Positions 1 to 64,000 of a stretch of DNA of 64,000 nt are shown piece after piece. A program made the translations under genes and the position numbers. Source of the DNA: Strigamia acuminata (taxonomy: Eukaryota > Arthropoda > Chilopoda > Geophilomorpha > Linotaeniidae); the NCBI GenBank assembly GCA_949358305.1, contig OX442314.1, positions 37,297,211-37,361,210 of the forward strand. The letters run 5' to 3'. Within the stretch, counting starts at the first letter, position 1. The number at the start of each line of letters is the position of its first letter. The notes beneath the pieces were generated by a model, which saw only the letters and a program-made list of their open reading frames with translations, did not search any database and was not told the origin of the DNA.

Positions 1-239
1 TACGAAATGGTCGTTGTACACCAATAGAACTCCAGTAAGTGGAACCGAGGCACCGATTTTTGTGGATTTTATACTTTGTTCCATGTATTCTGTGAAGGAA
101 AACAAGTTGAGTTATTCTGAATGTTCTCTAGAATTTACAGAGAAAATGAGAAGAGAAACCAAGCAATGAAAAGCAAAATTGCACTCCTAAGGCCTAAATT
201 TCAAGTTTTTGTGTAAAATTTGATGACATTTGGTTAAAG

Positions 240-1015
240 TGATAAAGTTTTCAGTAATTTTACAAGGTTTGACGAGATTTTTTTATGAGATTTTACAAGA
301 TTTCTTGAGATTTTTCATGAGATTTTACAAGATTTCTTGAGATTTTTTATGAGATTTTACAAGATTTCTGGAGATTTTTCATGAGATTTTACAAGATTTC
401 TTGAGTTTTTTTAAGATTCGATGAGATCTTGCAGGATTTTACAAGCTGGGATAAGATTTCATGAGATTTTTCAGGATTTTACAAGCTGGGATAAGATTTC
501 ATAAGATTTTTCAGGATTTTACAAGCTGGGATAGATTTTTCAGGATTTTACAAGCTGGGATAGATTTTTCAGGATTTTACAAGCTGGGATAGATTTTGAG
601 ATTTTACAAGCTGGAATAGATTTCATAAGATTTTACAAAATTAAATAAGCTTTGATAAGATTTTATAAAAAATTTCTGAGCTTGGAGATAAGAATACCTG
701 AGATTTTACAAGATTTCCTGAGATTTCCTACAATTTTACAAGATTTCCTGAGATTTCCTACAATTTTACAAGATTTCCTGAGATTTCCTACAATTTTACA
801 AGATTTCCTGAGATTTCTTACAATTTTAGAGGATTCCCTGAGATTTTCCAAGATTTCATGAGATATTTTGCAAGATTTCATGAGATATTTTGCAAGATTT
901 CATGAGATATTTTGCAAGATTTCAATAGACTTTGCAAGATTTCATGAGACTGAAAGATTTCATGAGATTATGCAAGATTTCAATACATTTCACAAGATTT
1001 GAGGAGATTATTCAA
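240..1015. repeat. Degenerate AT-rich tandem repeats
   Basis: Successive arrays are built on a shared theme, GATTTTACAAGATTTC with TGAGATT spacers. The unit changes along the stretch: a unit containing ACAAGCTGGGATA dominates 430-620, and a unit of about 32 bp containing CCTACAATTTTACAAG dominates 705-840. Open frames over the second array run on both strands and simply follow the repeat, so I do not treat them as genes. Bases 1-239 hold no recognisable feature. Confidence 0.85.
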
Positions 1016-1281
1016 GATTTTCCGATTTACCAATACCGGCATTATAATTTCTCGAAACATTGTGACATGTTGCGAGGTTTCATCAAATTTTCATAACAAA
1101 TACACAAACTTGCAAACTGATCGTAGTTATCCTTCATACGATGTCGTCCCGTATAAATCAATCGATGAAATATGTGTTTCTACAAATTAATAAAAAAAAC
1201 AATAAAATTCAATTTCCATATCTCTTGTGCGTGTAAACATTCGACGCGGTCTGCCCTCACAACTCTACTAGAAAATACAAA

Positions 1282-1539
1282 TTAAACACTCACTCTGGAC
1301 CCGTCTTTCTCTCTTTTTTCGTCCATGTGATCCAGCAGCGATTTTCTCGGAGCTTCGAGAAAAAATCCCGTGAAATCGTCGTCCGCGGCATGTCCATCCG
1401 CACTAGTGCCGAATGGTTTCTTGGCTCGCGGTTGCGGTTTAGGTTTCGAAACGGGAACGGGAACGGGGCTGCGTTTACGGTTCTCTTCGGTCGTAGATTT
1501 CGACGACTTATTAACGCAGCAGGAGCGGGACGACGACAT
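1282..1539 (-). CDS. Possible small basic/acidic protein, 85 aa
   Basis: An ATG-started frame of 85 codons whose base composition is clearly richer in GC than the AT-rich flanks. The N-terminus is Ser/Cys-rich, the middle is Lys/Pro-rich with a PVPVPV run, and the C-terminus is acidic (ADDDFTGFF) followed by a mixed-charge tail. No domain, signal peptide or membrane segment is visible and I do not recognise the family. No AATAAA is seen just downstream on this strand. The biased composition and single-exon form fit a small disordered protein, but an accidental frame cannot be excluded; plus-strand frames overlap it. Confidence 0.4.
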   Translation of the reverse strand: MSSSRSCCVNKSSKSTTEENRKRSPVPVPVSKPKPQPRAKKPFGTSADGHAADDDFTGFFLEAPRKSLLDHMDEKREKDGSRVSV

Positions 1540-1659
1540 GTCAACTGACAGTCGGCTGTCACGTTTTGATTAACAATCAAAAACAATGGATGATTGCATT
1601 TGTGAATCTCATCAAATCGAGGGGCGATACAATTGTAAATCTGTTTTTTTCAGATTTAA

Positions 1660-1786
1660 ATCTCGAAAAAGCATGTCTAAAAATGCATTTTACATTCAAC
1701 AAGTGAATTTAAATACTTAAATATTCATTTTTGCACAAGAAAAGTGGTTAATTATGCAGCTTTGCTCATGAAGAATGGTCAAATAT
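1660..1786. repeat. Left part of a 31-bp satellite split by the gypsy element
   Basis: Contains the same words (TGCATTTT, GCACAAGAAAAGTGGT, ATGCAG with TTTGCTCATGAA) as the large array at 7265-7900. The retroelement interrupts the array: sequence before its left end and after its right end belongs to the same repeat family. Confidence 0.75.
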
Positions 1787-2359
1787 TGTTACGTGGATTC
1801 CGGGCCTGATCAGGTTTCCACGCAACTGTGTTTAATTGGGGTTTTAATGAGTGTGAAAAGGAAGGAATGAGATTCATTTATGCTTTAAATTCAATTCAGA
1901 TTTATTTGACCGGACAAACAGAGTTTGTTCGATCCCTTTTAAATTCAGTTACATTTATTCTCAAACAGGTCAGAATGTTATTTGGATAAACTATCATTTT
2001 ACATTTATCAAATGTACAACCTTTATTAATTGGGTTATAAAACAACTGTGTGATAATCTAAATGTAATGCAATCAAATTGGTTTTATAGTCATCAGCCGC
2101 GCTCTTTATTGAGGCGACATCAGACTCTCTAGTTCCTGAAAAGCAAAAGTGATTAGAGAGCTGTCTTAGTGCGGGCTCCTTATTTATAGCAAATCTGCCA
2201 TAAACCCCATAATTGAATTGATCGGTCCATCACATGGCGATGACGGAGTCCAACCGTCAGCGCCATCTGTGGCCGAAATTTAGCAACATTTAACCTAATA
2301 ATGATTCGAATTACGTGCTACGAATCGCGCATCAATTGGCACGGTTCGTACACGTGACA
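1787..2359 (-). repeat. 3' LTR of the gypsy element
   Basis: 573 bp with terminal TG...CA. Immediately inside it on the coding strand is a purine run (AAAAAAGGGAGT, complement of about 2360-2371), the expected polypurine tract for plus-strand priming. Confidence 0.92.
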
Positions 2360-3472
2360 ACTCCCTTTTTTGCTGTGTTTTGGACCCCAAAATACAAATT
2401 TCGGTACCAGACAGGTGTCTTTTAAATCGGACATTCTTTAAGGAATGTTCGGCTACTTCTACCCTTCATAAGTTATCACTCAGTTGTTTCATTATTATCA
2501 CACAAACTTAAATCATTCTGGAGTTAACTTTACTCCCTTTTATTCCAATGTTACTATTCTAATTAAATCATAAAATAATTCAACTTAACTATCTTAATAT
2601 CGCCAATACAATCTTGCTTTTCTATTGTTTATTTTTACATATTTGAAAAGTCTAACAAAAAAAAAAAAAACATAAGTCAAAAGAAAATTTTTGTCAAAAT
2701 TAAATTATCAAAATCAAAGTTCATATTTTTGCACAACACTCAAAATCATTCACACTACAAACAAGCATTTTCATAATAAATTACAACTCTTAACAATTTT
2801 CCAAAGTGGGAAAAAAACAAATTCAAAAATATTTTTCCTATTTCTCTAATTTTCTTTAAAATTAACAATACCGTTAAAACATCAACTCATTTCAATTATT
2901 TACAACAATTACCTCTTATTTACATTCAATCAAAATTATGCCGTGGAATATTTACATTAAATTTATCAAAAATTTCATCACAAAATATTTACAGTTTGTC
3001 AAAATCAATTCAAATTTATTCATTTTCAACAAAATTCGCAATTATTTATTTTCATCGCATCCCTCAAACACTCGTGTCATTACTATTAATTTTTGATTAT
3101 TTCTAATTTTTATCCTATTTAATAAACCCAATGAAATTCAGTGCAGATGGCGAAGGTTGCGATGGGTCCTTTCACATTCCCAGCCATTCGCACCATTGTT
3201 TATCTTAATTCCTTTCATATTCTAAAATTATTTTATCTCACAACAATATTTTATTAAATTTAATCTTCAACTATTTAAAATTTAGTCTAGAATGTCTTCA
3301 CCTAATTAATATTTGACACAAGTGAGGAAAATGGCGGTGAATTTTATTTCACGAAATTCGTTCATAAGGACGTTAAAAACATCATAATTCACTCCTAAAA
3401 TCACCTAAAAACATTCACAACATGCACACAAACCTTTTAACACACAATTTAACACAATTCATCAACAAATAA
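2360..3472. other. Noncoding remnant between protease and 3' LTR
   Basis: About 1.1 kb of AT-rich sequence inside the retroelement with no open frame of note on either strand. It lies where reverse transcriptase and integrase would be in a complete gypsy element, so a large deletion or replacement has removed pol. The polypurine tract is at its left edge. Confidence 0.75.
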
Positions 3473-4291
3473 TCAGAAGAAGACTTTGTTTCGGGTCACG
3501 CTATTATCTGCGTTCACCGTTGCAAAGAACTCTAGTAGTTGTCGCATCAGTTCTTGTTGTGATGGCGTCATATTATCATTTGCCATGGCCGTGCTAAAGT
3601 CAAATTGATCAACTCTATTTTCATCAAGCACGCCAGACTCAATTACATAAAAGGCCTTTGCGATTGCTGAGTTTTTTCCTAAATAGATTGTCTTTTTAGT
3701 TGGATTCGCAACTCGCAGAACTCCTTCACCTTTTCTGAATTTAGTCAATGTTTTGCAACAAATCACTCCAAAACGATCAATTACTCCACTGAGTGGTTCT
3801 ATAAAAAGTTCATCATCTACTTTCTTTGCAATTTTAATTGGAACTACACATTCATGTAATGCTGGAATTGTTATTGGTTTTAAAACTCGGGCTATGTAAT
3901 TTACATCAGTATGGTTCTTTGACATTGGGAAAACTTCTTGTTGTTCATCTTTTGGGCCTACAAAGATCTTCTGTTGGTCATAATCGAGTTTACACCTTGC
4001 AGATCTTAAGAAATTATCTCCCAGCAGTAAATGGCGTCCAAATCCATTAACGATCAATACGTCGATGGTGTGTTGTTGTTGTCCAACATCAATGGTAATC
4101 CTGGTTTTTCCTTCTGGGACTATCAATGAGCCATCCACAACTCTCAATCGAACACCTGGGCAGGGTTGATATTTGAGCTGCAGAGTTCTCACCAAATCTT
4201 CACTAATGATGTTGCGAAAACCTCCAGAATCCAAGACACCAGTAATTTCCATACCATTTAATACTACTGGAATCTGCAAAAGTTCATCCAT
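3473..4291 (-). CDS. Retroviral-type aspartic protease (Pro), end of frame
   Basis: Encodes the protease that would cut the Gag-Pro polyprotein. Near the N-terminus the active-site loop reads VLDSGGFRNIIS (the family norm is D-T/S-G-A), followed by typical retropepsin beta strands and HLLLGDNFL, matching the conserved ILGxDFL flap/helix region. The C-terminus ends in QQELMRQLLEFFATV, like the linker that precedes reverse transcriptase in gypsy polyproteins, then stops. There is an ATG at 4291, but the frame stays open upstream through the end of gag (4291-4375), so translation is more likely by -1 frameshifting from gag. The missing RT shows truncation just after the linker. Fold assignment is by motif only. 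Confidence 0.82.
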   Translation of the reverse strand: MDELLQIPVVLNGMEITGVLDSGGFRNIISEDLVRTLQLKYQPCPGVRLRVVDGSLIVPEGKTRITIDVGQQQHTIDVLIVNGFGRHLLLGDNFLRSARCKLDYDQQKIFVGPKDEQQEVFPMSKNHTDVNYIARVLKPITIPALHECVVPIKIAKKVDDELFIEPLSGVIDRFGVICCKTLTKFRKGEGVLRVANPTKKTIYLGKNSAIAKAFYVIESGVLDENRVDQFDFSTAMANDNMTPSQQELMRQLLEFFATVNADNSVTRNKVFF

Positions 4292-4362
4292 AGCGTGTAA
4301 CTCGATAATTTCTAATTTTCTCTTTCTTCTTTTCTTCTTGTTATTTCGTCTTTGTGGCCATT

Positions 4363-5448
4363 CTAGTTTCCCGATGGATTAGTTGGTCCACCACGTGGGG
4401 CTCCTCGATTTCCTCGGCCTCGGTAATTTTCAATAAAATTTTTACCTTTATAATTTGGATTTTTAGGATGGCCTTGGTTATTTGGATTCCCCTGTGGTCT
4501 TTGTCCTTGTGGTGGGTTCCATTGCTGTTGTAATTGTTGTTGTTGTTGTTGGAATCCTTGACCTTGATTATTCCACTGATCATTCCAATTGCCTCTGTTT
4601 TGACCTTTGTTGTTATTCCATCCTCTTCCTTGGTTCCACCATCCCCGTTGTTGTCCAGATCGTCCTCTAAAGTTGCCTCTATTGTAGAACTGGGCCTGGT
4701 TCGGATGTGGTGTATACCATTGGTTTTGGTAGAAAACGGGAGTAACCTCTGCATATTGAACTTCCCCAAACTGCTGCTGTTGTCTTAGCACTTTGACCTC
4801 TGCTAACAACTCGTCTTTTGACTTATTGACGTCGCTCGGTTCAACTAACAAACTTGGTTTCACCTCGCCTGTTGTATCAACAGCTTTTTGCAGTAGGGTT
4901 AGCAAAACTTCTGCAGGGTCCTCACTGAATGCATGAGCTTCCAATAGTCCAAGTTGAGATGTTAACTGATCCAATGTCTTTGGAAAATTGACTACCAATT
5001 TATCTCTAGTCACCTTTTTAAGTCCTTGAAACACATGAAATATCTTTTGTTCTTCAGTAAATGCTGGTCTCGCAAAAGAACATTCTTTTAATATTTTCTG
5101 CATATGTTCCAAAGCTGTCCCATCTTTGTGCTGCATTGCCTGTAATTTCGACAAAATTGTTGTTATTTGTCGTCTGAATTTTGCCTTCAACGCATCTTTC
5201 CATTGAATCCATGTTCTAGTCGGATGTTGTGGAAGTTGGTCTAGATACCACGATGATGCGGAGGATTTCAGCACAATTGATAGATGTTTAATTCTCTCGG
5301 TGTCATCGGCTATTGTATCTTCATATCCGATCAGCCATGTGTCAATATTTCCTGTCGCCGGATCAAAGTCAACTGGATTTCTTCTATTAACCACTAAATT
5401 TTGTAATACCGTCTGTATTGCTACAAGTTCTGGTGAAGCATTTGCCAT
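4363..5448 (-). CDS. Gag (capsid-type) protein of the gypsy element
   Basis: From the first ATG at 5448 the frame gives 361 aa. The central part shows the retrotransposon Gag signature (IDTWLIGYEDTIADD..., ASSWYLDQL, WKDALKAKFRR), the capsid-like helical domain. The C-terminal third is low-complexity, rich in Gly, Arg, Asn and Gln, and has no CCHC zinc knuckle, so RNA binding probably relies on RGG-like repeats. The same frame remains open for about 390 further bases upstream (to about 5836) and reads like protein (acidic and basic runs), yet holds no ATG; only TTG and other near-cognate codons occur. A spliced leader exon or non-AUG start could add this segment. The gag stop follows the slippery site. 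Confidence 0.85.
   Translation of the reverse strand: MANASPELVAIQTVLQNLVVNRRNPVDFDPATGNIDTWLIGYEDTIADDTERIKHLSIVLKSSASSWYLDQLPQHPTRTWIQWKDALKAKFRRQITTILSKLQAMQHKDGTALEHMQKILKECSFARPAFTEEQKIFHVFQGLKKVTRDKLVVNFPKTLDQLTSQLGLLEAHAFSEDPAEVLLTLLQKAVDTTGEVKPSLLVEPSDVNKSKDELLAEVKVLRQQQQFGEVQYAEVTPVFYQNQWYTPHPNQAQFYNRGNFRGRSGQQRGWWNQGRGWNNNKGQNRGNWNDQWNNQGQGFQQQQQQLQQQWNPPQGQRPQGNPNNQGHPKNPNYKGKNFIENYRGRGNRGAPRGGPTNPSGN
4366..4372 (-). promoter_or_regulatory. Probable -1 ribosomal frameshift site GGGAAAC
   Basis: The last gag codons read TCG GGA AAC TAG. G-GGA-AAC is a canonical X-XXY-YYZ slippery heptamer directly before the gag stop, and slipping back one base enters the protease frame, which is open across the overlap. 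I did not identify a convincing downstream pseudoknot by eye. Confidence 0.75.
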
Positions 5449-5836
5449 TTTAATTGGTGATTGTTCTTTATTTATACACAAATATGAAAGTTCTAAATTT
5501 GGTTGCTCCTCAACGTCTTGGAAAACGTCCTTCTCGTCTGCGTCGTCCTGATCACCCTGTTCTCGTATCAATAATTCTCCTAATTGCTCCACCTCGTGTG
5601 GGAACAATTCAGCTTGAAGATCAGCACTAACAACTCGTATTCGGTGCTGTTGCGGGGTTTCACCTTCCCTTTTTTGAGTTTTAAGTCCCTCTTTGGGTTT
5701 TGGCCCCCTATTTCGCTCAGTCACCTTGTCACTCAATGCTGTCTCTTCTTCCAACTCTTCTTCTTTCTTACTACCTGAGAGCAGGTAATCCGTTACGTAT
5801 TTTGAAAACGCGTAACGTCTAGAGTCCGCAATGATT

Positions 5837-6691
5837 TATTAATTGTAGAGAAGACACAATCCTTTGACTCGAAGCACTTTTAATTCACTTTTCCAGTTAT
5901 AAATAACACTATAACTTTTTAGCACACAAAACTCTTTTCACTTTCTGAAAAATAATTCAATAATTAAACACTTCAATTTTTACAGAAATGTTTCAAAACA
6001 CTAGAACAATTCAATAATTAAACAATTCAATTTTCACGGTCATAATTACAAAAATATCCAAAAAAAAAACGATTCATTTTCACGGTCATAATTACTAAAT
6101 TTCATCAAAACTATTCAAGGAAAAATTTCTTATTAATAACACTTTACAAAAATGCTCTGGAAAAAAAACAAATTCATTAATAACTATAAACAATATATTC
6201 TCTATTATTATCCAATTTTATCTCAACATCACAATTAAATTCCTTATTAACATACAATTTCATCAAATTTTATCAAAATTCAATCAATAATACTATATCA
6301 ATTCAATTCAAAGTCAAATATCACAGTAAATAACACTCAAATGCAAATTTATCCAATTTAAACACTCAAAACTTCTATTCTATTCTATTTTATTTTTTAG
6401 ACTTTGCCAATTTTCAATCTAATTGACCTATTTATTCACTAGCAATGACTCATTCTCACTTTCCTATCAGTTTCACAAATGAATCACTCATATTTAAATT
6501 AGTTTGGGATTTCTCTAAATTTTATATGATTTTCAAGGCTATTTTTAAGCTAAATTTGCCAATTTTATGTTATTTTAATTCTAATTTCACTCATTTTGCT
6601 CTAAATTTTACGATTTTTGATGATTTAACTCTAATTTTCGGGGTTTTTATTCTAATTTTGGTCTCGGCGAAAGAACCGCACCTCCACCATT
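5837..6691 (-). other. 5' leader of the gypsy element with primer-binding site
   Basis: AT-rich leader without a convincing frame. Next to the 5' LTR, two bases inside, the coding strand reads TGGTGGAGGTGCGG (complement of about 6676-6689), which begins with the TGG expected to pair with a tRNA 3' CCA end. I could not name the tRNA. Confidence 0.7.
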
Positions 6692-7264
6692 TGTTACGTG
6701 GATTCCGGGCCTGATCAGGTTTCCACGCAACTGTGTTTAATTGGGGTTTTAATGAGTGTGAAAAGGAAGGAATGAGATTCATTTATGCTTTAAATTCAAT
6801 TCAGATTTATTTGACCGGACAAACAGAGTTTGTTCGATCCCTTTTAAATTCAGTTACATTTATTCTCAAACAGGTCAGAATGTTATTTGGATAAACTATC
6901 ATTTTACATTTATCAAATGTACAACCTTTATTAATTGGGTTATAAAACAACTGTGTGATAATCTAAATGTAATGCAATCAAATTGGTTTTATAGTCATCA
7001 GCCGCGCTCTTTATTGAGGCGACATCAGACTCTCTAGTTCCTGAAAAGCAAAAGTGATTAGAGAGCTGTCTTAGTGCGGGCTCCTTATTTATAGCAAATC
7101 TGCCATAAACCCCATAATTGAATTGATCGGTCCATCACATGGCGATGACGGAGTCCAACCGTCAGCGCCATCTGTGGCCGAAATTTAGCAACATTTAACC
7201 TAATAATGATTCGAATTACGTGCTACGAATCGCGCATCAATTGGCACGGTTCGTACACGTGACA
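6692..7264 (-). repeat. 5' LTR of the gypsy element
   Basis: 573 bp, apparently identical to the LTR at 1787-2359, with TG...CA ends and flanking ATAT. It should hold the element's promoter. Confidence 0.92.
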
Positions 7265-7905
7265 ATATGCAGTTTTGCTGATGAAAACTGCCTAAACATG
7301 CAATTTTGCACACAAAAAGTGGTCAAATATACATTTTTGCGCAAGAAAAGTGGTCAAATATGCATTTTTACACATGAAAACTGCCTAAACGTGCAGTTTT
7401 TCTCACGAAAACTGCCTAAACATGCATTTTTGCACAAGAAAAGTGGTCAAATATGCATTTTTGCGCAAGGAAAGTGGTCAAATATGCAGTTTTGCTCATG
7501 AAAACTGCCTAAACATGCATTTTTGCACATGAAAACTGCCTAAACTTGCATTTTTGCACATGAAAAGTGGTTAAACATGCATTTTTGCACATGTAAAGTG
7601 GTCAAATATGCAGTGTTGCTCATGACAATTGCCTAAAACGTGCAGTTTTTCTCACGAAAACTGCCTAAACATGCATTTTTGCACAAGAAAAGCGGTCAAA
7701 TATGCATTTTTATGCAAGAAAAGTGGTCAAATATGCATTTTTATGCAAGAAAAGTGGTCAAATATGCATTTTTCCCTATACATGCATTTTTGCGCATGAA
7801 ACTGCCTAAACATGCATTTTTGCTCATGAAGCCTGCATAAACATGCATTTTTGCACTCAGCAAAGTGCATAAAAATAAATTTTTGCACAAATAAAACGAC
7901 TAGAA
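7265..7905. repeat. 31-bp satellite array
   Basis: Tandem units of about 31 bp in two alternating types: one contains GAAAACTGCCTAAACATGCA, the other GAAAAGTGGTCAAATATGCA, each followed by TTTTTGCAC or a variant. Frames across it on the plus strand (7220-7840) are products of the repeat. The gypsy element is inserted in this array. Confidence 0.9.
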
Positions 7906-7935
7906 TTGCAATTTCAAAAACAAAATTCCTATTTA

Positions 7936-8896
7936 TTACAAAAGTTTACTCGCTGACCAAACAAAGCCCACAAAACAAACCGAACAACCAACAATCATAT
8001 AACTAACGAGCGAACTGAGTGGAATATAGTTCTTTCTAGCGTACACCTTCATCTCCCACAACGGCACACAAACGTGCAAAACATCCGGCAACATCAAATC
8101 AACGTCGCGCAGAACCTGATGCAACTCTCCTTCACCTCTGATCACATTGTGACCAAACTGGTCCGTCAACGACGTCACACAGTGCGAAACAGCGACCGAC
8201 AAAACCACCATCAACTTCCAGGGCGTCGTCGCTGTCTCCGCATCCGACAAATGCACGACAAAATACGTCGAAACCAGCTCGGTAACCGTGAAAAGCAACT
8301 GGTGCGTCCACTGGCGATAAAAATCGTCGTTCAGATAATTAAAATACGCCCACCAACTGTAATAATGCGGATAAAACGATGCGACGGTCAGAACAAACAT
8401 GGAGGCGCGTAATCGTCGGCGCACGATCAACCGACACATTTTGCGAATCGTCTCGTACAGAAGAAGGATCGCGACGATCGAAACCATCCAGATTTCGAGC
8501 GAATTACTCGTGATGTTGAAATAAACGTGTTTGTATCCGGGCACTCCCGACTCGTAGTTGGCTGAAGAAAAACAAGGATTTTGAACCATTTTGAACCATT
8601 TTGAACCATTTTGAACCATTTTAAAACATACCCTTGAACGTGGTGTCCCAGCAGTTGCATTTACACGTCGATCTGTTCACCGGACGCGTGTATTTGCTCC
8701 AGAGACTGTAAATAACGTCGAAATGAACGTACGGAATAAGGACGAAGATGGCCGTCGCGATGCACAAGCTGATTATCGTTTCGTAATCGTAATATTTAGA
8801 CGCGCGGTGAGATTTCTGTGCTCGCGTTAAGGTTAGTCCAGTGTTTGTATGTTTCGTCTCACGATATATCCTCAGAGTGTTTTCATCGCTCGTCAT
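7936..8896 (-). CDS. M1: six-pass membrane protein, intact, 296 aa
   Basis: Two exons, 8632-8896 and 7936-8561. The donor is GTATGT, the acceptor TTCTTCAG, the junction phase 1. The short intron holds four copies of AAAATGGTTC. Hydrophobic segments fall at about residues 40-65 (TIISLCIATAIFVLIPYV), 105-127, 142-165, 178-198, 208-230 and the C-terminus. A Cys-rich motif CKCNCWD precedes the second segment, and NIT is a possible glycosylation site. The family is not one I can name; it behaves like a conserved polytopic protein with several acidic/His loop residues. AATAAA overlaps the stop codon, so the 3' UTR should be very short. M1 lies downstream of A1 on the same strand, 254 bp away, the same order as in other repeats of this cluster. 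Confidence 0.82.
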
Positions 8897-9150
8897 TGTG
8901 GAATGTTAGATTCTGTGTTCTCCCGACCGGTTCGACCGGGTGAATTACGTTTTAAGAAGTTGTCACTAGTTGCCGAGACAAAACAGCAAGCATAGGAAAT
9001 AGAGATTAAATAAACAAACAAAGATAAAATAGATAATAGAAAATTTTAATTTCTGACAAGTGCAAAGCATTAAATTGAATTAATTCACTAATAAATAAAA
9101 ATAAAAATTGTGCAAACTTATTCCATTATGTAAAATGCGAAAAATTAAGG
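8897..9150 (-). other. M-gene upstream spacer shared by cluster copies
   Basis: Sequence between M1 and A1 recurs nearly unchanged at 12558-12840, 16866-17141 and 21318-21578. It includes a short inverted repeat CCGGTTCGACCGG about 40 bp before the M start. No TATA box is obvious. The recurrence marks the border of the duplicated A-M unit. Confidence 0.8.
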
Positions 9151-10080
9151 TCAAGTATTTCGTGTCATCTTGTTATGTTGTTTGCAGCAATCCAAACACA
9201 ACTGAATCGTCGGTTTTCCGTCAACTAAACGAAGACACACACCAGGTTCCTCACCGGCTTCCATACGGCGTAGGAGTGTTTTTTGTGCTTTACAGGAAGC
9301 CCTCATTGATTCATCGTCTTGCAAAGCATTGAAAACCGTCGGATGCTTGGATAACTCTTTCCAAACACTTTCGCTTCCTCGTTTATATTTCTCAACTTCT
9401 TTTTGCAATTCGGCTTCGTCTCGTTCGAGTTGTAGCAATTCCTCGTCCATTTTTACAAACTTTACGCGATCTTCCGCTTCCTTAAGTTTTTTCTTTCTTC
9501 TTCTTTCGCGAGCTGCTATCGCTTGCTTAGACTGGCTCAAGACTCGTTTACCTCTCATCTCAACAATAGGAATAATAGGACAAACATCTGATAATTTCTT
9601 ATCAGAGTTTCCACTGAGATGTTCTGATCCAGAAGACTTTGTTGTTGGCCGTGGTACATGATTACCCTGTTTATCGTTTTCTGAAAATAGGTCGTTTAAG
9701 TCTAGGTAATTTTGGCTGGTAATTCAATTTCTGGACTCACTTTTTGCCGTGATTGTTTGCGCCTGCTTAGACTGACTCAAGACTCGTTTACCTTTCTTCT
9801 CAACAGTAGGAATAATAGGACGAGCTTTTGCTGACTTTCCATCACGCACTCGTTTCGTTTGTCTTGTTTTTGTCGCAGGAGTTGGAGCAACAGGTTTAGG
9901 ATTAACATTTGGCAATATTTCATTAGAGTTTCCATTGAGGGGTTCTGAGCCAGAAGACTTTGTTGTTGGCCATGGTACATCATAAAGGTAATTACCCTGT
10001 TTATTGTTTTCTGGAAATAGGTCGTTTAAGTCTAGGTAATTTTGGCTGGTAATTCAATTTTTGGACTTACTTTTTGGCAT
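9151..10080 (-). CDS. A1: bZIP-like protein, three exons, 269 aa
   Basis: Exons 10071-10080, 9741-10010 and 9151-9680 join in frame (810 nt including stop). Exon 1 carries only MPK plus one base, then GTAAGT; both 60-bp introns end TTTCAG or TTCCAG. Exons 2 and 3 start with the same sequence and are a tandem exon duplication, both phase 1-1. Exon 3 encodes the basic/coiled-coil region, SKQAIAARERRRKKK followed by heptads (LLQLERDEAELQKEVEKY), then FNALQDDES and a Cys-rich end CLDCCKQHN. The basic segment resembles a bZIP N-x2-AA-x3-R core with Gln in place of the invariant Asn. A nuclear DNA-binding role is inference. Its upstream TATA has changed (CTACATAAAC against CTATATAAAC in sister copies). 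Confidence 0.8.
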
Positions 10081-10330
10081 GATTAAGGATTATTTTGTTT
10101 GCTAAAATTCTAAAAGGTTTGGTCGATAAATCAGAGCTCAGGAGGAGAATAATCGCGGTGAAGAGCAGACGTCAGATGGCTCTATCTTCTCTGGACGATG
10201 TTTATGTAGTTCTGCATCAGGGAGATACGGGTAGCTCCAATCACAGCTCTCCACACATTTCAGCTGGAACCAACCAATGACGGCGCAGATATTACCTAGT
10301 GTGCTTCAAAACAGCTGATGTGGGTGTTTA
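10081..10330 (-). promoter_or_regulatory. A-type promoter and 5' UTR
   Basis: Copy of a promoter block found also at 19947-20230, 22456-22700, and inverted at 13380-13770. Reading toward A1 it holds a TATA-like CTACATAAAC (about 10200-10209), a CTGACGTCTG element containing a CRE-type GACGTC core (about 10168), and a leader ending in TTAATC before ATG. The TATA element carries a T-to-C change compared with the other copies. Confidence 0.7.
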
Positions 10331-10786
10331 GACAATTTTTCGTAAGTTCTGTGAACCTAACATATTTAATTCGCTTTTAAGTTGCAGAATTTCAGATCTG
10401 GGTTATTATTAACGTGTTTAATCTTGACCGCCCGATGGATGTGAATTGATCGAACTGACATTGGACGAATTAGAAGAGAAAATGCGCGAAGGTAGAAAAA
10501 ATTAATAAATAAAATCACGAATTCATAACATTTTATTAATTATTATTTTGATTGTCTCGGATTATCGTCTTTACACGTCGTTCTACGTCAAAAACAAAAA
10601 TGTGATTGCCCAGTCAGCCGCGCGATGGCGCTACCATCAGTATGTATTAGCAAGGATATAGAAGTCGGATAAATTAATAAACTAAATTCAAGTATTTATT
10701 TCGGGAGGCAATATTTCGTATTTCAACACTTTAAATTTTTATTTTTCGCTATTTTTCAAAATTATCCTCGTCGTCTTTTTTTTTTC
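10331..10786. other. Recurrent intergenic block with GATGG-N5-CCATC
   Basis: This spacer between A1 and B1 recurs at 13080-13380 (inverted), 18270-18420, 20230-20500 and 22740-22840, with partial copies at 14680-14710. Each well-preserved copy has GCGCGATGGCGCTACCATCA, in which GATGG and CCATC form an inverted repeat around five bases, next to ACGTCGTTCTACGTCA. AATAAA for B1 on the minus strand is at about 10735-10740. Confidence 0.7.
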
Positions 10787-11665
10787 TTATTCGCTGCGGA
10801 CTTTTTTCGGATTCGGTTGGTCGCCACCCGCTTCCGCTTTGCGTTTGTACGTGCTGGCTTCTCTGACCGCAGAAGCAAATTTCGATTTTGTCAATAAGTA
10901 GTCGCGTATCACCGCGAATTTCTCTTTTAATTCGCTGATCCTCATTTCGCAGTCGTTCAGCTCTTGCGCGAGATATTCAATTTGCTCCGTCCATAAGTTC
11001 AAAAAGTGCTTGTCCCACGCTTCTTTCCTTCGATAGTAATTCCTATTCCTGAAGGCACACTCGGCTCCTTTCGTCGGTCGTTCCTTTTCCTTATTCTTCG
11101 CTTCAGCATCTGGCGGCACCGCAGCGGAAACGTACACTTCTCGTACGTCGTCCGGTATTTGGGCGATATATTTCTCATAATCTTGAATCAGATCCATATC
11201 TTTACCAAATGCATCTGGATTGCATGCAAACAATTCTTTGCTGCTTTCTTCCTCTTCTTCTTCATCATCTTCATCTTCGAAAGTCGTAATAAGAGAGATG
11301 GTCGGTGATGAGACAAACTCGATTCCATCTAACGTCATCATTTGTTTGTGCAGCGCTGCATTCTCTTCGTCGTCATCTATCAAACCTTGCACGTATTCTG
11401 TGTCTGCGAGCAGTCGTGCCTCTCCGTTTAAACTCTTTTTAACTCTCTTCTTTTGTTCCAACACTGTTCTCGCCACAGCAAAAGTTTGCTCCTCAACTGA
11501 CTGCGTTCGCATCTTTGTGGTTTTACGGATCACTTTGGCATTTTCCTTCCGTTTAACCCTCTGCTTTTCCTTTTTCTCGGCTTTACTTAATTTTTCACCC
11601 CTTTTTGCTCGAGCCTGCATTGTTTCGTCCGTTGATTGTTGGTTGTATTCTGAATCGGAACTCAT
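10787..11665 (-). CDS. B1: acidic coiled-coil, possibly bZIP-like protein, 292 aa
   Basis: Single exon. The open frame extends 30 codons further up to 11755, but that start is TTG; the first ATG at 11665 (MSSDSEYNQQ) is preferred and leaves a leader of about 105 nt below a TATA box. The N-terminal third is very basic (KAEKKEKQRVKRKENAKVIRK), the middle has an acidic run (EDEDDEEEEEESS), and the C-terminus has FRNRNYYRRKEAWDKHF followed by a predicted coiled coil (EYLAQELNDCEMRISELKEK), an arrangement that recalls a divergent bZIP domain. The last residues are basic (PNPKKVRSE), a possible nuclear signal. Unrelated in sequence to A genes, but its pieces are fused to A and M pieces elsewhere in the cluster. 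Confidence 0.75.
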   Translation of the reverse strand: MSSDSEYNQQSTDETMQARAKRGEKLSKAEKKEKQRVKRKENAKVIRKTTKMRTQSVEEQTFAVARTVLEQKKRVKKSLNGEARLLADTEYVQGLIDDDEENAALHKQMMTLDGIEFVSSPTISLITTFEDEDDEEEEEESSKELFACNPDAFGKDMDLIQDYEKYIAQIPDDVREVYVSAAVPPDAEAKNKEKERPTKGAECAFRNRNYYRRKEAWDKHFLNLWTEQIEYLAQELNDCEMRISELKEKFAVIRDYLLTKSKFASAVREASTYKRKAEAGGDQPNPKKVRSE

Positions 11666-12095
11666 TGTCAAATAGATTGATCGATCAAAGATGAAATGAT
11701 CTGCTAAGCTAATTTCAACAAATTTATGTAAATACGAAGGAGACTTGTACGACAATGTTCACAAACAACTGATGATTTAATCAAACAATGTTGTGGGCTT
11801 ATATATCTCAAATAATGTCACGCCCGGTTTACGTGACGGGTCACTCGACCAATCATTGCCGAGTTGACCAATATGCCACACGGCACGTAGCATGGACGTG
11901 TGTGGCGCTCATTCCCTACATGCATTTGCCGTTTACACAATTTTGTATGGTTATAGACCATATTTTGCATGAATGTGGCTTCTACATTACGCAATATTAT
12001 TTTCTTGAAAAGGTTTTTGGTTTTTTTGATTCTCAATTTTGAGTTTTGTTATTCAGAGTTGTTCATTCTTTCACCGCTACCTGCTCATTTTGTTT
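11666..12095 (-). promoter_or_regulatory. B-type promoter
   Basis: TATATAAG at about 11798-11806 (read on the minus strand) sits some 30 bp before the inferred start near 11770. Upstream are ACGTGACGGGTCACTCG, with an ACGTGAC core favoured by bZIP factors, and a long conserved tract ending in the sequence GAGTTTTGTTATTCAGAG. Nearly the same promoter occurs at 14304-14650, and its distal part at 18050-18150. Confidence 0.7.
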
Positions 12096-12207
12096 GCTAG
12101 AATTCTAAAATGTTTGGTCGCTAAATTAGGGCTAAATGAAACAACAGTGATCGCGGTGAAGAGCGGACGACAGATGGCTCTATCTACTCGCGACGATGTT
12201 ACAAAAA
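12096..12207. other. Fragment of an A-type promoter/leader
   Basis: Diverged copy of the A leader (GCTAGAATTCTAAAATGTTTGGTCG, GAGCGGACGACAGATGG) abruptly joined to the truncated M2 exon 2. It marks a breakpoint. Confidence 0.65.
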
Positions 12208-12557
12208 CCGGGCACTCCCGACTCGTATTGGCTGCAGAAAAACAAGGATTTTTAAGCGTTTTTTCAATTTATTTCTTATTTTTAAAATATACCCTTGAAC
12301 GTGGTGTCCCAGCAGTTGCATTTACACGTCGATCTGTTCACCGGACGCGTGTATTTGCTCCAGAGACTGTAAATAACGTCGAAATGAAAGTACGGAATGA
12401 GGACGAAGACGGCCGTTGCTAGGCACAAGCTGACTGTCGTTTCGAAATCGTAATATTTCGACGCGCGAGGAGTTTTCTCTGCTCGCGTTGACGTCGGTCC
12501 AGTGTTTGTATGTTTCGTCTCACGATATATCCCCAGTGTGTTTTCATCGCTCGTCAT
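12208..12557 (-). pseudogene. M2: truncated membrane-protein copy
   Basis: Exon 1 (12293-12557) is intact, encodes the N-terminus, first membrane segment and CKCNCWD motif, and keeps a GTATAT donor. Exon 2 is cut to 24 bp (12208-12231), where CCAATACGAG lacks one base compared with M1, before running into A-promoter sequence. Five of the six membrane segments are lost, so it is a broken copy. Confidence 0.85.
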
Positions 12558-13080
12558 TGCGGAATGTTAGATTCTGTGTTTTCCCGACCGGTTCGACCGG
12601 GTGAATTACGTTTTAAGAAGTTGTCACTAGTTACCGAGACAAAACGGCAAGTACAGGAGATAGAGATTAAATAAACAAATAAAGATAATAGATAATAGAA
12701 AAATTTAATTTCTGACCAAAGCATTAAATTGAATTAATTTCGTCTTTATTCATCTGGTTAACACTAATAAATGAAAATAAAAATTGTGCAAACTTAATCC
12801 ATTATGTAAAATGCGAAAAATGAAGGTCAAGTATTTCATCTTTTCTTGTTACGTTGTTTGCAACAATTCAGACACAACCGAATTGTCGCTTTTCCGTCCA
12901 CCACATGACAACACACACCAGAAGTTTGACTTCTTTTCCCTCTAGATTCCTTATCCGTAAACCTTCGGAGCTTCGGACGAATCCTGGTGGACTAAATTCG
13001 ACAATTCCAACCGAAACCGAAAAAAGTCCGCAGCGAATAAGAAAAAAGACAGACGACGAGGATAATTTCGAAAAATAGCA
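12558..13080. pseudogene. A 3' remnant joined to an inverted B 3' end
   Basis: 12558-12839 is the M upstream spacer. From about 12840 to 12975 the minus strand holds a diverged A C-terminus (the region encoding CLDCCKQ). It then joins plus-strand sequence matching the end of B1 (AGTCCGCAGCGAATAAGAAA and the downstream GACGACGAGGATAA), i.e. the B end lies in the opposite orientation. The junction is one edge of the inverted duplication that ends near 14.2 kb. Confidence 0.75.
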
Positions 13081-13505
13081 AAAAATAAAAATTTAAAGTG
13101 TTGATACGAAATATTGCCTCCCGAAATAAATACCGATACCGAATTTAGTTTATTAATTCATCCGACTTCTATATCCTTGCTAGGAAATACTGATGGTAGC
13201 GCCATCGCGCGGCTGACTGGGCAATCACATTTCTGTTTTTGACGTAGAACGACGTGTAAAGAGAATAATCCGAGACAATTAAAATAATTAATAAAATGTT
13301 ATGAATTCGTGATTTGATTTATTAATTTTTTCTACCTTCGATTAAATATGTTAGGTTCACAAAACTTACAAAAAGTGTCTAAACACCCACATCAGCTGTT
13401 TTGAAGCACACTAGATGGTATCTGCGTCGTCATTGGTTGGTTCCAGCGGAAATGTGTGGAGAGATGTGATTGGAGCTACCCGTATGTTCCTGATGCAGAA
13501 CTATA
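13080..13505 (+). repeat. Inverted copy of the intergenic block and A promoter
   Basis: Reverse-orientation copy of 10200-10780, including the GATGG-N5-CCATC motif and ACGTC cores. It reads into the plus-strand A-type promoter at 13.65 kb. Confidence 0.8.
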
Positions 13506-13646
13506 CTCTTTCCACACTCAAGGTTGACCCTGGAAGCTGGGCTCCCATTGGCCTACTTAGAACTGCAATGTAACTATATAGCATTGCATTTCTAAGTAGG
13601 CCAATGGGAGCCCAGCTTCCAGGGTCAACCTTGAGTGTGGAAAGAG
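13506..13646. mobile_element. 141-bp palindromic MITE inserted in a TATA box
   Basis: Two arms of about 65 bp are nearly perfect reverse complements (CTCTTTCCACACTC... and ...GAGTGTGGAAAGAG) around a short centre at 13571-13581. It is flanked by TATA on both sides (13502-13505 and 13647-13650). Sister promoters read AACTATATAAAC without interruption, so the empty site is known and the target duplication is TATA (or TA). It could fold into a long hairpin by itself. Confidence 0.9.
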
Positions 13647-13771
13647 TATATATAAACGTTGTCCAGAGAAGATAGAGCCATTTGACGTCTGCTCTTCACC
13701 GCGATCACTCCTGAGCTCTGATTTATCGACCAAACCTTTTAGAATTTTAGCAAACAAAATAATCCTTAATC
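13640..13771 (+). promoter_or_regulatory. Plus-strand A-type promoter and leader
   Basis: GTATATATAAACG at 13645-13657 rebuilds a TATA box beside the inserted MITE. The leader that follows (AGAGAAGATAGAGCC, TTTGACGTCTGC, GCGATCACTCCTGAG) matches the minus-strand A leaders. Transcription starting near 13680 would run through both arms of the inverted repeat at 13700-14203. Confidence 0.65.
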
Positions 13772-14203
13772 ATGGCAAAAAGTAAGTCCAGAAATTGAAT
13801 TACCAGCCAAATTACCTAGACTTAAACGACCTATTTCCAGGAAACAATAAACAGGGTAATTACCTCTATCATGTACCATGGCCAACAACAAAGTCTTCTG
13901 GATCAAAACACCTCGGTGGAAACTGCGATAAGAAATTATCAGACGTTTGTCCTATTCTTCCTACTCCTGAGACGAAAGGTAAACGGACTAAACGAGTCTT
14001 GTGCGAGTCTTGCTTAGACTGGCACAAGATGGTACATGATAGAGGTAATTACCCTGTTTATTGTTTCCTGGAAATATCTCGTTTAAGTCTAGGTAATTTT
14101 GGCTGGTAATTCTGGACTTACTTTCTGCCATGATTACGGATTATTTTGTTTGCTAAAATTCTAAAAGGTTTGGTCGATAAATCAGAGCTCAGGAGTGATC
14201 GCG
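13700..14203. repeat. Inverted repeat of A promoter and first exons
   Basis: Left arm 13700-13879 and right arm 14029-14203 are about 175-180 bp and closely complementary, covering leader, ATG, exon 1, intron 1 and the start of exon 2. Nearer the centre, 13998-14010 pairs with 14015-14028 (CTTGTGC type), giving an apical stem above an internal loop. A transcript from either side would fold into a long double strand carrying sense and antisense A-gene sequence. Confidence 0.85.
13772..14109 (+). pseudogene. Truncated A-type gene on the plus strand
   Basis: Exon 1 13772-13781 (ATGGCAAAAA then GTAAGT) and exon 2 13841-14109 join in frame to 92 codons. The first part is A-like (KSSGS, PTPETKGKRTKRVLCES); after the centre of the inverted repeat the frame reads antisense sequence and stops at 14107. 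The bZIP-like region is missing. It may be a transcribed noncoding hairpin rather than a protein gene. Confidence 0.6.
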
Positions 14204-14650
14204 AAGAATAGATTGTCAAATAGATTGATCGATCAAAGATGAAATGATCTGCTAAGCTAGTTTCAACAAATTTATGTAAATACGAAGGAGACTTGTACGA
14301 CAATGTTCACAAACAACTGATGGTTTATTCAAACAATATTGGGGGCTTATATACCTCAAATAATGTCACGTACGGTATATATACGTGACGGGTCACTAGA
14401 CCATTCATTGTCGAGTTGACCAATATGCCACACGGCACGTAGCATAGACGTGTGTGGCGGTCATTCCCTACATGCATGTGCCATTTACATACTTTTGTAT
14501 AGTTATAGACCATATTTTGCATGAATGTGGCTTCTACATTACGCAATATTATTTTCTTGAAAAGCTTTTTGGTTCTTGACTATAATTTTGAGTTTTGTTA
14601 TTCAGAGTTGTTCATTCTTTCACCGCTACCTGCTCACGTCACGCGTGGAT
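14119..14650 (-). promoter_or_regulatory. B promoter fused to A leader and exon 1
   Basis: On the minus strand a B-type promoter (GTATATAAG near 14346-14354, distal tract to 14650) is followed by B leader, which at about 14210 switches to the A leader (GATCACTCCTGAGC) and A exon 1 (ATG at 14131, donor GTAAGT). The B start ATG is lost. Transcripts from here would enter the inverted repeat from the right. Confidence 0.7.
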
Positions 14651-15289
14651 TGTTATGTTAACATTGAAACGTGATTGTCCATGGAACCGCGCGATGGCGC
14701 CGCCATCAGTATTTCCCAGCATGCCATGCAAGCAATGTCCAACGTGGATCTCGACGTGATTCTGCTCACTCTTCGACTCTGTGAAAACCGACACGCTTTT
14801 ACATGTTTATTCATTGATTTTTATTGTTGTTTGTAATAATTTGAATTTGATGAGTTATTAATTTTGATTGTGTTGTATTTTAATTCCTCTAAAATTGTAT
14901 TTTGTTTATTTGGAAGTGGTTACCCCTCACCTTGAATTGTTATCTCTCTCTTCTTAGAACTCACCTAATTGCCAATGTGCCATCAATTATCTGGTGCTCC
15001 CCTTTTGGAGCACGTCATCGCTTGTCCATGTGCTTTACTTTATAGCATGGATTTTTTAGTCATTTCACTTTTGTATTTAATTATCGTTGTTTTAAAAAAA
15101 GAATAAACTTAGTCTTGAAGAAGTTGTTGAACATACAAGTCACGTTTTTCATTTCTCAAAATCTACATTTTAATTTGAAGTCGCTATTGTTATTCAGGGA
15201 ACTAATCAATTATCCGCAATACCTTTATTGCATTTCAAAGACTCCAATTTAATTTGCTTTTATCTTAAAGGTGTCCAAAAAGGTCCAAA
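14651..15289. other. Intergenic, partial motif copy
   Basis: Near 14689 a variant GCGCGATGGCGCCGCCATCAG keeps the GATGG-N5-CCATC arrangement. The rest (14760-15289) is AT-rich and holds nothing I recognise. Confidence 0.6.
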
Positions 15290-15610
15290 AACCCTTTAAA
15301 ACAGATTTTAAGGATCGTAATTAAAAATAAAACTAAATAAAAAAGAAAAAATCAATTCCCATGAAAATTGTAATTTGAAAAATGCCCATTTTAGAAACAA
15401 ATGCCCAGCATCCCACCAGAGGGCGCAACGTCACGCTGGTGTAAAATATTTTGAAGTTTTGAAAATGTGGAAAAGTGCAGGATTTGACGAGACTCGCTGT
15501 TATAATACAGCTGAAATGAAGGTCAAGTAATTCATGTTTCACTGTTATGTTGTTTGCAACAATCTAGACACAGCAGAATTGTTGCTTTTCCGTTTACCAC
15601 ATGCACACTG
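15290..15610 (-). pseudogene. Duplicate of the A6 downstream flank with A C-terminus
   Basis: 15290-15510 matches 23290-23510 closely (shared AGAGGGCGCAACGTCACGCT, GAAAATGTGGAAAAGTGCAG). It continues into a diverged A C-terminal segment at about 15530-15610 encoding the CLDCC region. The remainder of that A copy is absent. Confidence 0.75.
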
Positions 15611-15805
15611 TAATGAGCTGGAATAATTCTAACTCACTGATGCTAAGACTAGACTTATCAAAATAATTACTTCTAATACTAAACTCAATAATCTTAAACT
15701 AACTTCTAAGGTTGGGAAATAATAACTAAGTTATTATTAAAAACAAATACTAATTTATTCGTGACTTTGAATAATCGTTCTATTAAAAAATTCAATTACT
15801 TTGGA

Positions 15806-16237
15806 TTAATAAAGAAAGTTATACAACAATTTCACTAAATAATGAAAGAAACAAAAAAGAAAAATGACGATAAGAAAAGAATACAAAATGGCGTCAATTC
15901 TTCGGCACCACGTTCGCGAAGGAATAACGACGCTCAGCGCTTGTTCGCGTCGTTTGGCTCGGCGATTCTGGACGTAAATCACGGCCTCGATCCCGTTACG
16001 ATATTCGTACGGACACAATTTCGTTTCCTTCACCTTTGTCGACTCCGTCTCAGACTTCGGGCGGACGTCGTTTCCCTCTCGTTCTGGCGGACAAATTTCC
16101 GCACTCGATCCTTCGACCAAATTTTCCGCTTCAACTCGACTTTGGTTCGACGACGAATCGTGACGGACAAATTTCCGATTGCGTGAATTGCCTCTTAACG
16201 CCTGGCATCTAACTTTTCTCACACAGAGACTTCGCAA
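15806..16237 (-). CDS. Possible terminal exon of a tail-anchored protein
   Basis: An open frame of 143 codons without any ATG (begins TTG), so at best an exon. The reading is charged and Ser/Glu-rich, then has a very hydrophobic C-terminal segment (FLIVIFLFCFFHYLVKLLY), like a tail anchor. A possible acceptor GCGACAG lies just upstream. Base composition is richer in GC than its flanks. I recognise no family and no other exon, so this may be accidental; a plus-strand frame overlaps 15842-16186. Confidence 0.25.
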   Translation of the reverse strand: MRSLCVRKVRCQALRGNSRNRKFVRHDSSSNQSRVEAENLVEGSSAEICPPEREGNDVRPKSETESTKVKETKLCPYEYRNGIEAVIYVQNRRAKRREQALSVVIPSRTWCRRIDAILYSFLIVIFLFCFFHYLVKLLYNFLY

Positions 16238-16639
16238 CTCGTCTGTCGCGAACTAGAAAATCTCACCGTGACAATGACTGTCAGGCAAGACTAGGAAAAA
16301 TCCCACTGTGAGATTGCTCACAGCAAGAAAGAAATTCCCTCTGTTGAATGGCTTATCAACAGCAAGAATATCTTGTAATAATCAGAATTACTACAAGAAA
16401 TGAGTCTCAATACTCAATTGAAGTTCACAAAACTGCTTAGAATGGTTTGTTTCCAGTGGTAGTTTCATGGTGTGTTTCTCTCAAGTTTTTGTCTCAGACT
16501 GAGGATTTCTCACTCTGGCAGGAAGCATTTCCTGTTGGAAACAGCTGATGGGCTGGTCGCCCTGGCAACCCACCCTCATGTTTCTCCAAGCTACTTTTCC
16601 TCAAGTAACATAAAAAATAAACTTAAATAAAAAATATAA
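16238..16639. other. Intergenic, nothing recognised
   Basis: Unique-looking sequence with CACTGTGAG and CTCACAG words but no gene, promoter or repeat that I can support. Confidence 0.5.
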
Positions 16640-16865
16640 AATATTTCAGACACATTTCTGTTTTCCATCTAGTGACCACTAGGGTCACTACAACACGTGC
16701 ACCAGTTTTACGTCTTTTTCTTCCAGGTTCCTTATCGGCATCCGTACAGCTTAGCAGCCTTTTTTGTGCTTTAAAAGAAGCCCTCAATGATTCCTCGTCT
16801 AGCAAAGCATTGAATAGCAACGGATTCTTCTCGGATATCCTCAGAGTGTTTTCTTTGCTCGTCAT
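16640..16865 (-). pseudogene. M start fused to an A C-terminal fragment
   Basis: An ATG-started frame begins with the M N-terminus (MTSKENTLRI) and switches directly to A sequence (NPLLFNALLDEESLRASFKA...). The A Cys-rich tail is lost and the frame runs on into unrelated sequence. A chimera formed by recombination between cluster members. Confidence 0.75.
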
Positions 16866-17141
16866 TGTGGAATGTTAGATTCTGTGTTCTCCCGAACGGT
16901 TCGACCGGGTGAATTACGTTTTAAGAAGTTGTCACTAGTTGCCGAGACAAAACGGCAAGCATAGGAGATAGAGATAAAATAAACAAATAAAGAAAAGATA
17001 ATAGATAATAGAAAAATTTAATTTCTGACCGTTTGCAAAGCATTAGGTTGACTTAATTTCGTCTTTATTCACATTATCACTAATAAAAGAAAATAAAAAT
17101 TGTGCAAACTTATTCCATTATGTAAAATGCGAAAATTAAGG
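16866..17141 (-). other. Copy of the M upstream spacer
   Basis: Third copy of the 8897-9150 spacer, here linking the chimeric M start to the end of A3. Confidence 0.8.
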
Positions 17142-17987
17142 TCAAGTATTTCGTGTTATCTTGTTAGGTTGTTTGCAGCAATCCAAACACAACCGAATCG
17201 TTGATTTTCCGTTTGCTACATGAACACACACACCCATTTCGCTTCCAGGTTCCTCATCGGCTTCCGTACAGCGTCGGAGTCTTTTTTGTGCTTTAAAAGA
17301 AGCCCACAATGATTCGTCGTCTTGCAAAGCATTGAATAGCAACGGATTCTGCTCGGATATCTCTTTCCGAATACATTCGCTTTTTCGTTTATATCCCTCA
17401 ATTTTCTGTCGCATCTCGGTTTCTTCTCGTTCGAGTTGTTGCAATTCCTCTTCCATTTTTTCCAACGTCCTGCGATCTTCCTCGTCCTGAAGTTTCTTCC
17501 TTCTCCTGATCTCGCGAGCTGCTTGCGCTTGCTTAGACTGGCACAAGACTCGTCTAGTCCGTCGACCTTCCGTCTCAGGAGTAGGAAGAATAGGACAAGG
17601 GTTTGCTGACTTTCCATCACACACTCGTCTCGTTTGTCTTCTTTTTGTCGCAGGAGTTGGAGCAACAGGGATAGGACAATCATTTGGCAATATTTCATTA
17701 GAGTTTCCATTGAGGTTTTCTGAGCCTGGAGGTTTTGTTGCCTGGAGTAATTGCGCTACTTCAGTTATTGGTACATAATAAATGCAAATCCCCTGTTCGT
17801 TACAAACTTCAACTAGGTCGTTTTGGTCATAGGTAATTTCGGTTTCTGGTAATTCAATTTGTTTATCCAAAGCGTCGTGGAGCCCTTGTGAATTTAAATT
17901 GGTTGGTTCGATTGAAGTGGCAACTAAATTATTCGAGGGCTCGTTTTCATCGTCTGCTGATGAATGCTTGTAGGTAGAATTTTCCAT
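17142..17987 (-). CDS. A3: bZIP-like protein, single exon, 281 aa
   Basis: Intact single-exon member. Residues 1-90 are acidic and specific to the A3/A6 subtype (MENSTYKHSS..., ICIYYVPITEVAQLL). Residues 100-150 are Pro/Thr/Arg-rich (APTPATKRRQTRRV, PTPETEGRRTRRV). Then comes a bZIP-like segment at about 155-220: SKQAQAAREIRRRKK, with Gln at the position of the invariant bZIP Asn, followed by a Leu/Met/Ile heptad coiled coil. FNALQDDES and the C-terminal CLDCCKQ are shared with A1. Part of its coding sequence (QIELPETEITYDQNDL) aligns at DNA level with the introns of A1. A nuclear regulator is the best inference; no experimental homologue comes to mind. Confidence 0.82.
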   Translation of the reverse strand: MENSTYKHSSADDENEPSNNLVATSIEPTNLNSQGLHDALDKQIELPETEITYDQNDLVEVCNEQGICIYYVPITEVAQLLQATKPPGSENLNGNSNEILPNDCPIPVAPTPATKRRQTRRVCDGKSANPCPILPTPETEGRRTRRVLCQSKQAQAAREIRRRKKLQDEEDRRTLEKMEEELQQLEREETEMRQKIEGYKRKSECIRKEISEQNPLLFNALQDDESLWASFKAQKRLRRCTEADEEPGSEMGVCVHVANGKSTIRLCLDCCKQPNKITRNT

Positions 17988-18600
17988 AATGAAAGAAAGT
18001 AATGTATTTTAATAAATGTAAATGTAAACTTTAAACTTTTTGGTTATTTTGGTTCTTGACTAGAATTTTGAGTTTTGTTATTCAGAGTTGTTCATTCTTT
18101 CACGGCTACCTGCTCACGTCACACATGGATTGTTATTTAAACATTGAAACGTGATTGGCCATTGCTCATTGCTCGCATTGATGTCGGTCCAATGTTGGTA
18201 TGTTTCGTCTCACCATATATCCTCAGAGTGTTTTCATTATTATTAATAATTATTATTAATAAATAAAATCACGAATTAACATTTTATTAATTATTTTGAT
18301 TGTCTCGGATTATCCTCTTTACACGTCGTTCTACGTCAACAACAGAAATGTGATTGCCCACTCAGCCGCGCGATGGCGCTACCATCAGTACTTCCTAGCA
18401 TGCCATGCAAGCTGTCATCGTCTGCTTGTGAATGAATAGGCAAAGTTTTCCATAATGAAACTAATAATGTACAAGTATTTGTAAAAATTGGAAAACTTTA
18501 AACTTTTATTTTAAAACTAAATTCAACTAACAAAACGTAAGATTTCGGTAACGGTATTTCAACACTTTAAATTTTTATTTTTCGCAATTTTTCAAAATTA
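17988..18600. other. Intergenic mosaic of cluster pieces
   Basis: Contains the distal B-promoter tract (18050-18150), a scrap of M exon 1 leader (18180-18235, TATATCCTCAGAGTGTTTTCAT), the GATGG-N5-CCATC block (18290-18400), and a scrap resembling the A3/A6 5' end (18415-18460). Confidence 0.7.
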
Positions 18601-18619
18601 TCCTCGTCGTCTTTCTTTT

Positions 18620-19946
18620 TTCTTATTTGCTGCGGACTTTTTTCGGAATCGGTTGGTCGCCACCCGCTTCCGCTTTGCGTTTGTACGTGCTGGCTTCTCT
18701 GACCGCAGAAGCAAATTTCGATTTTGTCAATAAGTAGTCGCGTATCACCGCGAATTTCTCTTTTAATTCGCGGATCCTCATGTCGCAGTCGTTCAGCTCT
18801 TGATTGAGATATTCAATTTGCTCCGTTTATAAATTCAAAAAGTGCTTGTCCCACGCTTCTTTCCTTCGATAATAATTCCTATTCCTGAAGGCACACTCGG
18901 CTCCTTTCGTTGGTCGTTCCTTTTCCTTATTCTTTGCTTCAGCATCTGGCGGCACCGCAGCGGAAAAATACACTTCTCGTACGTCCTCCGGTATTTGGGC
19001 GATATATTTCTCATAATCTTGAATCAGATCCATATCTTTACCAAATGCATCTGGATTGCATGCAAACAATTCTTTGCTGCTTTCTTCCTCTTCTTCTTCA
19101 TCATCTTCATCTTCATCTTCGAAAGTCGTAATGAGAGAGATGGTCGGTGATGAGACAAACTCGATTCCATCTAACGTCATCATTTGTTTGTGCAGTGCTG
19201 CATTCTCTTCGTCGTCATCTATCAAACCTTGCACGTATTCTGTGTCTGCGAGGAGTCGTGCCTCTCCGTTTAAGCTCTTTTTAACTCTCTTCTTTTGTTC
19301 TAACACTGTTCTCGCCACAGCAAAACTTTGCTCCTCGACTGACCGCGTTCGCATCTTTGTGGTTTTACGGATCACTTTGGCATTTTCCTTCCGTTTAACC
19401 CTCTGCTTTTCCTTTAGCTCGGCTTTACTTAATTTGTCATTTCTTTTTGCTCGAGTCTGCATTGTTTCGCCCGTTGGTTGTTTAAAGGAAACCCTCATTG
19501 ATTCATCGTCTTGCAAAGCATTGAAAAGCGACGGATTCTCGAATGACTCTTCCTGAATACATTTGCTTCCTCGTTTATCTTCCTCAATTTTCTGTTGCAT
19601 CTCGGCTTCTTCTCGTTCCTCGTCCATTTTTTCCAACAATTTGAGATCTTCCTCTTCCTGTAGTTTTTTCTTTCTTCTAAACTCGCGAGCTGCTTGCGCT
19701 TGCTTAGACTCACACAAGACTCGTTTAGTCTATTTACCTTTCGTCTCAACAGTAGGAATAATAAGACAAACGTCTGATAATTTCTTATCGCAGTTTCCAC
19801 TGAGATGTTCTGATCCAGAAGACTTTGTTATTGGCCATGATACATGATAGAGGTAATTACCCTGTTTATCAGTTTCCTGAAAATAGATCGTTTTAGTCTA
19901 GGTAATTTTGGCTGGTAATTCAATTTCTGGACTTACTTTCGGCCAT
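18620..19946 (-). pseudogene. A4::B2 chimera, disrupted
   Basis: An A-type front (exon 1 19937-19946, exon 2 from 19876) is fused within an open frame at about 19490 to B sequence (…RVSFKQPTGETMQTRAKR), so the A coiled coil runs straight into the B basic N-terminus. It carries at least three lesions: an extra T near the start of exon 2 that creates TGA, a TAG where sisters have CGG (at about 19731), and a TAA where B1 has Trp (NLW to NL-stop, about 18829) that removes the last 77 or so residues. The 296-codon open stretch between the last two may still be translatable, but I call it a pseudogene. Confidence 0.8.
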
Positions 19947-20230
19947 GATTGAGGATTATTTTGTTTGCTAAAATTCTAAAAGGTTTGGTCGATAAATCAG
20001 AGCTCGGGAGTGATCGCGGTGAAGAGCAGACGTCAGATGGCTCTATCTTCTCTGGACGATGTTTATATAGTTCTGCATCAGGAACATACGGGTAGCTCCA
20101 ATCACAGCTCTCCACACATTACTGCTGGAACCAACCAATGATGGCGCAGATACCACTTAGTGTGCTTCAAATCAGCTGATGTGGGTGTTTAGACAATTTT
20201 TGTAAGTTTTGTGAACCTAACATATTTAAT
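19947..20230 (-). promoter_or_regulatory. A-type promoter of the A4 chimera
   Basis: Intact CTATATAAAC at 20061-20070 on the minus strand and the CTGACGTCTG element, with leader as in the other copies, before ATG at 19946. Confidence 0.7.
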
Positions 20231-20506
20231 CAAAGATATAAAAAATTAATAAATAAAATCACGAATTCGTAACATTTCATTAATTATCTTAATTATTATT
20301 TTGATTGTCTCGGATTATCCTCTTTACACGTCGTTCTATGTCAAAAACAGAAATGTGATTGCCCAGTCAGCCGCGCGATGGCGCTACCATCAGTATTTCC
20401 TAGCAAGGATATAGAAGTAGAATAAATTAACAAACTAAATTCGGTATCGGTATTTATTTCGGGACGCAATATTTCGTATTTCAACACTTTAAATTTTTAT
20501 TTTACG
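20231..20506. other. Recurrent intergenic block, third copy
   Basis: Close copy of 10520-10780, with GATGG-N5-CCATC at about 20377-20391 and paired ACGTC cores. Confidence 0.75.
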
Positions 20507-21317
20507 CTATTTTTTAAAATTATCTTCGCCGTCTGTCTTTTTTCTTATTCGTTGCGGACTGTTTTCGGTTTCGGATGGTCGCCACCCGCTTCCGCTTTGC
20601 GTTTGTACGTGCTGGCTTCTCTGACCGCAGAAGCCAATTTTGATTTTGACGAAACGACCATCAACTTCCAGGGCGCCGTCGCTCTCTCCGCATCCGACAA
20701 ATGCACGACAAAATACGTCGAAACCAGCTCGGTGACCGTGAAAAGCAACTGGTGCGTCCACTGGCGATAAAAATCGTCGTTCCAATAATTAAAAAACATC
20801 CACCAACTGTAATAATGCGGATAAAACGATGCGACGGTCAAAACAAACATGGAGGCGCGTAATCAACACATTTTGCGAACCGTCTCGTACAGAAGAAGGA
20901 TCGCGACGATCGAAACCATCCAGATTTCGAGCGAATTACTCGTCACGTTGAAATAAACGTGTTTGTATCCGGACACTCCCCTCTCGTAGTTGGCTGCAGA
21001 AAAACAAGAATTTTGAACCATTTTGAACCATTTTGAACCATTTTAAAACATACCCTTGAACGTGGTGTCCCAGCAGTTGCATTTGCACGTCGATCTGTTC
21101 ACCGGACGCGTGTATTTGCTCCAGAGACTGTAAATAACGTCGAAATGAACGTACGGAATGAGGACGAAGACGGCCGTTGCTAGGCACAAGCTGACTGTCG
21201 TTTCTAAATCATAATATTCGACGCGCGGTGAGTTTTCTCTGCTCGCGTTGACGTCGGTCCAGTGTTGGTACGTTTCGTCTCACGATATATCCTCAGAGTG
21301 TTTTCATCGCTCGTCAT
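20507..21317 (-). pseudogene. M3::B fusion, disrupted
   Basis: M exon 1 starts at 21317 but lacks one A in the codons for ASKYYDY, shifting the frame to a TAG. Exon 2 has a small deletion in the region encoding RRRLR and then, after WKLMVV (about 20655), passes in frame into the B C-terminus (KSKLASAVREASTYKRKAEAGG). The fusion leaves a 101-codon frame at 20545-20850. Introns are as in M1 and hold AAAATGGTTC repeats. Confidence 0.82.
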
Positions 21318-21578
21318 TGTGGAATGTTAGATTCTGTGTTCTCCCGACCGGTTCGACCGGGTGAATTACGTTTTAAGAAGTTGTCACTAGTTGCCGAGAC
21401 AAAACGGCAAGCATAGGAGATAGAGATAAAATAAACAAATAAAGATAATAGATAATAGAAAATTTTAATTTCTGACAAGTGCAAAGCATTAAATTGAATT
21501 AATTCACTAATAAATAAAAATAAAAATTGTGCAAACTTATTCCATTATGTAAAATGCGAAAAATGAAGATCAAGTATT
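21318..21578 (-). other. Copy of the M upstream spacer
   Basis: Fourth copy of the 8897-9150 spacer, between M3 and A5. Confidence 0.8.
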
Positions 21579-22455
21579 TCATCTTTTCTTGTTATGTTGT
21601 TTGCAGCAATCCAAACACGACCGAATCGTTGCTTTTCCGTCTACCACATGAACACACACACCAGAAGTTTGACTTCTTTTCCTTCTAGATTTCTCATCCT
21701 TCCTTCGGAGCTTTTTTTGTGCTTTAAAAGAAGCCCTCAGTGACTCATCGTCTTGCAAAGCATTGAACAGCAACGGATTCTTGGATAACTTGTTTCGAAT
21801 ACATTCGCTTCCTCGTTTAGATTCCGCAATTTTCCGTTGCAATTCGGCTTCGTCTCGTTCGATTTGTTGCAATTCCTCGTCCATTTTTCCCAACGTCCTG
21901 CGATCTTCCTCGTCCTTAAGTTTTTTCTTTCTTCTTGCTTCGCGAGCTGCTTGCGCTGGCTTAGACTGACACAACTCTCGTTTAACTTTCGTCTCAGGAG
22001 TAGGAATAATAGGACAAACATCTGATAATTTCTTATCGCAGTTTCCACTGAGGTGTTCTGATCCAGAAGACTTTGTCGTTGGCCGTGGTACATGATAGAG
22101 GTGAATATCCTGTTCATCGTTTCCTGGAAATAGGTCGTTTAAGTTTAGGTAATTTTGACTGGCAATTCAATTTCTGGACTTACTTTCTGCCGTGATTGTT
22201 TGCGCCTGCTTAGTCTGGCTCAAGACTCGCCCAGTCCGTCTCGTTTTCGTCTCAGGAACGGTAGCAACAGGTTTAGGACCAACATTTGACAATTCTCCAT
22301 CAGTTTCCATTGAGGGGTTCTGATCCAGAAGACTTTGTTGTTGGCCGTGGAGCATGATAGAGGTGAATATCCTGTTTATCGTTTTCTGGAAATAGGTCGT
22401 TTAAGTCTAGGTAATTTTGGCTGGTAATTCAATTTCTGGACTTACTTTTTGCCAT
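21579..22455 (-). CDS. A5: bZIP-like protein with a disrupted optional exon
   Basis: Same architecture as A1: exon 1 22446-22455 (ATGGCAAAAA), exon 2 22200-22385, exon 3 21579-22123. Exon 2 has a small deletion after LNGN that produces TGA TGG in frame, so including it ends translation early. Because exons 2 and 3 both have phase-1 borders and near-identical acceptors, skipping exon 2 restores an intact 184-aa protein with the SKPAQAAREARRKKK basic segment, coiled coil and CLDCCKQ end. The C-terminal region has an extra basic patch (RRKDEKSRRKRS). Whether the exon is skipped cannot be told from sequence. Confidence 0.65.
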
Positions 22456-22730
22456 GATTAAGGATTATATTGTTTGCTAAAATTCTAAAAGGTTTGGTCG
22501 ATAAATCAGAGCTTAGGAGTGATCGCTGTGAAGAGCAGACGTCAGATGGCTCTATCTTCTCTGGACGAAGTTTATATAGTTCTAGGTAGCTCCAATCACA
22601 GCTCTCAACACATTTCCGCTGGAACCAACCAATGACGGCGCAGATACCATCTAGTGTGCTTCAAAACAGCTGATGTGGATGTTTAGACAATTTTTGTAAG
22701 TTTTGTGACCTTAACATATTTAATTGCTTT
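22456..22730 (-). promoter_or_regulatory. A-type promoter of A5
   Basis: ACTATATAAA at 22571-22580 on the minus strand, CTGACGTCTG downstream, leader of about 90 nt to ATG at 22455. A short deletion follows the TATA compared with the A4 copy. Confidence 0.7.
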
Positions 22731-23289
22731 TAAGTTGCACGAATTTATAACATTTTATTACTTATTTTGATTGTCTCGGATTATCCTCTTTACACGTCGT
22801 TCTAAGTCAAAAACAGAAATGTGATTGCCCACTCCTCAAATCTATCTTTTGTACGAAATTTTTTTAAGAAAATCGCAATTTTCTAAAGTAGGCACAAGTC
22901 AAAGGCTATGGAAAAATGGCTTAAATTGAAATATATAATATCTCTGCAACAGTGCCAGATATGCAAATTCCAACCGGGGGAATCGATTTTCTATATTTCA
23001 TTTTACGTCTAATCAGCACGTTTTCTAGGCAGTCGAGGCTCCCAGCAACTCGCATTGGCACGGGCTTGACATCTCATCAGTTGGTAAATCATCACTAAAA
23101 CAAAACAAAAAACTAAAATTACATACAGTAAGCAAGATTCAGCATGCGTTAAAACAAATAACAAACCTGCACAACACCATCAATACAAAAGATAATAAAA
23201 ATAAAAACTCTTCTCTTCATCAACTCGTTCAACATTAGAAATTTGCTGGTGGCCATAACAACTCCCTGGGATTGCTATTGGTATTGGAA
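22731..23289. other. Intergenic with partial recurrent block
   Basis: 22740-22840 is a truncated copy of the recurrent block; 22841-23289 is AT-rich sequence in which I see no gene or named repeat. Confidence 0.55.
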
Positions 23290-23534
23290 AAACCCTTTAA
23301 AACAGTTTTTAAGAATCGTAATAAAAAGAAAAAATTAATTCGGATGAAAATTGTAATTTGAAAAATGCCCATTTTAGAAACAACTGCCTGCTGTCCCAGC
23401 ATTCCACCAGAGGGCGCAACGTCACGCTGGTGTAAAATATTTTGAAGTTTTGAAAATGTGGAAAAGTGCAGGATTTGACGAGACTCGCTGTTGTTATAAT
23501 AAAGCAAATGAAGGTCAAATAAAAGTCAAGTAAT
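23290..23534. repeat. A6 downstream flank, duplicated at 15.3 kb
   Basis: Near-identical to 15290-15510. The pair shows that a unit containing an A6-type gene end once lay at 15.3 kb. Confidence 0.8.
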
Positions 23535-24377
23535 TCATGTTTCATTGTTATGTTGTTTGCAACAATCCAGACACAACATAATTGTTGCTTTTCCGTCCAC
23601 CACATGCAGACACACACCCATTTTACGTCTTTTCCATCCAGGTTCCCCATCGGCATCCATACAGCTTCGGAGCCTTTTTTGTGCTTTAAAAGAAGCCCTC
23701 AATGATTCGTCGTCTTGCAAAGCATTGAATAGCAACGGATGATTCTCGGATAACTCTTTCCGAATACATTCGCTTTCTCGTTTACATTCCTCAATTTTCT
23801 GTTGCATCTCGGTTTCTTCTCGTTCGAGTTGTTGCAATTCCTCATCCATTTTTTCCAACGTCCTGCGATCTTCCTCGTCCTGAAGTTTCTTCCTTCTCCT
23901 GATCTCGCGAGCTGCTTGCGCTTGCTTAGACTGGCACAAGACTCGTCTAGTCCGTCGACCTTCCGTCTCAGGAGTAGGAAGAATAGGACAAGCTTTTGCT
24001 GACTTTCCATCACACACTCGTCTCGTTTGTCTTGTTTTTGTCGCAGGAGTGGGAGCAACAGGGATAGGACAATCATTTGGCAATATTTCATTAGAGTTTC
24101 CATTGAGGTCTTCTGAGCCTGGAGGATTTGTTGCCAGGAGTAATTGCGCTACTTCAGTTATTGGTACATAATAGATGCAAATTCCCTGTTCGTCGTAAAC
24201 TTCAACTAGTTCGTTTTGGTCATAGGTAATTTCGGTTTCTGGTACCGGTAATTCAATTTGTTTATCCAAAGCGTCGTCGAGCACTTGTGAATTTAAACTG
24301 GTTGGTTCGATTGAAGTGGCAATTAAATTATTCGAGGGCTCGTCTGCTGGTGAATGCTCGTAGCTAGAATTTTCCAT
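23535..24377 (-). CDS. A6: bZIP-like protein, single exon, 280 aa
   Basis: Intact single-exon sister of A3 with the same order: acidic N-terminus (MENSSYEHSP), ICIYYVPITEVAQLL, Pro/Thr/Arg-rich middle, SKQAQAAREIRRRKK basic segment, heptad coiled coil (LEKMDEELQQLEREETEMQQ), FNALQDDES, an inserted basic RKMG, and CLDCCKQHN. It differs from A3 mainly by scattered substitutions and small in-frame indels (for example PVPETE against PETE), a pattern suggesting selection on protein rather than decay. It has its own TATA promoter, different from the A1-type promoter. Confidence 0.83.
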   Translation of the reverse strand: MENSSYEHSPADEPSNNLIATSIEPTSLNSQVLDDALDKQIELPVPETEITYDQNELVEVYDEQGICIYYVPITEVAQLLLATNPPGSEDLNGNSNEILPNDCPIPVAPTPATKTRQTRRVCDGKSAKACPILPTPETEGRRTRRVLCQSKQAQAAREIRRRKKLQDEEDRRTLEKMDEELQQLEREETEMQQKIEECKRESECIRKELSENHPLLFNALQDDESLRASFKAQKRLRSCMDADGEPGWKRRKMGVCLHVVDGKATIMLCLDCCKQHNNET

Positions 24378-24655
24378 AATGAAAGATGGTAATGTATTTT
24401 ATTAATACTAGTAGTAGGCTTCGGCTTCGGTTTAAAATTAGATATTTATTTTATTTATATTAAATTTTGATTTTAAAGCAAGCGACACCGTGTGTCTTTG
24501 GTCGATGACAGGTGCTTAATGAACTGTATATTTTAAACGCTGTATTTATATAGATCGGTGCCACCAATCGCCGCTCTCCTTCCACACAGCCAATCCCGTC
24601 GCTCCATCTATTTTTATACTGATCGCTGATTGGGTCTCGCACACGGAATGGCTCG
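24378..24655 (-). promoter_or_regulatory. TATA promoter of A6
   Basis: CTATATAAATA at 24543-24553 on the minus strand, with a leader of roughly 140 nt to the ATG at 24377. This promoter is not related to the A1-type promoter. Confidence 0.65.
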
Positions 24656-24756
24656 TAGCGTCGACGTGCCATTCATTATGTGGTCACATAGCGTCGACGT
24701 GCCATTTAGTATGTGGTCACGTAGCGTCGACGTGCCATTCCGTGTGTGGCGGTCAA
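24655..24756. repeat. 33-bp repeat, three copies, GTCGACGTGCCATT
   Basis: TAGCGTCGACGTGCCATT recurs at 24656, 24689 and 24722, upstream of the A6 TATA box. Each copy has an ACGTC/ACGTG-type core, the same class of core seen in the other cluster promoters, so it may be a regulatory array. Confidence 0.75.
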
Positions 24757-24832
24757 TTGGTCAATTTGATCTTTTTGGTCAATTTGGTCAATTTGGTCTT
24801 TTTGGTCAATTTGGTCAATTTGGTTTTTTGAG
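24757..24832. repeat. GGTCAATTT short tandem repeat
   Basis: About eight imperfect copies of a 9-10 bp unit (GGTCAATTT, GGTCTTTTT). No further function seen. Confidence 0.85.
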
Positions 24833-24835
24833 CCA

Positions 24836-25152
24836 TAATGGGCTATAATCAGCCCTACAATGTAAGTTATGCTTGTTGATTTCCCCATTTCTTGAAAAAC
24901 TAGCTTCATCTGAAAACATAATTGATGCCATAAATTGCGGATTATCATCAATCTGTGTCGGAAGTCAATTTGCAAGGATTGTTGTACTTGATGCATCGTT
25001 ACTTTCTGTCCTTGGTCCGCCTGATCGTGGACGTGCAGCGACACTACCTGTGTTGCGAAAACATTGGATGATTCTTCAGAGAGTACCTGCTAAAGGATGT
25101 CTGCGGTCAGGATATCTCTCTGTATACAGTCTCACAGCAGCACGAACCATTT
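24836..25152 (-). pseudogene. Tc3/mariner-like transposase remnant
   Basis: Minus-strand translation with stops gives RAAVRLYTERYPDRRHP and FRNTGSVAARPRSGG, the N-terminal helix-turn-helix of the DUF4817-type transposases frequent in arthropods, and then, after a deletion, IMFSDEASFSRNGEINKHN, matching the FSDExxFxxNG block around a catalytic Asp of the DDE domain. It is internally deleted and inactive. Confidence 0.75.
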
Positions 25153-25176
25153 GCTAACAACAATATTACTTTTTTA

Positions 25177-26155
25177 TTATAAAAATCTACTCGATGTCCA
25201 AACGACAATTACAAAACAAACCGAACAACCAAACATCACATTACTAACGACCGAACAAACTGCAACGTATTTCTTCCGAGCGTACACTTTCATCTCCCAC
25301 AATGGCACACACACGTGCAAAACATCCGGCAACATCAACCCAACGTCGCGCAGCACCTGATGCAACATTCCTTCACCTCCGATGACATTGTGACCAAACT
25401 GGTCCGTCAACGACGTCACACAGTGCGAAACAGCGACCGACAAAACCACCATCAACTTCCAGGGCGCCGTCGCTCTCTCCGCATCCGACAAATGCACGAC
25501 AAAATACGTCGAAACCAGCTCGGTGACCGTGAAAAGCAACTGGTGCGTCCACTGGCGATGAAAATCGTCGTTCCAATAATTAAAAAACATCCACCAACTG
25601 TAATAATGCGGATAAAACGATGCGACGGTCAAAACAAACATGGAGACGCGTAATCGTCGGCGCACGATCAACCGACACATCTTGCGAATCGTCTCGTACA
25701 GAAGAAGGATCGCGACGATCGAAACCACCCAGATTTTGAGCGTATTACTCGTGATGTTGAAATAAACGTGTTTGTATCCGGGCACTCCCCTCTCGTAGTT
25801 AGCTGCGGAAAAACAACGATTTTAAATCGTTTTTCGATTTATTTTTATTTTTAGAGTATATACCCTTGAACGTGGTGTCCCAGCAGTCGCATTTACACTT
25901 GGATCTGTCCACCAGACGATTGTATTTGCTCCACAAGCTGTAAACAACGTTGAAATGAATGTACGGGGTGAGTACGAAGAAGGCCGTCGCGAAGCACAAG
26001 CTGATTATCGTTTCGTAATCGTAATATTTCAACGCGCGGTGAGTTTTCTCTGCTCGTGTGGACGTCGGTCCAGTATTAGCAGCTGGGAAAAGATCTTTCG
26101 TCTCCCGATTTAACTTTTGAGTGTTTATTTCGTACTGGAATGTTTGATTCTGCAT
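25177..26155 (-). CDS. M4: six-pass membrane protein, intact, 305 aa
   Basis: Exons 25864-26155 and 25177-25802 join at phase 1, exactly as in M1 (second exons are both 626 bp). The N-terminal 30 residues differ completely from M1 (MQNQTFQYEINTQKL against MTSDENTLRIY), while the rest is about the same length and closely similar: CKCDCWDTTFK, YKHVYFNITSN, FYPHYYSWW, WTHQLLFTVTELVS, WKLMVVLSVAVSH. It may be the parent copy at the end of the cluster. Substitutions are mostly conservative and no stop is present. AATAAA follows the stop immediately. No A-type gene precedes it. Confidence 0.83.
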
Positions 26156-26261
26156 TGTTCTTTAGAGAATATCAAATTTACATCATTACTAGCAAATTTA
26201 GGTGTTGTGTTTGTAACCTGTTAAGTTAGGCTTACCTTTTTGTTATTTCGTAGCACTGTCA

Positions 26262-26340
26262 ATGAGTTATCTCTATAGATAACAATGTACTTGGTTGCCA
26301 AGCTGTACTTCTGCTTGGCAACCAACTTATAGATAACTAG
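26262..26340. repeat. Short inverted-repeat element
   Basis: TTGGTTGCCAAGC and GCTTGGCAACCAA form 13-bp arms around nine bases, with an outer imperfect pair AGTTATCT / AGATAACT. It resembles a tiny foldback element. Confidence 0.65.
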
Positions 26341-28795
26341 CAGAAAGTTGGTCTAAGCTTTGAGTGTAGTTGCGACAATGCTAACTGAAGCATGATGCTG
26401 TGTGCAAAGTTTGTTGTTATTTTGTATGTATAGGCTGAATATTAATTATACGTTCAAAGTTTGTTTGTTTAATTTTTCTCCTTACAAATGCGATTCATTA
26501 TTTTTTTGCCAAACACTTGAATTTTTTATGGGTGTAATACATTTCTTCAGAAAAAACAGCAAACATAGTAGAGATAAAATAAACAAACAAACAAAGATAA
26601 AAGATAGCCGGTGGGACCAATTTGTCCATCATCGAAGCATTTTGTTATTAATTTTTGTTATAATTGTGTACAACATAGGTGTCCATCTGTCCAACGTCCT
26701 GGCTTCCTAGGCCCACGCAAAAAATCTGGAGAAAAGATGTCATCTGAATCTGGTTAGATATGGCATCGGGTCCTGGTTCGAATCTGTTGTAATGTGTTGT
26801 TATCAGAGAGGCACGGTTGGCTTTTCTGCATCACCACAACTTTGGATGGATATTGGCTTAAATAGCGGGTTTCAGCTATTTACCAATTGACCACTTATAA
26901 ATATAATAATAATTATAACTGGTGTTAATTGTCATCAAATGGGAATTATTAACAAATAAACTGCGATCAGTTTGCTGTTTCCTGTTATTCCTCGATTACA
27001 TCGAACGAATGACGCTCGGCGTTCATTCGTTCGCTCTGCTCACTTCATTCCGCCGAGATTACAGTCATGTCTGCTATATCACCTGTTTGATGTCTTGTGT
27101 TTCACCTAGTGGCAAAATACAAAATTGCTCATAATTTAAATTGCTTTCGTACATTCATTTTTACTCTTACTTCATTCAAACTTTTCACAATAGATGGCGC
27201 TACGTGGTTTTCACTAGCACGACACCAGGTGCTGAAATTATACTAGTCAAAACTGGTCTTTTGTAAACTTCAGCTAGGACAAGTCGTATAAATCTACTTG
27301 GAAAAGAAAAAAAAACAATTTATGGCGTAATACATGGAATTTTTAAAATATTTTTATGTTTTTATAAAAAAAAAATTTTAAATTTTAAAATTTTAAATTA
27401 AAAAAGAAAAAAAAAACAGAAATGTTATTGACGTCAAAGGGTTGATGTTTATTCGGCATGAGTTGCTTGTAAATTGTGTTTAATGTAAATATAATGGTGT
27501 TTTAGTTTGTGTTTTAGGGCTAAGCGCTCGAGAGTGAAGTATTGTTAATGTAAATAGGGCAGAGAGCGATGAGAAATGGTGATTTATTAGAAGGGGTTGT
27601 TCGTTTCATCCGTCATTTGATTTTAAAGCGATCCATCACATAATTTGTTCGTTTGTCCCTGTCTGGGTACGCAGAATACTTCGCACGAAAAATGCCAATT
27701 TAAAACTCAATTCATCACAAAATTAAGGTTCAACAGGTCACAAATCCATTTGTGGAGGCGACGTTTAAGAATGAGCAGCGAAAATCGATGTTTTATCGAA
27801 TTGACACATAAAAATGTTTAATAAATTTCCGAGAAAAATAAAATCCGAAAAAACGTTAAAATTTCTCATAAATATTCCCAAAAAAAATGTAAAATACATT
27901 AAAATATTGAAAAAATTCCCATAAAACCTCAAAAAATCTTAAAACATTAAAAAAATCCCCAAAAATACTCAAAAACCGTCAAAAATCCCCATAAAAACCT
28001 TTAAAAAAATGTTAAAATATCAACAAATTAAATTTAAACAAAAAAAAATTTTAAAACGTAAAAATCTTCAACAAAATCCTCAAAAAAAATCCTCAAAAAT
28101 CAATAAAACATTTAAAAAAAATTCCCCAAAAATAAACCTAAAAAAAAAAACCTAAACCCAATTGAAAAACCACCCAAAAAAGTGAATCAATCGTTTTAGC
28201 AGCGAGTGAGTATATTTTTTTTATTATTCAACGTTGAAAGGAGGTTCAATGAAAATCTATTGGACATCTGAGATTTTTCCGTCGGCTAAAATTTGATGAG
28301 GCTTTAAACCTAATGAGGAAGTAGTGTTCTCGGAACGAACATCCTAATCACCAAACGCCCTCTCACCAACGTCCAAACCTTAAGAGGGGTTGGGAGGGGA
28401 AGGAAAGGGGAATGCAAAGAACGTCGACGAGAGAAGAGAAGAGAAGAGAGAAGAGAAGAGAAGAGGGTGAGCCTCGGGGCGAGCAAACAGAATGAATTAA
28501 ATCAAAACATGGACATGCTTATCTCTTCCTTTTCTTAATGGCGTAGTAGAATTGGGGTGGGGATTGGTAACTGATAAACGCGGGAATGAGGCGCGGGGGG
28601 AAGGGTGGGTGGGGGTGACAACAACAACATGCGGACGCGTGGGAACCATTAAAAAGCTCCCATCGGACATTGATTGCTGGCAACGGAAATGCAAGTGGTC
28701 AATTTGGAAATATCAGGTTTAGCGAGGAAAGTGAGATCGAGTTGAAATGTTGGGTAAAAAAATTATTTTTTGTTTAAATTAAAATTTATGTATGT
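26341..28795. other. Gene-poor AT-rich region
   Basis: No supportable gene. 27340-28190 is dominated by A-rich sequence with AAAAATC words; 28430-28470 is a GAGAA microsatellite; 28500-28700 is more complex and GC-rich without a convincing frame. A tRNA-like box GGTTCGAATC at about 26772 stands alone without cloverleaf partners. Confidence 0.6.
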
Positions 28796-28809
28796 TTTTT
28801 TAAATTGGT

Positions 28810-29290
28810 TTAGAAATGGAAAATTTTGTTTAAAAATCAGAAAAATTGTTTAAAAATCAGAAAATTTGTTTGAAAATCAGGAAATTTGTTTGAAAACCAG
28901 AAATTTGTTTAAAAATCAGTAAATTTGTTTAAAAATCAGAAAATTTGTTTAAAAATCTGAAAATTAATTTGAAAATCTGAAAATTTGTTTCAAAATCTGA
29001 AAATTTGTTTCAAAATCAAAAAATTTGTTTAAAAATCAAAAAATTTGTTTAAAAATGAAAAAATTTGTTTAAAAATGAAAAAATTTGTTTCAAAATCAAA
29101 AAATTTGTTTCAAAATCAAAAAATTTGTTTTAAAATCAAAAAATTTGTTTCAAAATCAAAAAATTTGTTTCAAAATCAAAAAATTTGTTTCAAAATCAAA
29201 AAATTTGTTTCAAAATCAAAAAATTTGTTTCAAAATCAAAAAATTTGTTTAAAGATCAAAAAATTTGTTTAAAAATCACAAAATTAGATT
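28810..29290. repeat. 20-bp tandem array
   Basis: Unit AAATTTGTTTCAAAATCAAA repeats with little variation for over 20 copies. A 75-codon frame at 29045-29272 is just the repeat. Confidence 0.92.
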
Positions 29291-29489
29291 AAATAATCCA
29301 TAAAATTTAAATATGTATTCAATTCTCCCAAAAAACAATTACTAAAAATCCAAATTATTTTTTATAAAACCAAAAACCCAAAAACCCAAAAAAAAAATAA
29401 AAAAAAAATTGAATTTAAAAACACCTCAAAATTCAATCCTAAAAACAAAACATTAAAAAACCCACAACAACACAAAAAAAAAAAAAAAA

Positions 29490-30110
29490 AAAATGAGCAA
29501 GAAAAATGGCTGCACGTGTCCGAGTCAAGAGGCCGCTGAAAAGAAACTGCCTTCCCCTTGTCCTTCCCAGTGTCCGACCTGTCTCGACACACAAAACGCC
29601 TTTTGTATCCCTCATGCCCACCTCTGCGCCCAACACTGGTCCGCCGAGGTGAACGATGCCCCGCACATTCACTCGGCTCTTGGCACCAAGCCGTCTGAAG
29701 GCGGAAAAAATTCCAGTCACGTGACACGACCGGCTCTATCTCGGCCAGGTGTTCGCTCGGCCCACCTGCGTCACTTCACGTGCGTGTGTGTGGGAAAGAC
29801 ACACATTGGCGTCTCCCTCTTCGCTTCTTACACAAGCACCAACCACCCCACGGCCCCCACGGCCCCCAATCTCTCTCTCTCTCTCTATCTCCAATTCCCT
29901 TCTCCTTATCTGATAACACGAGTGGCAAAAAGCGACTCACGTTTCGAAATATCATCGAAAATAAATACGTTAACCTCGATTTATGTAGTTTAATGAACGT
30001 CAGGCCGAGCAGAAAGCCACACAACGCTATAATTACGCGCGAAATTGATCAAATTGATCAAATTGATCAAATCACGCCCACTTTCTAATATCATTCACGT
30101 TTTTGTTCCC
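29490..30110. other. Complex-sequence island
   Basis: GC-richer, non-repetitive sequence between two arrays. It includes an ATG frame of 166 codons (29493-29993, plus) that is Cys/His/Pro-rich at the start and low-complexity later; it lacks domain features and overlaps minus-strand frames, so I do not call it a gene. Ends in three GATCAAATT repeats. Confidence 0.5.
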
Positions 30111-30354
30111 TTCAAGGCTCCAACCTGTAGAACCATTTAAATGACATGATTTGGATTTTTTTTTTTTTTTTTTTAATCAATTGATTTGATTTGCGTTGGA
30201 AAAGCAAATTTGAGCATTCAACAGCTTGGAGACGGTAGCGAGCAAAATGTGCAATACATTTTGTGTGTAATAACGCAAATGGGGGCCGATCGAGGGCGTA
30301 TTGTAGCGTGGACACAAAAAACAAATGTCTAGGGCCAATCAAAAAAGCGTAATT

Positions 30355-30995
30355 AAAATTGTTTTAGGCCAAAAAAATGATTATTAGACCAAAAAAATGA
30401 TTATTAGACCAAAAAAATTCAAGTTAAGGCTAAAAAAATATTCTATTTTAAGCTAAAAAAATATTCAATTTTAGGCTGAAAAATCTAATTTTAGGCTGAA
30501 AAATCTAATTTTAGGCTAAAAAATCTAATTTTAGGCTAAAAAATCTAATTTTAGGCTAAAAAATCTAATTTTAGGCTAAAATGTCTAATTTTTAGCTAAA
30601 AAATCTAATTTTATGCTAAAAAATCTAATTTCAGGCTAAAAAATCTAATTTTATGCTAATAAATATAATTTTAGGCTAAAAATCTAATTTTAAGCTAAAA
30701 AATCTAATTTTAGGCTAAAAAATCTAATTTTAAGCTAAAGAATCTAATATTAGGCTAAAAAATCTAATTTTAGGCTAAAAAATCTAATTTTAGGCTAAAA
30801 AATCTAATTTTAGGCTAAAAAATCTAATTTTAGGCTAAAAAATCTAATTTTAAGCTAAAAAATCTAATTTTAGGCTAAAAAATCTAATTTTAGGCTAAAA
30901 ATCTAATTTTAGGCTAAAAAATCTAATTTTACACCATAAAAATCTAATTTTACACCATAAAAATCTAATTTTACACCATAAAAATCCAATTGTAA
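30355..30995. repeat. 20-bp tandem array, CTAAAAAATCTAATTTTAGG
   Basis: About 30 copies of a 20-bp unit with an internal CTAA...TTAG dyad. Right-hand copies change to a TACACCATAAAAATC type. Confidence 0.92.
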
Positions 30996-31059
30996 ACCCA
31001 AATAAATAAAATTATCAAACTAAAAAAAAAAATCAATCTCAAACAAACAAAAAATAATA

Positions 31060-31920
31060 ACAATTACCCACACTTAATCGACAAATCGTCAATCCCAAAA
31101 AACCTTAAACCCACCCCCGTCCGTCAAACCGTCCACACACCTCCGATTTCAACTTCCACGCAATCCTCTCGTAACCACCATAACATATTCATTTCTCACG
31201 ACTTCACCGTCCGCGCTTAAACAAACTCCAGCGTGATTTACACTCATATTGGCTGCATTTAAGATGCGCACTAAGTGAGCTGGCCTTGGCGCACTGCATC
31301 GACGCATTAATCTTGTTTGTTAACGGCACACTCGAAGCGAGTAATTGATGTTTGACAGGCTTTGATGAAGATGACCACCAAAGAACAAAAGAGAAAAGAG
31401 AGAGAGGAGGAGTGAGTGAGTGAGTGAGTGAGTGTTGTTAGGAATTCCAGGAAGCTAGTCAAATTCTTGCGCTCCCATCCCGTCCCACCTCACCACCAAC
31501 GACTAAATGCGTTCTCCCCGCACCTCTGTCTCACTCTGCGCTTCGCCTTGCTCGCTGCCCCCTCGGACCGGATGCTCCCCCCTCCCTCGGACCTCACCAC
31601 ACCTTGTGCCTCTTTTTCTTACCAATCAGCGGCTGATTGATAGGCCACCCATGGGTGGCAAAAACAAAGGGCACCGAATCAAGGGGGAGGGCGAATCGGT
31701 GGAACGCGCGCGTTTTAGCCTCCCACGCTGCTCGTAAAAATAGACCGCGCGTTCGGCCTCTTGCTCTGGGGCAGAGCCGCGCAATTTAGGGGTTGTGGAG
31801 AAGAAAGGCGATTGGGAGAGAAGGGGAGAGTTTGTTGGTTTAGCTAATTGTGTGCGATATAGAGACGCAGTGGGGGTGGCCACACACAACCCCTCCACAT
31901 TAATCATGTTCGACGCACTG
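31060..31920. other. Complex-sequence island
   Basis: Unique, GC-richer sequence of about 0.85 kb with a GAGT microsatellite at 31410-31435. No gene supportable on either strand. It may be regulatory, given the nearby ligand genes, but no specific site is identified. A poly-T run of about 32 bases follows at 31949-31980. Confidence 0.5.
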
Positions 31921-31947
31921 CACCGGAAGTAAACCCCTTTTGCGAAG

Positions 31948-31985
<38 letters not shown>

Positions 31986-32109
31986 GGTTGAAAGAGGGAA
32001 ATGAAATTGAGGTTTGGATTGTGTGGGTAAAGTTGTTGAGTTTTGTTGGTGGTGGGGTATAAGAAGAGAAATGTGTTTAAAGATTTGGGGTTAGTTTTCA
32101 ATAAGAAAA

Positions 32110-32715
32110 CTGTTCTGAAAATCTTTCCAAATTTTTCTAAAAATCTTAAAAATTTTTCTAAAAATCTTAAAAATTTTTCTAAAAATCTTAAAAAATTTTC
32201 TAAAAATCTTAAAAAATTTTCTAAAAATCTTAAAAATTTTTCTAAAAATCTTTAAAATTTTTCCTAAAAATCTTTAAAAACTTTCCCAAAAATCTTTCAA
32301 AATTTTCCTAAAAATCTTTACACATTTTCCTAAAAATCTTTACAAATTTTCCTAAAAACCTTTAAAAAATTTCCTAAAAACCTTTAAAAATTTTCCTAAA
32401 ACTCTACAAAATTTCCTAAAAACCTTTAAAAATTTTCCTAAAACTCACAAATTTCCCTAAAAAGTTTTAAAAAATTTCCTAAAAACCTTTAAAAATTTTC
32501 CTAAAAATCCTTCCAAATTTTTCCAAAAATCCTTCCAAATTTTCCAAAAATCCTTCCAAATTTTCCAAAAATCCTTCCAAACTTTTCCAAAAATCCTTCC
32601 AAATTTTTCCAAAAATCCTTCCAAATTTTCCAAAAATCCTTCCAAATTTTTCCAAAAATCCTTCCAAATCTTTCCAAAAATCCTTCCAAATTTATCCAAA
32701 AATTCTTCCAAAAAT
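32110..32715. repeat. Tandem array of about 20-22 bp
   Basis: Units of the form TCTAAAAATCTTAAAAATTT grade into CCAAAAATCCTTCCAAATTTT. Phe/Lys-rich frames on both strands follow the repeat. Confidence 0.9.
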
Positions 32716-33740
32716 TTCAAAAAAACATCTCCAAAACATCCCAACCTCACGAAACCTCCAAAAACACCACATAAATCGCTCACTCCTGCAAAATAATACC
32801 CCAAACAGACCATTACTTTAAACCACAATAATCAACCGATGTATACAACATCTTACTTACCATAAATTTACATCAACTCAACACTCCTTACGATACTTCC
32901 ACACCAAGACCAACCACTCGCCTACAGCCCCCCACACACCCACAAAAGCCCAACTTTAATTCACCAATTTCCCAAAAACAAAAACAAAAAAACAATCCAC
33001 CCAATTTCCCCTCTTTCCTTCATCAATTCAAACCACTGGGCCCCCAATTGGTCCCAAAACCCACCCAGGGCCCCTCACAGAGCCCCAAAATTAAAAAAAA
33101 CACCAAAACTTGACCCGCTTTTAGTAAATAATTAAAAACTCACTCAATCTCCGAGATATATTGCTAATAAACAATGCGGAGATTCTAGTTCTCCATCCAC
33201 CCACTCGCGAGCTAAATTCATTCGTCGGATTCGATTCGATTCGTCGATCGCTTCGTTTCGTTTCTTTTCTTTCACGCTCTATTTGGCGATCCGCTTTTAA
33301 GTGTAATGTAGGCTTCGGCGTCCCAAAATGGAACAGGAAGAACCCTGTTTAATTTGATTAACAATTATTTTTATTAAAGCGAATTCTGATGTGTAGGGAT
33401 ACGATGGAGGGAAAGGAAAAAATAAATTAAAATGTTTGTGCCGAGACGATAATTGTTTCGGTGAATGGAGAAAGAGAGAGAAAGTTCAAATTGGGTGGGC
33501 GAGGGAAATAGGTGTGGTCGACGGATGACGAGAAACAGCAGGCTGCTGGTCGGCATGCCGCGGCAAATGAGAGAGAGAGAGACCCTCGAGAAAATTTACG
33601 GGTGCAGATAAGGAAAGAGCGGAACACTTGGCAAAACATCCTCTTTCTGTCTCTCCCAGACGCCCGCCAAATGGGGCCCCACCGATTTGTATTCACCGAA
33701 CGAAAAAATAAGATTTTTTTCATTTTTTAGAAACATCATC
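32716..33740. other. Complex-sequence island, no gene seen
   Basis: Non-repetitive sequence with GA-rich stretches and a TTCGATTCG cluster near 33225-33260. Frames are short and overlapping. Confidence 0.5.
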
Positions 33741-33744
33741 TGAA

Positions 33745-34465
33745 ACGGGGCCCCTAGAAATCCGGGGCCCCATGAGAGTGCCCCGAATGGGCCCCCAATT
33801 TGAAAATATGAAATAAAATCGAAATATGAATTTGTAATGTTTTATTTTTATATTTGGCGGATTTTTGATCGAGGGCTCTTCTTTTTGGGGCCCCTAGAAA
33901 TCCGGGGCCCCATGAGAGTGCCCCGAATGGGCCCCCAATTTAAAAATACGAAATAAAATCAAAATATGAGTTTAAAATGTTTTGTTTTTCTATTTGGCAG
34001 ATTAATGATCTGGGGCCCTTATTTTTGGGGCCTCTAGAAATCTGAGGCCCTGCACGAAAGCCCCAAATGGGCCTCCAATTCATATTAACAAATAAAAATG
34101 TTTTGTTTTTCTGTTCGGTGAATTTATGATCTAAGGCCCTTCTAGGGCCCTCTAGACATCTAGGGCCCAAACCGAGTGCCCCAAATGGACCCCTATGCGA
34201 ATGCCGCAAGTGGGCCCTTATGCGAGTGCCCCAAATGGGCCCCCAATTTATATTAATAAATATTAATAAATAAAAATGATTTGTTTTTTGGTGGATTTAT
34301 GATCTAGGACCCTTCTTTTTGGGGCCCTTAGACATCTAGACCCTACGCGAGTGCCCCGAACGAAGCCCCCTAATTCCCATTGATAAAATAAAACCAAAAC
34401 GTCGATTTATATTATTTGATTTTTCTTCTTTGCAGATTTACGATCCGGGGGCCCACTTTTCCGAG
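33745..34465. repeat. GGGGCCCC minisatellite, about 140-bp unit
   Basis: GGGGCCCCTAGAAATCC recurs at 33747, 33887 and (diverged) 34027, 140 bp apart, then more loosely to 34450. Each unit has several GGGCCC self-complementary blocks separated by an AT-rich arm. Related GGGGCCC arrays fill intron 1 of the BMP2/4 gene. Confidence 0.85.
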
Positions 34466-34649
34466 GGCCCCTAAACGCCCGCTTTCGTCATTACACAGTA
34501 CAGAATTTACCATGGCATTTGTCAACGCCATTCAACAAATATTCTTCTCCACAACATTTCATTTATTTGTTCTAAAAGTGGTCAGTCAGGTTGAATTTTA
34601 ATTATATTCCAGCACCAACCAACCAACCAACCTTCTCCTCTCTTTCTCT

Positions 34650-35700
34650 CTCTCGCTCGCTCGCTCGCGATGATCTGTTGTAATAGACTCCACGCAGTCT
34701 ACGGCAAGTGTGCAGTTGACCTTGGCCGCGATTGCAACGCGCATGCATACTCCTCGTGTGTGTCTCGTGTGGCATCCCCAATAACCAAACCAAACGACCA
34801 TGGATTTATTCAAAACAAACAAATTCCCCTTTGATTTTGCAACCGAAACAAACCACACACACAACACACAACAAAAAAAAAAATAAAAAAAAATAAAAAA
34901 TAAATAAATATATAAAACAAAATAAAATAAATTAAAAACATGCACCTGCTCAAATCTTGACATTCGCCAGGTAAACACCAAAACAACATGTTCAAAACCC
35001 CTCGGGCTGAACGCATTTAACCCTACGATGCACCTGACAGGTGTGCCACGACACCCACGCCTCCTCGCGGCCGAGTGGCGAAATAACACGACAGTGATGG
35101 CGGTTTTGCAGTTCATTACAGCGAGCGCGAGGCTGGTGGGGGTCGGGAGGGTGAGCGCGGGGCAGGGGGTGGCGAATAGCAGGCAGCGAACGCGGGGGTG
35201 AACCGAGAAGGTTGTAATTGAGTTTCTGGCGGGCGGCGTGCGGGCCTGATTATAGGGTATGGAGCAAAGACACGAACCAGAGCGAGCGCACGAGGGACTG
35301 CGGCTGCGCGGGGCCATTTGTGCTCAATAGACTCCCACGGACGCGATGGGGGCCTTTAAAAACCACTTCCCGAGGGACCTCTTTGTGCGAATCAACGACC
35401 GAATGTTCGCGATAAATAATAACACACACGGCGCTCGCGATTTATTGATCTTTGTGCGGAGAAACGGCGGAAAACGTCGGTGGATTCGGCGCGATGGCGC
35501 AATGGCGTCACGCAGTCTAATGGCGGCGGCGAAAATACTCTCGACAACTTTTATTTAATTTTTTTTTTGTTTTTTATTTTGTATGTCGGTCAAATGTACG
35601 CGGAAATAAATGCGTTGTGTGGATTTGGTGTTTCGGTGGAGGAAAAATCGGGTTTTTCGTTCGAAAGTGACATCGAGTTTGGCCTAGATTTCGGATGATG
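34650..35700. other. Complex GC-rich island
   Basis: Contains CTCT/GCTC microsatellites at the left edge and a CpG-rich stretch 35000-35530. No frame has gene-like features. It is a candidate cis-regulatory segment for the ligand gene at 37.3 kb, by position only. Confidence 0.45.
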
Positions 35701-36299
35701 AGAAAACGTGATTTTGGTTGTTTTTTATTTTTTTTCTTTTTTGGATTTTTTTTTTTTTTTTTGCTCGTGCTTCTTCAATCCGGGCATGCAGGTGTGTGTC
35801 AAGAAGGAAAAGATCCCCATGACCCCAACACCCCCCTGGGGCGAACACCTGGGCTGCGAGAAGTGCGTGCAATGGCGAAAATATAGTCGGTGGGCATTCT
35901 GGGCAACTGGGTTCGAGGTTGGTTGGAGAAAATGTTAAGATGGCGGATGGCATTTTATTTTATTTTTATTTTTGTAAATTTTGTTTTTTTTTGGGGGGTA
36001 AATATGGTTGGGGAAAGTGTGGGGGGGGGTGTGGGGTGGGGGGAGTTTTGTGTGGTTTTGGAGTGGTTTTTTTGTTTGTTTGTTTTTGTTTGTTTTGGTT
36101 GTTGATTAGTTAGGAATAAAAGTGAGGAATCGGAAAGAATGCGCGGAATGTTGACGCGAAAAAAAAGGAAGGAGAGAAAGAGAAAAAAAAATCACCGGAA
36201 GGAATTTTTACCTGTTTGCTGCGGCCAAGTGCATGTGAAGTGAAGAAGAGAATTCTGGAAAGAATTTTGGATTGAATAAAAGAAAAAAGAATTTGAAAA

Positions 36300-37115
36300 A
36301 TGAAAGAAAAATGCGAGTATAAGCAGAAAGGCAGAAGAATCGAAAGAAAGGTCAAAGAAAGGCAGAAAAATCGATAGAAAGGCAGAAAAATCGAAAGAAA
36401 AGCAGAAAAATCGAAAGAAGAGCAGAAAAATCGAAAGAAGAGCAGAAAAATCGAAAGAAAAGCAGAAAAATCGATAGAAAAGCGGAAAAATCGAAAGAAA
36501 AGCAGAAAAATCGATAGAAAAGCGGAAAAATCGAAAGAAAAGCAGAAAAATCGAAAAAAAAAACAGAAAGAAAAGCAGCAAAATCGAAGTATAAGCAGAA
36601 AAATCAAAAGGAAAGCAGAAAAATCGAAAGGAAATTAGAAAAATCGATAGAAAAGCAGAAAAATCGATAGAAAAGCAGAAAAGTCGATAGAAAAGCAGAA
36701 AAATCGAAAAAAAAAACAGAAAGGAAAGCAGAAAAATCGAATGAAATTCAAACAACAAATAATTCAACGAAATACAAAAAAAATCAAAGAAAAACAAAAT
36801 AATCTAAGAAAATCAAAACAATCGAGATAAAAAATTATTGAAACCCAGTAAAATCCAAATAAAAATCATCGAAAAGCAGACAAATCGATACAAAAATCAT
36901 CGAAAAACTGACAAATCCATACAAAAATCATCGAAAAACAGACAAATCCATACAAAAATCATCGAAAATCAGACAAATCCATACAAAAATCATCGAAAAA
37001 CAGAAAAATCCATACAAAAATCCTCGAAAAACAGACAAATCCATACAAAAATCATCGAAAATCAAACAAATCCATACAAAAATCATCGAAAAACAGAAAA
37101 ATCCAAAGTAAAATC
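36300..37115. repeat. Two adjacent arrays, 20-bp and 30-bp units
   Basis: 36300-36750 repeats AAAGCAGAAAAATCGA (20 bp). 36850-37110 repeats a 30-bp unit containing ATCCATACAAAAATCATCG. The units share AAAAATCG and may have a common origin. Confidence 0.9.
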
Positions 37116-37299
37116 GAAACAGAAATCGACAGGACTCACAGTTGGGCCCCGAAATCCTTCAGCAAATGATTTTTCCACAAAAATTGCAACGCGTGACTCC
37201 CAAAAAAGTTGAGCTCGTGTTTGTAAATCGACAGGAAATCAAACCTTTCTGAGTCGAATATCCGTGATGCGTGCAGGATATTTCATCTCCTTGCAAATA

Positions 37300-37312
37300 A
37301 AGTATAAAACCG
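37300..37312 (+). promoter_or_regulatory. TATA box of the first BMP gene
   Basis: AGTATAAAAC at 37301-37310. A start about 30 bp later (near 37333) leaves a leader of only some 14 nt before ATG at 37347. Confidence 0.65.
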
Positions 37313-37346
37313 AGGGGTTGTGGGTTAAAGGGCAACACTTGCAAGC

Positions 37347-39100
37347 ATGCATTTCACTTTAACATTTCTCCTTTTCGTCGGTCTGTCGACGTCGTCTTGC
37401 GGGGTGCCGTTGCCGCATCCGAACTCGCTGGATGAATCAATTCCCCGATACATGTTGCGCTTGTACGAACAAATCACCAAAGGAATAAACCCTGGAAAAT
37501 GTGGATACAATACCGTGAGGAACCTTAAAAACCTCGGTAAGTTCAACAACTTTCGCTTTTACATTTAGTTTTAACGTCAAATCGCCTTTCCCCCGTGTTT
37601 TTCACGTTAAACCACCATTTTCAAAGTGTTTTTCACGTTAAATCGTCATTTTCAAGCCGGTTTTCACGTTAAATCACCATTTCCAAAGTGTTTTTCACGT
37701 TAAATTGCTATTTTCAAGGTGTTTTTCACGCTAAATCGCCATTTCCAATGTGTTTTTCACGTTAAATCGCCATTATCAAGGTGTTTTTCACGTTAAATCG
37801 TCATTTTCAAGTCGGTTTTCACGTTAAATCACCATTTCCAAAGTGTTTTTCACGTTAAATTGCTATTTTCAAGGTGTTTTTCACGTTAAATAGCAATTTC
37901 CAATGTGTTTTTCACGTTAAATCGCCATTTTCAAAATGTTTTTCACGTTAAATCGCCATTTTCAAGGTGTTTTTCACGTTAAATCGCTACCATTTTCAAT
38001 ATGCTTTTCACGTTAATTTACGTTTTTTACATAAAATCGACGTTTTCCACGTTAAATAAACGTTTTTCACGTTAAATAGCAGTTTTTCACGTAAAAATAT
38101 AGATTTTTAACATAAAAAATAGACGTTTTTCACATAAACTCGACGTTTTTCACGTAAAATTCGCCGTTAAACCAACTCTTTTCTCCGTGTTTTCCCCATT
38201 AATTCGACGTTAACTTTGATTTCAGGTAACCCGGTGACATGTGAGGAGTACCAATTACGTTTCAACTTGTCCTCGATTCCAAACGATGATGGAAACATCC
38301 TCCGAGCGGCCCGAATCCATTTGGAGCTGACAAAAGACTTGTCCGATTGGCGCGCCGAATCCTTCTTCACGCGCACCACTTTCCGCCTCCACCTGGGCCA
38401 CGGGGCCCAAAAGGGACGCGCCATACAATGCGAAAACGAGCCCCGACCGGGCATCCGAGACATAGTATTCAACATCACGCAATTCCTCCAAAACACGCAG
38501 AAAAATCGCCCGCAATATCTCAATCTCACACTGGTAAACGAAAAAATCCCAAAAATGCAAATTTTTCACAAATTTTTCATATTTTTTTCCAATTCAAATT
38601 TCCAGATGATTGACGGCGAGCCGCCATTGCCAGCCTGTCCGCCGGACACGGTCAATTTCGAAGCCATGCTGGAAATGGAGACGTCTTCTCTGGAGCAAAT
38701 AAAGTGCAACCACGGAGACGAAACGAGTCCGAAACGGCGCAAACGATCGGCGCGCGCCGTCGCGAATAACGTTAAAATGGCGAGCGGAGTTTGTCAGCGG
38801 TATCCGCTGTCCATCAGCTTCCGGGACATCGGCTGGGACAATTGGATCGTGGCGCCGGCGACGTACAATGCGTATTTTTGCAGCGGGACGTGCCCGTTTC
38901 CGATCAACGATCATTTGAATGCGTCCAATCACGCCGTGGTGCAGAACCTGGTGCATTCGTTTCAGCCGAAAAACGTTCCGCCCGCGTGTTGCGCGCCGAC
39001 TAAGTTGGCGCCGATGTCGATGCTTTATTACGAGCATAACAGTTCGTTGATTCTCAAGACGTATGAAGATATGGTGGTCGACGAATGCGGCTGTCAATAG
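37347..39100 (+). CDS. Divergent BMP2/4-class TGF-beta ligand, 330 aa
   Basis: Secreted dimeric growth factor of the BMP group. Exons 37347-37536, 38226-38533 and 38606-39100 join in phase 1 then phase 0 (993 nt with stop). Residues 1-19 form a signal peptide (MHFTLTFLLFVGLSTSSC). The propeptide is short, about 225 residues, with MLRLYEQI and FNLSSIPNDD typical of BMP propeptides. A furin-type site RRKR lies before the mature part. The mature domain has the seven-cysteine pattern: CQRYPLSISF, GWDNWIVAP, CSGTCPFP, SNHAVVQNLVH, ACCAPTKL, EDMVVDECGCQ. It resembles BMP2/4 but has Ala in CCAP and DECGC at the end, as in some ADMP, Vg1/GDF1 and BMP9/10 types, so orthology is open. Intron positions match the neighbouring BMP2/4 gene. 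AATAAA at 39260. Confidence 0.9.
37570..38165. repeat. 30-bp array in intron 1
   Basis: Repeats of TTTTTCACGTTAAATCGCCA plus a ten-base spacer, about 30 bp in all, with CACGTTAA conserved. It fills the intron of the first BMP gene. Confidence 0.9.
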
Positions 39101-39344
39101 TTTATTTTATTTTTATTTTTATTTATTATATATTTTTAATATATGGATTTTTTAATATTTTAATATATGGATTTTTTAATATTTTAATATTTTAATATAT
39201 GGATTTTTTAATAATTTAATATTTTAATATATGGATTTTTTGATTTTTTGATTTGATTTAATAAATAATATTTATATTCACAATTTTGGTGTGTTTTTGG
39301 TCGTTTTTTTGTGCAAATTTTGTGTCGTTTTAGGAATAATCCGA

Positions 39345-39745
39345 AAAAATCGCATTTTTCGTAAAAGGAAAAATCGTAGTAGTATTCATAAATCGAAAAA
39401 TCGTAGTAGTATTCATAAATCAAAAAATCGCATTTTTACAAAAACGAAAAATCGCATTTTCCATTTTTCATAAAACGAAAAATCACATTTTCCATTATTC
39501 CTAAAACAAAAAAATCGCATTTTTCATAAAACAAAAAATCGTATTATTCATAAAATGAAAAATCGCATTTTCCATTTTTCATAAAACGAAAAATTGCATT
39601 TTTCATAAAACGAAAATTTGCATTTTTCATAAAACGAAAAATCGCATTTGTCATAAAACGAAAAATCGCATTTGTCATAAAACAAAAAATCGCATTTTTC
39701 CTAAAACGAAAAATCGCATTTTTACTAAAACAAAAAATCACACAA
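39345..39745. repeat. Tandem array of about 22 bp downstream of the BMP gene
   Basis: Units such as CATAAAACGAAAAATCGCAT. Minus-strand frames rich in Phe/Asn follow the repeat. The interval 39746-40180 continues as A-rich sequence with a C-run of 18 at 40061-40079. Confidence 0.88.
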
Positions 39746-40057
39746 AATGGCGTCCGTTTTGCACAATTTTTCATCAACTAGAGAACTAATTGATTGAAAA
39801 AAATTAACAAAAATAAAAAAAAATAAAAATAAAAAATCAATCAAAACGAAAAATCCAAAATACTCGCAAAACGACACGAAAACAACCTCCCCCGCCCACA
39901 ATCCCACATCACCCAAACAAAAATCCCAATAAAAAAAAAAAAAATTAATTCTCTCCACACAACCATCCTGCACTCTGGTGGCAAGATCCTCTTTTCTACC
40001 CAAATCAATCAAAACAAAAAAAAATTCCACAAAACGAACCAACACGAACACAACACC

Positions 40058-40090
<33 letters not shown>

Positions 40091-40179
40091 AAAAAAAAAT
40101 AAAAAAAAAACAAAAAAAAAACTGACCATTGTCCACTCCAACCAACTCCAACCACCAAAACCCCCCCAAACAAACCCAA

Positions 40180-40860
40180 ACTCGCATCCACTTGCCAACG
40201 ATCCGCACATGCCTCGCAAACTAGGGCCATTGTGCCGACCCAAATCACGGCCGGTGGACGCCGTCCGATGCGAGCCCAGGTGCATTGGCCGCGAGCAGCT
40301 GCTGCCATTGGGTCCGTGCGTGCCCGCGGCCAATCCGGCGTTGCACACTGCGCTTGCGCCGACCACTTGCCTCTTTATTGGCCGTGGGAGTGGGATGGAG
40401 TCAATCGAGTCGCAGACGTTCGGGAGAACCGAGGGCATGCTCTAAATGCTCACACCACGAGGAATCACGAGGAGTACGACTAACCCTACGCCGTCCACTC
40501 ACCAGCACCCGCACACGCCGAAACCACCCAGGTAGGCCGCCAATCTGGCATCCACTCGCGGCCGCCCGACACCCGCTCTCGGCCGCGGGACGGTGCGCTC
40601 GCCCGCCCGCCTCCCGACGCGCTTTTTCCGCGCGTTTTTTCCGCGCAGCTCGCTCGCTCTCGCGCTCGCCGAGATCAAGGTCACGTGCCGGCCGTGTGGA
40701 ATTCGAAAATGCGCTTTTTCTCGCGGACGTTAGCAGTGAATTTTGTGCCTTGTTTGCTGCGCGCCCTTCCAAAATGTCCCCTCGGGGCCTGACCAGGTGG
40801 CACAGACGCCTCCCCACCTGCCACCTGCGCGAGCTTCTTCCACGTTGTTTGCTAATTTAT
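40180..40860. other. CpG-rich island between the two BMP genes
   Basis: The most GC-rich stretch of the window, including GCCGCGGGAC- and CGCGCTCGC-type sequence. It has long overlapping frames on both strands, a known artefact of high GC, so none is called. A promoter or enhancer for the BMP2/4 gene is possible from position. 40861-41100 is poly-T and G-rich simple sequence. Confidence 0.45.
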
Positions 40861-41499
40861 TTTCAGCAACTTTTTTTTCCTTCTTTTTTTATTTATTTAT
40901 TTATTTTTTTTTTTTTTTGGGGGGGGGTGTGGGGGGAGGAATTTATTTATTTATATTTTCTATTTATTTTGTGTTGGATTTTTTTTTTTTTTTTTTTTTT
41001 TTTTGGTTATGCGAATCGACAACAGGTGGATCTTTATTTTTTTGGTTTTTTTTTTTTGTTGTTGGTGTTTTTTGGCGTTTTCGTCCAAGGGCATGACCTT
41101 TTATTGACGAATTGACCTTGCTGGGAAATGGCATCCCTTTTAGGTGGTGGTGGATCGGTAAGTTGGTTACGTCACGTCATTAGTCCCTCGGAGTGGACGG
41201 TTGTTCCCCCGCAGCAGTCTCGCTGCGTTCTCCGGTAGCCAATGTCCTGCTGGCGGCCCCTCGCAATGTCTCGCTGGGTTGTGCGCGATGTTTGGTTCGG
41301 AGTGTTGGGTTTGTTGCGTGTTGTGTTTGGAAGGGTTGGGAGGGTTTGGGGAATTTGGGTTTGCGCGGTGGGTGTTGCGGAGTGGTTTTTAGTGCACCCG
41401 CGCAGTATTTTTGTGTTGGGATGAGCTAAACAATTTTTTTTGGGCAGTTTTTGATTTTTTTTAGTGCAGTTTTTGAATTGTTTTTTGCGGTCTTTGAAT

Positions 41500-41955
41500 T
41501 ATGTTTGCATTTTTTTTATTGTTAATTTGCATTTGTCGGATTATTTTTGCATTTTTTAAAAATATTTGCAGTTTTTGCTATTTCATGAGTTTTTAAGCAC
41601 TTTGTTTTGTTTCTCTTGTGTTTTTGAGCATTTTTGAGAATTTTGTGCCATTTTTCTAGTCTTTTTGAGGATTTTGTACCGTTTTTCGAGTCTGTTTTAG
41701 CATTTTGTTGCGTTTTTCGAGTCTTTTCGAGTATTTTGTGCCGTTTTTCGAGTCTTTTTGAAGATTTTGTGACGATTTTCGAGTCTTTTTGAGCATTTTG
41801 TGTCCTTTTTGGAGTCTTTTTGAGCATTTTGTGCCGTTTTTCGAGTCTTTTTGAGCATTTTGTGCCTTTTTCGAGTATTTTGAGCATTTTGTGCCATTTT
41901 ACGAGTCTTTTTGAGCATTTTGTGCCGTTTTTCGAGTCTTTATAAGTATTTTCTG
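41500..41955. repeat. 31-bp tandem array
   Basis: Unit contains TTTTTGAGCATTTTGTGCCG and TTTTTCGAGTC, total 31 bp, about 14 copies. A 176-codon minus frame is repeat-derived. Confidence 0.92.
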
Positions 41956-42119
41956 CTATTTCTGCAGGGTATTCAAACACCATGCCACAAACCCATATTC
42001 CACCCACACCGCTAAAACCAAAACAAAACTTTCCACCTTCCAAAAACCACAAAACACGAACATTAAAAAAATTAATTCAATAAAATCCACCACAAAAAAA
42101 AAACCAAAAAAAAAAACCA

Positions 42120-42480
42120 ATCGTTTCAAATCACGTGTAAACCAACTGCCAATTTGTAGGTGTCGCCAATCGACGCTGACCACGCGGTGGTGGCGAAACC
42201 ACCCTGGAATGCAGTGGCCTCCGCGGGGCCACACGGCGAATTTTAACGAGTTCCTCGATGGCAAGGTCAACCCGAGCTCGCACTCGCTCGCACACGCGGG
42301 AGCGGGACCAGCCGCGAGAAAGATGCTCGCACACTCGCAAACCTCGAAAACCTCCCAATTAATTCCCCACAAACCGTCCACCCAACTGCTCCAAATCCAT
42401 TTCCAATACACAACCGCACAACCTTGACCCATCTGTCAGCCCACCCTCCAACTGACCAACTCAATTTTAGCTTCTTATCT
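42120..42480. other. Complex island just upstream of the BMP2/4 start
   Basis: Non-repetitive GC-rich sequence within 550 bp of the start codon. No TATA box recognised. A CAG acceptor-like site (TTTTTCCAG at 42637-42645) right before ATG suggests a spliced 5' UTR exon upstream. Confidence 0.45.
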
Positions 42481-42647
42481 GGCCCATGAGTGGCGCATCA
42501 TTCTTCTCCCCCTTCCTTCAAATCCCCACACCATTTGCTCGTCATCCTCGGGTCAAGAACCCAACCGAACTCGCGCTAAACTCAACTCTCCGCCTTACAT
42601 CATTTATTCTCATTTTTCGCCCGTTTTCTCGCCTCGTTTTTCCAGCC

Positions 42648-45600
42648 ATGCGCCGTCTGCTGTTGGTTTGGGGCGCCATTCTGGCCGTGTTCGCCCACGC
42701 GTCGGTCGCCACTCACCCGGACAAGATGGACTCAAATGTGCAACAAGCCGTTCAGCTCAGTCTCCTACACATGTTTGGATTTAAAAACCGGCCGCGGCTC
42801 AAAAGTGAGACGTCCTCGAGCGCCACGCACGTGCCGCCGACCATGCTGCAATTGTACAAGCGCCAGCGACGACTCCTGGGCAGCGGCGTGCACTTTGTGC
42901 GACGCGACAGTAGCAATTCAAACACCGTCAGGAGTTTCACGCACACAGGTAAATTGGTTTTTTACCCTTTTGGGGGCCCCGACTTAAAAAAAATTTTTTT
43001 TTTATTTAAAAAAATTAGAAAAAAAAATTATTGGGGGGCCCATGGGGCCCATCTTCGATTTTCACACTTTTTGAGTTGGTTTCTGTTGCGTGGGGGGCCT
43101 TTTTGGGGCCCTATTTGAAAAACCTTGCCAAAAAAAGTGTTTAATGGTTTTTTTTTGGGGCTCTTTTGGGGCCCTATTTAAAAAACTTTGCCAAAAAAGT
43201 GTTTCATGGTTTTTTTTTGTGGGGCCCTTCTTCAATTTTCTCACTTTTACAACTGATTTGTGTATGTGGGGGCCCTTTTGAAAAACCTTGCCAAAAATTA
43301 TTTTTTTAAATTTTTATTTCAAGGAAATCAGGGGGCCTTTAGCCGCATGGGGCCCTTGTCTTTAGATTTACTAACGTTTCCTATTGATTTGTGCTGTGTT
43401 GGGGCCCCATTTGGGCCTTCCATGCGCACTATTTGAAAAACCTTACCAAAAAAATCTGTAAAAATTTTTTTTTATGGATTTCAGGGGCCCCTCAGCCGCA
43501 CAGGCCCCTTCTTTAATTTTCTCACTCTTTCTATTAATTTCTGCTAAATGGGGGCCCCTTTTTTGACCCAACTTAAAAAAACCCACAGCAAAAAATAAAA
43601 AATAACAATTTTTTTCATGGATTTCAGGGGCCCCTCAGCCGCACGGGGCCCTTCTTTAATTTTCCCACTCTTTCTATTAACTTCTGCTTCGTGGGGGCCC
43701 TTTTTGGACCCAACTTAAAAAACCCACAGCAAAACACAACCCAAAACAATATTTTTTTATGGAATTCAGGGGCCCCGCAGCCCCACGGGGCCCCATCTTT
43801 TTCCAAACCTGCGCTAACCGATAAATTCCCTCGAGTTTTGACGTTTTTCTGCCTAAACGAGCTTTAATCGCTTCGACATTGCATTTTAGTATTCAATTAA
43901 TTCAAGAGCACGAGTAAAAAATAAAAATAAATAAATAAACGAAAGGAAAAAAAAAAACCCGCCCCATCCGAGTTCTTAACACGAGTCAATGACATTTTAA
44001 TTTGAAATTTTATTGCTCGAAATTGTTTCTCGCCTCATGTCGATTGCTTTATTAATAAAAGCGAATTCTTTGGGGGCCCAAGTGGCGTTGGCGTATGCAA
44101 AATGTGCGTAAATGTGTGTAAAAATGAATGTAAACTTGTTTGTAGAGTCTGCGGACGATGACAGCGAGGATCCTCACCGGTTTCTTTACCGGTTTAACAT
44201 AACCGGAATTCATTCGTCCGAAGATCCAAGGGCAGCAGAACTTCGCCTGTATCGCCAGGCATTGCACTCGCCCGAGCAAGGCGCTCAGAGGATTAACGTG
44301 TACGATGTGGTGAGGCCTCAAACGCGGCATACGGATGCGCTGCTGCGTTTGCTCGACACCCGACAAGTCGACGTGCGTCAATCGCGGTGGGAGACTTTTG
44401 ATGTTCTGCCTGCTATCTCGAGATGGCGGACGCAATCGGAACATAATTACGGGCTCATTGTGCAGGTAGTTTGATCGGTTTTGTGTGTGTGGGGAGTTGT
44501 TGTTGTTAATTAGACGGTTTTGTGTGAAAATGGTTGGGAGAGTGAGGAATGAAACACCGAAGTGTTGAAAAGTCAGAAATAAGACACCAAAATGTTGAAA
44601 AGTCAGAAATAAAACATCAAAAAAATTAAAAATCAGTGATAGAACACAAAAAATTGAAAAAATCAGTGATATAAATCAGTGAAAAATCAGTGAACATTAA
44701 AAAAATTGAAAAATCAGTGATAGAAAAACAAAAAAATTGAAAAATCCGTGATAGAAAAACAAAAAAATTGAAAATTAGTGATAGGACACAAAAAATTGAA
44801 AAAATCAGTGATATAACACCAGAAAAATCTAAAAATTCATGATTAAACATCAAAAAACATGAAAAATCAGTGATATAACACCAAAATAATCTAAATATTC
44901 CTGATTAAACATCAAAAAATTGAAAAATCAGTGAAAGAACACAAAAAATTGAAAAAATCAGTGATATAAATCAGTGAAAAATCAGTGAACATTAAAAAAT
45001 CAGTGATAGAAAAACATAAAAATTGAAAAATTAGTGATAGAAAAACAAAAAAATTGAAAATTAGTAATAGAACACAAAAAATTGAAAAAATCAGTGATAT
45101 AACACCAGAAAAATCTAAAAATTCATGATTAAACATCAAAAAACATGAAAAATCAGTGATATAACACCAAAAAAATCTAAATATTCATGATTAAACATCA
45201 AAAAATTGAAAAATCAGTGAAAGAACAAAAAAACTTAAAAAATTAGTGATATAACACCAAAAAATCTTAAAATTCATGATTAAACACCAAAAGATTCAAA
45301 AATTCATGATTAAACACTAAAAAATTTAAAAATCAGAGATAAAACACCAACAAATTGAAAAATCCGTGATAAAATACCAAGAAATTGAAAAATTCATGAT
45401 TAAACACCAAAAATCCAAAAATCAGTGATAAAACACCAAAAATCCAAAAATCAGTGATAAAACACCAAAAATCCAAAAATTCATGATTAAACAATAAAAA
45501 AAATTAAAAAATCAGTGATAAAACAACAAGAAATTGAAAAATTAAAAGTTTATCACCAAAAAGTGTAAAGGGATAGTCTTGCTCCTGTATATTTAATGCA

Positions 45601-47226
45601 GTCAATACAACTATAGGCGATATAAATTAAATTTGTCAAAAAGTTTTCTTCGTTTATTAAAGAAAAAAAAAAGAATTTTAAAGTAATTTATTTTTAAGGG
45701 ACTATTTTTATCTTAAACTCATGCACTTGACAACTGTTTCTGTTTTTCCTGGGTGTGTAGTCCAGGAAAAAGAAGAGCAACTGGTGTTAAAGACAAGTTG
45801 CATTTACTCTTCCGTTTTGGCCTCCGATTTAATTATATTGATCCCACTGCTTTTTTTCTCATTGAACACCTGTGAGGCACCATTATGACGAATAAACGAT
45901 GCACATTCGAGTCACATGACTGACACTCATGTCAGTCGACATAAAATCGTTTTAAATGCACCTTTTAAAATTTTTGTGCACAATTAAATTGTTCTTTAAC
46001 TTCTAATTATTATCGGAAAAATATACAATTCAAATACAAATAATTCAAAATAAGCCAGACTTTCCCTTTAAGTCAGAATGAAGACAAAACACCAAAATAG
46101 TAAATAAAATCAGTAAAAAAAAAAAAACTAAAGTAGTGAAAAAAAATAAGTTTAAAAAACACCAAAGTAGTAAAAAATCAGTTAAAAAACACCAAAATAG
46201 TGAAAAATCAGTTAAAAAACACCAAAAGTTGTGAAAAATCAGTTAAAAAAACACCAAAAGTAGTGAAAAATCAGTTACAAAAGACCAAAGTAGTAAAAAA
46301 TCAGTTAAAAACACCAAAGAAGTGAAAAATAAGTTAAAAAACACCCAAGTAGTAAAAAAAAGTCGAAGATAAAACTAGAAAAAGTTGAAAAGTCAGAAAT
46401 TTATCACCAAAATCACCAAAAAAGGGAAAAATCAATAATGAGTAAGCAAAAAAATGAACCATCAGAAATGAAACACCAAAAAATTAAAAATCGACTAGCA
46501 ATCATAAAATTGAAAACATAAGAAAAATAAATCACCAAAAAAACAACACGAATACGAAACACACAGCAAAAAACCCAATAAAAAAAAAACACCAACAGCA
46601 AAAAAAAGCAAATACCAACACGACTAGTATCACAATTCCGCAATTCACTATTTAACTTTTCAATAAGGTAATCAAATTATTAACCCGGTACTGTCCTGCA
46701 GGTTAGCAGTGCCCGCAACGGCCGTGCAGCAAAAGGCGAGCACGTGCGCCTTCGACGTGCGTCCGAACTGAGCGGCAGCACGTGGACGGCCACCCAACCC
46801 GTGCTACTCGTCTTCACGAACGACGGTCGGCGCAGCGAGGACGGCGGCAGCCTGCGCACCCGCCGCAACGCCGACCACCACCACCCGCGTCGAAGGCGCA
46901 AGGGACACCGGGACAATTGCAGACGTCACTCGTTGTACGTGGACTTTTCGGAGGTCGGTTGGAACGACTGGATCGTGGCTCCGCCGGGTTATCAAGCTTA
47001 TTACTGCCACGGTGAATGTCCGTTTCCGCTGGCTGAACACCTGAACGCTACAAACCACGCAATAGTGCAGACGCTGGTACATTCGGTCAAACCGAAAGCC
47101 GTGCCCAGAGCCTGCTGCGTTCCCACTGAACTCACGCCTATTTCAATGTTGTACCTGGATGAAAAAAACCTCGTGGTGCTCAAGAATTATCAGGACATGG
47201 TGGTCGAAGGTTGTGGATGTCGCTGA
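42648..47226 (+). CDS. dpp: BMP2/4 (decapentaplegic) ligand, 381 aa
   Basis: Secreted morphogen precursor of the BMP2/4 family. Exons 42648-42948, 44146-44465 and 46702-47226 join at phase 1 and phase 0 (1,146 nt with stop). The frame continues upstream of 42648 to another ATG at 42486, but only the inner ATG gives a signal peptide ([20 protein letters not shown]), and an acceptor-like CAG immediately precedes it. Propeptide landmarks are [31 protein letters not shown] and GEHVRLRRA, all as in BMP2/4. A basic RRRR cleavage site lies in the His/Arg-rich linker. The mature part is very close to vertebrate BMP2/4 and Dpp: [70 protein letters not shown], with all seven cysteines. A hAT element follows 58 bp after the stop. 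Confidence 0.95.
42960..43810. repeat. GGGGCCC arrays in BMP2/4 intron 1
   Basis: Alternating GGGGCCC or GGGGCCCCT blocks with AT-rich arms (GAAAAACCTTGCCAAAAA; AACTTAAAAAACCCACAGC). Units are 60-125 bp. Related to the 33.7-34.5 kb minisatellite by the GC blocks. Confidence 0.85.
44540..46500. repeat. AT-rich arrays in BMP2/4 intron 2
   Basis: Units such as CACCAAAAAATTGAAAAATC plus AGTGATAGAA-like spacers repeat from 44540 to 45560 and again from 46075 to 46500. The array is cut by the MITE at 45568-46068. Confidence 0.88.
45568..46068. mobile_element. 501-bp TA-flanked MITE in BMP2/4 intron 2
   Basis: Terminal inverted repeats AAGGGATAGTCTTGCT and (reverse complement of the right end) AAGGGAAAGTCTGGCT match at 14 of 16 bases. 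TA flanks both ends (45566-45567, 46069-46070). Removing it rejoins AAAGTG-TA-AGTCAGAATG, which matches the surrounding repeat unit. No frame inside. The TA duplication points to Tc1/mariner-type mobilisation. Confidence 0.85.
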
Positions 47227-47284
47227 ACTATCTTACGTGCATTTTCAGGAGGGTCGAACCGACATTCATTAATTCATCTCTTCA

Positions 47285-48117
47285 CAGTGCTGTAGTCGTA
47301 AGAAAAGCCAAAGGTATACGCTGTAAAGCCCAAAGTATACGCCGCAAAGCCCAAAGCATACACTGCAAAGCCCAAGGCATACTGCGCAAAGCCCAAGGCA
47401 TACTGCGTAAAGCCCCAGGAATACTGCATAAAGAGCATAAAGCTAAAAATACTGTATATTGTGTAATGCTGAAGGCATACTGCGTAAAGCCAGCGGTGTA
47501 TTGCGTAAAGTCCAAGGTACCATATACGTTATAAACCCAAAGGCATACTGCATAAAGCCAAAGGCATACTGCGTAAAGCCAAAGGCATACTGCGTTAAGC
47601 CAAAGGCAGACTGCGTTAAGCCCAAGGCATACTGCTTAAAGCCAAAGGCATACTGCATAAAGCCAAAGGCACACTGCGTAAAGCCGAAAGCATACTGCGT
47701 AAAGCCAAAGGCATATTGCATAAAGCCAAAGGCATATTGCATAAAGCCAAAGGCATACTGCTTAAAGCCAAAAGCATACTGCGTAAAGCCCAAGGCATAC
47801 TGCGTAAAGCCAAAGGCATACTGCGTAAAGCCGAAGGCATACTGCATAAAGCCGAAAGCATACTGCGTAAAGCCGAAGGCATACTGCACAAAGCCGAAGG
47901 CATACTGCACAAAGCCGAAAGCATACTGCATAAAGCCGAAGGCATACTGCGTAAAGTCGAAGGCATACTGCGTAAAGCCGAAGGTGTATGTGGTAAAGCC
48001 GATGGTGTATGGCAGAAATCTGAAGGTCTAAGTTGTAAAGCCGAAGATGTATGGCATAAAGCCAACGAGTATGCTGTGTAAAGCATACATCCGCGTATAC
48101 CCTCCACTACAGCACTG
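47285..48117. mobile_element. Non-autonomous hAT element with internal minisatellite
   Basis: 833 bp with perfect 12-bp terminal inverted repeats CAGTGCTGTAGT / ACTACAGCACTG and an exact 8-bp target duplication TCTCTTCA (47277-47284, 48118-48125). CAGNG ends and an 8-bp duplication are diagnostic of the hAT superfamily. The interior is almost wholly a 21-bp tandem repeat (AAAGCC, AAGGCATACTGCGT). It lies in the likely 3' UTR of the BMP2/4 gene, since no AATAAA occurs between the stop and the insertion. Confidence 0.93.
47300..48085. repeat. 21-bp minisatellite inside the hAT element
   Basis: About 37 copies. As 21 is a multiple of three, frames stay open: the plus strand gives a 190-codon frame of YCVKPKA heptads (47459-48031), and the minus strand gives frames of similar length. 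This openness in several frames argues against a selected protein. Confidence 0.9.
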
Positions 48118-48125
48118 TCTCTTCA

Positions 48126-50640
48126 TATATATATATATTTCTTACACTGGGTGTAAGTATTGAAATCACATTTTGGCACTCCCACTTCAAAAAAATTAGT
48201 CCATTATGTTTTTTGTGTAGTTTGCGCCATCTTTCCATTAACAACGGAAACAACTTCAAGATCAAAGCCTTTTGTCTTTCGTTTAGTTCGACGCAAACTC
48301 TTGGTTACCTTTACCGTGAACCAAAGATAACATGGACACGTATCCACAGATTCAGTGCGTTTTGCCACCGATGGCGCCACATGATACACAGCCGCACTGT
48401 ATTCTGGGATGACAACAAATAACAAACATGTTTAGTTGGCAAGCAGTGCATGACATGTGATTGCTGTCATCCAATCAGCGCGCACAATAACGAATCAATA
48501 AGAAATAACACACGGATAAGTGTCCACGTTATCGTCGGTTTATGCTTTTAGCTTTTACCATCCCATAAAATAAATCTGTGGTGAGTTATATGGGTTTATG
48601 GACGAGTTGTGTGGATCTATGGGTATAAAATTAAATCATTTAAAAACTCTATGCAATCAAAGTTGATGGCGACTCAAGGTCTTGGAACAGCAGATTTCCT
48701 TGTGTGCCTGAACTGCTATGCACCAAACAAGTTCTTAATTTAATGGAGAAATGGAGCAAACTAATACTTGCAGTTAAACATTAAACCAAACTTTTGGGCT
48801 CTTTTTTTTACAATTCTAATTGTTAACAATGGTCAAAATATTTTTAAATCAATATAGCAAGGTATACATGGATCAAAATTTGCAAATAAATAAAAATAAT
48901 TATTTTCTGACGTATTCCCAGTTATGCATGCAAATAGTTGAGCAGGCAAAGTTGTATATGTACAAGGTAAAAAAAAAAAAAAAAAAAAAAAAGAAAAAAA
49001 AACTACTGCATTGTGGGATTTTTGAAATCGCTCATTGGTAGATGAATTTACATAGTATTGAATGAATGAATTAATAATATAAAAATATAAATTATTTTTC
49101 TTTTGTTCTTGTTTCCAACTGGGCCTTAATCGAGTTAACGTTTGCAATCTAATGTCGGAACCTTCCAAATGCATTCAGTATTAGACATTTATAGTATTGA
49201 TTTTAAGGAAAGAAAAAAATTTAAAAAAAAAATAAATACTGTACAGACTCGATTTCACTTTATACAAATTTCTGTATATTCGGATTGGGAGTGGAAACTG
49301 AATTTTTTGCTTTTATTTAAATAAATTTGTTTTCGTTTGAGATTTATTGTGTTAATTCAATGATTCACTGCTGTGAATCAATAAAAAGTAATTTTTTTTT
49401 TATTATTATTATTATTTTTTTTAACAACTAAATCAACTTATATTTTATTATTATTATTTTTTTTTATACTATAGATTTTTATTTCAATGTAAGAAATCAA
49501 TTTTCTTTTCAATTTGCCTGCCACTCCCACATCAATTTGTTTGCCATGGCAACATCGAATTTCTCATCTTATGTATTTATTAACCCTTGCAATTTCCTCC
49601 ATTATTTTTTATTTAAAAAACAAATAAAACAAAAATAATAATAAAAATATAAATTCCAAGTCTTTAATTTTTGATTTGCTAAAATTAATTTTTTTTTTAT
49701 TTTTTAATTATTATTTTGCTATTTCGTGTAAAATGTTGGGAGGAAATTTGCTTTGTAAATAGAACCGAAAAAATAAATAAATAAATGATAAAATGAATGA
49801 AAAAAAATAAGAATCGATTGATTTCAACATCCACAAAATACAAAATACATAAAAAAAAATTATGCTTAGATTAATTTATTTTTTATTTATTTAACAATAT
49901 TTTAGCATTTTAAATTACCATATTTTGGAGGCCAATTGCAGGTTACAAGAGATGAGATGCAGTTGACCGTATGGGTCACTCGCTAAGAAATAAACACCTG
50001 TTTTTCCTATTGACCAAAAAAGAAAATTAAATAAATAAATAAATAAAATAAAAAAAAAAAACTATTTACAATGTAATAAAAAAAAATATTAAACAACAAA
50101 ATTTAAAAAAAAAATTCCAACATTTCTGCACGGTTAAGCAATTGGTATTTTCACGCCACAGGGTGACAAGTTTCTATGGCAACGTAATACAATGGCGAAT
50201 TCGAGGCACGTTTGTGCCTGCGTGGCTACGAACGTCGGGAAAGAGACTCGCCTCGCAGGAAGGGAATCGCAGGGAGGGAGAGGAGAGTGGACGACAAAAA
50301 CCAGTTTTCTTAATAGTATTCCACAGAAAGTATTTTCAAAACACCTGGCGCACTCGTCCCTATTAAGCCAGCAGAGTACAAGCCCGAATCAGACTTATTA
50401 TGATGCAATTCAACGAGCTCGAATTCCACAAATAATTTGTATGATGAACCGCATGTTGGATTTCTCAGAAAAATTCGCAGAAAAAAATCAGACAGGACCC
50501 ATTACGCGGCCACAACATGTTACTTTTGCTACTTTTGCGCACACTTATTTTTATTTAAAATACTTGATGATATTGCCATTGCAGAAGCCGTAATGAGTTT
50601 GAACTGTGCACTGCACACCTTCGTGTCAACTTGCAAGTAA
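48126..50640. other. AT-rich intergenic region
   Basis: 48126-48790 is fairly complex without a gene. 48791-50130 is dominated by A/T runs and TTATT microsatellites. 50140-50640 has two overlapping plus frames (50192-50593 and 50142-50366) with no recognisable domain; I do not call them. Confidence 0.5.
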
Positions 50641-50648
50641 AGTTACAG

Positions 50649-51093
50649 TCACACTTGCGTTCACACTAGGGGCGACGCAACGCAACGCAAGGAAAAATTA
50701 GTCAAACGCAACGCAGAGTCTGTTCACAGCGCTGAAACAATTGGTGTTGCGTTTGGTCAATCAGATGGTTTCAATGAAACCTGGAATTGGATCTAGTTCT
50801 AGAACTAGTTTCAGAATCCGAAAATGGCGGCATGTTTGCATGTGGCAAAGGCTCGCCAACCGGACGTGAATCGACGAAAGTTGGAGTCGATCGTGATTGG
50901 TTGGCCGCAAGACCTTTCCTTGCGTTGCTGAAGAGTCAAACATGCAATGGAGGCTTTCATATATTCATACACTCATCTTCATTTTTAATAAACAACATTT
51001 GTTACATAGCAACTGAATCAGGAATTTTTGGACGCAAGCAGCTTGCGTTGCGACAGTTTTCTTGCGTTGCATCTAGTATGAACACAAGTGTGA
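50649..51093. mobile_element. MITE-like element with CGCAACGCAA ends
   Basis: Terminal inverted repeats begin TCACACTTGCGTTCACAC on the left and TCACACTTGTGTTCATAC (reverse complement) on the right, 21 bp with two mismatches. GCAACGCAA words cluster just inside both ends, as subterminal repeats often do. No target duplication is clear and no transposase frame is present. Confidence 0.7.
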
Positions 51094-52947
51094 ACCTAGT
51101 TTTATTAAATCCTGCATGAAAGAAACCAGCGTGCCACAAATTGTGGATCAAGTACCTTACTTGTGGCACTTCATCTGCCTTTCAAGTCAACAATGCATAA
51201 AAGATTCTGACTGTTGATCATTGTTCTTACCAATAGTTGTTATTCTGGACAGCACCCCCTGTTGTGTGGCGCTGTCATTCTCAGAAGAGGTCAGGCAACC
51301 AATGGGACACAGGGTCCAGCACGACATGTTCCGTGATCAGTTCTTCTTCAAACAGCAACGTGAACATCACACAATGATACACATGCTGCAATGCAACACG
51401 ATACACATGCTGCAATGCAACAAATGCACGGTCAAACGACCGCACACGTTTGCGCGAAGTCAGAACCGACCCGACGCTGTCAGCAAGCCTGTGCAGAGGC
51501 ACGCAGAGGTCCGATGTCGCTGTCCACGTGGTCTCTTGATCGCGCAGTCAACGGTTGATATTGGGTTGGGTTGAAGCAATGCAACCCAGGCATGAGAATT
51601 ACTTCTGGGAAAGAATATGGTTTCTCCAGACAGGCTGGCATTTATTTATGATGCAATATTGTCTATTGAGTCTGAAACAGTCAGCCCAGCAGGATTACAA
51701 TTATATGGAAAGACATGAGAACTACTTGACTTACAAGTTATCTTTTTTGGTGAGATTTGGAAAGATGTAACATAACATAAATGATTGTTTCAACATGTGT
51801 TTTTATTTTAATGTTTCTTTTTTATTCAGTAATAACAGCTTGCCGTCTGCTGGAATGCCAGCCCTTAACTCCAAATACGCATCGTATTTGAAAGTAGAGT
51901 TATTGCACTTGGACAGTGGCGCCACGTGTTGGTAGTGTAATGAAAGTGGTTGCGGTGGCGCCGTCGCAAAGCATTCTAAAATTTCAGAATAATTTCTCAA
52001 AACCATGGTGTGGCAAAGATGGACAATGACGTCATTTCAGCACTGTGATTGGTGGGCATTTTAAAAAATAACCAACAACTCAGAAATGGCGCAGCTTTCA
52101 GCTAGACAATTTAATTCAGACCCAACTATAGGAATAAGGTTGCAATTGCATTATAATTCTGGACCACTATTCATAAAAATAAAAATAAATGACAATAACG
52201 TCATTTTTATTTTTTTTGTATTTTAATTATTAAAACAACTGATCAAAACAAATGAAGGAGGTGGTCATGGTCACAGCATAGAGAAGTGAAGTAAAACAGT
52301 GCACTACTATATCTTGGCCCTAATTTAACAACATGAAGCAAAGACACTCCGATGCAAACTTTACAATAAGCCTAATTATGAATGTGTTCGGTACTCGCAC
52401 TACCGTAGTGCGAGTAAATAGGGATAAAAAATTCTAACATTTCAATCAATCAACTGACGAAGCTTTGAGCTGAATTATGTTTTTACTCACGTTTTAGGAG
52501 ATGGATGAATGGATGAATGCATCGCCTCGCTTGCAAGCAGCCATCATGATTGGAAAGCTTGACTCCTCAAGTTTGACTCTCGTGGCAGCCATTTTGAATT
52601 AGGTTGCAAACACTAAAACCCGACATAAACCCTGTTTTTGTTATTGCGGTTTTTGATGCTTCATTATGGCTGACTTTGGTTTATAAAAACATCAAGAACG
52701 GTAAAAACAGAAAGTTTGAATGCAGTAAATCCGAAAAAATCTCAGATTGTGTTAGTATATAAGCTTATATGTATAGTCTTGGTCTTATCATGTATGGTAT
52801 GGAGCAGATTGCATTGATCAGATTATTAACATTTTTAAAGTTTATTAACATTTTTAAAGTTTATTGCAAAAATGCATTTTTGCATCCCGAAATAATTGAT
52901 AAATGAAGAGAATATACAACAATTAGACTGGTTTTATTCAAATTTCT
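51094..52947. other. Intergenic region before the AK9 3' end
   Basis: No gene that I can support. 51380-51425 holds a 25-bp duplication (ATACACATGCTGCAATGCAA). 52392-52416 is a perfect 25-bp palindrome. 52932-52937 is AATAAA for AK9 on the minus strand. Confidence 0.55.
52392..52416. repeat. Perfect 25-bp palindrome
   Basis: TACTCGCACTAC, one central C, then GTAGTGCGAGTA. Confidence 0.85.
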
Positions 52948-55900
52948 TTACATAGTTTGATCATTTGCGCCTGCTTTTGGGATTTTCGGCATATTGGTAA
53001 ACCATTCGGGTATTGGTCGAAGTTGAAATAAACTCTCAAGTTTTTTGTCAAAATCCAGCGGTCTCAATGCCGGCTTAAACGGCATTAAAGTCATATTTTT
53101 TACTACATATTGCAACGTCTGGCAATTATTTTCGTATTCCTTGAGCTTGTTTAGATATTTCGTCCTTACATGAGATGAATTCTTCGGATTATAGGCTAGA
53201 AACAAATCAAAATTAAAAATTAAAAATAAGAAATAAAAAAAATAAAAAAAATCAAACCTTTTAAATGATAAGCAATAAACAATGCCGCCGATCTTGAAAT
53301 ATCAAGAAAAGGATATTTCGGTTTCTTCATTGAAACAGCCGTCAACGTCTTCAACAGTGCATCGGACACAGTTTGCTCTAAATAACCAATAATGGGTAAA
53401 CCCAAAAAATTGACAGGTTCTGGATCCGGTGGCACTTTAATTGGCAACTTCAAATGGACGTAAAGATCAGGCCTCCTTTACAATAACCAAAACCACAAAA
53501 CCAATTCACAAATATTCTTTTCCGACATCTTTTCACATTATTCACCTCATAAATTCTCTTCTCCTCTCCTCGGACGCCATGAAATACACCTTTGCATTGT
53601 ACACGACACCAAACATGGCATTTCCCTTCACCAGAGATTCAAATCTATAAAATTAAATTAAAAAAAAAACGTTTATGATCTGCTTAGTTCGTCAGACACG
53701 TACGTTTTGAAACCGTGGATATAAGTAACGGTACAGAAACCCCCGAATTCGATTTGGTTTTGTGGAATTTTTGAACTTTTCTCCACACTCAGCACCTCGG
53801 GAGCTTCGTTCGATTTCGGCGGTAAACGGTTGGATCGCGGCGGCAAAAACGTTTCGGGATTATTCAGGAACATTTTCAAATGCTCAATGCAACACATCGC
53901 GTAATACTTGCCCTTGAAAAATGGAAAAGAATTTTTAAAACCGACTAAACTATTTTGAAAGGTATATAGAAGAGCAGACTAAAGCTTAGTACTCATAAGC
54001 AGTTTCCTACGTAAAAAACCAATCTGCCCACAACAATTTTACCTACAGAAAAAACCGGTACTCAATAATTTCATTCCAGTCTTGGAATGTCTGCGAAATA
54101 TGTTCTGTGACATAAAAAATTACCGGTAACTTTCTGGCACGTCGATGCAACAGAAAACTGATCTTCGTTTCCAGGCACAGAAACTTCTGTCAAGTCTATA
54201 CACACAGAAAAGTCAGTGGGCATACACTTCTGTTAGCAGATGATCTTATGAGTACTAAGCTTAAACCTTGGACGAATAGTGTTCGTCCAAGCTTAAACGT
54301 GCTGTTTACAATGATAAAAATAGGTACATTATACTCGGCGCAGAATTTGTGATCTTCACTTTGCGAGCAGTCTATTAATTCGCCGTCTATTGCCAAGCTG
54401 ACCGGGCAGTAGCATCCAAATATTCCCAAGCCGGCTTTAAATTCGTCCGCCGTTAAATTCATGTTGCCTAACTCTGCAGCTTCACATTTCTGCGTAGAAA
54501 CAATATAGTTTTGCACACTTTTGGCGCTCTCCAAGAATTTAGCTGAAGACTGAGTCCAAAGCCACCATTGTGATCTGTAGGCATCCAAACTCGTCCAGTT
54601 GTGATGTCTGTTTTCGTAATATTCTTGCAGTTGTTCCAATTCTTCAACGCACGTCTGGTATTGAAATCTCAACAGTTCGCGAGAAATTTTCAAAACACTA
54701 GAGTGGAAAAAATTAAGTGCATCTTGAAAATAACTGTAAAAATGAACGTACTTATCAGTCAGTTTTGTTTCTTGTCTGGAAACTCTTGCTGAAACTTCTT
54801 TAAAAGGCAGTTTGAGCTCAAATACACAAAATGGGATAATATTTCTTTCCGTTAAACACTCGGCCATTTCTACACAATTTGGTATTCCGTCTAGTATAAC
54901 CCTGTATCAATGCATACACACCCAAAGTTTGGTAAATTATAGAAAAAGGATGCACAGTGTACTCTGTACACTACTGTACTGTAAATGATTTTTAGTGTTA
55001 CCCATGTTGTTGACAGAGCGGGTGCATCATAATCTCATCGACAGCCGCGGCGGTCAATTCATGTGGAACCATTTCACCTCTGTCTAGAAATTGCTTGATA
55101 TAGTCGCTGATTGTGGTATTTGGTAATTTCTGTAGGACAAATTTCAGCGCTTGTTTAGCAGTCAGTCTTATTAAATTAAACTCTGAGGCAAATCTCTTGA
55201 TTACTGGAAACAATAATTAAAGATTGTTGAAAAGGGAGCAGAATAATAATATTTATTATTATTACATGTTGATTTTCCCGAACAAGGTGTTCCAACAATT
55301 GTAAAGTTTAGTGGAACAATCGGCTGTGGCATTGACTGGCAGATATATTTCATGGGTTCTTGCATGAATTTCTCTTTGGCAGATTGCGACGACAAATAAT
55401 AAACGTGATTTCTATGAAGAACTGGTAGAGGCTCAACGCCGTTGCTGTATAGAGTTGGGATCACGGCCCCTTCGTGTACCTGAAATAAAGTTTGTTGAAG
55501 CTGCACTCGTCAATTGCACACATACTGTATCTTCCTACTTTGATAGGACACCAATGTCCAAAGTGGGACTGTGTCTTGTAACCAGATTGGATTAACTTTT
55601 CAGCTAATGACATAGTGATGGGATACGTTTTCTCCAGCAAATTCTCTCTCCTTTCGACAAACTGAGAAATCGACTCTCGCAGATCTTGAGCCACTTTCTC
55701 CTCTTTTTTCCGACCGTCCACAGAGGGACAAGGGATTTGAGCTTGTTGAAACAGTTCTTTGACGATGTTGCTCGTCTCCTCGTATTTTTGCAACATCTCC
55801 AACAGCCGAGTGTTGTATCGAAGCTCGGCTTCTTCCACAGTTTCTTCCTCCTCTTCTATTCCATCATTGTCGATATCCTAATCATTCAGAAAATATGACA

Positions 55901-58900
55901 GGAAACAATGTCATTTTTGTTTTAAAATTGAAGTAAAACACAAAATCTTTTAATTTTTGAATGCCGCTACTGTAGAATCAATTTACCGGAAACTCTTCAG
56001 CTAAAATTTCATCGATGTTTATTTCTGTCGCCTGGTCATCCTCTTTGTCGACTGTTTCCGATTCGTTGTCAGACAGGATCTTGTCCATTGCCGATCTTCT
56101 TTTGCTAACTTCCTCTTCCAACTGCTGTCGTCTTTGACTCATTTCATTCTCCTTCAGGTATGAAGCAACTTGGTCACATTGTTTTTGTCACCCTTTTACT
56201 TGTTTCTTACTTTCAATTGTTTAGCCAATCGTCTTTCCTCCTCTTTTTTAAGTCTTTTGGCATCTCTTCTCTCCGTCCAGGTCTTCAAACAAAGCTGTTG
56301 CAGCTTTTGAACAACATCAAAGTCACTTACCATCAAAAAGATGATTGTATCAGGCATAAGGCGATGACTGAGGAGGAATTCTGCTTCTTCTATATTACTT
56401 GGGAAACCGTCTAAAACAAACCCAACAGAACTGCAATCACAAAAAGTAAAAACAATTATTGTGATTAGATACTGTTCTATTCAGGTTGTCTAGAGGTTTG
56501 TGACTTGTGAGTCTTACTCTTAGGTGCATTTCCCAAAGCCACACCATTGAGCCTCTTAGCCCTATGACCCTTAGAACATGGCCCAAATTGGACACCCACC
56601 GCACGAAACTGGGAAGTCGCGATGACAGCCACGCAAGATGTTGTAAGATGCGACCGTTCGCCTTGCTGGTGCAAGAACAACTCGTGAGCCCTTGTCGAGT
56701 GACCCCATACAACATTGCAATGTCAAAAATGCATTGTTATGTTTATCTTTTGGCAGGAATATGTCCTTCATTGTATTGTTTTTTAACTTCTCGCCAAATT
56801 CGTGAAATAGTTAGTCGAGTAATTTCAATTTGCCTGCAAATTTCATTGATGGTGCCATATTCCTAACAATGCTTTGTTTCAGCAAGAGCTGTTGCATAAA
56901 ATTTTGCTGATTATCAGTTAATTTCTTCTATTTTGTCATTTTTCTTTGGAAACAGCCATTTTCCGAATTCATTTTCACTTTAATTTTTGCACAACAGGTG
57001 TCACTTAATTTTGAGTGCACTTTGAGAAGATGCAACTCAGCAATAACGGAATGATAAAATTACCCATAATGCAATCCACTGGTTAGCAAACACACTTAAT
57101 TTTGAAGGATATTCAGTTAAAATATCTTAGAAATATACAAAATCAACGATAATCGAGAATTTTTTAGAGAAATGTATACCATAATTTAGGACAGAGGGAT
57201 TATTACTTTTCCCACTTACTATGTTTTCACTAAATTTTTTTTGTCCCAGTAATTTTACTCATCTCATTTTAATTACTTTTCCCACAAGGAACGTAACCGA
57301 GATTACAGTATCACTCCCTCTGATGGTGGAGACCCTCATTCGGGATTTGTAAGCATTCGAGCCAGGTGACGTAAAATAACTACAAGACAGTCACACACGC
57401 TTAAAGCCATTACCACTTACCAGTACGGTTCTTGATGCCACCATGGCGTCACAAGTTGTTCTAAACTGCTTTCGCGTAAAGGGGTGTCATTCTGCAAATA
57501 TTTCTTAATATTCCTATCCTCTTCAGTACAATATTTTAAGAAAAAAGACTGGTCGTAAAGCATTTCTTGACTTTCTACGGCAAATTTTTCCAAGTTGGAT
57601 CTTTCAGATCCCTTGCTTTTCACTTCGGAGTTATTGTCAGTGTCCGACCACGCAATGGTCAGTTGTGAATCTTTGGAATCTAAATCCAAGGACGTTCTTA
57701 TGCTTCTAAAAGTTATTCAATTGTAATGTTTGTAATAAATCGTTGCGAGCAGAATACAAACTCGTGTCTGCTTTCGTTTTTCATTAATTCATCTTCCGCA
57801 GCGATTTGTTCTTGATCTGTCTGGTAGGGAAAACCAAGTTTGCGTCCAGCTTTACCCAACAATAATTCTTGAAGTCTTTCTCGGAAGTTTATGTGGAAAA
57901 TGTTTAAACTTGAAGCGAGAATGCGAGCTTGTTCCGTTCTCTGAGAACCAAATGGACCGACAAAACAAATTCTCAACGGCGGAACCTGAAATAAAAGATT
58001 GAAGCTTTTCAGGATGTTTCTCTAGCGGATGAATTTACTTGTACCTTCAACGGTTGTTTGTCGGCAACATAATTGTAAGGTCTTTTCATAAATGCATCTT
58101 TAGCTTCTTGCGATGAAAACCAATAGGTTTTTTCTTTAAACCTTAATTCCAGATCAAGTTTTCCTGGGAACAGAACTCGTGCCTCTTTTAAAACAACTGG
58201 ACAGTACGGTCCTGAATCTCCTGGTTGCAGAAGTTTTGCAGCAGCATCTTCTCCTTCCTAATCAAATACAGTCGAGTGTCGTTATAACGAATCGCAAGGA
58301 ACCCAAAACTTCGGTTCCTTATAACGAAAATTTCGTTATATCAAAATTTTTTTAACATGATGTTCTATGGCCAAACAACCAACCAAGCCTTTTTAAGTGT
58401 TTGCTATAACAAAAAATTCGTTATAACAAAAAATTCGTTATAACAAAAAATTCGTTATAACAAAAAATTCGTTATAACAAAAAATTCGTTATAACAAAAA
58501 ATTCGTTATAACAAAAAATTCGTTATAACAAAAAATTCGTTATAACAAAAAATTCGTTATAACAAAAAATTCGTTATAACAAAAAATTCGTTATAACAAA
58601 AAATTCGTTATAACAAAAAATTCGTTATAACAAAAAATTCGTTATAACAAAAAATTCGTTATAACAAAAAATTCGTTGCAACAAAATATTCGTGAAATCA
58701 AAAAATTTGTTATAACAAAAAATTCGGAATAACAAAAAATCTGTTGTAACAAAAAATTCGTTACAACAAAAAATTCGTTCTAAGAAAAAATTCGTTATAA
58801 CAAAAAATTCGTTATAACAAAAAATAATTCGGAATAACAAAAATATCGTTATAACAAAAAATTCGTTATATCGCGGTTCATTACAACGAGGTTCGACCTA

Positions 58901-61900
58901 CAATTTTTATTTGCTATTATTTATTTACCTAAACTAATTAAATTTTATTCCCTTATATCTTTTTACCACTACCACTACCTTTAGTTCAACAACAACATCA
59001 ACATTTTGCTGCACATCAGCTTCGTGTTGTTCCTTGTCTAGTTCACTAACAAGTTTGCATTTGTAATAGAATTCAGCTGAAATACAAAACACTTAACATT
59101 TTAAACTTTCAGTTCATGATGTTTACAACAGCATATTTACTCGCATCCGATTTACCTTCCAAAATACTAATCACTTCTAAAGCAATGTCCTCAGGTGACT
59201 TGTGTATCCGAGGCACTGTTGCAGCTATGTCGTGGACAGCAATTAATTCAGAGCGTGTGACTAGAGATTGAACATCAGACATCAAGTGAAATTGCTGACT
59301 GCTGTCAAATCTGCTCATATTTTGATAATCTTCAGGCGTAGTGCCATCAGAATCACCAGTGTACGCCAAGTCTCTCTGGTTTGTAATCTGCACGTGTAAT
59401 ATTTTTACAGTTCCATCTTGCGGCAGATAATGCGGTAGGGATTCGAAAAATATGTCCATTTGACTTAAAGTTCCTTTCAGTTTGATCAGTGCAATTTCCG
59501 AGTCTGTCAGTTGTGGTTTCACTTCAAGCTTTTCCTCTTCTACTTTAACTGTTGATGCGTGACTAGACACCGTCTCTTGTTCTTCTCCGTATGTCTTCTA
59601 CAATAAAAATAGCTGATTTTTAAAGATTCAAGCAACCTACTTCTCCGTACCATTAGTAGTTCTTCTTCCAGTAAACGATCAAAATCAGGAGCGCTTTCGC
59701 TCAAAGTTTCATCCGATACAGATGGTTCGTGCACTTCAAATGTTGGCGAAGGGTGGGAAGCTGTTAGAAGAGTTAACAAAGTGTCTTTTAGACGCTTATA
59801 TTGTATTATAGCAAGCACGTGGTCAGCGGTTGGTCTGGATTGAGTTGCTGAAAGACTACCCAACAACCTGGGCAATAACACGGTGAACACTCAACCCCTA
59901 GACAACCGCAATAAAGATATAATAATCCTAAACTGTGTATCTCTGTGTTTGTATTTAATCGTGAATGGTGTCCAAACGCCCCACAATCCTCCCCTGACTA
60001 CCGGGGAAAGACTGTAGTCCTATGACTGAACTTACCAACTGTTATCAGTGTTCGTTTTCTGAATTTGGTCCGAACATATCGCTGGGATACAATTTTGTAA
60101 TCTTCAGTTGGATCTTTTAGTATGATCACACATGATGGCATAATTCCCATTGAAACAGCCGTTACAAATAACTTTTCATCAGCAGGGAAATTATCAATGA
60201 TCCATCCGCCTTCTCTAAAGTAAAAAAAGGCGCAATGATAAATAACCTCCTTTTCGGTCGTTCACCGCAATGGTACAGTAGGCGCATTCGAAAAGTAATT
60301 TGCACTAAACGACCAGTGCAACTGGTAGTGTAAATTTCAAGTTAAACGACCCAATTTTCGAGTTTCAAAATAAATTTCTGTGTAAAATTCAGTCGTGTAA
60401 ATTCAAGTGTAAATATTAAATTAGTCCAAATAATAACCATAGTCATTATTGTTATTGTTGTTTACTCTAAAAAAAAAAACAGGAGATTATAAAAACATGA
60501 TTATAAAATGTAAATTTATTTTAATTATTTGTATTATTAATATTTATTTCGGGAATCGGCTGAACATCCGCCTCAATCGCACAAATGCGGCCGAACACCA
60601 GCCGCATTAGATCGCACAAACGCGGCCGAACGTCGGCCGAACGTCGGCCGCATTCGATTGTATAAATGCGGCCGAACGTCGGTCGAACGTCGGCCGTATT
60701 CGATCGTACAAATGCGGTCGAACATCGGTCGCATTCGATCGCAAGAATGCGGCTAATACCTGCTAAAAAATTGTTCTTGCGATCGACATCGTTCCAACCG
60801 ATCTAACGAAAATCCAAGATGGCTGCCAGCAAGACCCGATTTCAACGAGAAAACTCGTTGCACGGAGATTTTAAACGGAAACGTGGCGTACAGGCCGTTT
60901 CCGTTTAACCAGTTTACACGACATTTACACGAATTAATTCGTGTAAATGTCGTGTGAAAACGAGTGTAAACACGTTTACACTCGTTTTAATGACTTTTCG
61001 AATGCGCCTAGTGTAGTTTGAACTTGCCGTGTATCAATTAACCCATATTGGGCCAAAATTAAATGTTGAGCTTCCATTTCCTTTATGAGTTGTTCTATGT
61101 AAGCCGCATTTTCAATTTGATAGTCTTCGGCTTCAACAATTTCCATTATATTGTTTATAATAGCCACTACTTCAGGGTGGTCTGCATCCACAAGGGGAAT
61201 TTTCAATTCATTTTCCGAGTCTTCGACTAACATCAAAAATCATTTATTAGTTAAGAATGGGATGGGAATTGTTGGTCGATTTGGGTTTGTAAATTTTTCT
61301 TTCGCCAATTTAAAAAATATATATATATTTACCTTGGCGCCAAACTGTTTCCGATTGCAAACTTTGGACATACAGATCTTCCAAAGTTGTCGCTGCTGAA
61401 TTCTCTGAAGCAGTATCGTAAGTTGTATCCTGGTCAGACGATTGGTTAGTGTTGTGCGACGTATCCGAGAAATCTTTACTGCTATAAGATTTTGATTTCT
61501 TCTTTCCTTTTAGCGCACTTTCTCTTTCACTGTAAGAAAAGTTAAACTGCCACAACTAAACACCAAAACACTAAACAAAAAAATAATAAAACTCACTCGT
61601 GAATCTTCAAAGCCATTTCCTGGGCTAGAACATGCAATTTTCTGACTCTATCTTCTTCAGCAATCAAAGCTGCATTTATTATCTCTCTTGACTGTTTCAC
61701 AAGAAAATTTTTATATATATTACACAAAGATTTCATGTTTCTGATAGAGCGCTCCTTGGGTGCTGGCGGGGCCACAATCGTAGTTAGTTTCGGAAGAAAG
61801 GTTGTGAAAGCGACCGTTCGCCTTGCTGGCTACAAGAGAACTCTATTGGCCTCTGCGGAGCCTACCACTGCCGGGTCCCGATTGGTGGAACCAATGGCCC

Positions 61901-64000
61901 AACGAAACCAACAGCTCCACCTGGTTGCAAGGGCCCGCAACAGGCCGCGCACGAGAAACACGAGGTGCGCGAGAGCTGCACTAAGTGCCTTCTATTGCAG
62001 GTGAGTGATCAGCCTGTGGGGGCAGCTGGTCACAATTCTGTCGTACTCAGCTGTACGGCTCATGCAACTGCTCATGGAGGCTGTAGTGGATCCATTATCT
62101 CACTACTGAGCGGTTAATTCTCATCCTAAGATACTGTTTCGAAGACAAGAACATTTGCCAGCCGCGTGAACCTTGGCGCCGGCATCCACGAAGCATTCTA
62201 TCAGATGATTTTTACATCAATAAGTTACCTGGATTTCAGCTATGATTTCAACTAAATTTTCATTCCAAGTTTCATCCAAAAATTGTTCTCGAATTTCTCT
62301 GGTGTATATTTGCGAGAGTTTATCAAAATCTATCACCTAGTGTCATAATCTTAATTTTAAAAGTCAAATTTACGCCTACGGATTGAAGGTCATTACCCTT
62401 CCTGAGTATTTCGAGGCCAATCTCCAAGCTAAATTTGTTTTTCCAGTTTTCAAATGACCAAAAATAATAAATTTACAAGGATGCATTGGCATTGGTGGAA
62501 GAAGATAAGGTCTAGGATTCACCAAAAATTGGCTCAAATTATTTTTACTTCCCAAGAAATAAATTTTATCCCTATACCTAAATATTTAAAAAAAAAAATA
62601 AAAAAAAAAAAATTAATAATTTCTTGACATTTATACTCACACTGCTGAATTTGAGAATTTCCCCATCACCACCCTGCCAATTTTCAACTCCACCGGGCAA
62701 CATTGACCCCATCTGCTCAACTTCCATCTGAAAAACGGTGCAATCAGATTCACTTTGTTCAAGTTGTAGATGATATCGCCGAGTTGTGCATCGTCTGAAA
62801 CATTGAAATCAGGAGAATCCGACAAGGACACTGGATGAAGAGGCTTGGCAACTGGCATGAGTTTCAGGGTGCGCAAGAGCCCCTTGAAGATAGACTTAGG
62901 CGGCAGGCTGCCGTTGAGTTCGATTTTGATTATTTTCGCGCGGTTGGCGAAATAATTCTGCAAAAGCGGGAATTTTTTGTTGTATCTGTCCAAATCCTTC
63001 GAAAAATGATGCATGAGCTGCGTGGAAACTGAAATCAAGTTTTCCAAAGAAAGCGAATCATCCGTTCTCTCGAATTCATTCTCCTCAATGTCTACCAACA
63101 AAACGTCTTCTTTAGACACATACTCAAACACGTCGTAATCTTGCGGTAAGTCATATTTCTCCTATTTTTAACCAAAAATAAAAAATAATCACCAATTAAA
63201 AAAACCCACACGAAAAAGACATATTGCAGTCCACATAAATAGCAGTATATTTACAACACATAACCTAAATATATTTTACATCACATATATGACCATCGTA
63301 TGTTCGTTTGTTCAAAATCGTAAATCTCCGAAAGTTTTTCACAGATTGCTTTGAAATTTTGACACAACGTTGCATTCGAATAGGCGCATGTTTTTATATA
63401 CCTACTATATAGATGTCACACCATATTTGGTAAATACATTACTTTTATGTGTGAGAAATTAAATTTAAAAAAAAAAATGCAAAATGTCATATTTTTACAC
63501 CTTCTGATTGATATTGGCATCTTCTATCTCTTCCTTAATGTAAACAACACCTGTTATGGGGTCTATTTTACAATTCTGCTTTTTTTTAATTACATCTCCA
63601 TCAGACATCTAAAAAGATAAAATTTTAATTTATTTAAAATATTAAAAAAAAAAAACCTACTTTTATGTGTATTAAAACAGAAGGCTTCACATTCCAAGTG
63701 TCCATCAAAGCTAACTGATCAGGGATATGCATCCCACGATCACCCAAAATTGGAAATCCATCAACAACGTATCCTTAAATCCATCAATCAATTAATTAAA
63801 TTACTAAAAATTATTTTTTTTAAATATAAAAACAAAAATATTCGATGTTTCACCCGAGTTGAGTAAATCAGGCTGATTCATTCGATCCTTGACCAGACTA
63901 AAAATCAAATCCTGTTCCACTTTCAGACCTTGTTCCAGAAACTGTCTGCACACCTCACCAACATCCGATTGCGAGTTGATAGCGTCTGCGACTAAGTCAT
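52948..64000 (-). CDS. AK9: Adenylate kinase 9-type protein, 5' end outside window
   Basis: Large multi-domain nucleoside mono/diphosphate kinase; vertebrate AK9 acts in the cytosol, cilia and sperm flagella. 26 exons join in phase for about 1,925 codons (family proteins are about 1,900 aa; the first P-loop lies beyond 64000). Four adenylate-kinase-like units are visible in order: (1) NMP region and GYVVDGFPILGDRGM; (2) P-loop GHLKTGKTNLA and GGWIIDNFP; (3) altered P-loop GPFGSQRT and GFVLDGFPSN; (4) P-loop GTPCSGKST, NMP region and GVILDGIPN. Between them recur short modules with a CPV or CPI core (CCPVELKIG, GPYCPVVLK, HWCPIK, CYCPVSLA) followed by YxxSSxE-like strands. Acidic/basic coiled-coil linkers link them. 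The C-terminus (YPFLDISRSAALFIAYHLKAY, NPKNSSHVRTKY) matches the AK9 end. AATAAA follows 11 bp after the stop. Confidence 0.92.
56437..57420 (-). mobile_element. Transposon remnant in an AK9 intron
   Basis: On the minus strand near 56770-56860 a frame reads GTINEICRQIEITRLTISRI followed by WREVKKQY, a helix-turn-helix of the kind at the N-terminus of mariner/pogo-like transposases. Frames before and after are broken. At 56650-56669 there is GCGACCGTTCGCCTTGCTGG, also found at 61811-61830. Confidence 0.55.
58385..58875. repeat. 17-bp array TTCGTTATAACAAAAAA in an AK9 intron
   Basis: Nearly 30 copies; each contains the palindrome TTATAA. The flanks (58265-58350, 58860-58895) carry diverged CGTTATAACGA words, suggesting growth from an older element. 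Confidence 0.92.
60281..61008. mobile_element. 728-bp TA-flanked MITE in an AK9 intron
   Basis: Perfect 16-bp terminal inverted repeats GGCGCATTCGAAAAGT / ACTTTTCGAATGCGCC flanked by TA on both sides (60279-60280, 61009-61010). The interior holds a GC-rich tandem block of GCGGCCGAACGTCGG words (60580-60740) and a perfect 40-bp palindrome (60916-60955). It ends only 32 bp from the predicted donor of AK9 exon 9. No coding capacity. Confidence 0.9.
60916..60955. repeat. Perfect 40-bp palindrome
   Basis: ACACGACATTTACACGAATT followed directly by its exact reverse complement, with no spacer. Confidence 0.95.
61700..62215. other. Foreign-looking insert in an AK9 intron
   Basis: GC-richer than the surrounding introns, which are AT-rich and mostly under 100 bp. 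It shares GCGACCGTTCGCCTTGCTGG with the intron at 56.65 kb, implying a dispersed repeat. Family unknown. Confidence 0.6.

Follow-up and report, generated by a model that had tools for sequence, protein, structure and literature searches.

Within a tandem gene array of the centipede Strigamia acuminata, a disrupted A-family gene forms a candidate hairpin-RNA locus amid its possible targets

The window analysed here, by which we mean the whole stretch of 64,000 nucleotides at C1:37,297,211-37,361,210, comes from a Strigamia acuminata genome of 237.5 Mb in 157 contigs and contains a tandem B-A gene array. As judged from its homologies, the locus described here is a broken A-family gene within this array, accompanied by a second A 5' end in inverted orientation. 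The remaining A and B genes that were seen in the window are encoded by the minus strand. The features used in the argument are the following.

9151-10208, minus strand: gene A1, with a reading frame that is intact once two predicted introns are removed
12500-12977, minus strand (native orientation): A gene 3' end and the DNA that follows it, the other side of the broken copy, matching 21260-21713 at 88%
13007-14010, plus strand: inverted block, MITE-like element included, opposite to the remaining A and B genes seen
13504-13648, no strand assigned: MITE-like palindrome of 145 bp (TACTC...GAGTA), with TA duplicated at 13502-13503 and 13649-13650
13649-13655, plus strand: TATATAA of the A-type core promoter, re-formed at the right end of the MITE-like element
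13692-13879, plus strand: arm 1, comprising A leader, exon 1 (ATG at 13773), intron 1 (13783-13839) and the start of exon 2, sense to A
about 13997-14029, no strand assigned: apical stem, seen in the sequence, the folds and the alignment
14029-14211, minus strand: arm 2, the 5' end of the broken A gene, in the minus orientation native to the array
14212-14636, minus strand: B-type promoter with its leader, directed into arm 2, matching 11664-12087 at 93%
14315-14320, minus strand: initiator-like TCAGTT, 33 nt downstream of the B-type TATA box (start to start)
14347-14353, minus strand: B-type TATATAA
17142-17987 and 23535-24377: two intact A genes of the 280-aa type
18827-20069, minus strand: A4, an A 5' end fused to a B body, with stops in the A frame from the A start
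21579-22578, minus strand: A5, with a stop in early exon 2 and a frame that is open later

Read from the A start codon, both A4 and A5 meet stops in early exon 2; A4 also holds a 296-aa open frame that joins the A coiled coil to B. In A1 and A5, an exon 1-like sequence, the intron and exon 2 are internally duplicated, giving predicted three-exon genes. We label A bZIP-like on the basis of a basic-region-like motif spotted by eye; in PDB, what the A profile matched best (E 0.002) was a helical stretch of GDAP1 rather than a bZIP. None of the A, B or membrane-protein ORFs scored above a family cut-off in Pfam, NCBIfam or PDB, where only weak matches were found. The membrane-protein-like genes or fragments, also labelled by eye, repeat between A and B (7936-8896, 12282-12557, 20545-21340 and 25177-26155) and have a 73% identical relative at C9:11.83 Mb. 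Outside the window, A-like sequences occur at C1:35.30 Mb (two genes in opposite orientations), at C6:7.38 Mb (49% amino acid identity) and, weakly, at C6:8.68 Mb (33%, E 6.5e-4).

Elsewhere in the window, minus-strand ORFs at 3473-5754 match a gag-type aspartyl protease above the cut-off and a Ty3 capsid below it. A TGF-beta mature domain at 38216-39100, nearest to the BMPs, is followed downstream on the same strand by a propeptide match (42486-43118), and thus perhaps two ligand genes adjoin the array. A phage search found nothing, and a sigma-70 promoter scan is unsuited to a genome of this type.

The two ends of the broken A gene lie at 14029-14211 (5') and 12500-12977 (3', with its coding end at about 12817-12977). 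The block at 13007-14010 contains a B 3' end, intergenic DNA and then the A promoter, leader, exon 1, intron 1 and early exon 2, and it matches 20578-20066 (91%) and 20069-19706 (93%) in the opposite orientation. By the homology map, one A gene is thus broken, with its two ends on either side of a 1-kb inverted block. At the apex, both arms end within a few bases of one point in A exon 2 (CTTGTGC.AGTCT) and then resume, and about 117 bp kept by arm 1 (13880-13996) are missing from arm 2. Because the centre of the palindrome falls at a single homologous point, fold-back synthesis with a deletion near the centre is suggested; a plain inversion would call for two coincident breakpoints. The hairpin would most likely have been born by fold-back template switching or by local inversion, presumably followed by the ~117-bp deletion beside the centre and by the insertion of the MITE-like element.

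That the locus contains an inverted repeat, as the first-pass annotation had claimed, was confirmed by both alignment and folding. The arms, which indeed span A leader, exon 1, intron 1 and early exon 2, are 92.6% identical (175 matches in 189 columns of the gapped alignment). They resolve into a 102-nt piece (13692-13793/14110-14211, 95%) and a 71-nt piece (13809-13879/14029-14099, 97%) with a 15-nt segment at 100% between them, and they contain perfect duplex runs of 66, 48 and 21 nt. The apical stem, placed at 13998-14028 from the letters alone, was recovered at about 13997-14029. A plus-strand RNA of 13672-14230, in which arm 2 is antisense to A, has a folding energy of -340.9 kcal/mol, whereas shuffled versions average -124.0 (sd 5.7; z -38) and 0/100 of them fold as well, and a minus-strand RNA of 14340-13650 folds at -372 against -152.5 for shuffles (0/20 equal). 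Both strands fold far below their shuffled controls, and chance is excluded for the hairpin. The locus has a long inverted repeat able to form the extended duplex that characterises the hpRNA class of Drosophila. Membership of a known RNA family was rejected, an Rfam search of 12500-15500 at gathering thresholds having returned 0 hits.

A scan of the window for foldbacks of at least 60 nt with a spacing of up to 1 kb found, besides this hairpin and the MITE-like element, one 66-nt pair (85%) at 40-41 kb. The comparison set comprised 57 records (255,616 bases), overlapping and chosen by homology, not random, and the filter drops some self-palindromes: three records (L010, L015 and L026) carry the MITE-like element unseen by it. 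In this set, foldbacks of at least 150 nt besides the hairpin and MITE copies were an A pair in L029 and self-palindromic or repeat-array matches in L016, L019, L026, L029 and L036. The pair in L029 (C1:35294000-35303999, at 4291-4713 and 5581-5997) is a second inverted A-family gene pair, divergent (427 nt, 86%, spacer 868), which recurs in the overlapping records L044, L048, L049 and L052. It, too, is a possible source of dsRNA.

The palindrome upstream of the hairpin was rejected as a part of the hairpin gene, since it is an interspersed MITE-like repeat. It is a young MITE-like element, presumably of the Tc1/mariner kind: short and with no evident coding sequence, it has terminal inverted repeats, a target-site duplication, many copies and empty sites in paralogs. 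The 149 bases at 13502-13650 occur in at least 40 places in the genome, this one included, at 98-100% identity (40 scored of 379 candidates), 13 of the 40 scored copies being 100% identical, the window's own counted, and the ends read TATA in 20/20 loci (L009-L028, among which L021 is the window's own). The palindrome, the TA duplication and the near-identical copies are those of TA-target MITEs; this applies solely to the insertion at 13504-13648, whereas the A hairpin is not a MITE.

This insertion bears directly on the A-type promoter. The element sits inside the A-type TATA box, where A1, A4 and A5 carry the empty site, and it has displaced the upstream A promoter DNA by 147 bp from the TATATAA at 13649. 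An A-type TATA promoter had been proposed at 13645-13657, and a TATATAA is indeed present there; however, the box is the 3' junction of the element and the DNA that should lie upstream has been separated from it. No match to a TCAGTY or TCATTY initiator was found near 13680 on the plus strand. Since the TATA region is split and an initiator match is absent, a plus-strand promoter of A type is doubtful. In addition, if the arm 1 intron were spliced out of a plus transcript, the duplex would be interrupted.

The second promoter that had been proposed, a B-type promoter reading in from the right, is present and better preserved than the A-type one. Its homology to the B gene, across 14212-14636, stops at the B start codon. 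Its TCAGTT resembles the initiator motif. From the initiator to the B start codon, the leader differs from that of the B gene at 1/109 positions (108/109 identical), in contrast to 26/312 in the DNA upstream of the initiator (Fisher p 0.005). The equivalent comparison of A-type leader plus intron with upstream DNA gave p values of 0.09, 0.60 and 0.04 for arm 1 against A1, A4 and A5, and hence no consistent effect. We consider the B-type promoter a better candidate than the A-type for transcription of the hairpin, which would then run on the minus strand. Within this promoter, a 4-nt insertion at 14361-14398 creates a small palindrome and an extra TATATAT. To its right sits an interspersed repeat (14777-15239) found in at least 37 other places (75-96%; 40 scored of 137 candidates), which looks like a solo LTR as several copies are paired about 5.9 kb apart.

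We then compared the arm 21-mers with predicted RNAs of five genes: A1, A4, A5 and the two at 17142-17987 and 23535-24377. In mature RNAs, perfect matches to arm 2 numbered 42/163 for A1, 42/163 for A4 and 24/163 for A5, and those to arm 1 numbered 51/168, 43/168 and 27/168, respectively. Matches to mature mRNA are limited because the arms are mostly leader and intron; in unspliced precursors the counts were 56, 49 and 38 (of 163) for arm 2 and 70, 56 and 74 (of 168) for arm 1, the last, for A5, being the highest. The expectation that the dsRNA would match A1 and A5 was correct for both genes, which match perfectly, but not for those alone: matches to mature A4 RNA nearly equal those to A1 and exceed those to A5. 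The two intact 280-aa-type genes were rejected as targets, with 0 arm 21-mers matching either even when two mismatches were allowed. The hairpin thus has extensive complementarity to specific genes, A1, A4 and A5, among the five examined. By these matches, A1 would be a likely target of a hairpin RNA, and A4 and A5 possible ones.

Our best reading is that the locus represents a candidate hpRNA born by rearrangement, with the layout of hp-pncr009 and the 825-Oak genes. The intact-looking B-type promoter (14353-14320) would probably drive minus-strand transcription across the two arms, which would pair in the RNA over about 180 bp; Dicer could cut this dsRNA into siRNAs, and these may silence A1, A4 and A5 through their leaders and early exons. 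The locus would then act as a young hpRNA amid its targets, by accident or by selection. We place this course, from transcription at the B-type promoter to siRNAs against A1, A4 and A5, slightly short of an even chance, and regard the production of siRNAs from the hairpin in some tissue as nearly a toss-up. That the locus is a selected silencer we consider unlikely. The genome holds one exon match to the Dicer-dimer domain (34.2 bits against a cut-off of 23.7), a match that does not tell which Dicer it belongs to. Among the matches listed by a literature search, none describes the locus or an hpRNA of the A family, which is weak evidence of absence.

The strongest alternative is that the locus is an inert relic, in which the instability of the array left an inverted repeat, devoid of any RNA role, in a broken pseudogene. 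The array itself contains fusions and fragments, such as the A/B fusion in A4 and a 114-bp A relic at 12087-12200, and the A-type TATA box and initiator are compromised as described above. Such a relic is also consistent with the divergence of the arms, which are about as close to their paralogs as to each other. In the arm core (13700-13879, which leaves out the outer bases 13692-13699 with their three arm-arm differences, and also the additional partial copies that A1 and A5 contain), the arms differ at 4/174 positions plus indels of 6 nt and 1 nt, and arm 1 differs from A1, A4 and A5 at 6/180, 9/180 and 11/180. Across all arm columns, edges included, arm 1 differs from arm 2, A1, A4 and A5 at 12/187, 5/187, 9/187 and 11/184. 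The two arms share no derived site that sets them apart from A1, A4 and A5, and a tree of arms and paralogs contained no arm-arm clade (support 40-72). Very recent copying from arm to arm is thus not supported by the 4/174 differences, the two indels and the want of an exclusive site. Early exon 2 taken by itself, with 0/40 differences between the arms and 2-8/40 between arm 1 and the paralogs, leans towards a common origin of the arms. Because arm-arm divergence is close to arm-paralog divergence in a young family, the arms would pair largely for that reason; and with arm-arm divergence near that of arm 1 and A1, no exclusive site and no clade, we see no clear sign of selected pairing. Against the relic explanation stands the almost unchanged state of the B-type TATA, initiator and leader. 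We judge it a real contender, held at somewhat less than even.

Alternatively, the locus could be a short protein gene, in which arm 1, spliced at 13783/13839, would encode an A protein that is cut short and ends in a novel tail, and that perhaps competes with the full-length form. Starting from the ATG at 13773, the spliced frame stays open across the A portion and on into the loop and arm 2, and its splice sites correspond in the alignment to those in A1 and A5. However, the tail comes from antisense A sequence, the bZIP-like coiled-coil half is absent and the promoter is split by the MITE-like element, all of which make a protein product improbable. Finally, inverted repeats inside tandem arrays are hard to assemble, and a fold-back read might have been incorporated in the contig, but the arms of such a read would be near-identical whereas these carry substitutions and indels, and their flanks are different genes (an A promoter with the MITE-like element versus a B promoter), so that an assembly artefact is very improbable.

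The candidate hpRNA reading can be set beside known systems. Work on Drosophila describes hp-pncr009, hp-CR32207 and hp-CR32205 as hpRNAs interspersed with 825-Oak target genes, proposes their birth via transcription across divergently oriented family members, and reports siRNAs and Dcr-2 dependence (PMC10317233). Like these, our hairpin is made from pieces of a local multigene family and lies amid possible targets; in contrast, there is one hairpin here and the gene family is of another kind. The original analogy was to Nmy and Dox, a comparison that would imply selfish target genes. A long hairpin with promoter-like flanks that matches nearby genes is present, but the layout fits 825-Oak better than Nmy. 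The arms of Nmy and Tmy reportedly derive from the Dox target family. In D. simulans, Nmy and Tmy are newly emerged hairpins that silence Dox genes (PMC10292708). They share with our locus a newly emerged hairpin and family-matched target genes; they differ in resting on genetic proof and in having X-linked driver targets. Furthermore, the present hairpin sits amid its predicted targets, whereas validated hpRNA-target pairs are genomically distant according to PMC10317233. The same paper places D. simulans hp58 one gene away from its progenitor and attributes a ballchen-linked hpRNA to partial 5' duplication (PMC10317233); on that account both adjoin their progenitors, as our hairpin does, but here the progenitor is a broken copy and the hairpin has been joined to the promoter of a second gene, B.

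A more specific proposal, which we think rather unlikely, is that the locus could be a newborn hpRNA in an animal other than Drosophila, which arose by fold-back in a fast-changing bZIP-like array and captured the promoter and leader of the neighbouring B gene. Its siRNAs would then be produced wherever B is expressed and would restrain A genes, an intragenomic conflict seen at the birth of a hairpin. On this proposal, the other inverted pair of A genes, at C1:35.3 Mb, would be a parallel case. If no siRNAs are made, the locus would be a useful example of how array rearrangement produces functionless hairpins. If they are made, a hairpin locus would have been caught soon after its birth among its targets, with the rearrangement still legible: the broken gene, the captured promoter and the comparison of arm with target could all be read in one place. 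The locus would then test the generality of hpRNA birth from multigene arrays, which is documented in Drosophila.
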